A stretch of 64,000 nucleotides of DNA, from NCBI RefSeq assembly GCF_033115175.1, contig NC_084847.1:44997905-45061904 (forward strand), given 5' to 3'. Below are positions 1-64,000 of this stretch, in pieces; within the stretch, counting starts at the first letter, position 1; each line of letters opens with the position of its first letter. The position numbers were made by a program, and so were the translations under genes. A model generated the notes under the pieces. That model was not told the origin of the DNA and ran no database searches. It saw only the letters and a program-made list of their open reading frames with translations. The DNA is from Lepus europaeus (Eukaryota; Chordata; Mammalia; Lagomorpha; Leporidae).

Positions 1-227
1 GCAACAGTCAGGCTGCACTGATCCAAAGCCAGGATCCAGGAGCTTCTTCTGGGTCTCCCACATTGGTGCAGGGGCTGAAGGACTTGGGCCATCCCCTACC
101 ACTTTCCCAGGCCATAGCAGAGAGCAGTATCAGAAGTGGAGCAGCCAGGACTCAAAGCAGTACCAATACAGAATGCAGGCACTGCCAGCAGCAGCTTTAT
201 TGGCTATGCTGCAGCGACAGCCCCCTC
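1..227 (-). mobile_element. CSINE (tRNA-derived SINE), cut by window edge
   Basis: Antisense copy of the lagomorph C-type SINE. The body words of the family are readable in reverse complement, including GGCCTGGGAAAG and the CCCATGTGGG-like block. The 3' tail lies outside the window. It meets a plus-strand SINE tail at about 230. Confidence 0.85.
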
Positions 228-231
228 TTGC

Positions 232-310
232 AGAAATTTAAGGAGTGAATCAGCACAAGATAGATCTCTCTGTATCTCTGCCTTTAATGAATTAAATAAA
301 TGAATTTAAA
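232..310 (+). mobile_element. CSINE 3' tail fragment
   Basis: Only the last part of a plus-strand CSINE is present: a GGAGTGAA-type block, a short CT stretch and an AATAAATGAAT tail. The rest is missing or was replaced by the antisense copy to its left. Confidence 0.6.
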
Positions 311-369
311 AATTTTAAATACAAAATAAGATCACGGAAAATGTTTAAAAACAAGTATTAGCATGAGCA

Positions 370-682
370 TTTGGTGCAGTAGCTAAACACTCCAATTTTG
401 TCAGAGTGCTAGCTTTGAGTTCAACACCCCACTTGTGATAAAACTTCCTGTGAATGCACCCCTGGGCAGTAGGTAGTGGTTCAAGTTATTGGGTCCTTGC
501 CACACATGTGGGAGGCCAGGATGGACTTCCTGGCTCCTGTGTCCAACCTGGTTGAGTTGCAGCTGCTGTAGGGTTTTGTTTGTTTGTTTTTGTTTTTGGA
601 GGGGGTGAAACAGCTGATGCAAGATCTCCCTCCCTCTGTCTCTCTCTGCCTTTCAATTAAAAAAATCAATAAATAAGACCAT
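370..682 (+). mobile_element. Old diverged CSINE
   Basis: Plus-strand SINE with a recognisable tail (TCTCTCTCTGCCTTTCAA followed by AATAAATAAG) and a weakly preserved body. A T/G-rich run at about 573-600 interrupts the region before the tail. The divergence points to an older subfamily than its neighbours. Confidence 0.7.
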
Positions 683-689
683 TTAAAAA

Positions 690-935
690 AGGATGACAGA
701 GAAAACAATTGTAATTATATTACATACTAACCCACTTACATCAATAATCACTTTAAATGTGCATTATCTAAATACATCGAGGATAGAGGTTGATATGGAG
801 AAAATAAAACCAAGATCCAACTTCACGCTGTCTATAGGAAAATCATTTAAATATACAGACACATGGAGGGGATTGGAAGTCATCTGGGTCGAACACATTT
901 CCTTTGCATAGTAGGAATGTATTCAAGATGTATGT
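690..935 (+). mobile_element. Old L1 fragment, ORF2 5' (endonuclease) region
   Basis: The words ATCACTTTAAATGT and TGCTGTCTATA lie in the order and spacing of the start of L1 ORF2 (the N-V-N and C-C-L-Q-E-T regions of the endonuclease). The intact copy at 51,740-51,900 shows the same order. The fragment is heavily diverged and has no open frame. It is truncated on both sides and a SINE follows at once. Confidence 0.5.
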
Positions 936-939
936 TGTT

Positions 940-1292
940 GGCTGGCACCGCGGCTCAATAGGCTAATCCTCCACCTTGCGACCAGGTTCTAGTCCTGGTC
1001 GGGGTGCCGGATTCTGTCACGGTTGCCCCTCTTCCAGGCCAGCTCTCTGCTGTGGCCAGGGAGTGCAGTGGAGGATGACCAAAGTGCTTGGGCCCTGCAC
1101 CCCATGGGAGACCAGGAGAAGCACCTAGCTCCTGCCTTTGGATCAGCGTGGTGCGCCGGCCGCAGTGTGCTGGCTGCGGCGGCCATTGAAGGGTGAACCA
1201 ACGGCAAAAGGAAGACCTTTCTCTCTGTCTCTCTTTCACTGTCCACTCTGCCTGTCAAAAATTTTCAAAAATAAATAAAGAAAAAAATAATA
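940..1292 (+). mobile_element. CSINE, 'AGGCTAATCCTCC' head type
   Basis: Full-length plus-strand SINE with the head variant GGCTAATCCTCC in place of the commoner GGGTAAAGC head. The tail is CTGTCAAAAATTTTCAAAAATAAATAAAG. The same head type occurs at 63,150-63,500. It has kept many CpGs, so it looks young. Confidence 0.9.
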
Positions 1293-1514
1293 AAAGATGT
1301 ATGTTGTGCAAAATGGTGAGAATAGTTAATAACAATGTGTTCTACTATAGAAAATGAATAACAGTTTAAAATTTTAAGTATTCTCATCATGAAAAATAGG
1401 TATATAATGAATGGATATGTTAATGCCTAATTTGTTCATTAAAATCATATAAATATTTCCAAACATGACTATGTGCTAAAGACATTTCATTCTTATCAGC
1501 TTAAGACACATATA

Positions 1515-1830
1515 GGGGCCAGCGCCATGGATCACTTGGATAATCCTCTTCCTGCGGTGCCGGCATCCCACGTGGGCACTGGTTTCTAGTCCCAGTTGCT
1601 TCTTTTCCAGTCCAGCTCTCTGCTGTGGCCCGTGAAGGCAGTGGAGAATGTCCCAGGTGCTTGGGCCCCTGCACCTGCATGGGAGAACAGGAAGAAGCAC
1701 CTGGCTCCTGGATTTGGATCTACGCAGTATTGGCCATGGCGGAGTGAGTCAATGGAAGGAAGACCTTTCTCTCTGTCTCTCTCTCACTGTCTATAACTCT
1801 ACCTATCAAATACATAAATAAATAAAAGAC
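1515..1830 (+). mobile_element. CSINE, second-type head
   Basis: Plus-strand SINE with GGATAATCCTCTTCCTGC in the head and an AATAAATAAAAG tail. It belongs to the same broad head group as the copies at 940 and 46,318. Confidence 0.88.
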
Positions 1831-1854
1831 ACAACTGATTAAAAATAAAACTAG

Positions 1855-2200
1855 GGGCCAGTGCTGTGGCACAGTGGGTTAATGCCCTGGCCTAAAGAGC
1901 CAGCATCCTATATGGGCACCAGTTGGAGACTTGGCTGCTCCACTTCTGATCCAGCTCTGTGCTATGGCCTGGGGAAGCAGTACATGGACCAAGTTCTTGG
2001 GTCCTTGCACCCAAATTGGAGACCAGGAAGAAGTTCCTGGCTCCTGGCTTCAGGCTGGCACAACTCCAGCCATTGCAGCCATCTGGGGAGTGAACCAGCA
2101 GATGGAAGACCTCTCTCTCTTTCTCTCCTCTCTCTGTGTAACTCTGACTTTCAAGTAAATAAATAAATCTTTAAAGAAAATAAAAATAAAAGTAAAAATA
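1855..2200 (+). mobile_element. CSINE
   Basis: Plus-strand, near full length. The head is GGGGCCAGTGCTGTGGCAC, followed by the tRNA-like segment, the CT-rich stretch at about 2,109-2,138 and AAATAAATAAATC. Confidence 0.92.
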
Positions 2201-2203
2201 TGC

Positions 2204-2450
2204 TCCTGGAGCTGTGGCATAGTGGGTAAAGCCACCGCCTGCAGTGCCAGCATCCAATATGGTTGCTGGTTTGAGACCCAGTTGCTCCAGTTCTAATCCA
2301 GCTCTCTGCTATGGCCTGGGAAAGCAGTAGAAGATGGCCCAAGTCCTTGGGCCTCCGCATTCATGAGAGACCCAGAAGAAGCTCCTGGCTCCTGCCTTCA
2401 AATTGGCACAGCTATTGCTGCCAACTGGGAAGTGAACCAGCAGATGGAAG

Positions 2451-2490
<40 letters not shown>

Positions 2491-2550
2491 GTCCTTCACT
2501 CTCTGTGTAAATCTGCCTTTCAAATTAATAAATAAATCTTTTAAAAATAA
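2204..2550 (+). mobile_element. CSINE with long (CT)n
   Basis: Plus-strand SINE. The CT microsatellite at about 2,454-2,486 has expanded inside the element. It follows the previous SINE almost without a gap, giving a tandem pair that is probably one insertion into the tail of another. Confidence 0.92.
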
Positions 2551-3208
2551 GCAGAAATATAGTCCATTACAATACCAGTCCAATGAAACCTAGAAAACAA
2601 AACATTCATTTCTGACTAATCAGGATTTAGGTCAGAATACTACATGGGTTATACAGTGAGACAATAGGCAGTTCTCCAAGAAATTATAATGCTTTTACCA
2701 GTTTTCCTACATAGGACAATAGGAAACAACTTATAGAACTAAACACAAAAATATAAATCCACCATTGGTAATCAGTACATAAATGAACAGTGTAAATATT
2801 CAACCAATGGTCACTAGTAACTAGCAATATGTTACCATACAGAAATGTCAGTTAACACTAGCTGGAGTAAATAAATAAATAAGGTCACTTCAAGTGCTGA
2901 GAAATCAAAAACTAAATAAGAGTATATGCATGAAAAGTTAGATACTTAATCCTTCTACTCCACTAACACTTCCTACAGAATTCGAATTGATTCACAATCT
3001 ATAACCTAACATTTTCCATTATTTTAAAAAACTATCATGAATTAACATGAAGAAATAAATTAAGAAAAATATTATCACAAATATCAAAAAATAAACCAAG
3101 AAAAACTCACTGTTGAGCATAATATATTCTAAGCTACAACAAACATTAAAAAGAACCTAGACTCATTCACCACTGAGGGCAGAGGTTGAAGAGATCAAGA
3201 AGACCTCT
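2551..3208. other. AT-rich stretch, nothing recognised
   Basis: About 660 bp of AT-rich DNA with no open frame, RNA gene or repeat that I can name. It could be a very old L1 body, but I found no diagnostic word. Confidence 0.5.
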
Positions 3209-3537
3209 GGGGGCCAACATCGTGGCATAGCAGATAAAGCTGCTGCTTGCAGAGCAGCCATCCCAAATGGGTGCCTGTTCCTGTCTGGACTGCTCCACTT
3301 CCAATCCAGCTCTCTGCTATGGCCTAAGAAATCAGCAGAATATGATCCAAGTCCCGGGGCCCCTGCATGCCCATGTGAGACCAGAAAGAAGCTCCCAGCT
3401 CCTAGCTTCAGATGGGCACAACTTCAGTCATTGTGGCCAACTGGGAATTGAACCAGTGGATGGAAACTGACCCCCCCCCACACACACCTCTGCCTTTCAA
3501 ATAATTAAATAAATCTAAAAAAAATTTTAAAAGACAA
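3209..3537 (+). mobile_element. CSINE
   Basis: Plus-strand SINE starting GGGGCCAACATCGTGGCAT. The CT tract is replaced by a short C-run and CACACA at about 3,470-3,486. The tail is AATTAAATAAATC. Confidence 0.9.
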
Positions 3538-5252
3538 CCCATGAACTGAACAAGGCCCATTTATTTGAATGGGTAGTCATTCCATGAGTGTTTACATTAT
3601 TATTCAAACTTACCAGAAAGTAAAAACATCCTCTTTCCTTTTTCAGGTCTTATTATTGAATAAACAGATTCCATGAAAGAAAATAGCAATGTAACATTCA
3701 AATAATGGCACATAATTCCTACATAAGTGGGGAAATTGTAAATAAATGGAAGCAAATTTCCACAAAATACATGAAATGGAATGAGCTCTGGGAAGCAGCC
3801 TGCTGAACCCACAGTTCACAGGGAACCTACACTCAGAAGGTTCCCCAGGTTTCAAGTCTTGGTGATCACATCTCACTGAAGAGATGCATACCATGGGAGC
3901 TCATTCCTAGCTACTGAGGGATGCCTAAAAGAGTCAGAAATTTTAATTCTGAGGGCTTCACACTTTTTATCTAGAATTAGCAGAGGCTTCAGATTCAGGG
4001 CTCACTCCCACCAGGCACCTCTAGGCAGAAGCCAGTGCAAGACATGTGTCTTCTATTTCTGGTCCCCATCTCTTTTCTGAAGTTTTCTGTGGATCTCACT
4101 CAGAGTCTTCATTAGCATAAGCTTAGCTATTATAGGAAAATGGTGGTTATGAAGAATCAGAGCCACTCTAATCAGGAAACTGCAAGGGTCTTAAATATAC
4201 ATGGGCCAGAAATTGAGGAGAAAAGAAAATATATTTTTATTATACAAATCATAACTAAACTCTCAACTTCATAAACCTGTTCTCACCCTTCAAAATTTGA
4301 TCTTCACAGATATTCTGATTTTATACAAACCATCGTCTGACTAAACCAACTCCATGACACAAAATAAAGCTGCTGTGTGCCGAAAGTGCATTTGCTTTTC
4401 AGGTCTTATACCAGTTAACTAGGATGCGCTTCCCTTGGCATTTACAAATGTTCTACTCCCTACAGAAGGTTGAGAGAAAAGAGCATGCATCAGTCATTTT
4501 TGTCTTGTCCCTTCAGTACCAGCATCTAGCTAGCTGATATTAATATGTCTCCAAGGAATGAGAACTGTAGTTGAGAGAAAATCTTAATGTCCCAAAGAGT
4601 GAGCTATCTTGATGGAGGGTATTTAATAGATTCCCTAGTTTTAGGGCACCAATTACCACCCTGGATTCTCCCTCAACTTACTGTTGTTCTTCAGGAAGAT
4701 GAGCAAGGGGATTTGTTAGACTCTGTTGTGGCATTGAGGCCCTGTTAGGCCACTGGGCCTGCACTGCACCTTTAGGCCCGATGAAAGTGGGCACAGATAG
4801 ATAATTTAAAGTTTGGTGAAATATTTATTGCTTGGGAAAGCCCTGCACCTGGGATATTCCAAACTGCTAGACAATGCACTGTAAATTTCACAAAGGAGCC
4901 TTTCTGCATGCCCCCCACCCATCTTATCAGAGTCAATGTGGTGCTCTGCACCTCCCCCAATAGGCCGCTTGAGAAGGGACACTGCTGCTGCGCAAATGGA
5001 ATGAAGTCTGGCTAAAAAACCCTTGCCCTCTGTATGGGCAGGCTTAACCCCCACAGTCTTTATCCCCCACCTCGGGTTCAGCCCCCAATTAAAGCAAAGT
5101 CTTATCAATTTAATGGGCCTCCTTGTCTGTTTTGAACCCTAAAATCCTAAAACCTATCAAGAATAACATTCACTCTGCATTCATACAAATGTGGACATCT
5201 GTGACCATCACTCACAAATAGTTCTGAAACCCAGGAAGAGGAAGAGAAGGGT
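3538..5252. other. Unassigned stretch; possible LTR-like relic at 4,730-5,120
   Basis: About 1.7 kb without a gene. Short frames here are chance. The part at about 4,730-5,120 has a GC-richer body, an AATTAAAG-like word and a following T/G-rich end, which loosely resembles a solitary LTR. I found no convincing terminal pair or flanking duplication, so no family is claimed. Confidence 0.3.
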
Positions 5253-5600
5253 GTAGGGATCAGCAGTGTGGTGCAGCAGGCTAAAGCCCCAGCCTGCAGC
5301 ACCAGCATCCCATGTGGGCACCAGTTCGAGTCCCAGCTGTTCTACTTCCAAATCAGCTCTCTGCTAATGTGCCTGGGAAAGCAGTGGAAGGTGGACCAAG
5401 TCCTTGGGTCCCTGCACCCACTTGGGAGACCCAGGGGGGAAGCTCCCAGCTCTGGGCTTTGGATCAGTTCAGCTCCAGTCATTCCAGCCATTTGAGGAGT
5501 GAACCAGCAGATGGATGACCTCTCCCTCTCTCAGTCTCTACCTCTCTGTGCAATTCTGTGCTTCAAATAAATAAAATAAATCTCAAAAAAAGAGAGAGAG
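5253..5600 (+). mobile_element. CSINE
   Basis: Plus-strand copy (GGGATCAGCAGTGTGGTGCA head, AAATAAATAAAATAAATC tail) followed by a GA-rich run. Full length with moderate divergence. Confidence 0.9.
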
Positions 5601-5712
5601 CAAGGTGTATCGACAAGACAATACTCTGTAAAGTTTCTACTAAGAATCTCACACTGATGATGACATTCTGAAAAAAAATCTCTGCACTTAATATCAGTAA
5701 AAGGAGACTGCA

Positions 5713-6013
5713 AAGATTTTTTAACTTCATTTATATTTACTTGATATGCAAATAAATGAAGACAGATAGATATCTTTCACCTACCATGCTTACCCCACAT
5801 GCCAGCAACAGCCAGCAATGGGCCAGGCTTAAGCCATGAGACAGGAACTTAATCTGGGTTTTGGATATTGGTAGCCAGAACACAAGCCACTGTCTGCTGC
5901 CTCCTAGGATGTGCCCTAACTGCAAACTAGGTCAGAAACAGAACCAGGACTTAAACCCAGCACTCTGAGAGGCATGTGGGACCCAAGTGTCACTTTCACC
6001 ACTGCTAATGCAC
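5713..6013 (-). mobile_element. Old antisense CSINE variant
   Basis: Read on the minus strand, it ends in an AATAAATATAAATG-like tail. On the plus strand it shows GGGCCAGGCTTAAGCCA and the tRNA-proximal word CCCAGCACTCTGA followed by GCATGTGGGACCC. That is an older C-SINE variant. The CT tract is lost. Confidence 0.65.
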
Positions 6014-6284
6014 CCACTCCAGGACAATGATTTCTTATAGCACAATGTAATGTAGGCATTGTCTAGTTTTCTCTAACATATAATGTTCACAGACAGAAAA
6101 CAGCCTTTTAAAGAGCTACTGATTGTTTTGTGGGGAAAAAAAGACAAAGTACTGACTCTGAATGGAATTTTTCATGGGGAAAAACACTGGGTAGTATTCT
6201 GAACTGCAGAGTGGAAGTTGGCATTTGGTAATGTGGGAAAAGATCTGGAGATTAAAGATCTCTTCCTCTCATATTAAACATGGT

Positions 6285-6630
6285 TGATCCCCTCTGAAAC
6301 TCGTGAAGATTGAGGTAATCCTGACTGAGAAATTAAGCAGTGAGAATAGGTGTAACAAGTCATTAGGATAAACCCCTCATGTGATTAATGGCCTCTCTCC
6401 CTCAGTCTGCTATGAAGCCACCTGGGATAGGCCTCTCCCACACTCCATCTGTCCACGTGGTGTCTGTGCCATCCTAAGCCTCCACCAGCAAAAAGACCAT
6501 CACCACACACTGCCCCTCATCCCTGGACCAAAAGTGTGCGGTAAATATACCATGCCTTTCTACCATATCGAGTCTGCTGTTCTGTTACTAGCAACAAGGA
6601 AACTGATTCAGACCCCTAGGGAAAACTGAG
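6285..6630 (+). mobile_element. MaLR-type LTR fossil (MLT1/MST-like)
   Basis: Solitary LTR-like relic in plus orientation. It opens with a TGATCCCCTCTGAAACTC-like word, has a TCCACGTGG region in the middle, and ends in a TCTGTTACTAGCAACA-like word of the kind seen at MaLR LTR ends. It is an old, widely diverged, non-coding fossil. The family assignment comes from recalled consensus words only. Confidence 0.5.
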
Positions 6631-6679
6631 CTATGGACTTGAGACCCCGTTGGCCAACTCAAGGAAATTAGGTCATGCG

Positions 6680-7262
6680 TGAAGTTCAGATTCTCCCTTC
6701 TCACCACACAATCTGGAAAGGAGAGGCCCAGGGTTCAGGCAGAGTCACTGCACACCGAGACAGGGCAGCACACCACGGTCCCAGCTGCCGGCCCACCTCA
6801 CCTCCTGTGGGCCAGGAAACCTCACACACTCACCGCTTTCCGGCTTCCCGGGACCCTGGGCGTCCTCCTCAGGGCCCTGCGGTGAGGGAACTTCAGAGTA
6901 GAAGCGTCTGAGCCATCCGGGGCTCTCTCAGGAGCAGAACCAGAAAGATGAATTCTGACTGCAGTGTTGCCCTGGCGCGCTTGATTCAACAGTTCATCCA
7001 GAAGCAGAGGCCGCATGACGTCACAGAGGACGTATCCAATCAGAATTGTCCCTAGCCTGAGGGTGGGCCCTTGGGGTTGAGCCGGGTTGGAGAAGTGAGA
7101 GGCGGGGCTGGGCCTCAGGTCTGAAGCTGCATCCTTGGCAGCTGGGACCTCTGGACAGCCGGGGCCGGGCCCTCAGGATCCCTCTCCTGAGGCTTCAGCT
7201 TCCCTGTCCAAGATCCTGTTCACTGCTTGAAACTCAGAGCTTGTGGTAATCTTCACGTGAGT
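6680..7262 (+). promoter_or_regulatory. GC-rich promoter-like block with CRE, CCAAT box and candidate first-exon donor
   Basis: A short CpG-bearing, GC-rich block stands out from AT-rich repeats on both sides. It contains a perfect palindromic CRE (TGACGTCA, 7,016-7,023) and, 12 bp downstream, CCAATCAGA (7,035-7,043), a correctly oriented CCAAT box. GC-rich boxes (GGCGGGGC at about 7,101, GGCCGGGC at about 7,162) follow. A consensus splice donor, CAC|GTGAGT, lies at 7,254-7,262. Together these look like a TATA-less housekeeping-type promoter with a non-coding first exon. No coding exon is visible downstream in this window, where old L1 begins, so it may be orphaned, drive a distant exon, or be a retroposed or duplicated 5' end. 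Confidence 0.4.
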
Positions 7263-7269
7263 TACAGTT

Positions 7270-8412
7270 TACTGTTTATTGGATTCTGGGCCTTTTTTTC
7301 TTTGTATTTTTGGCATATTTTTCTGTTAGGTCATTTGATTTTATTAAATACGGATTTGAAGAGTTATATCTTATATTCTTATATATTCATTTTCTAGATT
7401 GTACTTTGTTACCATTTTCTATTTGCTTTTTATGAGTACCTAGTAACCCTCTTGTTTGTGTTGATCATATACCCAATAATTTTGCTTACTTCACCTATCA
7501 GCTCGTATTTAGTTTTGGATAGTATTGGATTATCTCTATATATACTAGTATCATTAGCATATGTTGACAGTTCTTTGCTTAAAATCTGACCCTTTGGATA
7601 AAATTTCCTTTTGTTTGCTTAATTTCCCTAATTATGCATCCTGGACAATGTTGAAGAGAGAAAGTGAGAGGAAAAAGCCTTTTCCAAGTTTACTCCCAGG
7701 GAAAAATCATTCAGTGTTCTGTGTTAATTATGCTGTTTATTATTACTTCATTGTAGCCATCTTAATTATAGTAAGGGAATTACTATTTTTTTACTTCTGT
7801 TAACAGATTCTATTTATGGTTAAAAGCTGAATTTTATTTAAAGGTTTCCAACATTTAAAATCAATGATCATGTGATTTACTTATATTTTTCTTACACATG
7901 AATTATTTACTTGATTTATTTTGGAATGCTAATCACCTTTGCATCTTCTAGTATATCATAATTGTTATCATCACTTCTGTTTTCATATTTAGTTTAAGAA
8001 TAATATTTTGCTTAAAAATATTTGTGCCTCTTTTTAAAAGAGCACGTTAAGTTATTTTCACCTGATCTGACTGTATCACCAACGTAATACTGAATTCAAA
8101 AGGAATTAAAATATATTCACTGTTTATTGCCACTTTGGATGAATCTGGGGGAAATGAGGAAAAATCTTCCTTGTATGTCTAGAATTTTCTATAAGTCTAA
8201 GTCTGAAATTTTGCTTGTGGAATTTGTTGATTGGCTGATTTGATTTTTCAAATATTGATTCAACTTATTTAACTTATATAGAAGTTTCTACATTATACAA
8301 TATCTGGGTTATGGTATATCAGTTTTTAAAATATGGTGACTTTTTGCATCTCTCTAAAAATTTTTTACTCCTATTTCTCAAAATCTTTACTATCTTGTTA
8401 AGGGATATAATT
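7270..8412 (-). mobile_element. Old antisense L1, ORF2 reverse-transcriptase region
   Basis: In antisense, the words match the order of L1 ORF2 around the Y/F-A-D-D and preceding RT segments: TATATATACTAGTATCAT, then GCTTAATTTCCCTAATTATG, then a GATCATGTGATTTACTTAT block. It is diverged with no long frame. A CSINE is inserted at its right side and L1-like sequence resumes after it. Confidence 0.55.
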
Positions 8413-8790
8413 GGAGGGAGGTGGCGGGGGGGCTTTGTGGTGCAACAAGTGAAGCTGGGCCTAGGATGCCAGCATCCCATAAAGGCGCCAATTTAAGTCC
8501 TGACGTAGCACCCTGCTAAATGGCCTGGGAAAGTAGCTGAAGATGGCCCAAGTGTTTGAACCCCTGCAACGCACACAGGAGACCCAGATGAAGCTCCTAG
8601 CTCCTCACTCCTGGCTTTTGCTTCCCCAGCCACTGTAGCCATTTGGGGAGTGACCCAGGAGATGGAAGATCTCTCTCTCTCTCTCTCTCTCTCTCTAACT
8701 CTTTTTTTTTACTCCACTGCCTCCCCCATAACTCTGACTTTCAAATAAATAAATAAATCTTTAAAAGAAAAAAAAAGAAAATCTTTGAAG
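8413..8790 (+). mobile_element. CSINE inserted in old L1
   Basis: Plus-strand SINE with a GTGGTGCAAC head, an expanded CT tract (about 8,670-8,697) and a poly-T/C interruption before the AAATAAATAAATC tail. Confidence 0.88.
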
Positions 8791-9018
8791 CTGATGCTGT
8801 TTGGATTCCTTAATTCGTATTTGTATGGTATTTCTCTTTCACTTCCTTAATGACTTATACTAGTTTTTATTAATTTTGTTAATGTTTTAAAACCCATTTT
8901 TTCCTTATTTCTGTTGTGAACCTTTCTACAGGTATTTCATTAATGCCTGCCTCTGTTTTTTACTTGTCTCTATTGTATATCCCATTCTATAGTTAATTTT
9001 AGTTCTTAAGAAAGAAAT
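8791..9018 (-). mobile_element. Old antisense L1, continuation after SINE
   Basis: T-rich antisense L1-like sequence continuing from the piece left of the SINE (TTCATTAATGCCTGCC and similar). Highly diverged. The call rests on context and composition. Confidence 0.4.
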
Positions 9019-9274
9019 CACTATGCATTGTGGCAGAGTGAGTATAGCTGCTACCTGCAACCCCAGCATCCCATATTGGGCCAGTTTGAGTCCGGACTGC
9101 TACGCTTGCAGTTCAGATCCCTGCTAATGGCCTGGAAAAAGCAGCAAGAGATTGCCCAAGTACTTGGCCCCTGCACCCATATGGGGAATCCAGAGGAAGC
9201 TCCTGGCTCCTGGCTTTCAACTGGCCCAGCTCTGGCCATTGCAACCATTTGGGGAGTGAACAAATGGATGGAAG

Positions 9275-9312
<38 letters not shown>

Positions 9313-9362
9313 ATAAATAAATAAATAAATAAATAAAGCAAGCATGTTAAAAAGAAAAAAAA
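9019..9362 (+). mobile_element. CSINE with (CT)n and (AATA)n
   Basis: Plus-strand SINE with a CT tract (about 9,281-9,310) directly followed by a pure (TAAA)n run (about 9,311-9,340). The homogeneous tail suggests a fairly recent insertion or secondary expansion. Confidence 0.9.
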
Positions 9363-9810
9363 GGAAACCACAATGACTGGTTCTCAGTCACTTGGGGCTC
9401 TAGTTTTTCTCTAAGCAGGTCTCCACCTACTGTGACAATTTATTCTGCATCTCCTGTATTTCTTGCTGTGTTTCCAAATCCTGTAATAATATGCCCTGTC
9501 TGCCTCCTAATGTCTCCAGTTCCATGTGCCTGCTCACTTTGCATATCTCTAATCCTGCTCCTGAAACCCATATGTTATTTGGAATTTCAACATCTCTTTT
9601 ATCTGGGACCCTTGTTCATTTTGACATTTTTGTCATTTTAAAAATGTCATCCAAGCCAGCTCTTTAAAGCTTCTATTCCTTTTCTATTCCTTGTGTCTGC
9701 AGCATGTACCAGCTGCAAGTGTCCTCATCCCTTTTGGGTACAGCACATCTCTAGTCAAGTCTCCTAGTATGCTGGAGACCATGCCAAACCGCATGTGTCT
9801 CCAGCCACTC
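9363..9810. other. Unassigned stretch
   Basis: About 450 bp of intermediate GC content between a SINE and an old L1. The frame at 9,432-9,641 would encode a hydrophobic Cys-rich peptide that I do not recognise. I see no evidence for a gene. Confidence 0.4.
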
Positions 9811-10078
9811 TGCATGTAGTGATTCCATATCAATTTGGTGGTTATTTTCACTAATTCTGTAAAGAATGTCATTGGTGTTTTGATAGGAATAGCATTGAAT
9901 CTGTAGACTGTTTTAGGTGGTATAGACATTTTAATGATTTGATTCTTCAGATCCATGAACAAGGAATATCTTTCCATTTTTTGTGTCTTTGATTATTTCT
10001 TTCATCAATGCTTTAAAATATTTTATAATTTTCCTTTTTGTTGAGTATGTGCTGCAATTCATAGAGGTAGACATGCGA
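9811..10078 (-). mobile_element. Old antisense L1 fragment, ORF2 after RT
   Basis: The minus-strand translation contains [19 protein letters not shown] and TFF, which line up with N-I-I-K-M-S and [13 protein letters not shown] in the intact ORF2 (about residues 810-845). The piece has no complete domain. A CSINE follows. Confidence 0.8.
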
Positions 10079-10080
10079 AT

Positions 10081-10415
10081 TTGGGGCCCGTGCTATGGCA
10101 TAGTGGATAAAGCTGCTGCCTGCAGTGCCAGCATCCCATGTGGGTGCAGGTTTGAGTCCTGGCTGCTTCACTTCTGACAGAGCTCTCTGCTATGGCCTGT
10201 GAAAGCAATGGAGGATGACCCAAGTCCTTGGGCCCTAATACCCGCGTTGGAGACCTGAAGGAAGCTCCTGGTCCCTGGCTTTGGATTGGCACAGCTCCAG
10301 CCATTGTGGCCAAGTGGGGAGTAAACCAGTGGATGGAAGACCACCCCCTCCTCTCCTTCTCTCTCTTTGTAACTCTGACTTCCAAATAAATAAATCTTAA
10401 AGAAAAAGAAGTGTG
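10081..10415 (+). mobile_element. CSINE
   Basis: Plus-strand full-length SINE (GGGGCCCGTGCTATGGCAT head, AAATAAATAAATC tail), moderately conserved with several CpGs retained. Confidence 0.92.
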
Positions 10416-11328
10416 ACTTTGATGTGAGTGTAGACTTCCTAGGGTGTGTATTTTCAGTTCACAAAGACTTTGTTGTCAGTTTCTGTTTGGAAATGTGACC
10501 TTGTTATTGTTGTAGAGGGACACAAAGGGGATAGTCCTTGTTACACTAGCAAGCCTGAGTGAGTGATTCTGGGGTTTGTGGCACCAATAGTTTTGGCTCT
10601 AAGACTGTGTGATATGAACAGGCCCTGTCCCAGGTCTTCCTAGGAGATTTCAACTAGGGGCTTTTACCACCAAAACCCCCATCCCAGGACTGGAGGATGT
10701 GAACTAAACCCTGCTGCAATCCTGTAGGGTAACTACAGCTATAAAGAGGATTTTGTATGAGTAGGTATGGATCTGGAGAGGTAGATGCATATGGATTCCT
10801 CCAGAAGTACCACCAGGTAGAATCTAGTCAGCTTAAAGAAATTAGTACTGATCATTACAGCCCTGGTATTGCAGGGTACAGTGGAGCCATTACTCAGATT
10901 TCCTATGGTGTGAGGCAAGTATTGAGTATAGTGGTGTATATCTGAAACACAGTGATACAAATAGAGCATTCCAAGTGCCATAAGTGAGTGGAAATTACTC
11001 CAAAGATTATAATACTCAATATTAACAATCTTAGTTCCACAAGGCACAGATGAAATTGGACCCAGTTCTCAGAAGGTATACAAGGGTCTTGCTGGGGTTG
11101 ATGTCTTGGGCTACAGCACCATGAGCTAAGTAATGCAGAGGGAAATTCCTCAGGTAAGGTTAGGGCTGCTACTTGTGCTACTCCCAGTAAGACAAGGAGA
11201 ACCCTCTTGTATCTTATAGAGTGAATGGCATAGCTCTGGGGCTTATGGCCCAAACTCCCACAGTGGCAGGATGCAGAGGGCATGCTCCCCACAAACTAAT
11301 TTATGTCTCTAGTCACAGAAATAAACTG
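10416..11328. other. Unassigned stretch
   Basis: About 900 bp of non-SINE sequence without a recognisable gene or repeat. The open frames at 10,739-11,047 and 10,903-11,292 (minus) have no family resemblance that I can see. An old L1 UTR or LTR interior is possible. Confidence 0.4.
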
Positions 11329-11331
11329 CGT

Positions 11332-11346
11332 ATATATGTATATGTG

Positions 11347-11396
<50 letters not shown>

Positions 11397-11416
11397 TATA
11401 TGTGTGTGTGTGTATG
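11332..11416. repeat. Compound TA/CA/TG microsatellite with perfect 30-bp palindrome
   Basis: A (TA)n run is followed by (AC)n, a TATA centre and (TG)n. Bases 11,384-11,413 form a perfect inverted repeat centred between 11,398 and 11,399, so the stretch can extrude as a cruciform. Confidence 0.95.
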
Positions 11417-11602
11417 ATGTGCTGTTATGTACATACATTTTCATGTTTTGGAATATAGGCAGGCTAAAAATTTCCCAAAGCTTTATATTTTTATTCTGCT
11501 TTGCTATTAGTTCCTCTTTCAATATATTGCTTTTTCCATTTTTCTATAAGCATGCAGGAGGAACCAAACCATTATTTAAATATTTTATTCAGGAATCTCA
11601 GA

Positions 11603-11932
11603 GCTGGTGACATGGCACAGCAGGTTGAGCTACCACCTGCAATGCCAATATATTGTATTGGAGCACTGATTCAAATCATGGTTGCTCTACTGCCGATCCA
11701 ATTTCCTGCTAATGTGCCTTTTATCACGGAACATAGTCCAAGTTCTTGGGCCCCTGCTAAACATGCAGGAAACCTAGGATGGAATTCCAGTCTTCTGGCA
11801 TTTGCCTGTCCCAACTCTATCCATTGCATCCATTTGGGGAATGAACCATAAATTAGAATATCTTTCACTCTCTGTCTCTCCTCTCTGTAATTCTGTATTT
11901 CAAATAACTAAAACTGATTTTTTTTAAATAAA
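11603..11932 (+). mobile_element. Old diverged CSINE
   Basis: Plus-strand SINE with many substitutions (GACATGGCACAGCAGGTTG head; CATTTGGGGAATGAACC body). The CT tract is reduced and the tail is CAAATAACTAAAA. Confidence 0.8.
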
Positions 11933-11989
11933 CATCTCCTCCTTTAAATATATAACTTCCTACAAGTTTGGCCTTTAACAAAAGTTCAG

Positions 11990-12340
11990 AACCAAGTCTC
12001 TATAAATTAAATTGCCTTTCCTCCAGGTTCTTATAGCATATTTTTCATTACCCTTTGAAACCACACCAGAATCACCCACATGATCCATATTTCTAGTATG
12101 TACATTAAAACTATTCCAGACTGTACCCTCTTATCCAGCTCCAAATCTGCTTTTACATGCATAAGTATTTGTTAGAAAAGTACCCCAGTATTAGTTCCAC
12201 CATATGTCTTAATCTTCTTGGACTGCCATAGTAAAATACTGCTGCCTATGCTTGTTAAACAAATAAAATTATTTTTCACAGTTATGAAAGTTGGACAGTT
12301 CAATATTATAGTATGTTCCAAAGACCTGATCTCAAAATGT
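11990..12340 (-). mobile_element. MaLR-type element fossil: internal end plus LTR start
   Basis: Antisense relic. The left part resembles the end of a MaLR internal region. The right part (from about 12,205) carries the GACTGCCATAGTAAAATAC and TTTCACAGTTATG words of an antisense MST/MLT1-type LTR. Old, non-coding and heavily decayed. Confidence 0.5.
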
Positions 12341-12654
12341 AAATGACTTCAACATATATATGACAATAACCTACAAAATGGTAGAAAAGTAAAGTATAGG
12401 TTCATTTTGGTACAAAGAAATTGAAAACTACAGTTTTCTATAATACACATTTCCATAGACTTATTACAACCTCCTTATATGAATGAATTTTTAAAAATTG
12501 TGCAGCATAATAAACATATTCTTTGTTTCATTTTCCACAAATGTATTGAAGTGTGGAAGACCTAAACATTAAGTCCATAACATACCAGAAAGGTATATTT
12601 GTAGTGATCATGATTGGAGGCTAAGGCTTGATGTTAATGATGGAAAGCTGGGGG
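12341..12654. other. AT-rich stretch, nothing recognised
   Basis: About 310 bp between a MaLR fossil and a SINE. It contains no frame or repeat signature that I can name. Confidence 0.4.
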
Positions 12655-13008
12655 ACCAGGGCTGTGGTGCAGCAGGTTAACATCCTGGCTTGAAGTGCCA
12701 GCATCCCATATGGGTGCCGGTTCGAGACCCGGCTGCTCCACTTCTGATCCAGCTCTCTGCTACGGCCTGCGAAAGCAGTGGGAGATGGCTCAAGTCCTCG
12801 GGTCCCTGCACTGGTGTGGGAGACCTGGAGGAAGCTCCTGGATCCTGGCTTTGGATTGGCACAGCTCCAGCTGTTGCAGTCAACTGCGGAGTGAACCATC
12901 AGATATAAGATCGATATCTCTCTCTCTCTTTCTCTCTCTCTCTCCCTCCCTCTCCTCTCTATGTGTAACTTTGACTTTCAAATAAATAAATCTTTTTAAA
13001 AAATGATG
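12655..13008 (+). mobile_element. CSINE, well conserved
   Basis: Plus-strand full-length SINE with a long mixed CT tract (about 12,917-12,960) and AAATAAATAAATC tail. Several CpGs are kept (GGGTGCCGGTTCGAGACC), which indicates a young copy. A short flanking ATGGAAAGCT word occurs on both sides (12,639-12,648 and 13,004-13,013) and is consistent with a target-site duplication. Confidence 0.93.
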
Positions 13009-13013
13009 GAAAG

Positions 13014-13555
13014 CTAGACCAAGACAGGAGGAAAGGAACCAAAAAGTTTTATTTTCTCAGAGAATGGAGAAATTTACAGATATGAAACAGATGACTCCTG
13101 GTGATAGAAATAACCTTCACCAATTGTTAGAATAGCACAGATAGTAACAACCTCTACTAGATTTCCATTTTAGGCCTGGAGGCATAGCATGTGTATTTAG
13201 GGAGAGTTCAAAGACTATCCCAAGACCATAAGCCATTATTTTAATATGAGGACAACATAGGATCTGGGAGATTGATTTGCAGTTTCCTTTAAGCCCAGTG
13301 ATTAGGAGCATGCAAAGACAAAAGAGTGATGGGGTCTGTGGGACTGTCAATGCAGCTCAAAGCTCTAGAATCCATCTAGCACAATTTTAGCCCAAAGATC
13401 TGATGAGAGGGGTTCTGTTGTAAATAGGCTTTAAAGCGTATTGCCAAATTTGATCATTCATTAATAGTGACCAACTATTTGTCAATGAAAATATTTGTGA
13501 GTGACATTAGATCTCCAGCATTAACTTATAAGCTGATCTGACAATTAGGTCAATT
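13014..13555. other. Unassigned stretch
   Basis: About 540 bp with no recognised gene. It lies just upstream of L1 3' UTR-like sequence in the same orientation, so it may be part of the same old L1 3' UTR, but I could not match words. Confidence 0.35.
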
Positions 13556-13902
13556 ATGATGTCTCCTTGCCATGGTTATTATATTTTGTCACAAAATCTT
13601 TGGATTATGATGATTGTATGCCAAAACTGGTGGTATGTGAGCCACACCATTTGTCACCTTTGGTTCATATAAGTGTTTTCTTTTAAAGTTTGGGTTGCTA
13701 CTGATAGAGATTGTGGATTCAAAAGGCTTCCATAGCCTTGGCAGCTCATGTCAAGAGCCTTGGATGATCTTGGATGTCATATATAAGAGTGTTAATTGTT
13801 AAATTAACAACAGGAGTCACTGTGCACTTTCTTCCCATGTAGTGCTTATGTCCTCAATGAGTTGTATTATGAAAATTAACTGTAAAACTTGTTCTCAAAC
13901 AT
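13556..13902 (+). mobile_element. Old L1 3' UTR fragment
   Basis: The words GGCTTCCATAGCCTTGG, TTAACAACAGGAGTCACTG and CCCATGTAG match, in order, the reverse complement of 16,800-16,945, which is the 3' UTR of the antisense L1 there. The fragment is therefore L1 3' UTR in plus orientation, cut on the right by a SINE tail. Confidence 0.8.
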
Positions 13903-14005
13903 CTGGGGAGTGAACTAGCAGATGGAAGACCTCTCTCTCTCTGCCTCTACCTCTCTCTGTAACTCTTTCAAATAAATAAAATAATAAATTTTTAAAAAAA
14001 GATGA
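13903..14005 (+). mobile_element. CSINE 3' tail fragment
   Basis: Only the last roughly 100 bp of the SINE are present, beginning at ATCTGGGGAGTGAACTAGCA and ending in AAATAAATAAAATAATAAA. It is 5' truncated into an L1 3' UTR. Confidence 0.85.
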
Positions 14006-14250
14006 AATGATGCAATGGGTTTAACCAAAAAAAAAAGAAAATTAAAGCATTGTTATAATTAAAATGAAGTATAATAAGTGAATACATTATTTTTATTCTG
14101 TTTTTATTTTTGTAATTTTCCTAAGATCATATGATGTATTTTGTTTAAATTTAGGGCTATCCCTTGGTAAAATTGTAATTTGGGCCACACTATTGATTTC
14201 ACCCATGAAGTTTTGAAAATAGGTGCATATTAGAAGCTGTGAAAGTTAAT
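14006..14250. other. AT-rich stretch, nothing recognised
   Basis: About 245 bp of AT-rich DNA between two SINEs, without features that I can support. Confidence 0.4.
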
Positions 14251-14251
14251 T

Positions 14252-14578
14252 TTAATAAATATTTATTTTATTTATTTGAAAGGCAGAGTTAGAGGGTGGG
14301 GAGAGAGAGAGAGAGGTCTTCCATCTGATGGTTCACTCCGCAATTGGCTGCAACAGGCGGAGCTGTGCCAATCCAAAGCCAGGAACCAGGAGCTTCATCT
14401 GTGTCTCCCAAATGAATGCAGGGGCCCAAGCTCTTGAGCCATCCTCTAATGGTTTTCCAGGCACATTAGCAGGGGGCTGGATGGGAAGTGGAGCAGCCAG
14501 GGGTTGAACCAGCATCCACATGGGATGATGGCATCATAGGCACTGACTTAACCCATTAAGCCGCAATGCTGGTCTCAA
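14252..14578 (-). mobile_element. Antisense CSINE
   Basis: Minus-strand full-length SINE. The plus strand reads TTTATTTTATTTATTTGAAA, then GAGAGAGAGAGAGGTCTTCC, and ends with a head complement GCCGCAATGCTGGTCTC. Confidence 0.9.
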
Positions 14579-14915
14579 ATGTTAATTTAGACACTGTGCC
14601 ATGGAAACACCAAAGTCCACCAGTATCCTTTTAAATCTGTTTATTATATCATTAAATATTTTAATTTCTAGTTGGATCAAAGTATGGGCTTTTTAAAAAA
14701 ATACACAAGAATAATTTATTCATTTTGTATTTTCTTTCCCTTTCTGTGATATCTAGATTTTAATGGAAATATTTCTAGTGTTTTATTTTTCATTTATCTT
14801 ATTTCTCTCATTTTCTCATTTAGGCATTTAGGCACCTAAAATCACAGTTTTTAATTTCTATATTTCTTTGAAAAAAATTTTTTGTGGAGCTTCTGGCTGA
14901 GTGCAGGTAAAGCAG
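14579..14915. other. AT-rich stretch, possibly antisense L1
   Basis: T-rich DNA in which TTAGGCACCTAAAATC and similar words recall the antisense L1 5' ORF2 region, but too weakly to call. No gene is seen. Confidence 0.3.
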
Positions 14916-14959
14916 GTAGAGATTGGGCATATGACTTTGCCAAAGTCATCATGACATAT

Positions 14960-15307
14960 TACAACAAATGGGATGGTTTAATTCACCAGAAGCTGTTTCA
15001 CATAGTCCTGCACATTGGAAGTTCAAGATCAAGGTGTTTTCAGGCGTGGTTACTTCTGTGACCTCGCTCCCTGGCTTCTAGTCAGCCACCAACTTGCTGT
15101 GTGCTCACATGGTATTTCCTCTGTCCATGTGAATCCCTAGTCGCTCTCCTTATAAGGACAGGTGTGAGTCTGGATTAGGGCCTCACACTTGATATCATTT
15201 TTCTTCTGTTACATCTTAAAAGGTTCTGTCTCTAAAAATAATCACATTGGGGGTTAGGGTTGCAAGATACTAACTTTTGGGAGAATCAGTTCCACCCATT
15301 ACAGTGA
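14960..15307 (-). mobile_element. MaLR-type LTR fossil (MLT1/MST-like), antisense
   Basis: Antisense LTR relic. The ordered words AAGTTCAAGATCAAGGTG, CTCACATGGTATTTCC, CTTATAAGGAC and CACATTGGGGGTTAGGGTT are typical of the antisense strand of this family, ending near a CCACCCATTACA word. Non-coding and old. The family name is from memory of consensus words. Confidence 0.65.
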
Positions 15308-15416
15308 GAGGGTCCCAGTGCTCTGCCTCAAAGAAAGCCAGGTCTGAAGAGGGCTTAGTGTTTGAAATGAGGGTTAAGGGTCTTCATAATATTATTTTCT
15401 ATGCTGTCTCTCAAAT

Positions 15417-15424
15417 GCGCGCAC

Positions 15425-15465
<41 letters not shown>

Positions 15466-15477
15466 CACACACACACT
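15417..15477. repeat. (AC)n-(AT)n-(AC)n microsatellite
   Basis: A CA-dinucleotide run of about 26 bp, an AT run of about 15 bp and a second CA run. It is preceded by a CpG-containing GCGCGCACGC start. Confidence 0.95.
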
Positions 15478-15654
15478 TACAAATTCCTGTGTATACACAC
15501 AAAATAAAAACCCATAAAATGGAATGTTAGAAAATATTGAAATGGAAAAGAAATAGGAAAATAACAACACAGGCAGTTATATAAGAGTATATATGATCCC
15601 ATCATTCATAGTTACCAAAAAATAAGCACCAAAGTATGAGAAACAAAACTGAAA

Positions 15655-16012
15655 CTGGGGCTGGTGCTGTGGCATGGTGGCTGAAGCCACCACCTGTGGT
15701 GCTGGTATCCCATATGGGTGCCAATTCAATTCCTGGCTGCTCCACTTTTGATCCAGCTCTCTGCTATGGCCTGGGAAAGCAGTGGAGGATGTCCCAAGTC
15801 CTTGGACCCCTGCACCCACATGGGAAGACTCAGAAGAAGCTCCTGGCTTCTGGCTTCATATAGGTGTGGCTCTGGCTGTTGCAGCCAAATGGGGAGTGAA
15901 CCAGCAGATGGAAGACCTCTCTCTCTCTCTCTCTCTCTCTCTGCCTCTCCATTCTCTGTGGAGCTCTGACTTTCATGTAGATCAATAAATCTATTTTAAA
16001 AATCTATTTTAA
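15655..16012 (+). mobile_element. CSINE, left arm of an inverted pair
   Basis: Plus-strand full-length SINE (GGGGCTGGTGCTGTGGCAT head, CT tract about 15,919-15,942). It lies only about 75 bp from an antisense SINE, so a transcript through both could fold into a long hairpin. Confidence 0.92.
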
Positions 16013-16087
16013 AAAACCTATTCTTTACAGGAATACAGGCCAGTTTACACGGGGAATGTTGTCCTAATGATTTTGTAAACTTTTCAA

Positions 16088-16396
16088 GAATTATTTTATT
16101 TGAAACACAAAGTTAACAGAGAGAGGTAGAGACACAGAGAGAGATAGGTCTTCCATCCACTGGTTCACTCCTCAGATGGCCACAACTGAGCCGATCCAAA
16201 GCCAGGAGCCAGGAGCTTCTTCTGGGTCTCCCATATGGGTGCAGGTGTCAAATGACTTGGGCCATCTTCTACTGCTTTCCCAGGCCACAGCAGAGAGCTG
16301 GACTGGAATAAGAGAAGATGGGACTAGAAGTGCCCATATGGAATGACTGTGCTTCAGGCCAGGGCTTTAACCCCTGTGCCACAGTGCCGGCCCCTT
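16088..16396 (-). mobile_element. Antisense CSINE, right arm of an inverted pair
   Basis: Minus-strand full-length SINE ending at the head complement GTGCCACAGTGCCGGCCCC. It pairs with the plus-strand copy at 15,655-16,012. Confidence 0.92.
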
Positions 16397-16516
16397 GATT
16401 TTATAAAGTTTGAATTAATGTTATTCTGTTTAAAATTATGATTATATGACAAATATGGAAGATAGGTTCTGAGAAAGTATCAATCTATTATTATACCAAA
16501 GGTTTAATGCTTCCTT

Positions 16517-18283
16517 TTATCTTTTTTTAACTTTTATTTAATAAATATATATTTCCAAAGTACAACTTTTGGGTTATAGCGGCTTCCCCCCCCCATAACT
16601 TTGCTCCCACCCACAACCCTCCCATCCCCCACTCCCTCTCCTATCCCATTCGCATCAAGATCCATTTTCAATTATCTTTATATACAGAAGATCAATTTAG
16701 TATATAATAAGTAAAGATTTCAACAGTTTGCACCCACACAGAAACACAAAGTATAAAGTAATGTTTGAGTACTAGTTATACCACTAATTTACCTAGTACC
16801 ACACATTAAGGACAGAGATGCTACATGGGGAGTAAGTGCACAGTGACTCCTGTTGTTGATTTAACAATTGGCACTCTTATTTATGGCGTCAGTAATCACC
16901 CGAGGCTCTTGTCTTGAGTTTCCAAGGCTATGGAAGCCTCTTGAGTTCGCTAACTCCTATCTTATTTAGACACAGTCATAGTCAAAGTGGAAGTTCTCTC
17001 CTCCCTTCAGAGAATGGTACCTCCTTCTTTGATGCCCCATTCTTTCCGTTGGGATCTCACTCACAGAGATCTTTCATTTAGTTCATTTTTTTTTTGCCAG
17101 AGTGTCTTGGCTTTCCATGCCTGAAATACTGTCATGGTCTTTTTAGCCAGATCTGAATGCCTTTAGGGCTGATTTCTGAGGCCAGAGTGCTGTTTAAGAC
17201 ATCTGCCATTCCATGAGTCTGCTGTGTATCCCACATCCCGTGTTGGATCGTTCTCTCCTTTTTAATTCTACCAGTTAGTATCAGCAGACACCAGTCTTGT
17301 TTATGTGATCCCTTTGACTCTCAATCCTATCATTATGATCAATTATGAACTGAAACTGATCACTTTTACTAGTGGCATTGGTACATGCCACCTTGATGGG
17401 ATTGAATTGGAATCCCTGGCCCGTTTCTAACTCTACCATTAGAAGTAAGTCTAATGGAGCATATGCAGAACTCTCTATCTCCTCCCTCTATTATTCCAAC
17501 TCTTATATTTAACAGGGATCACTTTTCAGTAAGCACGTAAGCATAATTGTGTGTTAATTAAAGAATTCAACCAATAGTTTTAAATAGAACAAAAAATACT
17601 GAAAGGAATAAAGTAGTAAATTGTTCCATGAGAGTCAGAACAAGGACTGATCAAGTCATTGTTTCTCATAGTGTCCATTTCACTTCAACAGGTTTCATTT
17701 TAGGTGTTTGGTTAGTTGTCACCGATCAGGGAGAACACACGATATTTGTCCTTTTGGGACTGGCTTAATTCACTCAGCATGATATTTTCCAGATTCCTCC
17801 ATTTGGTTGCAAATCACTGGATTTCATTTTCTTTACTGCTGTATAGTATTCTATAGAGTACATATCCCCTAATTTTTTTATCCAGTCTACTGTTGATGGG
17901 CATTTGGGTTGGTTCCAGGTCTTAGCTAGTGTGAATTGAGCTGCAATAAACATTAATGTGTAGATGGCTTTTTTGTTTGCCAATTTAATTTCCTTTGGGT
18001 AAATTCCAAGGAGTGGGATGGTTGGATTGTATGGTAGGGTTATATTCAGGTTTCTGAGGAATCTCCAAAGTGACTTCCACAGTGGCTTTACCAGTTTGCA
18101 TTCCCACCAACAGTGGGTTAGTGTTCCTTTTTCCCCACTTCCTTGCCAGCCTTTGTTGTTGGTAGATTTCTGTATGTGAGCTATTCTAACCAGGGCGAGG
18201 TGAAACCTCATTGTGGTTTTGATTTGCATTTCCCTGATTGCTTTGACTGCCTGTGCCTCTGGGTCTTTTTCAAGAAGTCATCG
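16517..18283 (-). mobile_element. Antisense L1, 3' UTR and ORF2 C-terminus
   Basis: The T-run at about 16,517-16,540 is the complement of the poly-A end. It is followed on the plus strand by the complement of a G-rich 3' UTR (CCCCCCCCCATAAC, CCCACCCACAACCCTCCC). The minus frame 17,774-18,229 encodes the ORF2 C-terminus ([37 protein letters not shown]). The 3' UTR is about 1.2 kb, about twice that of the intact copy at 50,027, so this is a different, probably older subfamily. At 18,240 the copy jumps from the equivalent of 55,010 back to about 54,733 in the intact element, deleting about 280 bp, and then meets an inverted segment. Confidence 0.95.
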
Positions 18284-18516
18284 CACAGACAGTCAAAGCC
18301 AAAATTAACAGTTCGGATTACATCAAATTGAAAAGTTTCTGTACTGCAAAAGAAACAACAAAGTGAAGAGGCAACTAACAGAATGGGAAAAAAATATTTG
18401 AAAACTATGCAACCGATAAATGATTAATATCCAGAATCTACAAAGAGATCAACAAACTCTACAACAACAAAACAAACAACCCATTTAAGAAATAGGCCAA
18501 GTACCTCAATAGACAT
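18284..18516 (+). mobile_element. Inverted internal segment of the same L1
   Basis: Runs in the opposite orientation to the L1 sequence on both sides and matches about 54,718-54,955 of the intact element (CCAAAATTAACAGTTCGG, AAGTTTCTGTACTGC, CCTCAATAGACA). Its first 15 bases (18,284-18,298) are complementary at 14 of 15 positions to 18,241-18,255, a fold-back that marks the inversion joint. It is degraded and no frame is open. Confidence 0.9.
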
Positions 18517-20911
18517 TTTTTTCTTCTTTGTTGGGAGGGCCTTTATTACTGTTTCAATTTCTGTCTCAGTTATGGGTCTGTTTCGGTTTTCTGTGTCTTC
18601 CTGGTTCAATTTAGGTAGGTTGCATGTGTCCAGGAATCTATCCATTTCTGATACATATCCCTGTTTGCTGGCATGCAACTCTTTGTAGTAATTTTTGATG
18701 ACTCTTTTTATTTCTGTGGCATCTGTTGTTAGATTCCCTTTTTCATCTCTGATTTTATTGATTTGGGTCTTTTCTTTTTTAGGTTAGTTGGGCCAATGGT
18801 GTGTCAATTTTGTTTATTTTTTCAAAATACCAGCTCTTCATTTGGCTTATTTTTTGTAATTTTTTTAAATTCAATTCTGTTGGTTTCTTTAATTTCAATT
18901 ATTTCTCTTTTCCTACTAGATTTGGGTCTGGTTTGCTGCAGTTTTACTAGATCCTTGAGATGCACTGAAAGCTCATTTATTAGAACTATTTTTTATTATT
19001 ATTAGAATTCATTTACTTATTTATTTATTGCTATTAGAACTTATTTGGTGCCTTTCCAATTTCCTGATATAGGCACCTATTGCTGTGAACTTTCCTCTCA
19101 ACACTGCTTTTGCTCTGTCCCATAATTTTTGATATGTTGTGTTGTTATCATTTACTTTCAGAAAGTTTTTGATTTCTCTTTTGATTTCTTCTATGACCCA
19201 GTGTTCATTCAGGAGCATGTTGTTCAGTCTCCATGTGTTTGCATATGCTCTAGGGATTCCTGAGTTGCTAATTTCCAACTCCATTCCACTGTGGTCTGAG
19301 AATCTGCATCGTATAATTCTAATTCTTTTGAATTTGCTGAGACTTGCTTTATGGCCTAGTATATGGGCAATCCTAGAGTAGGTTCCATATACTGCTGAGA
19401 AGAATGTAAATTCTTTAAGTGTAGGATGAAAAGTTCAAGTATCTGTTAGATCCATTTGGGCTATAGTGTCATTTAAGTACTCTGTTTCTTTGTTGATCTG
19501 TCAGGTTGATCTGTTTATTTCTGAGAGTGGACTATTGAAGTCCCCCAGTACTACTGTATTGGAATCTAAGTCTCCCTTTAAGTCCCTTAACATATCTTTT
19601 AAATAAACCAGTGCCCTGTAATTAGGTGCATATACATTGATAATCGTTATATCTCCCTGTTGAATTGATCCCTTAGTCATTATATAGTGCTCCTCTTTGT
19701 CGCTCTCAACAGTTTTTGTGTTAAAGTTTAGTTTGTCTGATATTAAGATGGCTACACTCCCTCTGTTTTCATTTCTGTTGGCATGGAATATCTTTTTCCA
19801 GCCTTTCACTTTCAGTCTGCATGCATCTTTGTTGGAAAGATGTGTTTCTTATAAGCAGCAAATGGATGGATTTTGTTCCTTAACCCATTCAGCCAGTCTG
19901 TCTTTTAACTGGAGAGTTGTGACTATTGATAAGTAGTAACTTTGCCCTGCCGTTTTCGCAAAGATATTTTCTAATATATGCTTTGAACTTCCTGTGATCT
20001 TTTACTGTGAGGTTTCCTTCCTTTACCTTCTTTCATATTGATTACCGTGTTTCTGTGTTTCTGTGTGTAACACATCTTTAAGCATCTTTTGCAGGGCTGG
20101 ATGAGTGGTGACAAATTCTTTCAATTTCTGTTTGCTATGAAAGGTCTTTATTTCACCTTCATTCACAAATGAGAGCTTTGCAGGATATAATATTCTGGGC
20201 TGGCAGTTTTTCTCTCTTAGTACCTGGGCTATATCTCGCCATTCCCTCCTAGCCTGCAGGGTTTCTGATGAGACGTCTGCTGTGAGTCTAATTGGAGATC
20301 CTCTGAGAGTAATCTGATGTTTCTCTCTCACATTTTAGAATCTTTATGTTTCACTGTGGTGAGTTTGATTACAATGTGTCGTGGTGAGGATCTCTTTTGG
20401 TCATGTTTATTAGGGGTTCTATGTGCTTCCTATACTAGGATGTCTCTTTCCATCTCCAAACGCGGGAAGATTCCTGCTAGTATCTCCCTAAAAAGGCCTT
20501 CTAATCCTTTCTCCCTCTCCATGCCTTCAGGAACTCCTAGAACCTGAATGTTGTTGTTGTTGTTGTTGTTTTTAATAGTATCCTGTAGATTCCCAAAAAT
20601 ATTTTTTTGGTTTGCAATTTCCTCTTCTTTTCTTTGGTTTGACTGTATACTTTCCTGTGCTCTTCCTTCTAAGTCTGATAATCTCTCTTCTATATTACTG
20701 ATTCTATTTTAAGGCTCTAAAATGTGTTTTTCATTTGTTCTATTGAATTCTTCATTTCATTTTGATTTCTCTTCAATATCTCAATTTCATCTACTACTAA
20801 ATTCCTTCAGATTTTGATTCCTCCTTAAGATTCCATTTTCATTAGAGAGATTTTCTGTCCTGTCCTTTATGGATTTCTGTAGTTCATACATTTGCTTTTG
20901 ATAACTTCTAA
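18517..20911 (-). mobile_element. Antisense L1, ORF1 to start of RT
   Basis: Minus-strand frames give ORF2 endonuclease words (18,424-19,809: [34 protein letters not shown]) and ORF1 C-terminal words (20,023-20,331: [35 protein letters not shown]). It covers the equivalent of about 50,775-53,120 of the intact copy. About 1.6 kb of RT sequence between this piece and the inverted segment is missing. Scattered frameshifts and stops break both frames. The element stops abruptly inside ORF1 at 20,911, where the minisatellite starts, so its 5' end is absent. Confidence 0.95.
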
Positions 20912-22459
20912 ATGGGACTCCGCTACCACCCAGATCCCCAGCCCCTGCAGGCACTGTGAGAGCCCACCTTGGGCAACCCACACGCGGCCCACCCCTTCCC
21001 AGGACCCCAGAACCTGCAGGCACTGCGAGAGCCCTCCCTGGGCACCCGAGATGGAACCCGCCCTACGCCCAGATGCCCAGCCCCTGCAGGAACTTAGAGA
21101 GCCCTCCTTCCGCATCTCAAAGGAGACACCCCACCACCCAGATCCCCAGCCCCTGCAGGAACTGGGAGAGCCCTCCCTGGGTATGCCAGATGCGACCCCG
21201 CCCCAAGCCCAGATCCCCAGCCCCTGCAGGCATTGTGAGAGCCCTCCCAGGGCACCCCAGACGCAACCCCGCACCCTGCCCAAGTCCCTAGCCACTGTAG
21301 GCATTGTGAGAGCCCTCCCAGGGCACCCCAGACGCAACCCCGCACCCTGCCCAAGTCCCTAGCCACTGCAGGCACTGCAAGAGCACTTCCTGGGCACCCA
21401 AGACGCGACCCGCCCCGCCCAGATCCCAAGCCCCTGCAGGCACTCTGAGACCCTCATGGGCACCCCAGACGCGACCCCGCCACCATCCAGATCCCCAACT
21501 CCTGCAGACATTGCGAGAGCACTCATTGGGCACCAAAGACGAGACCTCTCCCACGACCAGATCCCCAGCCCCTGCAGGCACTGCGAGAGCCCTCCCTGGG
21601 CACCCCAGACACGACCTCTCCCCCCTCCCAGATCCACAGCCCTTGCAGGCACTGCAAGAGACATCCTTGGGCACCGGAGTCTTGTCCCACCCCCGCCCAG
21701 ATCCCCAGCCCCTGCAGGCACATGGAGAGCCCTCCCTGGCACCCCAGACGCAACCGGGCCCCCGCCCAGTTCCCCAGCCCCTGCAGCCACTGCGAGAGCC
21801 CTCCTTGGGCAAGCCAGACGGGACACCGCCCCCCGTCCAGGTCCCCAGCCCCTCAGGCACTGTGAGAGCTCGTCCTGGCATCCGAGATGCAACCTGCCCC
21901 CGCCCAGGTCCCCAGGCCCTGCAGGCACTGCAGAGCCCTCCTTGGGCACACCAGACGCGACCCTGCCCACCGCCCAGATCCCTAGCCCCTGCAGGCACTG
22001 TGAGAGCCGTCCTTGGGCACCCGAGACACGACCCCGCACCCTGCCTAGGTCCCAAGCCCCTGCAGGCACTGGGAGAGCCCTTCCTGGGCACCCCAGACAC
22101 AAACCGCCCCCGCCCAGGTCCCCAGCCCCTGCAGGCACTGTGATAGGCCTCCATGGGTACCCCAGACATGACCGCGCCCAACGCCCAGATGCCTAACCCC
22201 TGCAGGCACTTTGAGAGCCCTCCTGGTGCACCTCAGACGTGACCCCGCCCTCTGCCCAGGTCCCAAGTCACTTCAGGCACTGCGAGAGTCCTCCCTGGGC
22301 ACCAGAGATGGGACCCGGCCCCGCCCAGATCTCCAGCCCCTGCAGGCACTGCGAGAGCCCTCCTGGGGCACCCCAGACTCAACCCCGCCCCCCGCCCAGA
22401 TCCCTAGCCCCTGCAGGCACTGTGATAGCCCTCCTGGGGCACCCCAGACGTGACCCCGC

Positions 22460-22570
22460 CCTCTGCCCAGGTCCCAAGCCACTTCACACACTGCCAGAGT
22501 CCTCCCTGGGCACCAGAGATGCGACCTATCCTCGCCCAGATCCCCAGAAACTGCAGGCACTGCGAAAGCC
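22460..22570. repeat. Isolated relatives of higher-order-repeat monomers
   Basis: Monomers with the rare variants CCACTTCACACACTGCC and CCCAGAAACTGCAGG occur here and again at matching places inside each 2.02-kb unit (for example 24,525-24,600). They show that the higher-order unit was assembled from variants already present in the array. Confidence 0.8.
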
Positions 22571-23789
22571 CTCCTGGGGCACCCCAGACGCGACCTCTCC
22601 CACGACGAGATCCCCAGCCCCTGCAGGCACTGCAAGAGCCCTCCCTGGGCACCCCAGACGCGAACTGCCCCCTTCCTTGTCCCAGCCCCTGCAGGCACTG
22701 CGAGAGCCCTCCCTGGGCACCCCTGACATGAACCGCCCCCGCCCAGATCACCAGCCCCTGTATGCACTGTGAGAGCCCTCCTGGGGCACCCCAGACGCGA
22801 CCCCGACCCCCGCCCAGATCCCCAGCCCCTGTAAGCACACGGATAGCCCTCCCTGGGCACCAGAGACGTGACCTGCTGCCGCCCAGGTCCCCAGCCAGAG
22901 CAGGCACTGCGAGAGCCCCACTCCCCCCCCACCGCCCCGTGGACCCCAGATGTGACTCCGCCCCCTGCCCAGGTCCCAAGCCACTGCTGACACTGCGAGA
23001 GCCCTCCCTGGGCACAGGAGACACGACCCGCCCCTGCCAAGGTCCCAAGTCCTTGCAGGCACTGGGAGGGCACTCCTTGGGCATCCCAGACTCGGTCCGC
23101 CGCCGCCCAGGGGCCCAATATGCAGGCACTGGGAGAGAACTCCCTGGCACACGAGACAGGACCCCGCACCCTGTCCAGGTCCCAAGCCACTGCAGGCACT
23201 GCGAGAGCCCTCCTTGGACACCCCAGACGCGACCCGCCCACGCCCAGGGGCCCAGGCTATGCAGGCACTTCCAGAGCCCTCCCAGGCACCCGAGACGCGA
23301 CGCGCCCCCGTCCGTGTACCAGCTCCTGCAAGCACTGCGTGAACCCTCCCTGGGCATGCTAGAGGCTTCCCAGGCCTCCTGCCCAGATCCCCAGTCCCTG
23401 CAGGCACTGGGAGAGCCCTCCCTGGGCACCCCAGATGCGACCCACCGCAAACCCAGAATCCAAGCCCCTGTAGGCACTGTGATAGCCCTCCATGGGTACC
23501 CCAGAAGTGACCGCGCCCATCACCCAGATCCCTAACGCCTGCAGGCAATTTGAGAGCCCTCCTGGGGCATTCCAGACGTGATCCCACCCTCTGCCCAGTT
23601 CCCCAGCCCCTGCAGGCATTGCGAGAGCCCTCCCTGGGCAACCCAGACACGAACAGCCCCCGCTCAGGTCCCCAGACACTGCAGGCACTGCAGAGCCCAC
23701 CTTGGGCACACCAGACACGACCCCGCTCCCCTCCCAGATCCCCAGCCCCTGCAGGCACTGTGAGAGCCGTCCTTGGGCACCCCAGACGC

Positions 23790-24074
23790 GACTCCGCCCC
23801 CCACCCAGATCCCCAGCCCCTGCAGACACTGTGAGAGTCCTCCTTGGGCACCCCGGACGCGACCCCCGCACCCAGCCCAGATACCCAGGCCCTGTAGGTA
23901 CTGCGAGAGCCCTCCCTGGCACCCCAGACGCGACGCCGCCCGCCGCCCAGATCTGCAGCCCTGCAGGCACTGTGAGAGCCGTCCTTGGGCACCCGAGACA
24001 GGACCCAGCACCCTGCCTAGGTCCCCAGCCCCTGCAGGCACTGCGAGAGCCCTCCCTGGGCACCCCAGACGCGA
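23790..24074. repeat. Four-monomer local duplication next to the higher-order block
   Basis: The monomer series containing GCAGACACTGTGAGAGTCC, then GATACCCAGGCCCTGTAGG, then GATCTGCAGCCCTGCAGG occurs at about 23,819-23,970 and again at about 24,101-24,250. The offset is about 283 bp, or four monomers. Confidence 0.8.
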
Positions 24075-26101
24075 CTCCGCCCCCCACCCAGATCCCCAGC
24101 CCATGCAGACACTGTGAGAGTCCTCCTTGGGCACCCCGGATGCGACTCCGCACCCAGCCCAGATACCCAGGCCCTGTAGGTACTGCGAGAGCCCTCCCTG
24201 GCACCCCAGACGCGACGCCGCCCGCCGCCCAGATCTGCAGCCCTGCAGGCACTGTGAGAGCCCTCCCTGGCACTGGAGATGGACCCGCCCCCTGCCCAGA
24301 TCCCCAGCCTCTGCAGGCACTGCGAGAGCCCTCCCTGGGTACCCCAGACACGACCCCCGCCCCCTCTCAGAATCCAAGCCCTAGCAGGCACTGCAATAGC
24401 CCTCCCTGGGCACCCCAGACTCAACCACGCCCCCCTCCGAGAATCCAAGCCCATGCAGGCACTGCGATAGCCCTCCTGGGGCACCCCAGACGTGACCCCG
24501 CCCTCTGCCCAGGTCCCAAGCCACTTCACACACTGCCAGAGTCCTCCCTGGGCAACAGAGATGCAACCTATCCTCGCCCAGATCCCCAGAAACTGCAGGC
24601 ACTGCGAGAGCCCTCCTGGGGCACCCCAGACGTGACCTCTCCCACGATGAGATCCCTAGACCCTGCAGGCACTGGGAGAGCCCTCCCTGGGCACCCGAGA
24701 TGTGACCCGCCCCCTCCCAGAATCCAAGCCCCTGCAGGCACTGCGATAGCCCTCCATGGTCACAGGAGACACGACCTGCCCCCGCCCAGGTCCCCAGCCC
24801 TAGCAGGCACTGTGAGAGCCCCACCCCCCCCCAGGGACCCCAGACGAGACCCCGCAACTGCCCAGGTCCCAAGCCATTGCAGGCATTGCGAGTGCCCTTC
24901 TCGGCTCCCTACAAATGACCCCGCCTGCGCCCAGATGCCCAGCCCAGTAGGCACAGCGAGAGACCTCCCTGGCACCCCAGATATAACCCCGCCACCTGCC
25001 CAGGTCCCAAGAACCAGCAGGCATTGCGAGAGACCTTCCTGGGCAACCGACTTGCGACCGGCCGCGTCCTTGATCCCCAGCCCCTGTCGGCACTGCGAGA
25101 GCCCTCATTGGGCACCCAGACGCGACCCCACCCTCGCCCAGATCCCCAGCCCCTGCAGGCACTGTGAGAGCCCTCCTTGGGCACCCCAGACGTGACCCCG
25201 TCCCCTGCCCTGGACCCATACCCTGCACACACTGCGAGAGCCCTCCCTGGGCACCAGAGACGCTTCCCCGCCACCTGCCCAGGTCCTAAGGCACTGCAGG
25301 CACAGCGAGAGCCATTCTGGGCACCCGACACGCGATCCGCCCCCGCCAGATCCCCGGCCCAGCAGGCACCTGCGAGAGCTCTCCCTGGGAACCCGAGACG
25401 CGACCCGCCCCTCCCCCAGACCCCCAGGCCCTGCAGGCACTGGGAGAGCCCTCCTTGGGCGTCCCAGACGCGACCCCGCCCCAGCCCAGATCCCCAGGCC
25501 CTATGGGAACTGCAAGAGCCCTCATTGGGCAGCCAAGACGTGGCTCGCCCACGCCCAGGTCCCGAGCCCCTGCAGACACTGCGAAGGTCCTCACTGGGAA
25601 CCCAGACGCGACCCCGCCCCCCCCAGACCCCAGCCCCTGCAGGCACTGTGAGAGCCCTCATTGGGCACCCCAGATGCGACCCCGCCCCCCTGCACAGGTC
25701 CCCAGCACCTGCAGGCACAGCGAGCGCCCTCATTGGGTACCCGAGATGCTAGCCCGCCCCCCTCCCAGATGCCCAGCCTCTGCAGGCAGTGCGAGAGCCC
25801 TCATTGGGCACCCCCAGACGCGACCCTCTCCTGCCCAGGTCCCAAGCCACTGTAGGCACTGTGAGAGCCCTTCCTGGGCACCCGAGAGTCGACACGCCCC
25901 CGTCCGGGTCCCAGTCCCTGCTGGCACTGCAAGAGACCTCCCTGGGCACCCAAGTCGTGACCCGCCCCTGCCCAGGCCCCCAGCCCCTGTAGGCACGACG
26001 AGAGACCCTGCTTGGGCACCCCAGACGTGACCCCGGCCCCCGCCCAGATCCCCAGCCCCTGCAGGCACTGTGAGAGCCCTCCCTGGGCACCCCAGATGCG
26101 A
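24075..26101. repeat. Higher-order repeat, copy 1 (about 2.03 kb)
   Basis: A block of about 29 monomers whose rare variants (CCATGCAGACACTG, CTCGGCTCCCTACAAATGA, CCTTGATCCCCAGCCCC) recur in the same order in the next two copies. The marker CCATGCAGAC is at 24,101 here. Confidence 0.95.
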
Positions 26102-28122
26102 CTCCGCCCCCCACCCAGATCCCCAGCCCATGCAGACACTGTGAGAGTCCTCCTTGGGCACCCCAGACGCGACTCCGCACCCAGCCCAGATACCCAGGCC
26201 CTGTAGGTACTGCGAGAGCCCTCCCTGGCACCCCAGACGCGACGCCGCCCGCCGCCCAGATCTGCAGCCCTGCAGGCACTGTGAGAGCCCTCCCTGGCAC
26301 TGGAGACGGACCCGCCCCCTGCCCAGATCCCCAGCCTCTGCAGGCACTGCGAGAGCCCTCCCTGGGTACCCCAGACACGACCCCGCCCCCTCTCAGAATC
26401 CAAGCCCTAGCAGGCACTGCAATAGCCCTCCCTGGGCACCCCCAGACTCAACCACGCCCCCCTCCGAGAATCCAAGCCCATGCAGGCACTGCGATAGCCC
26501 TCCTGGGGCACCCAGACGTGACCCCCGCCCTCTGCCCAGGTCCCAAGCCACTTCACACACTGCCAGAGTCCTCCCTGGGCAACAGAGATGCAACTATCCT
26601 CGCCCAGATCCCCAGAAACTGCAGGCACTGCGAGAGCCCTCCTGGGGCACCCCAGACGTGACCTCTCCCACGATGAGATCCCTAGACCCTGCAGGCACTG
26701 GGAGAGCCCTCCCTGGGCACCCGAGATGTGACCCGCCCCCCTCCAGAATCCAAGCCCCTGCAGGCACTGCGATAGCCCTCCATGGTCACAGGAGACACGA
26801 CCTGCCCCCGCCCAGGTCCCCAGCCCTAGCAGGCACTGTGAGAGCCCCACCCCCCCCAGGGACCCCAGACGAGACCCCGCAACTGCCCAGGTCCCAAGCC
26901 ATTGCAGGCATTGCGAGTGCCCTTCTCGGCTCCCTACAAATGACCCGCCTGCGCCCAGATGCCCAGCCCAGTAGGCACAGCGAGAGACCTCCCTGGCACC
27001 CCAGATATAACCCCGCCACCTGCCCAGGTCCCAAGAACCAGCAGGCATTGCGAGAGACCTTCCTGGGCAACCGACTTGCGACCGGCCGCGTCCTTGATCC
27101 CCAGCCCCTGTCGGCACTGCGAGAGCCCTCATTGGGCACCCAGACGCGACCCCACCCTCGCCCAGATCCCCAGCCCCTGCAGGCACTGTGAGAGCCCTCC
27201 TTGGGCACCCCAGACGTGACCCCGTCCCCTGCCCTGGACCCATACCCTGCACACACTGCGAGAGCCCTCCCTGGGCACCAGAGACGCTTCCCCGCCACCT
27301 GCCCAGGTCCTAAGGCACTGCAGGCACAGCGAGAGCCATTCTGGGCACCCGACACGCGATCCGCCCCCCGCCAGATCCCCGGCCCAGCAGGCACTGCGAG
27401 AGCTCTCCCTGGGAACCCGAGACGCGACCCGCCCCTCCCCAGACCCCCAGGCCCTGCAGGCACTGGGAGAGCCCTCCTTGGGCGTCCCAGACGCGACCCC
27501 GCCCCAGCCCAGATCCCCAGGCCCTATGGGAACTGCAAGAGCCCTCATTGGGCAGCCAAGACGTGGCTCGCCCACGCCCAGGTCCCGAGCCCCTGCAGAC
27601 ACTGCGAAGGTCCTCACTGGGAACCCAGACGCGACCCCCGCCCCCCCCAGACCCCAGCCCCTGCAGGCACTGTGAGAGCCCTCATTGGGCACCCCAGATG
27701 CGACCCCGCCCCCTGCACAGGTCCCCAGCACCTGCAGGCACAGCGAGCGCCCTCATTGGGTACCCGAGATGCTAGCCCGCCCCCCTCCCAGATGCCCAGC
27801 CTCTGCAGGCAGTGCGAGAGCCCTCATTGGGCACCCCAGACGCGACCCTCTCCTGCCCAGGTCCCAAGCCACTGTAGGCACTGTGAGAGCCCTTCCTGGG
27901 CACCCGAGAGTCGACACGCCCCCGTCCGGGTCCCAGTCCCTGCTGGCACTGCAAGAGACCTCCCTGGGCACCCAAGTCGTGACCCGCCCCTGCCCAGGCC
28001 CCCAGCCCCTGTAGGCACGACGAGAGACCTGCTTGGGCACCCCAGACGTGACCCCGGCCCCCGCCCAGATCCCCAGCCCCTGCAGGCACTGTGAGAGCCC
28101 TCCCTGGGCACCCCAGATGCGA
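26102..28122. repeat. Higher-order repeat, copy 2 (about 2.02 kb)
   Basis: Nearly identical to copy 1. The marker CCATGCAGAC is at 26,128, an offset of 2,027 bp. The few differences are single-base indels in C-runs and isolated substitutions. Confidence 0.95.
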
Positions 28123-30105
28123 CTCCGCCCCCCACCCAGATCCCCAGCCCATGCAGACACTGTGAGAGTCCTCCTTGGGCACCCCAGACGCGACTCCGCA
28201 CCCAGCCCAGATACCCAGGCCCTGTAGGTACTGCGAGAGCCCTCCCTGGCACCCCAGACGCGACGCCGCCCGCCGCCCAGATCTGCAGCCCTGCAGGCAC
28301 TGTGAGAGCCCTCCCTGGCACTGGAGACGGACCCGCCCCCTGCCCAGATCCCCAGCCTCTGCAGGCACTGCGAGAGCCCTCCCTGGGTACCCCAGACACG
28401 ACCCCGCCCCCTCTCAGAATCCAAGCCCTAGCAGGCACTGCAATAGCCCTCCCTGGGCACCCCCAGACTCAACCACGCCCCCCTCCGAGAATCCAAGCCC
28501 ATGCAGGCACTGCGATAGCCCTCCTGGGGCACCCCAGACGTGACCCCGCCCTCTGCCCAGGTCCCAAGCCACTTCACACACTGCCAGAGTCCTCCCTGGG
28601 CAACAGAGATGCAACCTATCCTCGCCCAGATCCCCAGAAACTGCAGGCACTGCGAGAGCCCTCCTGGGGCACCCCAGACGTGACCTCTCCCACGATGAGA
28701 TCCCTAGACCCTGCAGGCACTGGGAGAGCCCTCCCTGGGCACCCGAGATGTGACCCGCCCCCTCCCAGAATCCAAGCCCCTGCAGGCACTGCGATAGCCC
28801 TCCATGGTCACAGGAGACACGACCTGCCCCCGCCCAGGTCCCCAGCCCTAGCAGGCACTGTGAGAGCCCCACCCCCCCCAGGGACCCCAGACGAGACCCC
28901 GCAACTGCCCAGGTCCCAAGCCATTGCAGGCATTGCGAGTGCCCTTCTCGGCTCCCTACAAATGACCCGCCTGCGCCCAGATGCCCAGCCCAGTAGGCAC
29001 AGCGAGAGACCTCCCTGGCACCCCAGATATAACCCCGCCACCTGCCCAGGTCCCAAGAACCAGCAGGCATTGCGAGAGACCTTCCTGGGCAACCGACTTG
29101 CGACCGGCCGCGTCCTTGATCCCCAGCCCCTGTCGGCACTGCGAGAGCCCTCATTGGGCACCCAGACGCGACCCCACCCTCGCCCAGATCCCCAGCCCCT
29201 GCAGGCACTGTGAGAGCCCTCCTTGGGCACCCCAGACGTGACCCCGTCCCCTGCCCTGGACCCATACCCTGCACACACTGCGAGAGCCCTCCCTGGGCAC
29301 CAGAGACGCTTCCCCGCCACCTGCCCAGGTCCTAAGGCACTGCAGGCACAGCGAGAGCCATTCTGGGCACCCGACACGCGATCCGCCCCCGCCAGATCCC
29401 CGGCCCAGCAGGCACTGCGAGAGCTCTCCCTGGGAACCCGAGACGCGACCCGCCCCTCCCCAGACCCCCAGGCCCTGCAGGCACTGGGAGAGCCCTCCTT
29501 GGGCGTCCCAGACGCGACCCCGCCCCAGCCCAGATCCCCAGGCCCTATGGGAACTGCAAGAGCCCTCATTGGGCAGCCAAGACGTGGCTCGCCCACGCCC
29601 AGATCCCGAGCCCCTGCAGACACTGCGAAGGTCCTCACTGGGAACCCAGACGCGACCCCGCCCCCCCCAGATCCCCAGCCCCTGCAGGCACTGTGAGAGC
29701 CCTCATTGGGCACCCCAGATGCGACCCCGCCCCCTGCACAGGTCCCCAGCACCTGCAGGCACAGCGAGCGCCCTCATTGGGTACCCGAGATGCTAGCCCG
29801 CCCCCCTCCCAGATGCCCAGCCTCTGCAGGCAGTGCGAGAGCCCTCATTGGGCACCCCAGACGCAACCCTCTCCTGCCCAGGTCCCAAGCCACTGTAGGT
29901 ACTGTGAGAGCCCTTCCTGGGCACCCGAGAGTCGACACGCCCCCGTCCGGGTCCCAGTCCCTGCTGGCACTGCAAGAGACCTCCCTGGGCACCCAAGTCG
30001 TGACCCGCCCCTGCCCAGGCCCCCAGCCCCTGTAGGCACGACGAGAGACCTGCTTGGGCACCCCAGACGTGACCCCGGCCCCCGCCCAGATCCCCAGCCC
30101 CTGCA
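28123..30105. repeat. Higher-order repeat, copy 3 (about 1.98 kb)
   Basis: The marker CCATGCAGAC is at 28,149, an offset of 2,021 bp from copy 2. The block ends near 30,105, where the monomer breaks into GCATGGGGGAGCCCTACC. Confidence 0.95.
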
Positions 30106-32689
30106 GGCATGGGGGAGCCCTACCATTCACACTAGATAGGACCCCGCACCCCGCCTGTGTCCCAAACCCTGCAGAAATGGCGATAGCGCTACTCTGGCCA
30201 CCCCAGACGGAACTCTGAATTCTACATGGGCCCCACTCCTGCATGCTGGCTGAGGGCTCTACCTGGATATCCCAGCAAGCATTGCGAGAGACCACCCTGG
30301 GCAGCGGATTTGCGACCCGCCGCAGCCTAGATCCCCAGCCCCTGCAGGCATGGCGAGAGCCCTCCCTGGGCACCCCACACGCAACACGCCCCCTGCTCAG
30401 TTCCCAACCCACTGCAGGTGGGTTACCCGAGATGCAACCCGCCCCCGCCCAGATCCCCAGCCCCTGCAAGCACTGCGAGAGCCCTCCAAGGGCACTCGAG
30501 AAGCGACCCGCCCCTACCTAGATCCCCAGCCCTAGCAGGCACTGCGAGCGCCCTCCCTGGGCACCACAGAAGCCGCCCCGCCCGCTGCCCAGTGCCCAAG
30601 CCCCAGCAGACACTCGAGAGCCATCCCTGGCACCAGAGATGGGACCTGCCCCGCCCAGATCCCCAGCTCCAGCAGGCACTGCGAGAGCCCTGCCTGGGAA
30701 CGCCAGACGCGACCCAGCACCCTGCCCAGGTCCCCAGCCCCTGCAGGCATTTTGAGCGCCCTCTCTGGGCACACCAGATACGTCCCCGCCCCCTGCCCAC
30801 GGCCCCAGCTCCTGCAAGCACTGTGAGAAGCCTCCATGGGCACCAGAGACGTGACCCGCCCCTCTCCGGGTCCCAGCACCTGCAGGCACTGCAAGAGCCC
30901 TCGTTGGGCACCAGAGACGCTTCCCCGCCCCCTGCCCAGGTCCCAGCCACTGCAGGCACAGCGAGAGCCCTTCTGGGCAACCGACAGGCGACCCGCCCCC
31001 GCCCAGATCCCCGCATCCTGCAGGCAATGGGAAAGCCCTCCCTGGCACCCCAGGTACAACCCCACACCCCGCTCCTGTCCCAAACCGTGCAGAAATGGCT
31101 CTAGCGATACTCTGGATAACCCAGATGCGACCTGCCCAATGCCCAGATCCCAAGCCCCTGCAGACACTGTGAGAGCCCTCCCTGGGCACCCAAGACGCTA
31201 CCCATCCACGGCCAGATCCTAAGTCCCAGCAGGAACTACAAGAGCCCTCCCTGGGCACTCAAGATGCTTCCCTGCCTCCTTTCCAGATCCCCAGCCCCTG
31301 CAGGCACTGTGACAGCCCTCCTTGGGATCTCCAGACATGACCCCGCCCACCCCCCAGATCCCCAGCCCCTGTAGGCTCTGCGAGAGCCCACACTGAACAC
31401 CCCATACAGGACCCCACCCCCACCAGGATCACCAGCCACAGCAGGCATTGTGAGAGCCCTCATGGGGCCACCCCAAGATGCGACACCGCCCCCTGCACAG
31501 GTCCCCAGCCCCTGCAGGCACTGCAACAGCCCTCCTTTGGCTCTCCAGACGCGACCCCGCCCCCCACCTCTGCGCAGATCCACAGCCCCTGTAGACTCTG
31601 CGAGAGCCCACACTGAACACCCCATACAGGACCCCACCCGCGCCAGGATCCCCAGCCCCAGCAAGCATTGTGAGAGCCCTCATGGGACACCCCAGACGCA
31701 ACCCCGCCCCCTGCACAGGTCCCCAGCACCAGCAGGTACTGCGAGAACCCTCCTTGGGCACCTGAGAAGCGACCTGCCCCTGCCCAGATCCCCAGCCTCT
31801 GCAGGCACTGCCAGAGCCCTTATGGGCAACCCAGACCCGACCCCACCACCTGCCAAGGTCCCAAGCCACTGCAGGCACAGCTAGAGCAATACCTGGGCAC
31901 CCGAGATGCGACCCACCCCCGCCCAGATCCCCAGCCCATGCAGGAACTGTGAGAGCCCTCCTTGGCAATAGAGACGCGACCCGCCCCGCCCAGATCCCCA
32001 GCCCCTGCAAGCACTGCGAGAGCCCTCCTTAGGCGTCCCAGAGGAGACCCCTCCCCTGCCCAGATCCCCAGCCTCTGCAGGCACTGCGAGAGCCCTCCTT
32101 GGGCGTCCCAGACATGACCCCGCCCCTGCCCAGATCCCCAGCCACTATAGGCACTGTGAGAGCCTTCATTGGGCACCCAGATGCGACCCCACCCCTGCCC
32201 AGATCCCCCGTCCCTGCAGGCACTGCGAGAGACCTCCTTAGGCATCCCAAACGAGACCCCGTCCCTGCCCAGATGTTCAGCCCCTATAGGCACTGCGAGA
32301 GCCTTCACTGGGCACCCGACGCGACCCCAGCCCCGCCCAGGTCCCCAGTCCCTGCAGGCACTGTGAGAGCCATCATTGGGCACCCCAGACGGGACCCCGA
32401 ACTCCCCGCCCAAAATCCCCAGACCATGTAGGCACTCGAGAGCCCTCCCTGGGCACCCGAGACGTGACCCGCCCCCGCCTAGATCCCCAGCACCTGCAGG
32501 CACTATGACAGCCCTTCTTGGGCTCTCCAGACGTGATGCCGCCCACCCCCCAGATCCCCAGCCCCAGCAGGATCTGCGAGAGCCCTCATTGGGCACCCCA
32601 TACGCGACCCCACCCCGGCCCATATCCCCAGCCCCTGAAGGCACTGTGAGAGCCCTCATTGGGCATCCCAGACGTGACCCCGCCCTCTG

Positions 32690-33400
32690 CACAGGTCCCC
32701 AGCACCTGCAGGCACAGCGAGCGCCCTCATTGTGTACCCGAGACGCTACCCCCGCCCCCCTTTCAGATGCCCAGCCCCTGAGGGCAGTGCGAGAGCCCTC
32801 ATTGGGCACCCCAGACGCGACCCCCTCCTGCCCAGGTCCCAAGCCACTGTAGGCACTGTGAGAGGCCTTCCTGGGCACCCGAGAGGCGACACGCCCCCAT
32901 CCGGGTCCCAGTCCCAGCTGGCACTGCAAGGCCTTCCTTGGCACCCAAGACGTGACCCCGCCCCCTTCCCAGGTCCAAAGCCCCTGCACGCACTGAGAGC
33001 CCTCCCTGGGCACCCAAGAAGTGACCCACCCCTGCCCAGATCCCCAGGCCCTATGGGAACTGCGAGAGCCCTCATTGGGCATCCAAGACGTGGCCCGCCC
33101 ACGCCCAGGTCCCGAGCCCCTGCAGACACTGCGAAGGTCCTCACTGGGAACCCAGACGCGACCCCACCTCTGCCCAGATCCCCAGCCCCTGCAGGCACTG
33201 TGAGAGCCCTCATTGGGCACCCCAGATGCGACCCCCGCCCCGTGCCCTGATCCCATGCCCTGCAGGCACTCTGAGAGCCCTCCCTGGGCACCAGAGACGC
33301 TTCCCCGCCACCTGCCCAGGTCCTAAGGCACTGCAGGCACAGCGAGAGCCATTCTGGGCACCCGACACGCGATCCGCCCCCGCCAGATCCCCGGCCCAGC
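32690..33400. repeat. Diverged partial copy of the higher-order unit
   Basis: Monomers here share rare variants with 25,695-26,000 and 25,200-25,370 in a similar but rearranged order: GCACAGCGAGCGCCCTCATT, CGGGTCCCAGTCCC, and CTAAGGCACTGCAGGCACAG. Divergence is clearly greater than among the three main copies, so this is an older cousin. Confidence 0.75.
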
Positions 33401-34029
33401 AGGCACTGCGAGAGCCCTCCCTGGGAACCCGAGATGTGACTCGTCCATGGCCAGATCCTCAGTCCATTCAAGAACTGCAAGAGCCCTCCCTGGGCACCCA
33501 AGACCCTTCCCCGCCTCCTGCCCAGATCTCCAGCCCCTGCAGGCACTGCGACAGCCCTCCTTGGGCTCTCCAGACGCGACCCCCCCCCCCCAGATCCCCA
33601 GCCACTGTAGGCTCTGCGAGAGTCCACACTGAACACCCCATACAGGACCCCACCCCCGCCAGGATCCCCAGCCCCAGCAAGCATTGTGAGAGCCCTCCCT
33701 GGGCACCCCAGACACGACCCCGCCCCCTGCACAGGTCCCCAGCACCTGCAGGCACTGCGAGAGCCCTCCATGGGCACCTGAGAAGCGACCTGCCCCTGCC
33801 CAGATCCCCAGCCTCTGCAGGCAGTGCGAGAGCCCTCACTGGGCACCCCAGACGCGACTCCGCCCCTGCCCAGATCCCCAGCCGCTGCAGGCACTGCCAG
33901 AGCCCTTCTGGGCACCCCAGACCCGACACGCCCCCGTCCAGATCACAGTCCCTGCACGCACTGCGAGAGCCCTCCCTGTGCATCCCAGATGCGTCCCCAC
34001 CCCCCGGCCCCCCTGTGTCCCAACTCTTT

Positions 34030-37000
34030 TAGGAATGGCGATAGCCCTGCTCTGGCCACTGCAGGCGGGACCCCGCCTCCTACCCGGCTCCCCAACCCTG
34101 TAGGCAAGCTGAGGGCCCCGCCCTGGGCACCCCAGATGCAACCCCAGCCACTGTGGCACAGCGAGGTCCCCGCCCTGGAAACCCCTGATGATGTTCCACA
34201 CCCTGTCTGTGTTCAGTGTCCCAAGCCCCAGCATGCTTGGCAAGAGACCTCCCCTGAGCACCCCATGCGAGACCCCAACCCCTGTCAGGGTCCCCACCAC
34301 TGCAGGCAGAGGAAGGGCCCCGCAGGAACGGTGAGGGCAGGCCCAGAGGGATCCCCGCCCTACACACCCAGGACAGAAGCCCATCTCACTCACCTGGGTC
34401 CCCAGCCCCTGTGGCACAGCGAGGGCCCCGCAGGCACACTAAGGGCCCCGCCTTGGGCACCCCAGACGCATCCACGGCGATAACCCGGATCCCCACACGT
34501 GACCCTGCCTCTTACCCGGGCCCCCACTCGTGCATGCAGGCGAGGGCCCAGCCCTGTGCAGCCAAGACGAGACCCCGCCGCAAGATGGGGTCCCCAGCCC
34601 TACAGGCACAGAGAAGACCCTCAGGCACAGCGAGGGACTGCCCTAGGCATTGCATTTGTGACCACGCCCCCGCCTGGTCCCCAGCCCCTGCAGGCACTGC
34701 AAGAGCCCACCCTGGGCACCTGAGAGGCGACACGCCCCCTTCTGGGTCCCAGTCCCTGCAGGCACTACAAGAGCCCTCCCTGGGCACCCAAGACACGAAA
34801 CCGCCTCCTGCCAAGGTCAGAAGCCCCTGCAGGCACTGGGAGAGCCCTCCCTGGCACCCCAGATGTGACCCCTCCCCCCACTCGGGTCCCATCCCTTGCA
34901 GGAATGGTGATAGCGCTGCTCTGGACACCCCAAACGGGACCTCAGTTTCTACCCAGGTCTCCACCCCTGCAGGCAGGCTGAGGACCCCGCCCCGGGGCAC
35001 TCCAGAAGCGACCCCGCCCCCAGGCCAGGTCCAAAGACCCTGCTGGCACTGCCAGAGCCCTCCCTGTGCACCCTGGAGGCAACCCGCCCACCGCCCAGGT
35101 AACCAGCCACTGCAAACACTGCGAGAGCCCTCCCTGGGCACCCAAGTTATGACCCCGCACCCCGCCCGTGTCCCACACCCTGCAGGAATGGCGATAGCAC
35201 TGCTCTGGCCACCCCAGACGGGACTCTGCATACTACTCCGGCCCCACCCCTGTAGGCAAGCTGAGAGGCCTCCCTGGGCACCCCAGACGCGACCCCGCCT
35301 CCTGCCCGGGTCCCAAGCCACTGCAGGTACTGCAAGAGCCCTCCCTGGGCACCCCAGACGCGACCCGCGCCCGGCCCCGATCCCTAGCCCCTGCAGGCAC
35401 TGTGATTGTCCTCCCTGGGCACCCAAGATGCGACCCCACACCCTGCCCGGGTCCCAAACCCTGCAGGAATGGTGACAGCTCTGCTCTGGCCACCCTCGAT
35501 GGGACCCCGCCTCCTACCCAGGTCCCTACCCCTGCAGGTAGGCTGAGGGCCCCGCCCTGGGCACCCCTGACTCGACCCCGCCCCCCACTCGGGGCCCAAT
35601 CCCCTGCAGTAATGGTGATAGTGCTGCACTGGCCACCCCAGATAGGACCCTGTCTCCTACCCGGGTCCCCACCCCTGCAGGCAGGCTGATGGCCCCGCCC
35701 TGGGCACTCCAGAGGGGACCCCATATCCTTCCCATGTCCCCGCCCCTGTAGGCACTGTGAGTGCCCTCCCTCAACACCGCAGACACGACCCTGCCCCCTG
35801 CCCGTGGCCCAATCCCCTGCAGGAATGGCGTGAGCCTCACCCTGGCCACCCAGTTGGGAGCCCGCCTCCTACCCCCGTCCCCACCCCTGCAGGCAGACTG
35901 AGGACCCTGGCTTGGGCACTGCACATGGGACCCAGCCACCCACCCACGTCCCCAGACTGCAGGCATGGTGAGGGCCCAGCCCTGTGCACCCCAGACGAGA
36001 CCCCGCCCCAAGCTGGGGTCGCCAGCCCTACAGGCACAGAGAAGACCCTCAGGCAGAGCAAGGGACCCGCCCTAAGCTTTGCAGATGTGACCAACCCCCC
36101 ACCCAGATCCCCAGCACCCGCAGGCACTTCGAGAGCCCTTCTGGGCACTCCAGAAGCGACCTGCCCCATGCCCAGGTCCCAAGCCCTTGCAGGCACTGCA
36201 AGAGCCCACCCTGGGCACCCCAGATGCGACCCCGTCCCCGCCCGGGGTCCCAAGACCTGCAGGAATGGCGATAGTGTTGTACTGGGCACCCTAGACTGGA
36301 CCCCGCATCCTTCCCGGGTCACCACCCCTGCAGGCACTGCAAGAGCTCTCCCTGAGCACCTGACACGCCACCCCGCCCCCTGCCCGGGGCCCAGTCCCCT
36401 GCAGGAATGGCAAGAGCCCCACCTTTGCTACCCCAGATGGGATCCAGTCTCCTACCCCGGTCCCCACCTCTGTATGCAGACTGAGGGCCCCGGGTGGGCA
36501 CTGCACATGGGACCCAGCCCACCCGCCTGCATCCCCAGACTGCAGGCAGGGCAAGAGCCCTGTCATGGCACCCCAAAAGCGACCCCGCCCCCCGTCCAGA
36601 TCCCCAGCCCTTGCAGGCATGGCGAGAGCCCCGCCCTGGGCACCCCAGACGCAACTCCACCTCACCCACCCTGGTCCTCAGCCATTGTGGCACAGCGAGG
36701 TCCCCGCCCTGGAAACCCCTGATGATGTTGGAACATCTGCCCGGGTCCCCAAGCCCCAGCATACTTGGTGAGAGCCCCACCCCATGCACCCCACACGAGA
36801 CCCCGCCCCCTACCCAGGTCCCCACCACTGCAGCAGGGCAAGAGCCCCGCAGGCACAGCCAGGCCAGGCCCAGAGGGTGCCTGTCATGGGGCATCCATGT
36901 TGCGAACCTGCCTCGCCCGCCCGGATCTGCAGCCCCTGTGGCACAGCGAGGGCCCAGCAGGTACACTGAGGGCCCCGCCCTGGGCACCCCAGGTGCATCC

Positions 37001-37895
37001 ACACCCCCCACCCGGATCTCCAACCCCTTGCAGCATGGCGAGAGCGCTGCACTGGGCACCCCAGATGTGACCACACCCACTGCCCAGATTCGCAGCCCCT
37101 ACAGGCACTGCAAGTGCCCCGCCCTGGGAACCCCACATTGACCACGGCCCTCGCCCCGATCTCAGCTCCTGCAGGCACTATGAGAGAGTTCATAGGGTAC
37201 CCCAGATGGGACCCACCCCTGCCTGGGTCCCAAGCCCCTGCAAGGATGCCAATAGCCCCGCCCTGGCCACCCCAGACGGGACCCCGTCTCCTACCCGAGC
37301 CCTCACCCCTTCTGGCAGGCTGAGGGTCCCACCCTGGGCACCCCAGATGGGACCACACCCCCTGCCCGGATCCCCAGCTCCTACAGTCATGGAGAGAGCC
37401 CTGCCCTGGTCACCCCAGATGCGGCCCTACCCTTGCCCAGGTCCTTCGCCACTGCAGGTACAGTAAGGGCCCCGCACTGGGCACGCAAGACACCACTCCG
37501 CCCAGCCTGCCTGGATCCCCAGCCCCTGAGGGCACTGCAAGGGCCCCACAGACACAGTGAGGACCCCGGCCTGGGCACCCCATATTCGACCCCACTCCTG
37601 CCTAGGTTCACAGATCCTGCAGGTACTGCGAGGGCCCCGCAGGCACAGCGAGGGCAGGCGTGGCAAGAATCCCACTCTGGGCAACTCAGGCACTACCCTG
37701 CCCCCCCCTCCCAGCTTGGGGCCCCAGTCCCCACAGTGCTGCGAGGGTCCCGCTTTGGGCATCCCAGGCGCTACACCGCCCTCCACCCGGCCCAGGGCCC
37801 CAGGCCCCGTAGTTGTCATGAGTGCCCCGCCCTGGCACCCCAGACATGACCCCGCCCCCGCCCATGTCCCCAGCCCTTGTATGCATGGCGAGGGC
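34030..37895. repeat. Right zone of the minisatellite with different monomer types
   Basis: From about 34,030 the units change. GCAGGCAGGCTGAGGGCCC, GCAGGAATGGCGATAGC and CTACCCGGGTCCCCACCCC types alternate with the standard type. The linker and the tail after GCAGG differ, but the GGGCACCCC core remains. The zone looks older and less homogenised than the middle. Confidence 0.8.
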
Positions 37896-38257
37896 CCCAT
37901 GGGTGGGTGGAGGCAGCTATTGGCTGTGGGGCCAGAATTGCTTTCTATGTTAGGCTTTGCACTTCCAGGCCGGAGTACAGAGAGTGCTTGCTTCAGTCTG
38001 GTAAAGCCAGGTTCCAGAGCACTGTTTCTGCTGCTGTAGCCTCCAAGGAAGAGGAGGAGGAAGGCAGGGAGCCAAGCCAACATGGGGACTTGTTTTTAGC
38101 CAATGAAACACAGCAGCCACCACGTACTCGAAAAAAGCTCAGAGCTCCAGTGGGCTACAGCGTCCATTTTCTAAAGTTTCCATTTTCTACTTTCCTATTT
38201 TTGCACCCTAGCCTTTGCAACTTTTCTTGGCAGGCTACTATCTATCTTTGCAGGGGT
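37896..38257. other. Spacer between the two arrays
   Basis: About 360 bp of non-repetitive sequence separates the two arrays. It includes an A/G-rich part (GGAAGAGGAGGAGGAAGG) and a T-rich part. I recognise no gene or transposon. Confidence 0.6.
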
Positions 38258-38311
38258 GGGGATGCGGCGGCAGCTGAGGTGCCTGAGGAAGGGACAACAG
38301 TGCTGGGGGCC
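38258..38311 (-). repeat. Inverted monomer at the start of the second array
   Basis: The reverse complement reads GGCCCCCAGCACTGTTGTCC, then CTTCCTCAGGCACC, then GCTGCCGCCGCATC. That is a unit of the second array, but every clear monomer to its right is on the plus strand. Confidence 0.8.
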
Positions 38312-41275
38312 TTGCAGGAGTGGCAACCCCAGGAGCAGTCCCCAGGAGCCATGGCATCGTATTTGGCTGTCAGCTTCTCCTTCCTAGGCACCCCCCCTAC
38401 AGGCATGTATTTGTGCCTCAGTGCAGCCACCAGCAGCCATCTGTCACTGGGCCCCTTGTGTGGCCCCCAGCTGCCACTGCCTGCTTAAGGAGCACCCCAC
38501 TGCCGCCTCATCATTGGGCCCCTATGTGGATGCCAGGGGTCTCCACCTCCTGCCTCCTGCATCTCCACTGCGGACAATTTTTTGGGGAAGCCGCGAGGGA
38601 CCCAGCAGCAGCAGGCCCTTTCCTCAGGCACCCCTGCTTGGCCACGATATTGGGTCTCAACTGGGACCATACAGCCTCTACCTCCTTCCTAGGGCAACGC
38701 TGTGGCTGCCGCATTTTAGGGCACCCCCACCCCCACGCGCTGAGTCCAGCAGCCACCAAGTCATTGGCACCACCAGGTGGTCCCTAGCTGCCACCGCCTC
38801 TGTCCCTGGGCACCCCTGTTGCCGCTGCATCATTCAGAGACCCGTGTAATCCCCAGCAGCCATCAAGTCATTGCCAGACGTTGCAGCCTCCTCCTCCTTC
38901 CTTGGGCACCCGCGGTGCTGCCATGCCTTTGTGCCCCAGCGTGGGCCCCCCTGCAGCCATTTGTCATTGAGCCCCTTACACGGTCCCCAGCAGCCGCCAC
39001 CTCCTTCCTTGGCCAAACCACAGCTGACGCATTTTAAGGGTCCCCACCTGCATGCTCCCAGCAGCCACTAAGTCATTGGGGTCCCCGTGTGGTCCCTAAC
39101 AGCCACGGCTTCTGTCCTCCAGCACCCTTGTTGTCACTACATCACTGGGTACCCTGTGAGGTCCCCAGCAGCCTCCACGGCATTGCCTGCCTTTGCTGCC
39201 TCCTTTTCCTTCCTTGGGCACCTGCGGTGCAACATGCCTTTGTGCCCCAGCATGTCCTACCCCTGCAGCCACCGTGTTATTGCCCACCTTGGCTGCCTCC
39301 TTCTCCTTCCTATGGCACTCCTCGTGCAACCACGTCCTTGTGCCCTAGTGGGGACACCCGTAGGCACCTGTCATTGGGACTTTGTGTGGTCCCCAGCAGC
39401 CTCGCTGCTGCCTCGTCATTGAGCTCCCAGCTGCCACTGTCTCCTTAAGGAGTACTCCCACTGCCACGTTGTTATTGAGACCCCACCTGGACCCCAGGCA
39501 CCCTCCACCTCCTCCCTCGGGCATCTCCACTATCAACATTTCTTTGGGGCCCCTGTGCAGCCCCCAGCAGCCGCCAGCCCTTTCCTCAGGCACTACTGCA
39601 TGCGCCACATCTTTGGGCCCCCAGGCGGACCCCAGCAGCCGCCATCTCCTTTATCTGGCAACCCTGCTGTCCCTGCTTCTTGGGCCCCAGCACTGCTGGC
39701 TCCTTCCTCAAGCACCCTGGCTGACACTGCCTCATTGGGTCCCCATGGGGACCCCAGCAGCGGATACCTCCTTCCGTGGACACCCCCTCTGCCCCCTCAT
39801 CTTTGGGACTCCACACAGACCCCAGCACCTGCCTCATTCTTCCTCGGCCACCTCCGCAGCTGCTACATTTTAGTACCCCCCCACACACACATGTCCCCAG
39901 CAGCTACTAAGTCATTGGTGTCCCCGTGCGGTCCCTAGTAGCCACAGCCTCCGTCTCCAAGCACCCCTGCTGTTACTGCATCATTGGGCATGCAGCACCT
40001 CATGGCCCCCCTTGGCTGCTTCCTTCTTCCTCAGTCACTCTCCATGCAGCCATGTCTTTGTGCCCCAGTGCACCACCAGGAGCCACCTGTCATTGGGCCT
40101 CCTGCCCAGTCCCCTGCAGCTGCCACCTCCTTATTCTGGCATTCCCACTGCCACCTCATCATTAGGCCCCCACGCACACCCCAGCAGCCGCCATCTCCTT
40201 TCCAGAGCACCCCCGCTGCCACTGCACCATTGGGCCCCCCCTCGGTCCTCAGTGGTTGCCATCTCCTCGGTCAACCTCCACTGCTGCCTGTTTTTGGGGC
40301 CCCTGCACGGCCCTTAGCAGGTGCTGGCCTCTTCCTCAGACACCCTCAAATCCCCAGGTGTACTGCAGAGGCTGCTACCTCCTTCCTCGGCCACCCCGGC
40401 GGCTGCCACGTCTTAGGGACCCCCACCCCTCGTGGACTCCAGGAGCTACCTCATTGGCATCCCCACAAGGTCCCTAGCAGCCACCACCACTGTCCTCGGG
40501 CACCCCTGCTACCACTGTATCATTGGGCACTCTGAGGAGTCCCTATGATTGCCCGAGGATGCTTCCTACTTCTTGGGCTCCACTGCTGCCTCTGGTTATT
40601 TGGGCCCTACGTGCAGCCCCCAGGACCCACCAGCTCCTTCCTTTGGCACTCCCGCTGTCACCACATCATTAGGTGACCACGGGGAACCCAGAAGCTTTCA
40701 CCTCTTGCCTTGGGCACCTCCGGTGCCTTTGCATTATTAGGCCCCCACATGGTCCCCATTGGCCTCCTAACTCAGGCAGTCCCACTGCCACAGCATCATT
40801 GGGCCCCCAATGGACATGAGCGGCTTCCACCTCTTCCCTCCGGCATGCCTACTGCCTACCCATCTTTAAGTCCTTGCTCTGCTCCCAAAGCCACTGACCC
40901 CTTCTATGGGCACCTCCATTGCCACTGAGTCTTTGGGCCCCCATGTGGACCCCAGCAGCTGCCAAGTCATTGGGCCCCTGGCACAGTCCTTACCAGCCTC
41001 TGCGTCATTGCCCACAGTTGCTGCATCCTTCTCCTTCCTAGGGCACAGCCAGTATGGCCAGGTTCTTGTGCCCTAGCGCGATCCCCCACAGCCACCTGTC
41101 ATTGGGCCCCCCAGCACGGTCCCCAGCCCCACTGCCTCATTGCTCAGGCACATCTGCTGCTCCCACATCATTGGGCCACCACGCGGACTCCAGCAGCCAC
41201 CACCTCTTTCCTTGGGAATCCCCGCTGCCGATGCTTCTTTGGGGCCCCTGCACGGCCCCCAATAGCTGCTGGCAG
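38312..41275. repeat. Second minisatellite, about 68-bp diverged monomer
   Basis: Units of the form CCCCAGCAGCCGCCATCTCC, then CTTCCTCGGGCACCCC, then GCTGCCACTGCATCATTGGG, then a CCCCACGCGGA linker. One unit at about 40,183-40,250 measures 68 bp. About 40 units are present, much more diverged than in the first array. Several unit types recur in blocks, such as AAGTCATTGG followed by GTGGTCCCTA near 38,752, 39,068 and 39,907, which hints at an old multi-unit period. It ends at AGCTGCTGGCAGAGATTTG. Confidence 0.88.
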
Positions 41276-42111
41276 AGATTTGTTCTTATGCGCAGGTCTT
41301 CAAACAACCCTTGGGGTACCAGAACTCCCCAAGAGTCACTCTCCCTATCAGGCTTCTCATCTACCACCCACAAAATCCAGGCCATTCTATTTTCAGCCTG
41401 TCAGCATGTTTCCAGAGATACCCTATGCTGACACTGTGGCTAGGCACCTTTCCACAACCCTATCTCACAAAGTCAGAAGTTGGCTGTCTACTCCAAAATT
41501 GCCTCCAGTTCTCATATCCCCCACTCATCTACAACTGTGTCTCCTCCAAATTATCCACTGGGCTCTGGAAGGCTTGCCTTCTCCTCATCAAGCTGTGACC
41601 CCCATAGAGGACTGCACTCACAACCCTGAGGATTAAGACTGGAAGCTGAGGTCTGTTAGGTAAGGCCAGGACTCCAGCCATCATGGGGTGCCCTGGAGTG
41701 TCAATATGAGCATAGAACCCAAGCCTGTGTGATGCCCCACATATGCAGGTCTGGAATCAAGGGTCAGAGATCAGACTTACACTGAATACCATAACACTGA
41801 ACACCATAAGCCACTCTGGGTACTTGAATTTGCTCTTAAGCAAGCCAAATGCCCATTCACTGCCTGGCACTGTCCATACCAGCTCTGTCATCAGAACATG
41901 GGAGGTCCATCCACAGTCTTTCCCCTGATACCAGCATGAATATTCCAATTCTGAGCTCTGGGCTGCTCTACAAGACCCTGGACCATCCACTCACATGCTA
42001 AACCTTCCAGTACCCATTTTGTCCTGTAGAATTTCAGAGCTGAGTCCCAGTAAGCTGCCATTCCCTAAGGCAGAACCAGGCCGATTCAGTTCTCCCAACT
42101 TGTATTTTTTT
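41276..42111. other. Unassigned stretch right of the arrays
   Basis: About 835 bp of mid-GC sequence without tandem structure. The frames at 41,280-41,636 and 41,311-41,598 have no recognisable domain. No splice-site or promoter pattern convinced me. Confidence 0.4.
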
Positions 42112-42430
42112 CTTTTTTTAAAGCTTTATTGATTTATTTATTTGAAAGAGTAACACAGAGAAAAGTAGGGTGGGGGTCTTCCATCCACTGGTTCACTTGC
42201 CAGTTGGCCGCAACAGCCAGAGCTGACCCAAAGCCAGGAGACAGGAGCTTCTTCCAGGTCTCCCACAGCGGTGCAGGGGCCCAAGGACTTAGGCCACCTT
42301 CTACTGCCTTCCCAGGCCATAGCAGAGAGCTGGATTGGAAGTGGAGAAGGCGGGACTTGAACCGGCACCATATGGGATGCTGGTACTGCAGGTGGTGGCT
42401 TTACCCACTACACCACAGAGCCAGCCCCCC
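42112..42430 (-). mobile_element. Antisense CSINE
   Basis: Minus-strand full-length SINE. The plus strand opens with a T-run and TTTATTTATTTGAAAGAGTA and closes with the head complement CACCACAGAGCCAGCCCCCC. Confidence 0.93.
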
Positions 42431-42599
42431 AGCTTGTGTTTTTTCAACATTGTGCTTGTCCATGGACATGCCCATGCCACATGAATGCCAGTTGAAAACA
42501 TGGCTTATAATCTTCTCTTAATTGGTTCCAAAGCACTTAGCAAAAATAATGCATTGCATCAAATTTCTACATACATAAATTCTATAATTTTACTTGGGA

Positions 42600-42796
42600 A
42601 ACAACTCAACAATTAAAACACAAAAAAGTAGATAGGAAAAATTGAAAAAACATGAAATAAAATTTTAATAAGGTAGAACCAAGAAAATATTAGAATCATA
42701 AATAAATCCAAAAGTCAGTTCTTAAAAAATTAATATAGATAACCTAATTTTAAAAGAAGGGGAGGACAAATTGTTAATACACAGTATTATATATTC
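42600..42796 (+). mobile_element. Probable old L1 fragment
   Basis: A-rich plus-strand sequence with AAATCCAAAAGTCAGTTCTT, resembling the K-S-W-F-F region before the RT domain of L1 ORF2. Weak match. The CSINE at 42,797 interrupts it. Confidence 0.4.
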
Positions 42797-43143
42797 TAGG
42801 GGCTGGCACTGTGGTGCAACAAGTAAAGCAGTGGCTTGCAGTGCTGACATCCCATATGGACACCAGTTTGAGTCCCAGCTGCTCCACTTCTGATCCATCT
42901 CTCTGCTATGGCCTGAGAAAGCAGTAGAATATGGCTCAAGACTATGGGCCTCTGCACCCACATAGGATAACCAGAAGAAGCTCCTGGCTCCTGGCTTCAG
43001 ATCAGCACAGCTCCAGCCACTGTGACCATTTGGTGAGTGAACCAGCAGATGGAAGACATCTCTCTCTCTCTCTCTCTCCCTCTCTCTCTCTCTCTGTTTC
43101 TGCCTCTCTGTAACTCTGCCTTTCAAATAAATATTTACAAAAA
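42797..43143 (+). mobile_element. CSINE with (CT)n
   Basis: Plus-strand full-length SINE (GGGGCTGGCACTGTGGTGCA head), CT tract at about 43,058-43,097, AAATAAATATTTAC tail. Confidence 0.92.
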
Positions 43144-44080
43144 AGAAGTTGTAAGGAAAAATAAGCATGCAAAAAAGAAAATAGAGTAAGTTCATATGAA
43201 ACTATTTTACTGATCTTTACGAAGAATCTTGAAAATCCAATAAATGGATCATTTAATAGAAAAATACTAACTGTAATGAAAACTGAAAGCCAATGAATAG
43301 ATAAGAAAGAATGAATAGAACTGAAGATTTCTTCTATATTAAAACACTGGGTACTTACATTTTCCAAGGAGAAATAAACCAAATCCATCCAGAGTAGAGG
43401 ATATCAAACTATCTACATCAGAGAAAAGGAAGAACATACATCTTGATTATTTTTATAAAGCGAATATGACTTTAATCTAAAGATATCAAATAGATTTTAC
43501 CAAAAATATTTCTTAAATTCAGTCTAATTTGTAATTATTATAAAAATATTACAATGATTGTTGTAAACTATTAATTAACTAACCATTTTAAACTGGGGAA
43601 AATAAACTATTTATGAATGATAATCAAGCATAAAATGGTATCTCAAGTCTATGACACTCACAAATTCATTCAATTATACTAGAATTATTAGGTGGAAAAT
43701 TATATATTGTTATTTCCATAGTGATTATATGTCACAGTACAACAATGACAAACTTGGACCCTAAAACATTATCCATTTTTGTCTCTCACAATTATGTTTG
43801 TTAGAAATGGTGGTTGGGCTTTGTTGGGAAATGTGTCTATATTTCCTGACATTGGCTGGGACTACTCAAAGATATTCACCTTGGATATGGGCTGCTCTAG
43901 AGAAGATTCATCACAATTTCACATAAATGGCTGATGTTTTGCCACAGAGAAAATGGGAACACTGTGAATCAGCTCAGTATCCTTGACTCCCTAGACTTGT
44001 GAAGACTTTCTGTCAAGGAGAGTAATTCTGGGGAGTCTAAGTGAAAAAGGCACATAGAATTCCTAATACACACACACACA
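43144..44080. other. AT-rich stretch, nothing firmly recognised
   Basis: About 940 bp of AT-rich DNA, the first part of which may continue the old L1 to its left. A short (CA)n run sits at about 44,067-44,087. No gene is seen. Confidence 0.4.
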
Positions 44081-44084
44081 CACA

Positions 44085-45420
44085 CATCGGAGATTAAAAA
44101 GGAAATGCAACAACAGATAACACAGAAATAAAAAGAATCATCAGGAATTACTAAAAAGAGCAATCTGCCAACAAATCTAGAAGAAATGAGTAGATTCTCT
44201 GACAAATACAATTTACCAAAATTGAGTCATGAAGACATAGAAAACTGAAAGAGACCAATAACGAAGATGGGTATTGAATCAGTAATAAAGACTCTCCCAA
44301 CAAAGAGGAGCTGAGGAAAGCAGGACAGGATGGTTTCTCTGCTGAATTCTACCACTCATTTAAAGAAGAACTAATTCTACTTCTTCCCAAGCTATTCAAA
44401 ACTATTGAAAGGGAAGGGAGATTTCCAAGATTATTCTATGAAGCAAGAATCACTGTAATTCCTAAATCAGAAAAAAAGAAACAAAAGATAAAAAGAACAA
44501 TAGACCAATACCCTTGATGAACATAAATGCAAAAGTCCTCTACAAAATACTAGCTAATAGGATGCAACATCTCATCAAGAAGTTCAGTCAGACCAAGTGG
44601 GATTTATCCCTGGTATGCACTGTTGGTGCAATATTCACAAATTAGTGAATGTGGTACATCGCATTAACAAAATGAACAATAAAACCTTGTGATTATTTCA
44701 TTAGATGCAGAGAAAACATTTTATATAACTAAACATCCTTTCACGTTGAACACCTTAAACAAATTGCATATGGAAATTATATTCCTCAACTCAGTCAATG
44801 CAATTTATGACAAACCCACAGTTATCATCTTATTCAATGGGGAAAAGTTGGAAGCATTCCCACCAAAATCTGGAACCAGACAAGAATGCCTGGTTCCATT
44901 GCTGTCATCACTGCTATTCAATAATCCTGGATGTTTTAGCCAGAACCATTAGGCAAGAAAAAGAAATCAAATTATACTAATTGGATAGGAGAAGACAAAC
45001 TATCCATATTTGAAGATGACATAATTCTACATAAAGGAGAAACAAATACTCCAGTAAGAGACTATTGGAACTCATAAATCTGTTGGGTAAAGTGACAGGT
45101 ATAAAACTAAAACACAAGAAATCAGTAGCATTTGAATACACAGAAAAATATCCTGGCACAAAAAGAACTTCTAAGAACAATCCCACTCACAACAGCTACC
45201 AAAAAATAAATACCATGGAATAAAATAAACCAATGAAGACAAAGTCCAGAGATCTTTGAGATGAAAATTACAAAACATTAAAAAAAGACACAAAAAATGG
45301 AAAAATCTTCCATGTTCGTGGATTAGATGAATTAATATCATCAAAATGTCCATATTACCCATGTGCACCCAATCAAAATACCAGCAGCATTCTTCTGAGA
45401 TCTTTAAAAAATGATGGTAA
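44085..45420 (+). mobile_element. Old L1 fragment, ORF2 reverse-transcriptase domain
   Basis: Follows the intact ORF2 from about 52,920 to 54,235 without large rearrangement. It has ACACAGAAATAAAAAGAATC, then CAGGATGGTTTCTCTGCTG, then AATGGGGAAAAGTTGGAAGC, and GAAGATGACATAATTC where the F-A-D-D motif would be (here E-D-D). Many stops and frameshifts break the frame, and the AGGATGGTTCAACGT word is reduced. It ends at the SINE at 45,424 and does not resume, so it is truncated on both sides. Confidence 0.92.
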
Positions 45421-45423
45421 TAG

Positions 45424-45684
45424 GGCTGGCACTGCGGCATAGCAGGTAAAGCCACCACCTGCAGTGCTGGCATCCCATATGGGTGCCAGTTTGAGTCCTG
45501 GCTCCTCCACTTCTGATCCAGCTCTCTGCTATGGACTGGGAAAGCAGTCAAAGATGGCCCAAGTTCTTGTGCCTCTACACCTATGTGGGAGACCTGGAAG
45601 AAGTCCCCAGTTTCTGGCTTTGTATGGCACAGCTCCAGCCATTGTGGTCATTTGGGGGAGTGAACCAGTGGATGGAAGACCTTC

Positions 45685-45740
<56 letters not shown>

Positions 45741-45800
45741 CTCCTCTCTAACTCTGACTTTCAAATAAATAAATCTTTTAAACAATAAAAAATAAAAATA
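45424..45800 (+). mobile_element. CSINE with the longest (CT)n in the window
   Basis: Plus-strand full-length SINE (GGGCTGGCACTGCGGCATAG head). The CT run at about 45,689-45,737 has about 24 repeats. Tail AAATAAATAAATC. Confidence 0.93.
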
Positions 45801-46055
45801 AAGATAAAAATATTGTGAATGGAAAGGTCTGCCTTTGAATGTTTGACAACAGAAACTGAACAGAGCACCTTTTTCTAGGCACTGAAAAATGACAACAGAA
45901 GCCAACAAAAACACATAACAAACGAGTGCTAGGTAGCCACAGGCCAAGTTCTTTTAAGTTTCATTTAATTATCTGCTGAATTATATGAAAAAAATCAGAT
46001 TATTTTTACCATTAATAGAGTGCTGATAAGCAAGCTTGGCAAAGAACATGGAGAG

Positions 46056-46312
46056 GGGCCAGTGCTATAGTATATATGGGTCCCAGTTCAAGTCCCAACT
46101 GATCCAATTCTATTCCAGCTCCATGCTAATGTGCCTAGGAAAGCAGTGGAGGATGGCCCAAGTACCCATGACCCCTGCACCCACATGGGAACCCAGACTA
46201 AGGTCCTGTTCGTGGTTTTGGATTGGCTCATCTCCAGCCATTTGAGTAGTGAACCAGAGGATGGATGACTGACCTCTCTACCTCTCTCTGTAACCCTGTC
46301 TTTAAAATAGCA
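46056..46312 (+). mobile_element. CSINE with deleted head
   Basis: Plus-strand SINE that jumps from GGGGCCAGTGCTATAGTATA straight to TGGGTCCCAGTTCAAGTCC, so about 50 bp of the tRNA-like head are missing. The CT tract is short. Confidence 0.85.
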
Positions 46313-46317
46313 AAACA

Positions 46318-46682
46318 GGGGCTGGCACCATGCTGCACTTGGTTAATCTTCTGCCTCCAGTGCCAACATCCCATATGGGCACCAGGTTCTAGCCCCGGTT
46401 GCTCCTCTTCCAGTCCAGCTCTCTGCTGTGTCCTAGGAGGGAAGTGGAGGATGGCCCAAGTGCTTGGGCCCCTGCACCCACCCGTGTGAGAGACCAGGAA
46501 GAAGCACCTGGCTCCTGGCTTCAGATTGGTGCAGTGCCGGCCGTAGCAGCCATTTGGGGAGTGAACTAGCAGAAGGAAGACCTTTCTCTCTGTCTCTCTC
46601 TCTCACTGTCTTTAGCTCTACCTGTCAAATAAATTAAAAAATAAAATAGTAAAATAAATCTTTAAAAAATAAAAAAAGAATG
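46318..46682 (+). mobile_element. CSINE, second-type head, in tandem with the previous one
   Basis: Plus-strand SINE with GGTTAATCTTCTGCCTCC in the head. It starts 6 bp after the previous element's tail, which suggests insertion into that A-rich tail. Confidence 0.92.
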
Positions 46683-47292
46683 TGGAAAGAATTGAGCTCA
46701 GGTAAATAATCATACCATCACTAGCTTAGTGTTTTTTAAAAAAGAAATGTCTATGTGTAGCAATTATTCTCTGCCCTTAGTGCTATCATTTCAAAGATAT
46801 GAGCAAATATAGAATGAGATTCAACTAATAATAAATAAGCACTTTCTATAAATTATTTTAAAATATAGAATATTAGGGTGTTTCAAATGAAGAAATATTT
46901 TTTACAAAAATTCTCATATATGTGCCAAAAATACCATGTAACATATTTTATTCACATGTGCAGTGCTGATATTTGTGCTTTTTGGGCAAATTATTATCTT
47001 TAAAAAATTTAATATAGAAAGGCTTAACACAGGAAAATAACAAAAATTCTTAAAATGGCAAATCAGCTTGGAAGGAACAAGTTACAACTTCCAAGATATG
47101 AGAGTGAATCCAGAGAATGAGCCAGAGAAGCAGTCAACCAAGAAGCCAATGCCCCATCTTGATAGGGGTGACAAAAAGATATTAAACCCATGTGCCTTGT
47201 ACAACATTGCCACAGATAAGTGAAATAAACAATAGAAATGAAGTGACTGAAAATCTCAGTTTTGATATACCGATGCATCAGAAATAAGTAAC
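46683..47292. other. Unassigned stretch before the CREB1 fragment
   Basis: About 610 bp, AT-rich at first and mixed from about 47,055. It does not match the CREB1 5' coding or leader sequence that I know, so the CREB1 copy is 5' truncated here. Confidence 0.4.
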
Positions 47293-48008
47293 TGCCAGCA
47301 GCTCATGCAACATCATCTGCTCCCACTGTAACATTAGTACAACTGCCCAATGGGCAGACAGTTCAAGTCCATGGAGTTATTCAGGCGGCCCAGCCATCAG
47401 TTATTCAGTCTCCACAAGTCCAAACAGTCCAGATTTCAACTACTGCAGAAAGTGAAGATTCACAGGAGTCAGTGGATAGTGTAACTGATTCCCAAAAACG
47501 AAGGGAAATTCTTTCAAGGAGGCCTTCCTACAGAAAAATTTTGAATGACTTATCTTCTGATGCACCAGGAGTGCCAAGGATTGAAGAAGAGAAATCTGAA
47601 GAGGAGACTTCAGCACCTGCTATCACCACTGTAACGATGCCGACTCTGATTTACCAAACTAGCAGTGGACAGTATATTGCCATTACCCAGGGAGGAGCAA
47701 TACAACTGGCTAACAATGGTACCGATGGGGTACAGGGCCTGCAAACATTAACCATGACCAATGCAGCTGCCACTCAGCCGGGTACTACCATTCTACAGTA
47801 TGCACAGACCACGGATGGACAACAGATCTTAGTGCCCAGCAACCAAGTTGTTGTTCAAGCTGCTTCTGGAGATGTACAAACATACCAGATCTGCACAGCA
47901 CCCACTAGCACCATTGCCCCTGGAGTTGTTATGGCTTCTTTCCCAGCACTTCCTACACAGCCTGCCGAAGAAGCAGCATGGAAGAGAGAGGTTTGTCTAA
48001 TGAAGAAC
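47293..48008 (+). pseudogene. CREB1P: CREB1 retro-fragment (internal part of the coding sequence, short isoform)
   Basis: The fragment encodes an uninterrupted stretch of CREB1, the cAMP-response-element-binding transcription factor, without introns. It begins at PAAHATSSAPTVTLVQLPNG (about codon 43) and ends at VCLMKN, just before the basic region. The kinase-inducible domain is present, including RRPSYRKIL with the PKA-target serine, and so is most of the glutamine-rich Q2 domain (ITQGGAIQLANNG, TTILQYAQTTDGQQIL). VQTVQ runs directly into ISTTAESEDS, so the 14-residue alternative exon is absent, as in the shorter splice form. No stop or frameshift is seen over 716 bp. Substitutions include Arg-to-Cys and Arg-to-Trp of the CpG-decay type (QICTAP, EEAAWKREVC). 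The basic region, leucine zipper and N-terminus are missing, so no DNA-binding protein could result. The 3' end joins a SINE tail directly. Confidence 0.93.
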
Positions 48009-48235
48009 TGCTCTCTGGTATGGCCTGGGAAAGCCGTGGAAGTTGGCCCAAGTACTTGAGCCCCTGCACCCACATTAAGAGACCTGGAAGAAGCTCCTGG
48101 CTCCTGTCTTCCGATCCACCCAGCTCGGTCATTGCAGCCATCTGGGGAGTGAACCAGCAGATAAAGACCTGTCTGTCTCTCCCTCACTTTTTCTGTAACT
48201 CTACCTCTCAAATAAATATTTGGAAAGCAGAAAAA
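48009..48235 (+). mobile_element. CSINE 3' part fused to the CREB1 fragment
   Basis: The SINE starts internally at GCTCTCTGGTATGGCCTGGG and continues to a normal AAATAAATATTTGG tail and A-run. There is no gap and no intervening A-run between the CREB1 codons and the SINE. Confidence 0.92.
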
Positions 48236-49384
48236 AAAATATATATATAGTTTAGTTTTCACTCTGGAAATAAGGTACCAGAATTTGGGCCTTTAAAAGT
48301 TTCCTTTCACATAACTCTACATATAGGAGTTATCCTTAAAATATTTAAGTCCATATAGTGAGGAAATAGGAAACCAAAATAATGTGGAAAGAACAAGTTG
48401 CAAGATTGTAAACTATGTATAGAAAAGTATTGATGAGAAAGTGAAGAGGTGAAAATATTATGAATAAAGTAAATATAAAACATGGGTGAGAACTGCACAG
48501 GGATGGTAAGAGGGCTGGTGAGCAAGCATATTGAGAACAATGGATCCGGTTAAATATAGCGCTGGGATATAAAGCTATAGCAAATAAGTGCACAGTTACA
48601 AAAACATGAAGGTTAGCAAGAAGACTGAAATATCCAAACATGGATGATTTAAAAGACTCTATGCTTACAAACTCTTGAACTACAAAATGCGGTGTGTCAA
48701 AAAGACACAAAAGTATACATAATCACACTTCATAACATCAGGGGAGAAAAAAATTAGAAACAATAAGAGGAATACAGAGATCATTCACAGAGGTGACTAA
48801 AATAATCCTTTTAACAACTTGTATGGTGCTGTAAAACAGACATAAAATTAATCATGCCAAAAGCAATTATTTGAGCTAGAGTTGGATCCTTAGGTAAAAT
48901 CTAGTTAATGGACCAAGACGAATAAAACATAATCAAAAATAAACACAGAGATTTGATTACCAATAGGAGCTTTCTAAACCTACCTGTCAAGAAGAAATAT
49001 TTTTCTACAGTAAAGAAAATGAAATAAGATGATACATGACATGCATCAAACTATGATTTACACTGAAGTAAAGAATTGATAATCCTTGAGGCATCAAATT
49101 TAAAAACTATTAAGATATTATCAAATAATTGTGCTTCATTTTAATCTGATAAAGTGTCATTTTGCTCTTAAAACTGTACATATGAAATAAGGAATGTTCC
49201 TCTTACAGAAATAAAAAATAATCTTATGCTACTGAATAACTTAATTGCATTAGAATATATTTTTCAAGAAAAATATCCCATCACAATATTAGTAAACATT
49301 AGTGGCTCTTACATTGTGTGCTTTTCAGAATATTGATTACTCTCTTATCAGAACTGAGCAGCACCACAGGACTAACCATAGCAT
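48236..49384. other. Unassigned AT-rich stretch
   Basis: About 1.15 kb starting with a short (TA)n. No gene. Short frames at 48,307-48,710 (minus) have no family resemblance. Confidence 0.4.
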
Positions 49385-49685
49385 AAGCATTAAATACTAA
49401 CTTCCAGATACTCAGACTTTGCTGTATGTCCACCACACATGGACTGAGATAGACAGGATGATGAGGTTAAGGTGGTAGGTGACCACAAAGGCACTCACCA
49501 GCAGGATGGTCTGGGTGGCCTTTTACTCTGGGAAGGTTGCTGGGCAGAGGCGGCTCATGCTGCCCAGTTGGTGGGACCTCCTCTGAAGTCTCGACAAAAG
49601 AATCACCATGTGCATACTTGAAAACAGCATGACTCCTACAAGTAAGACATCCTTGGATGTGGATATTGTCATATTGGAATATAAC
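49385..49685 (-). pseudogene. Type-1 vomeronasal receptor (V1R) pseudogene fragment
   Basis: On the minus strand, one frame from about 49,680 downward reads SKDVLLVGVMLFSSMHMVIL, then LSRLQRRSHQLGSM, then KATQTILLVSAFVVTYHLN. This matches the V1R pheromone-receptor pattern of transmembrane segment 5, the intracellular loop with RHxxRxQH-like residues, and the P-E-x-[RK]-A-T-x-T-I-L-L start of segment 6. A stop codon at 49,523-49,525 sits where the family usually has an arginine or similar residue before A-T. A second stop follows the segment-6 region. Segments 1-4 and 7 are not seen, so about 100 of roughly 300 residues remain. V1R genes have a single coding exon and often decay, so a genomic relic is more likely than a retrocopy. 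The exact V1R subfamily is not assignable. Confidence 0.8.
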
Positions 49686-50012
49686 CTCCTAATCATTTAA
49701 TATATAATATTAAAGTACAGCTTAATCTCCCTCTATAAGAACAAGCATGTTATATCCAGGGACAAAGAATTGGTTTTCAGGCTTGAGCTATGAGTACAAG
49801 ATAGCATACATTGCTATTACACAAATTTGTGGTACATCTACATAATGCAAATCATCCTACCCTCTTGGCACTGTTCATCAAGTTAACAGCAATTCTAACC
49901 TTCTGCCCATACTGTCTACCACACAAAAAGTTAAAAAGTCTTCACTCTCCTTCTGGGAGCCAATTAAGACCTAAAACACCTCCAGTAGCACCTTTCTCAT
50001 GAATTCGACCTT
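49686..50012. other. Unassigned stretch left of the intact L1
   Basis: About 330 bp of AT-rich DNA, possibly including decayed upstream V1R sequence. It is the target locus of the L1 insertion. Confidence 0.4.
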
Positions 50013-50026
50013 AAGAATCATATGCA
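50013..50026. repeat. Left target-site duplication of the intact L1
   Basis: AAGAATCATATGCA, identical to 56,120-56,133. The preceding TT gives a TT|AAGA cleavage context, as expected for the L1 endonuclease. Confidence 0.97.
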
Positions 50027-50610
50027 GGGGAGCCAGCCGGGCGGCGGAAGCGGAGCCGTGTGCGGCGGGAGCCAGCCGGGCGGCGGAAGCGGAGCCGTGT
50101 GCGGCGGGAGCCAGCCGGGCGGCGGAAGCGGAGCCGTGTGCGGCGGGAGCCAGCCGGGCGGCGGGAGCCGTGTGCGGCGGGAGCCAGCCGGGCGGCGGGA
50201 GCCGTGTGCGGCGGGAGCCGTGTGCGGCGGGAGCCGTGTGCGGCGGGAGCCGTGTGCGGCGGGAGCCGTGTGCGGCGGGAGCCGTGCCACAGAACCTCGC
50301 CAGCGCGGGAACCAACGGAGGAGGGTAAGACCTCAGAAATCCAAGACATTGAGGGGGGAGGGAAACAGAGGCCTCACCCTTCACTCAACAAGCAAAACAA
50401 AGAGCACTGCGATTTTACATATCTAAAGCGCAGCCAAACTCAATAACTTTAGCAAAACTGGAGAACACATTGAGGGCTGAATAAACTCTTGGTGTGGTCC
50501 CAGAGGTAGATCAAACGAATACTCACAGAGGCCAGATTTCAACTACCCTCAACTCCACTCCCAACTGAGTCAAAAAAAAAAAACAAAAAAAACCATAAAT
50601 TATCTCCAAC
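50027..50610 (+). promoter_or_regulatory. L1 5' UTR with GC-rich tandem repeats
   Basis: Starts with about three 39-bp units (GGGAGCCAGCCGGGCGGCGG, then AAGCGGAGCCGTGTGCGGC), then two 34-bp units lacking AAGCG, then four 16-bp units (GGGAGCCGTGTGCGGC) and a partial one, ending near 50,290. The rest (50,291-50,610) is non-repetitive leader. L1 5' UTRs hold an internal RNA polymerase II promoter, and the CpG-dense repeats are the likely promoter part. The stepwise shortening suggests successive internal deletions spread by tandem duplication. The A-run at 50,572-50,591 lies just before ORF1. Confidence 0.85.
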
Positions 50611-51648
50611 ATGCCAAACAATAAACATAGAAGCCGAGGTAACAAAAGCAAGGAGGACACTATGACGCCCCCAAATGAGAAAGACACACCAAAGCAAGAT
50701 TATGAAGATGAAGAGATAGAGGAAATGCAAGAAGCAGATCTCAAAAAAGTGATAGGAACATTAAGAAATTTTCAAAAACAAATTCTTGAACTACAGAAAT
50801 CCTTAATGGACAAGGTAGAAAATCTCTCCCGTGAAAATGAAATATTAAGGAGAAATCAAAATGAAATGAAAAAACTAGTAGAACATAAAATTGAGATAGT
50901 GACAAAAAACCTCAATGAAATGAAGAACTCAATAGATCAAATGGCAAACACACTAGAGAGCCTTAAAAACAGAATGGGTGAAGCAGAAGAGAGAATATCG
51001 GAATTAGAAGACAGAGAACAGGAAAGGAAACAGTCAAATCAAAGAAAAGAAGAAGAAATCAGAAATCTAAAAAATACTGTCAGGAATCTACAGGATACTA
51101 TTAAAAAACCCAACATTCGGGTTCTAGGAGTTCCTGAAGGCATGGAAAGGGAGAAAGGATTAGAAGGCCTTTTTAGTGAGATACTAGCAGAAAATTTCCC
51201 AGGGTTGGAGAAAGACAGAGGCATCCTAGTACAGGAAGCTCATAGAACCCCTAATAAACATGACCAAAAGAGAACCTCACCACGTCACGTCATAATCAAA
51301 TTCACCACAGTGAAACACAAAGAAAAGATCCTAAAATGTGCAAGAGAGAAACGCCAGATTACTCTCAGAGGATCTCCAATTAGACTTACAGCTGACTTCT
51401 CATCAGAAACCCTACAAGCCAGGAGAGAATGGCAAGATATAGCCCAGGTACTAAGAGAGAAAAACTGCCAGCCCAGAATATTATATCCTGCAAAGCTCTC
51501 ATTTGTGAATGAAGGTGAAATAAAGACCTTTCACAGCAAACAGAAACTGAAAGAATTTGTCGCCACTCGTCCAGCCCTGCAAAAGATGCTTAAAGATGTA
51601 TTACATACAGAAACACAGAAACACGGTAGCCAATATGAAGGAAGGTAA
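50611..51648 (+). CDS. L1 ORF1 protein (RNA-binding chaperone), 345 aa
   Basis: ORF1p trimerises, coats the L1 RNA in the cytoplasm and acts as a nucleic-acid chaperone in the L1 particle. The N-terminus is short, polar and acidic (residues 1-45, with a [14 protein letters not shown] cluster). Residues about 46-162 form a long heptad coiled coil ([13 protein letters not shown]) that would make the trimer. The RRM domain begins at about 167 ([11 protein letters not shown]) and runs to about 255. The C-terminal domain follows, with the conserved RREW (271-274) and YPAKLSF (292-298). The length fits mammalian ORF1p (about 340-370). The start is the first ATG after the leader, in an AACATGC context. 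The 3' end lies 68 bp from the ORF2 start in another frame. No defect is visible. Confidence 0.97.
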
Positions 51649-51716
51649 AGGAAGGAAACCTCACAACAAAAGAACACAGGAATCTCAAACCAGATATCAG
51701 AAAATATCTTTGGCAA

Positions 51717-54700
51717 ATGGCAGGGCAAAGTTACTCCTTCTCAATAGTAACATTGAATGTTAATGGCTTGAACTGTCCAGTTAAAAGACACCGATTGGCG
51801 GACTGGGTTAAGGAACAAAACCCATCTTTTTGCTGCTTACAAGAAACTCATCTTTCCAACAATGATCCATACAGACTGAAAGTGAAAGGCTGGAAAAAGA
51901 TATACCATGCCAACAGAAATGAAAAAAGAGCAGGCGTAGCCATCTTAATATCGGACAACATAAACTTTACCATAAAAAATGTCAGGAGAGACAAAGAGGG
52001 ACACTATTTAATGATTAAGGGATCCATTCAACAGGAAGATATAACAATTATCAATGTATATGCACCGAATCACAGGGCACCAGCTTATTTAAAGGACTTG
52101 TTAAGGGACTTAAAGGGAGACTTAGACCCCAATACAATAGTACTGGGGGACTTCAATACTCCACTCTCAGAGATAGACAGATCAACAGGACAGAAGATCA
52201 ACAAGGAGACAGCAGATTTAAATGACACTATAGCTCAAATGGATCTAACAGATATCTACAGAACATTTCATCCTACATCTAAGGACTTTACATTCTTCTC
52301 AGCAGTATACGGAACCTTCTCTAGGATTGACCACATACTAGGCCATAAAGCAAGTCTCAGCAAATTCAAAAGAATTAGAATCATACCATGCAGCTTCTCA
52401 GACCACAAAGGAATCAAATTGGAAATTAGCAACTCGGGAATCCCCAGAGCACATGCAAACACATGGAGATTGAACAACATGCTCCTGAATGAACAATGGG
52501 TCATAGAAGAAATTAAAAGAGAAATCAAAAATTTTCTGGAAGTAAATGAGGATAACAACACAACATACCAAAACCTATGGGATACAACAAAAGCAGTGCT
52601 AAGAGGAAAGTTTATATCAATAGGTGCCTACATCAAGAAATTGGAGAGGCACCAAATAGATGAGCTTTCAAGTCATCTCAAGGATCTAGAAAATCTGCAG
52701 CAAACCAAACCCAAACCCAGTAGAAGAAGGGAAATAATTAAAATCAAAGAAGAAATCAACAGGATTGAATCCAAAAAAACATTACAAAAAATCAGCCAAA
52801 CGAGGAGCTGGTTTTTTGAAAAAATAAACAAAATTGACACCCCATTGGCCCAACTCACTAAAAAAAGAAGAGAAAAGACCCAAATCAATAGGATCAGAGA
52901 TGAAAAAGGAAACATAACAACAGACACCACAGAAATAAAAAGAATCATCAGAAATTACTACAAGGACTTGTATGCCAGCAAACAGGGAAATCTATCAGAA
53001 ATGGACAGATTCTTGGACACATACAACCTACCTAAATTGAGCCAGGAATACATAGGAAACCTAAACAGACCCATAACTGACACAGAAATTGAAACAGTAA
53101 TAAAGGCCCTCCCAACAAAGAAAAGCCCAGGACCAGATGGACTCACCGCTGAGTTCTACCAGACATTTAGAGAAGAACTAACTCCAATGCTTCTCAAACT
53201 ATTCAGAGCAATCGAAAAAGAAGGAATTCTCCCAAATTCTTTCTATGAAGCCAGCATCACCTTAATTCCTAAGCCGGAAAAAGATGCAGCATTGAAAGAG
53301 AATTACAGACAAATATCCCTGATGAACATAGATGCAAAAATCCTCAATAAAATTCTGGCCAATAGAATGCAACAACACATCAGAAAGATCATCCACCCAG
53401 ACCAAGTTGGATTTATCCCTGGTATGCAAGGATGGTTCAACGTCCGCAAAACAATCAACGTAACACACCACATTAACAGGCTGCAGAAGAAAAACCATAT
53501 GATTCTCTCAATAGACGCAGAGAAAGCATTTGATAAAATACAACACCCTTTCATGATGAAAACTCTAAGCAAACTGGGTATGGAAGGAACATTCCTCAAT
53601 ACAATCAAAGCAATATATGAAAAGCCCACAGCCAACATCCTATTGAATGGGGAAAAGTTGGAAGCATTTCCGCTGAGATCTGGCACCAGACAGGGATGCC
53701 CACTCTCACCGCTGCTATTCAATATAGTTCTGGAAGTTTTAGCTAGAGCTATTAGGCAAGAAAAAGAAATTAAAGGGATACAAATCGGGAAGGAAGAAGT
53801 CAAACTATCCCTCTTTGCAGATGATATGATTCTTTATTTAGGGGACCCAAAGAACTCTACTAAGAGACTATTGGAACTCATCGAAGAGTTTGGCAAAGTA
53901 GCAGGATATAAAATCAATCCACAAAAATCAACAGCCTTTGTATACACAGGCAATGCCACGGCCGAGGAAGAACTTCTAAAATCAATCCCATTCACAATAG
54001 CCACAAAAACAATCAAATACCTTGGAATAAACTTAACCAAGGACGTTAAAGAACTCTATGATGAAAACTACAAAACCTTAAAGAAAGAAATAGAAGAGGA
54101 TACCAAAAAATGGAGAAATCTTCCATGCTCATGGATTGGAAGAATCAATATCATCAAAATGTCTATTCTCCCAAAAGCAATTTATACATTCAATGCAATA
54201 CCAATCAAGATACCAAAGACATTCTTCTCAGATCTGGAAAAAATGATACTGAAATTCATATGGAGACACAGAAGACCTCGAATAGCCAAAGCTATCTTGT
54301 ACAACAAAAACAAAGCCGGAGGCATCACAATCCCAGATTTCAGGGCATACTACAGGGCAGTTATTATCAAAACAGCATGGTACTGGTACAGAAACAGATG
54401 GATAGACCAATGGAACAGAATAGAAACACCAGAAATCAATCCAAACATCTACAGCCAACTTATATTTGATCAAAGACCCAAAACTAATGCCTGGAATAAG
54501 GACAGTCTATTCAATAAATGGTGCTGGGAAAACTGGATTTCCATATGCAGAAGCTTGAATCAAGACCCATACCTTTCTCCTTACACAAAAATTCACTCAA
54601 TGTGGATTAAAGACTTAAATCTACGGCCCGAAACCATCAAATTATTAGAGAGCATTGGAGAAACCCTGCAAGATATAGGTACAGGCAAAGACTTTTTGGA

Positions 54701-55541
54701 AAAGACCCCAGGAGCACAGGCAGTCAAAACCAAAATTAACATTTGGGATTGCATCAAATTGAGAAGTTTCTGTACTTCGAAAGAAACAGTCAGGAAAGTG
54801 AAGAGGCAACCGACAGAATGGGAGAAAATATTTGCAAACTATACTACAGATAAAGGGTTGATAACCAGAATCTACAAAGAATTCAAGAAAATCCACAACA
54901 ACAGAAGAAACAACCCACTGAAGAGATGGGCCAAGGACCTCAATAGACACTTTTCAAAAGAAGAAATCCAAATGGCCAACAGACACATGAAAAAATGTTC
55001 AAGATCACTAGCAATCAGAGAAATGCAAATCAAAACCACAATGAGGTTTCACCTCACCCCGGTGAGAATGGCTCACATCCAGAAATCTACCAACAATAGA
55101 TGCTGGAGAGGATGTGGGGAAAAAGGGACACTAACCCACTGTTGGTGGGAATGCAAACTGGTTAAGCCATTATGGAAGTCAGTCTGGAGATTCCTCAGAA
55201 ACCTGAACATAACCCTACCATACAACCCAGCCGTCCCACTCCTTGGAATTTACCCAAAGGAAATTAATTTGGCTAATAAAAAAGCCATCTGCACATTAAT
55301 GTTTATTGCAGCTCAATTCACAATAGCTAAGACCTGGAACCAACCCAAATGCCCATCAACAGTAGACTGGATAAAGAAATTATGGGACATGTACTCCATA
55401 GTATACTATACAGCAGTAAGGAACAATGAAACCCAGTCATTTGAAACAAGATGGAGGGATCTGGAAAACATCATGCTGAGTGAATTAAGCCAGTCCCAAA
55501 GAGACAAATATCATTTGTTTTCCCTGATCGGCGACAACTAA
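51717..55541 (+). CDS. L1 ORF2 protein: endonuclease, reverse transcriptase, Cys motif, 1,274 aa
   Basis: ORF2p nicks target DNA and copies L1 RNA from the nick (target-primed reverse transcription). The APE-type endonuclease, residues 1-240, keeps the catalytic set in canonical positions: N14, E43, D145 and N147 (GDFNTP), D205 (SRIDH), D229 and H230 (SDH). The reverse transcriptase, about 500-770, has [24 protein letters not shown] and FADD with D702 and D703. The C-terminal zinc-knuckle-like motif is C1129-x3-C1133-x7-H1141-x4-C1146 (CWRGC, THCWWEC). Its length is one residue from the human protein. I chose the ATG at [10 protein letters not shown] because it places N14 correctly. Translation probably depends on the unconventional reinitiation known for L1. 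No stop, frameshift or catalytic change is seen. Confidence 0.98.
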
Positions 55542-56119
55542 CTGAGCACCAATGGGGAAACCTGCTGAAATGAAATGGACACTATAAGAAACAATGACCT
55601 GATCAGCTTAGGTCCTGACTCTAGATATAGAATGTAATACTTTATCCTTATACTTTGCGTTTCTGTGTGGGCACAAACTGATAAGCTCTTTACTAATGAT
55701 ATACTGAAGTGATCTTCTGTATATAAAGAGAATTGGAAATGAAAAAAAAAAATAACAACCTGATATTGAAGGGGAAATGGCATAGAAAGTTAATTAATTT
55801 GAAAAAAAATCATGTGGGTTCTCTGTCTTTAATGTGCTGTACATTGTTATTTGATGCTATAATTAGTAATCCAATGGTAGTTTTTTTCACTTTGTATTGC
55901 TATATGGGCAAAATGTTGAAAACTTTACCTAATATATACTAAGCTGATCTTCTGTGTACAAAGAGAATTGAAAATGAATCCTTACATGAATGGAAGGGGA
56001 GAGGGAGCGGGAGAGGGGAGGGTTGCGGGCGGGAGGGAAGTTACGGGAGGGGGGAAGCCATCGTAACCCATAAGCTGTACTTTGGAAATTTTTATTCATT
56101 AAATAAAAGTTAAAAAAAA
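55542..56119 (+). other. L1 3' UTR with internal duplication and G-rich polypurine tract
   Basis: A block of about 50 bp occurs twice, at 55,692-55,741 and 55,929-55,979 (CTAATGATATACTGAAGTG versus CTAATATATACTAAGCTG, both then GATCTTCTGT and AAAGAGAATTG). The tract 55,997-56,056 is G-rich (GGAAGGGGAGAGGGAGCGGG, GGGTTGCGGGCGGGAGGG) and can form G-quadruplexes, as in other mammalian L1 3' UTRs. The polyadenylation signal is at 56,102. Confidence 0.9.
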
Positions 56120-56133
56120 AAGAATCATATGCA
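56120..56133. repeat. Right target-site duplication of the intact L1
   Basis: AAGAATCATATGCA directly after the poly-A run, identical to 50,013-50,026. The first A is shared with the tail. Confidence 0.97.
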
Positions 56134-57640
56134 AGTATGTACCCATTTAACAATTTTTTTCTTTTAATAACTAAATATTGCCCACTTACTCAGAAAAGTT
56201 TTCTCCTTTGAGACAAACTTTTGGTTTGCATAAGTGAAACCTTATAGAAAGTGTATTTTAGAATTTCTGAGTTGGAAACATATTGAGAATGAAGTTTGAA
56301 CTGCCATGCTGATCTTTAAGCAAGCCTCTAAAATCTCCACCCACTGTTTCAGCATCAGCTATACTTTTTTTAGTGTAAGTACCACCATTCAAGATTAATG
56401 TAATAAAACAAAGTAGGCATCATTGTCTTCTACTGAAAACTGCATGATATATTAATTCAAATAATATTTCATGAAAAAGTTTACATGTAAAATATATCCT
56501 CAGTCATAAACTAACCAGTTTTTCTTTATCCACTACCATTTCCACTTGTGAGATGGGCAATTCCTCCTCAGAGATATAGAAATATTAAATTGTTGCTCTA
56601 AATTTTGTAGAGGAAGGATCATCAGTATAAGATCAAGGACATAGCCAGTAAAATGGGAAGTTAAAAATGCAGTCACACAAAATCATCTCATGGTCACACA
56701 CAGAACAGTCACACACAAAAAGTCAAGACTAGTTTAAAGGGGGAAAGCCAAATTATTATTACTTTAAAATTTAATTATAACAGATTTTGTTGGCATTAAA
56801 ATTAGAGGCATCTTAAATTTGAATAATGCATATGTACCAAAAACAAGAAACTAAATTTGGTAGAAATAGGGAGATGAATTTTTCCAGTAATTATACATTG
56901 GAAGGTAGAAATCAATTTAAATAAAGACAAACTCCATTGTTTACAATGATTGTGCTACAGATTTAATCTTCAGTAGTGCATTAGTAAACTATTCACGTTT
57001 AGATCTTCACCTTGAGATTTGACAGCTGTTTCTTGGTAAACTCTCAGTACCTTGAGCAAATAAACTGGTCTTCCATGTGCTTTAGTACCCTTAAAATTTT
57101 TCCATTATCTATAGAAAATATATATTATAACATATAATATTATAAATATATGTATATATACACACAAATCACCTGCCATGTGGGCAGGGCAAAATACATA
57201 CTTTCATAACAAAACTATAATGCACCTCTCAAATATGAACAATATACACATAATGCATGGTATACAGTATTTACAAAATACAAAATATAATGCAAGCTGT
57301 TTATATATAGCTTTTAAAACTCATCGTTTGTACTCTTACAAAGCAACAAGGCAGCTTTCCAGATCTGTACCAACTTCCAAGAGTCCAGGGAGTTGGGAAA
57401 AAACTATGTTTTACATATGTATTGAAATCTGAAATCTTAAGTTTGCATTTCAGCAGTGTTTTCAAGTACACCGCTATCAGCTCCCCATTTTGGTTGGAAT
57501 TTTCAACAGGGCTTCCCATCCAGTGACTAGGAGGCTCTGGAAGAACAGTAGGAGATGGTGGATTACTACATTTCATGCCAGCATAATTTTCCTTTTGGCT
57601 CACTTCAGTTAGAAATGCTGATTTCTTCAAATGCATGTTT
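56134..57640. other. Unassigned AT-rich stretch
   Basis: About 1.5 kb with no SINE, which is rare in this window, and no recognised gene. A (TA)n-rich patch lies at about 57,116-57,165. Short frames show no domain. Confidence 0.4.
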
Positions 57641-58559
57641 TTAATATTCTCTGTATTTTTAAAAGGTCTTTTTTTTCCTGCTTCTGAATTCTATCAGATG
57701 AATCAGAGTCCTGCCATAAGTTACTTTCATTTTTTTTGTAGGAGTCATCTTGGTCACTGGCAACTTAGGTTTGCTTTTCTGTCTATTTTTGGTTGTTCAC
57801 TCACTTGTATAGCATTGACAAGCTGGCTGTGGGAAAGGGTAACTTTCTCTGATTTTCCTATCTTTGATTTTAAAACCTCTTATCTGGGCGGGAGTTGGCC
57901 AGATGCTGCGGGTCACAGTGGCCCAGGGACCAAGTTCACTCCCTCAGTTGGCTTGCTGTCCCAGGAGCCAGGCATGAGACAGCAGCCTGGCCTGGGGCCT
58001 CCTGCACCCTGCTCTGTCCTGCCACCCGGATGGGCCGCGCTCCAGCCTCTGTCAGTGCTGCGATACTGGTGGAAGCGGCTGGACAGCTGACCCATCAGGC
58101 TGACCCATACCTTGTTCACCACTTCTTCTGCGCCACCTGAAGGGTGCCTCCCGCATCATGGGGCTGCAGTTAGGCAGAGCTACTGGAGCGCAAGGTTGGG
58201 GGATCACACAGGAGATGTCTCCCTCTAGGAAGTGAGGGAGGAAGAGGGTCGGGGTCAGCACCCAGGAGTCTGGGATCCAGGGTAAAGGCGGCAGAGCTGT
58301 GGTCACCATCAGGAGGGTCCTGGAGTAACCGCTAGCAGAAAAGCCAAGCGGCGCAAGCAGGCCACCCAGGATGAAGGGCACCTGCTGCTGGACAGAGACA
58401 GAGGTCAGAGTGCTAGGAAGAAAGTGGCTCAGCAAGAAGTGGAGGAAAAGGGGGAGGAAGTGAAGCCATTGTGATTCCAGGGCAGTGGTGGTGGTTTCTG
58501 CTGAGAGAGCCAGAAAGAAGTGCAGACCACAGACCACGGGGACAGTGGCAGAGCAGCAA
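57641..58559. other. Unassigned stretch with GC-rich part (57,890-58,560)
   Basis: The composition jumps to GC-rich at about 57,890 and ends where old L1 begins at about 58,560. A minus-strand frame (58,052-58,582) would give a hydrophobic peptide with LPLFLHFLLSHFLP and ILGGLLAPLGFSASGYSR. It could be a decayed membrane-protein exon or retrocopy, but I do not recognise it and would not name it. Confidence 0.35.
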
Positions 58560-59028
58560 CAGTGATTCATGTCTGACCACAAAGGAATAAGATTCTTCTG
58601 TTTGGATAATTACACAAAAACATGGCCCGTAAACAACACTCTGTGAAATGAACAACAGATCATTGAAGAAATCAGAAGTCAAGTCTAAAACTATCTTGAA
58701 ACAAACAAACAATATTGGAGACACAAAATCTCAAATCTTGGGAACACAGCAAAAGCAATAATAACAAATGTATAGTAAGAAGCAACTAGATTTTTTAAAG
58801 CAAAATTTTCAAATAAACAACCTAACAAAGCATCTCAAATACCATGAAAAGTAAGAACAAAACAAAAATTAGTAAAAGAATAGAAATATCCATGATAGAA
58901 AAATAACAAATGAAATAGAGTCTAAAAAATACAAATGTCCAGTGAAATGAAGAATTGTTTTCTTGAAAATATCAAGAAACACAACAAACTTGTGGCTGGA
59001 ATGACCAAGATAAGAAAAGAAGAATGCA
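58560..59028 (+). mobile_element. Old L1, ORF2 segment 1
   Basis: The L1 ORF2 order from S-D-H-K-G-I to the K-x-R-x-K region is readable: TGACCACAAAGGAATAAG, AACAACAGATCATTGAAG, ACAGCAAAAGCAATAATAA and CTGGAATGACCAAGATAAG. All frames are broken. A GC-rich insertion interrupts it at 59,028 and L1 resumes at 61,471. Confidence 0.85.
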
Positions 59029-61470
59029 GGCATGGGGTGTCTGGGACTGTGGGTCTGGTGGAAATGAACCCTGCAGCATGGGGGTGGGGTCTGGGCCTGC
59101 TCGGTGCCAGGCTGCGCCCCTGCCTTCCTCACCCACTCTGACACCTTCTCTGAGCCTCATCCAACCCATGAATGGGGCCTGCCGGTGGGAGAGAGAGGAC
59201 AAGACCCAGGCGAGGGCTTCCTAGCAGGACGGGAGGAAGCAGCTGGGTGAGGGTCCCTTCACTTCTTCATTTGATCATTCATCCGTCCTTTGCTGGAGCC
59301 CCCTGGGGTCAGCCACCAAGGCCATCACAGCCCCTGCATTCGCGGGTCAGACGCCAACCACTGAGGGGGAGGCTGGGAAGGGAGAGGGGGTGGGGGGACA
59401 TGACTCCCAGCAGACTGAGGTGGGTACGGAGGAGCTAGGCTGGGAGGGCCGTTCCTGGGGTCTGGTGACCAGGTGAGGGGGTGGCTGCCAAGAGCTGTGA
59501 GTCGGGGTGGGGACGGCTGTTGAGAGCTGCTAGTTGGGTGCCAGTGGCATCCGACACCTGCTTTAGGGAGCTCTTTCTGGACGCTGGAAGTCGAGGTAGA
59601 GGTGGGAAGTCATGTCAGTCATGGCACGGTGGCTTGTGGCTTGTGCTGCGGCCAGGTTGGTGGCCAGGGTCCAGGGCTGACTCTGTGTAGCTGAGGCTGG
59701 GGTGTGTTGAGGGGGGAGCAGCAGCCTCTGCTATGGGCCTCACTCTTCCCAGGCCCTCCCTGGAGGGGGCACCCATCACCTGGCCACATGTGATGCAGAT
59801 ACTCGGCTGCCCAGAGGCCCTTGGTCTCAAACCAGGAGAGCAGACAGCTGGCTGGGCGTGGCCTCACCCTGCGCCCTGCTGGAGGAAATCAGAGATGAGT
59901 GCAGCCCCCACCCTGGCTCCTCTTGGTCAGGGCCCAGGGACAGCAAGGGCAGCAGGCAGGGGAATGACTGCGGCCCTGAGGCCTTGGGACTGCTCCCATG
60001 GGGCCTGGACGGGGTGAGGGTTTACAGGTCTGGATGGACCCTGAGGAAGCTGTGAAATCAGTGGCCTTGGCAGAGACGGAGGCGGGGCAACGAGGGCTGA
60101 GGACGTGCCTGGCTGGGCCCAGCCAACCCCTCCTGAAAGGCCCAGGAACTCAGCCACAGCGGGGGAGCAGAGACCTGGCCGTCAGGGGACTGAGGAATGT
60201 TCTTGGCTTCCTCTGGGCCTGTTGCACTGTGTCTTGTTTTCTGGGAAACAAATGTAGGGTTTGAAGCCCTTTCCCGTGTGCACGGAGGCTGGCACATGTC
60301 AGCAGGCTCTCAAGGCCACAGAGGCCCCTGTGGAGACCCCAGCCCCTGGTGTCCCCACGGGCACCCTTGACCGTGACCTAGGCCTGGCACTGCCCTGACC
60401 TGTGGCTCCTCCTGCTGCTGGCTTGGGCCCAGTGGGAGGTGGAGGTGGTGGCTGCCACTCCCACATCCTGGGCTGATGGAGCCCCAGGTCCTGCCCCCTG
60501 AGTGGCCTCTCAGGAATTCTTCATGCCCATGGCCCAAGGGTCCTACCCAGGATCCTCTGGGCCTCCTGGTCCGCCACTGTCTCTGCCTTACTTTCCCTGG
60601 ACTACTGACCCCTACCCGGCCTTGGGTCTCCCAGCTGGGCTTGAAGCCCCTCGTGACCCCTTAACCCTAGCCCCCACCCTGCACCAGCTCGGCTCCAAGC
60701 TAGAAGCCCTTCCCTCCATGGCCATGCCTTCCTCTCCTCGGACATGGTCTCTCCTGCCCCGTGGTCTTTACCCTCCCCAGCAACACCTGCCCAGGACACT
60801 TGGAGCTTCTTTCTAGCCGGGGGCCGCCTCTGTGCCTGCCTGGGGGACAGAGGGCGCAAGTACTGGCGGCACCTCCAGGAACCCCTGGGCCCTCAATGGG
60901 GTGGCCGAGCACAGGAGAGCCTGGGGCGAGGGAGAAACAGCACAGGGAAGCCCGAGACCACTGCCCACTCATGGCTGACCAGTGGCCAGCTGCTCCTATG
61001 GCCACCACAGTGGGAGGGCCTGATCCAGGGTGGCCCTGGAAACCCAGAGCAGGTGAGGCTCCCCTGGCCCTCTCCTGGTGACCTGTTCTGCCCTGGAGAC
61101 CCCAGCTGGGAGTTGGCTGCTGGTGCCCAGTCTTCCTGGGGGTCTCCTGGCCTCCCTGAGTGTTAACAGCACAGCCCCATGAATGCCTATGGCTCCAGGG
61201 GCTCCTGGCTGCCTGGCATCCCTGAAAGGCAGGTCAGTGGGCCGAGGGCTGAGGGCGACTGCAGCGTGTGATGCCACAGAGTGGCCACACATGGTTTCTG
61301 TCTGGGCCCACAGAACGCCCAGTGCCAGAGTGACCTGTGTGCCCTGGGGACCACCCCACTGCCCGATGCTGGCACAGAGGAGGAAGAGACACAAGGAGTG
61401 CTCTGTCTTTCTGTTCGGTTTTCCCATAGACCCACAGACTGTGCTAAAATAATCCCCTTCTCTGAAAAAA
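59029..61470 (+). mobile_element. 2.4-kb GC-rich retrocopy inserted in old L1
   Basis: Compositionally unlike the L1 on both sides and ending at an A-run (about 61,465-61,472). The flanks repeat a short word, AAGAAGAATGCA (59,017-59,028) and AAGAAAAATGCA (61,471-61,482), that L1 has only once at this place (the agaaGACTCA-like word after A-K-K-R). This indicates a target-site duplication and so a retroposition in plus orientation. The longest plus frames (140 and 106 codons at 60,744-61,166 and 60,761-61,081) overlap, are Pro/Gly-rich and match nothing I know. The source could be a non-coding or unspliced GC-rich transcript. No canonical AATAAA is visible near its 3' end; AAATAATC at 61,446 is the closest. 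Confidence 0.65.
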
Positions 61471-62424
61471 AAGAAAAATGCAAAAAAATAGTATCAGAGA
61501 TACAAAGGAATCTTGCAAAACTGATACCACAGAAAAACAAAGGATTATTAGCAACTATAACATAAATAACTATAGAACATGGAAAACCAAAGATAAATAA
61601 ATACATTTATTGACACATATATCAAAATTGTACCATGAACAAATGGAATACTGGAGTGCACCAATGACTAGTAATAAAATTGAATCAGTAAATGAAATTT
61701 CCTAATGAATAAAAACCTAGGACTAGATGGTTTTGCTGCTGAATTCCACTAATATTTTAGTGAATCATCTTCTCAAACTTTTCCAAGAAGCAAGAATCAC
61801 CCTAAATCCATCTGAAGAGGTAATGTTACCTTAATACCAAAACCAAATAGGGAAACAACAACCAAAAAGGAAACTATAAACAAATGTGCAGAAATTTAAA
61901 CAAGATATTAGCCAATAGAGTATAACAGAATATTAAATTCTCATCCACCATGATCATGGAAAATTTTTGCAAGGAATGCAAGGATTATTCAACATATAAA
62001 ATTCAGTAAGTGTAATGCATCACAATAAAAGAATGAAAGATTAAAATCTCTTATAATCATTTCAAAGGATGCAGAAAAATCATCTGATAGTATTCTACCC
62101 CATTCATTATCAAAATCTCAAAGAAATTAAGTATGAGAGGATCATAGATCAATATAATAAATGCTAAACAAGTACTGACATACCACAATAGATATCATGC
62201 TAAATTGGAAAACATTACAGATTTTTTTAACTATCTAGCACAAAAGAAGAATATATACTCTCATTGCTCTTATAAATGTAGTGGAAATCTTAGCCAGAGA
62301 AATTAGGAAAAAATAAAAAAGTTAAAAGACTGTATAAGTAGCAAAGAAATAACTCAAAATTTCCCTGTTTGCAGATGATATGTTGCTGTCTACAGAAAGA
62401 CCTACAGAGAATGTAAGACTTTAT
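61471..62424 (+). mobile_element. Old L1, ORF2 segment 2 (RT)
   Basis: Continues the L1 order after the GC-rich insert with GATACCACAGAAAAACAAAG, then ACTAGATGGTTTTGCTGCTG, and TTGCAGATGATATGTTGCTG for the A-D-D region. Many frameshifts and stops. The young L1 tail at 62,425 interrupts it. Confidence 0.88.
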
Positions 62425-62588
62425 ATGGAGAGAATTGAAAATGAGTCTTGATGTGAATGGAAGGGGAGAGGGAGCGGGAAAGGGGAGGGTTGCGGGCGGG
62501 AGGGAAGTTGTGGGAGGGGGGAAGCCATTGTAACCCATAGGCTGTGCTTTGGAAGTTTATATTCATTAAATAAAAGTTTAATAAATGG
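62425..62588 (+). mobile_element. Young L1, 3' end only
   Basis: About 160 bp nearly identical to the end of the intact element (AGAGAATTGAAAATGA, then GGGAGGGTTGCGGGCGGGAG, then AACCCATAGGCTGTG and AATAAAAGTTT). It is a strongly 5'-truncated insertion in the same orientation as its older host L1. Its source is the same subfamily as 50,027-56,119. The A-tail is very short. Confidence 0.92.
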
Positions 62589-63149
62589 AAAAAAAGAAAT
62601 ACAATAAAGTTACATGACACAAATTCAAGATACAAAAAGTAGTAGCATTTTATATGCCAATAACAAACTTGTTGATAAAGAAATCATAGAAGTAGTATCA
62701 TCCATAATTGCTGCTACAAAACAAAATGTTTAGTAATCAATTTAACTAAAGTTATGAATAACCTCTACAGGGAAAATTTCAAAATGCTGATGAAAACTCA
62801 AAGAAAAAAGAGATATGTCTCCCATGTTCAAGAATTGGAGAGTTTATCTTATTAAAAGGTTAACACCACCTAGAGTTGACATACACATTAAATCCCATCT
62901 CTATCAAAATAACAATAGAATTCTTTACGTAATTAGAAGAAGCATTTCCTAAAATTCATATGTAAACACATAGGACCCTTAATAGACAAAGCAATCTTGA
63001 GGAAAAAGAAAACCTCTGGCTGCATCCCTAATTTTCTAATGAGTAACTTCAAAAAACACACACAAACACTTGCATATGGTTCTGCTGAACTATGTTTTTT
63101 ATTACATGTACTCATTATTTAGTAGAGTATTAAGCCTTTGATTAGAATG
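62589..63149 (+). mobile_element. Old L1, ORF2 segment 3
   Basis: L1 resumes after the young tail: AGTAGCATTTTATATGCCAA (the S-T-A-F-V-Y-T region), CATGTTCAAGAATTGGAGAG, and GACAAAGCAATCTTGAGG. The SINE at about 63,150 interrupts it. The last roughly 100 bp are weakly matched. Confidence 0.85.
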
Positions 63150-63502
63150 TAAATTTAGCCTGCGTGGTGGCTCAACAGGCTAATCCTCCGCCTAGCGGCA
63201 CCGGCACACTGGGTTCTAGTCCCGGTCGGGGTGCAGGATTCTGTCCCGGTTGCCCCCCTTCCAGGCCAGCTCTCTGCTATAGCCCGGGAGTGCAGTGGGG
63301 GATGGCCCAAGTGCTTGGGCCCTGCACCCCATGGGAGACCAGGATAAGTCCCTGGCTCCTGCCTTCGGATCAGCGCAGTGCCGGTCGCAGCACGCTGGCC
63401 GTGGCGGCCATTGGAGGGTGAACCAACTGCAAAAGGAAGACCTTTCTCTCTGTCTCTCTCTCACTGTCCACTCTGCCTGTCAAAAAATAAAAAAAAAGAA
63501 TG
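63150..63502 (+). mobile_element. CSINE, 'AGGCTAATCCTCC' head type, inserted in old L1
   Basis: Plus-strand full-length SINE with CAGGCTAATCCTCCGCCTAG and TTCTAGTCCCGGTCGGGGTG, CpG-rich and therefore young. TAGAATGTAAATTTA on the left and AGAATGTAAATTCA on the right indicate a target-site duplication. Confidence 0.95.
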
Positions 63503-63660
63503 TAAATTCAAAATGTTAACTCAAAAATGCACATAACTATCATAATGAAAACAGCATATTTCTGGCATAAAAAGCAAACACATATAACAATGGAATGGGA
63601 TAGAGATCTGAGAAATAAATACCCAAATCTTTAGCCAAGTAATAAATAGCAGGACTCCCA
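63503..63660 (+). mobile_element. Old L1, ORF2 segment 4
   Basis: AAAACAGCATATTTCTGGCA and CAATGGAATGGGATAGAG match the K-T-A-W-Y-W-Y-R and Q-W-N-R-I-E region of the intact ORF2 (about 54,370-54,425). It confirms that the L1 spans all the insertions listed from 58,560. Confidence 0.85.
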
Positions 63661-63935
63661 TTAGCAAACACATACTTCGCATTTATTTGGCACCTACTAC
63701 AGTCTTATTGTCTGCATATTATAGGGCAGAAAACAGAGACCCATAGAGAGGAGGAAACACTCTCAGAATTGTTTGCCACTCAGCCTGATGACAAAGCTGT
63801 CAATCAGGCTCTCTGCCTAGGCCAGCAATGGGGAAAGCAGATAACTAATTGGAAGAAACTCTTGTCCCAGAAGTGCTACCTGTGACTTCAGGCACTCTCC
63901 CCTGCTCTATCTGAGCATCTGGTTTCTGTTTTTTT
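63661..63935. other. Unassigned stretch
   Basis: About 275 bp of mid-GC DNA. The words AGGCAGAAAACAGAGACCCA and GGCACCTACTACAGTC suggest an old MIR- or L2-type repeat, too weak to assign. Confidence 0.3.
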
Positions 63936-64000
63936 TTTTCAAAAAAGATATATTTAGTTTATTAAGGCAGAGTAACAGAGAGGGTTGGGGGGACAGACAG
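63936..64000 (-). mobile_element. Antisense CSINE tail, cut by window edge
   Basis: A T-run, TTTATTAAGGCAGAGTAACA and GAGAGGG match the 3' end of a minus-strand CSINE that continues outside the window. Confidence 0.75.

Follow-up and report, generated by a model that had tools for sequence, protein, structure and literature searches.

A 17-kb tandem array that lies free of SINEs amid DNA dense in them raises the question of what has kept it clean and whether its emptiness says anything about its age. The array, W, lies within a 64-kb window (the whole stretch of DNA analyzed), and an earlier note had attributed the missing insertions to either fast homogenization or a young age. We consider it likely that W belongs instead to an old, chromosome-specific minisatellite family, one with no sign that it encodes anything or is under selection, that has spread mostly in segmental duplicates and undergoes turnover in blocks with little concerted evolution.

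The Array and Its Surroundings

That W is a GC-rich minisatellite of about 240 units of 69-71 bp in AT-rich DNA, as described earlier, was borne out. TRF reported the 69-71-bp period in successive rows starting at 20,914/20,929 and running to 37,484; wrap-around alignment to the consensus called 247 units in 20,901-38,300, 230 of which were well formed (identity >0.6 and length 60-82), spanned 20,929 to 37,861 and had a median length of 70 and a mean identity to the consensus of 0.82; and GC per kb was 0.65-0.70 within W (68% GC, C-rich on the + strand) vs. 0.31-0.50 outside, except at 37-42 kb and 59-61 kb. With head-to-tail units within the range of about 10-100 bp, W is of the minisatellite/VNTR type. 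However, the period is regular only up to ~34.0 kb, and from there to ~37.8 kb it is irregular, ten-unit blocks averaging 0.70-0.79 identity to the consensus. The last ~0.7-1.1 kb of this right edge is 95% identical in the related copy A and 98% in copy E, and the high-identity matches to copy A run out at 37,903. GC-rich DNA continues to ~41.3 kb: after ~0.4 kb of other DNA a different GC-rich repeat follows (38.29-41.28 kb), which has three other close copies on C27 and, beyond these, diverged relatives. The description as plain tandem units also overlooked a higher-order repeat (~2,022 bp x 3) comprised of three tandem 29-unit copies of ~2,021-2,027 bp that are 98.6-99.6% identical (Table 1).

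The minus strand of W contains 107 predicted G4 motifs vs. 55.9 +/- 7.0 (maximum 71) in 100 Markov sequences, and its plus strand contains none; the excess over the composition expectation is that of a G-quadruplex minisatellite. G4 formation and fragility of the array are predictions. Open frames in W lie on both strands, as expected from a stop-poor repeat, and we make no claim of coding.

To the left of W is an L1-like element whose 85.7% match to the other L1-like element of the window ends at 20,914, a junction common to W and copy E and not in A or D. The element is broken within ORF1, not in the 5′ UTR; on this ground, and because A and D have no such edge L1, we ruled out an L1 5′-UTR monomer array. 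To the right, probes along the flank matched C27 at 27.69 (+), 29.08 (-), and 43.73 (-) Mb, and the copy A counterpart of the spacer has a SINE. The full-length L1-like element inserted later than the W-A duplication. The assignments to L1 and to the SINE type, and that of a CREB1-like retrocopy, are putative.

Table 1. Features of the window, with coordinates, strand, and the evidence for each.
Feature	Position	Strand	Evidence
70-bp minisatellite array (W), ~240 units	20914..37903	+	TRF, consensus, unit calls, GC
Higher-order repeat, 3 x ~2.02 kb	24022..30109	+	98.6-99.6% identity between copies; higher unit identity at offsets 29 and 58
Degenerate right edge of W	34000..37903	+	Unit identity; matches to copies A and E
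Short spacer, common to duplicates	37904..38289	.	Sequence; alignment to copy A
Second, irregular GC-rich ~65-70-bp repeat	38290..41280	.	Sequence; close copies on C27
Right flank of segmental duplication	37194..64000	.	Probes along flank match C27
L1-like element, 5′ part truncated at array edge	16515..20914	-	Match to the window's other L1
Full-length L1-like element	50026..56120	+	Flanked by a 14-bp target duplication; copy A has the empty site

The Missing SINEs

Two SINE queries identified 21 SINE-like stretches in the window, 15 of them in the 20.9 kb left of W (one per 1.4 kb, in agreement with the earlier estimate of one every 1-2 kb outside) and none within W itself. L1-endonuclease-type sites, TTTT/[AG], occur at 0.24 per kb in W vs. 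11.3-12.7 per kb outside, making them about 50 times rarer, and we infer that SINEs are missing from W because the targets of the L1 endonuclease are missing. This scarcity, rather than a young age, would account for the absence, and an array with no transposons inside can thus reflect absent target sites and not youth, which calls for caution when dating GC-rich arrays. The sister array A (27.664-27.686 Mb) does hold a SINE, at a CTCTT/A spot, and this SINE is absent from D.

A Family Restricted to One Chromosome

When the 2.93-Gb genome was searched with a 47-nt pattern of the unit core, allowing at most 3 mismatches, it produced 98 matches, all on C27 and in five arrays, and the reversed-pattern control produced none in the same genome. 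All six matches of an edge-type pattern were also on C27, as were the 100 listed of the 278 matches of a relaxed pattern, array B being absent among the matches listed. A decayed relic array (C) represents a sixth locus, again on C27, and a single isolated unit lies on C6. Apart from that lone unit the pattern matches are confined to C27, in a search that skips very common words and scores the best candidates only and so may miss weak copies elsewhere; this is not the distribution of a dispersed satellite, with many arrays on several chromosomes. W belongs to a six-locus, single-chromosome family and is not a single-locus VNTR. The earlier note had proposed to decide between many loci and one, and the genome search gave a result between the two: several loci on a single chromosome, mostly by segmental duplication. 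A literature text search on rabbit/lagomorph satellites and minisatellites, by words and not by sequence, found no such unit, consistent with the earlier statement that no named lagomorph satellite is known to have it.

The arrays W, E, A, and D are copies in segmental duplicates with a common right flank, and form two inverted pairs, A/D and E/W. In the one assembly from which all lengths come, they measure 17, ~24.5, ~22, and ~16 kb, respectively. The left flanks of W and E are 97.5% identical over 13.6 kb and those of A and D 98.3% over 4.4 kb (the full extent of A examined), and we found no colinear left flank between the two pairs, whose left flanks diverge exactly at the array. The unique right flank differs by 0.5% between W and E, 0.6% between A and D, and 1.0-1.9% between the pairs. 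A 0.94-kb, 87% match of D to the left flanks of W and E is not colinear and resembles another L1 copy, and was excluded as common flank.

Although the duplicates are 97.5-99.5% identical, their array interiors are reshuffled, mostly as multi-unit blocks: 142 of the 230 W units pair with E, alignment gaps extend up to 77 units, and the tandem triplication of the 29-unit block in W is absent from copy E. The arrays thus keep their edges between duplicates and their interiors gain or lose mostly multi-unit blocks. The alignments of W with E and of A with D also leave a few lone units without a partner, which may reflect the gain or loss of one unit or removal by the filter.

Unit Divergence and Turnover

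The turnover proposed earlier does occur, mainly as this gain and loss of blocks and not as homogenization of units. Units are ~70-75% identical to one another, similarly within and between arrays, which does not support fast homogenization as the cause of the missing insertions. Mean unit identity is 0.722 within W, 0.713 between W and E, and 0.732 between W and B (W to other arrays, 0.703-0.732), so that units are not clearly more alike within arrays than between them, as concerted evolution would make them; the largest gap seen is that of B, at 0.748 within vs. 0.711-0.732 to other arrays. Adjacent units exceed permuted order by 0.008-0.013 in four of the five arrays, a value reached in 0 of 500 permutations; in B there is no such excess, 448 of 500 permutations reaching the observed value. 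Identity within W is near flat with distance, apart from offsets 29 and 58. The best partner of a W unit has a median identity of 0.957 in E and 0.868 in W (172 units, extra higher-order copies dropped), and that of a B unit only 0.85-0.86 in other arrays.

Units that are as different within arrays as between them point to a family that is old and hardly homogenized, and as units differ by ~28% and the duplicate flanks by 0.5-4.7%, the units are older than the duplications. A unit difference of this size would suppress exchange between single units by unequal crossing-over, in which case the arrays would change through block copying of a replication or break-repair type. Replication may stall on the G-rich strand, with its many G4 motifs, which could turn the array into a breakpoint. 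Four duplicate copies in two close pairs, together with one independent insertion, provide a natural time series of change in a long minisatellite.

Copy B as a Block Insertion

Copy B is a 6.85-kb block that interrupts an old repeat and is bounded by a target duplication of 28 bp (26 of 28 bp agree), and the empty site was seen in all five paralogous copies of the host repeat examined. B arose as a block insertion, and with its visible empty site it clearly exemplifies how a tandem array can arrive at a new place in one step. Insertion by the L1 machinery follows a nick at TTTT/R, and the B nick site, CCATTTT|G in four of the five empty-site copies, fits this rule. There is no poly(A) at either junction and no non-VNTR module, the units abutting target DNA directly at both ends. 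We tentatively raise the possibility, which we regard as doubtful, that whole arrays of this minisatellite are mobilizable, B being a ~98-unit block that entered a nick of the L1-endonuclease type, whether as cDNA copied from a long C-rich array transcript lacking poly(A) or as a piece of captured DNA. If so, a chromosome-restricted family would grow by segmental duplication plus the insertion of ready-made tandem arrays.

Alternative Explanations

A recently amplified array that transposons have yet to reach would be consistent with the SINE-free window copy and with the recent 3 x 2-kb block amplification, but is scarcely credible, as a sister array carries a SINE and the best partners of B units in other arrays are distant; moreover, for units to have diverged so far beyond the flanks in a young array, they would have to evolve at a much higher rate, which the W-E partner identity opposes. 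Classical concerted evolution, with single-unit unequal crossing-over keeping the array clean, is in our view quite unlikely. The textbook model has the edge of an array more degenerate than its core, as is the right edge of W, and both the slight adjacent-unit excess in four of the five arrays and the slightly greater likeness of B units within than between agree with it; however, identity within arrays is at most slightly above that between arrays and, the two offsets in W excepted, is nearly flat with distance.

SVA and LAVA composite retrotransposons carry a GC-rich VNTR, and the W family resembles them in its VNTR-type repeat and, at one locus, in the target duplication of B at a TTTT/G site. 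That W is the VNTR of such an element, spread by L1 machinery, is nonetheless very unlikely, since B lacks poly(A) and the common non-VNTR modules and the other four arrays are segmental duplicates with long common flanks. At W, A, D, and E we found no outer right end of such an element at which a target duplication could be sought. Collapse or false duplication in the assembly could lie behind part of the pattern (the W/E and A/D pairs, the length differences, and the higher-order copies), given that tandem arrays are error-prone, the pairs differ by only 0.5-2.5% and one assembly was used; we judge this unlikely, as the members of each pair lie in opposite orientation with 1.3-1.4 Mb between them on a single contig, unit divergence is sufficient for assembly, and two SINEs of copy A are missing in D. 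The conserved right edge and a CpG observed/expected ratio of 0.35-0.43, vs. 0.16-0.24 in the AT-rich flanks, might suggest a macrosatellite-like element selected for a regulatory or structural role, yet CpG is depleted and not island-like, and the units drift in a star-like manner, making such a role highly improbable.

Comparison with Known Systems

Human beta-satellite has a 68-70-bp unit, and its arrays, from several to tens of kb long, occupy duplicated, zinc-finger-rich DNA of one chromosome region. By description, not by sequence, the W family can be likened to it in unit length, array size, and duplicated setting. Unlike beta-satellite, it has no KRAB exon at C27:43-46 Mb among the best 150 of 681 candidates (the C27 members of that set are at 2.4, 28.1, 54.0, and 56.4 Mb), leaving a KRAB-zinc-finger cluster setting unsupported.

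The human minisatellites CEB1 and CEB25 are GC-rich and are described as subtelomeric (PMC3486850), in a study according to which CEB1 is rich in G4 and both stimulate gross rearrangements in yeast, CEB1 via G4 and CEB25 via Cdc13 binding. Like CEB1, W is a GC-rich tandem array with strand asymmetry and abundant G4 motifs, and by analogy such a rearrangement effect would fit the position of the family's array at a duplication breakpoint; unlike both, the W family is interior on one contig and has 70-bp units that have diverged by ~28%. Human CNV breakpoints feature tandem repeats and G-rich sequence (PMC4090240) and are similar to the G-rich tandem repeat at the W duplication junction, although human CNVs are germline and the W duplication is old and fixed. 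Interstitial telomeric repeats are described (PMC8537989) as one-step insertions at double-strand breaks, shown by empty sites. Copy B is likewise a tandem-repeat block with a one-step insertion and empty sites, but whereas deletions and additions are described at the junctions of the telomeric repeats, B is 6.85 kb long and flanked by a 28-bp target duplication.

The array and its family on contig C27

The window lies at C27:44,997,905-45,061,904, on a contig of 60.6 Mb in an assembly of 2.93 Gb and 649 contigs. The tandem array of 69-71-bp units that the earlier note had described is indeed present, with 230 of the 247 called units well formed and unit lengths clustering at 69-71 bp. Units match their consensus at a mean identity of 0.82, and the array is more decayed from 34.0 kb of the window onward.

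Coordinates of the 70-bp arrays and associated repeats (A, D and E, segmental-duplicate copies; B, block insertion)
Feature	Position	Orientation	Details
~70-bp tandem array (W)	window 20,914-37,903	+	C-rich on + strand
Higher-order block	window 24,022-30,109		~2,022 bp = 29 units; three tandem copies, 98.6-99.6% identical
Second GC-rich repeat, irregular	window 38.29-41.28 kb		right of array
Array A	C27:27.664-27.686 Mb	+
Array D	C27:29.082-29.098 Mb	-
Array E	C27:43.734-43.7585 Mb	-
Array B	C27:29,190,093-29,196,944		6,852 bp; 97 well-formed of 99 called units
Relic of 70-bp array	L014:3681-6661 (C27:27.3997-27.4027 Mb)		adjoins CCTGTGT array (7/14/21-bp)

The earlier note had left it to a genome search to distinguish a local single-locus repeat from a satellite family of many loci. 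That search returned several arrays on C27, so that a single locus no longer holds, and the many loci of a satellite family did not appear either. One kilobase of the array as a query identified the arrays at 27.66 and 29.19 Mb, the relic at 27.40 Mb and a 62-bp match on contig C6; two further arrays (29.08 and 43.73 Mb) were reached through segmental-duplicate flanks. A 47-nt pattern allowing up to three mismatches gave 98 matches (A, 28; D, 20; B, 16; E, 20; W, 14) and its reversed control none, while all six matches to an edge-type pattern fell on C27. A relaxed pattern gave 278 matches, and the 100 listed, which say little about the remaining 178, are all on C27, with array B absent from those listed. 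The genome search scores best candidates only, and faint copies may escape it.

The C6 match is a lone unit, 85-88% identical, in the 10 kb read there. The relic and its adjoining CCTGTGT array hint that several minisatellites once formed an older composite. An old, chromosome-specific GC-rich minisatellite family is probably the best explanation of these arrays; we class them as a chromosome-specific minisatellite family in segmental duplications. A word search (not a sequence search) of the literature on rabbit and lagomorph satellites and minisatellites found no such unit.

Segmental duplication

The right flank is common to W, A, D and E. An 801-bp unique piece of it differs by 0.5% between W and E and by 0.6% between A and D, as against 1.0-1.9% between pairs; for 1 kb of the second repeat the values are 1.6, 1.7 and 3.2-3.6%, respectively. 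Over 5 kb of right flank, the alignment of W with A shows 95.3% identity. Left flanks are common within pairs only (E-W, 97.5% over 13.6 kb; A-D, 98.3% over 4.4 kb, the length fetched), and those of the two pairs therefore diverge exactly at the array; both left junctions cut within a unit. A probe from 7-8 kb of the window found E again, and one from 59.8-60.8 kb found all four copies again and, at C6:1.607 Mb, a relative of 81% identity. The lone C6 unit mentioned above (C6:2.043 Mb, L018:5030-5105) lies 0.44 Mb from this relative, and the two may mark an older source region on C6. In duplicate copy A (L016, C27:27.6936-27.6986 Mb) ~5 kb without G or C appears to be N, either withheld or a gap; the window is readable there.

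Turnover of units and blocks

The mean identity between units lies at 0.69-0.75 and hardly changes with distance, except at offsets 29 and 58 in W; no 2-kb tandem block was seen in E. With extra higher-order copies dropped (172 units), the best partner of a W unit has a median identity of 0.957 in E and 0.868 in W. When arrays were aligned unit by unit, 142 of the 230 units in W found a partner in E, and 179 of the 288 in A found one in D. The pairs form colinear blocks at either end, and gaps in the interior reach 77 units; 51 units are common to W and A, 35 of them at the right end, and single unpaired units were also seen. This pattern of pairing and gaps shows that individual units persist and that mostly multi-unit blocks are gained or lost. 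Concerted evolution of units is a very doubtful alternative: adjacent units are indeed more alike than in shuffled order by 0.008-0.013 in four arrays, an excess that none of the 500 permutations reaches, and units of B resemble each other slightly more than they resemble those of other arrays, but the adjacent-unit excess is absent in B and the identity range of 0.69-0.75 holds both within and between arrays.

Insertion of array B and scarcity of SINEs

Array B is located within an old dispersed repeat, both sides carrying CCATGAGC(A/T)ATTTATATTTTTC(C/T)ATTTT (26 of 28 bp identical). In all five paralogous copies fetched (there are 56 matches besides B itself), 28-31 bp are covered by the alignments of both the left and the right flank, which indicates a single target copy; the left-flank match spans 39-56 bp in four of them and 513 bp in L048. 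Of 200,000 pairs of 28-mers drawn at random from the flanks, 2 reach 24 matches. In the four empty sites read at base level, the sequence on the nick side is TTTT/G, and such a nick is what L1 endonuclease would leave; no poly(A) is present at the B junctions. The insertion is old, because practically no B unit has a close partner elsewhere (fraction with a partner of at least 0.93: 0.00 for each of W, A and D, and 0.01 for E).

Sites of the L1-endonuclease type (TTTT/[AG]) have a density of 0.24 per kb in the array versus 11.3-12.7 per kb in the flanks, and this shortage of targets would account for the missing SINEs. The 20.9 kb to the left contain 15 SINE-like intervals, from which simple arithmetic on site number gives ~0.25 expected in the array, whose lack of insertions the earlier note had read as fast homogenisation or young age. 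Sister array A has one SINE, at a rare CTCTT/A spot; D lacks it.

Possible mechanism

Canonical G4 motifs number 107 on the minus strand of the array, where Markov sequences give 55.9 +/- 7.0, and are absent from the plus strand. Minisatellites CEB1 and CEB25 are described as promoting rearrangement in yeast, CEB1 through G4 (PMC3486850), and human CNV breakpoints as enriched in tandem repeats and G4-type sequences (PMC4090240). By analogy, the array would act as a breakpoint and as a place of block copying. A selected function does not seem needed to explain it.

Neighboring elements

A relative of the second repeat, ~190 bp, occurs in 17 copies (14 in C27:43.6-45.9 Mb, two on C326 and one on C12); at the three loci read (L028, L029 and L034) it belongs to a unit of ~3 kb that also contains a minisatellite of ~34 bp and a CCTGTGT array. 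The long frame at window 47,292-48,059 presumably resembles CREB1 and is perhaps a processed retrocopy. Window 50,026-56,120 holds a full-length element, which we take to be L1-like; its open frames measure 349 and 1,300 aa from stop to stop, and its 5' end bears a GC-rich tandem repeat of 39 bp. The element has a target duplication of 14 bp, and the site is empty in copy A.
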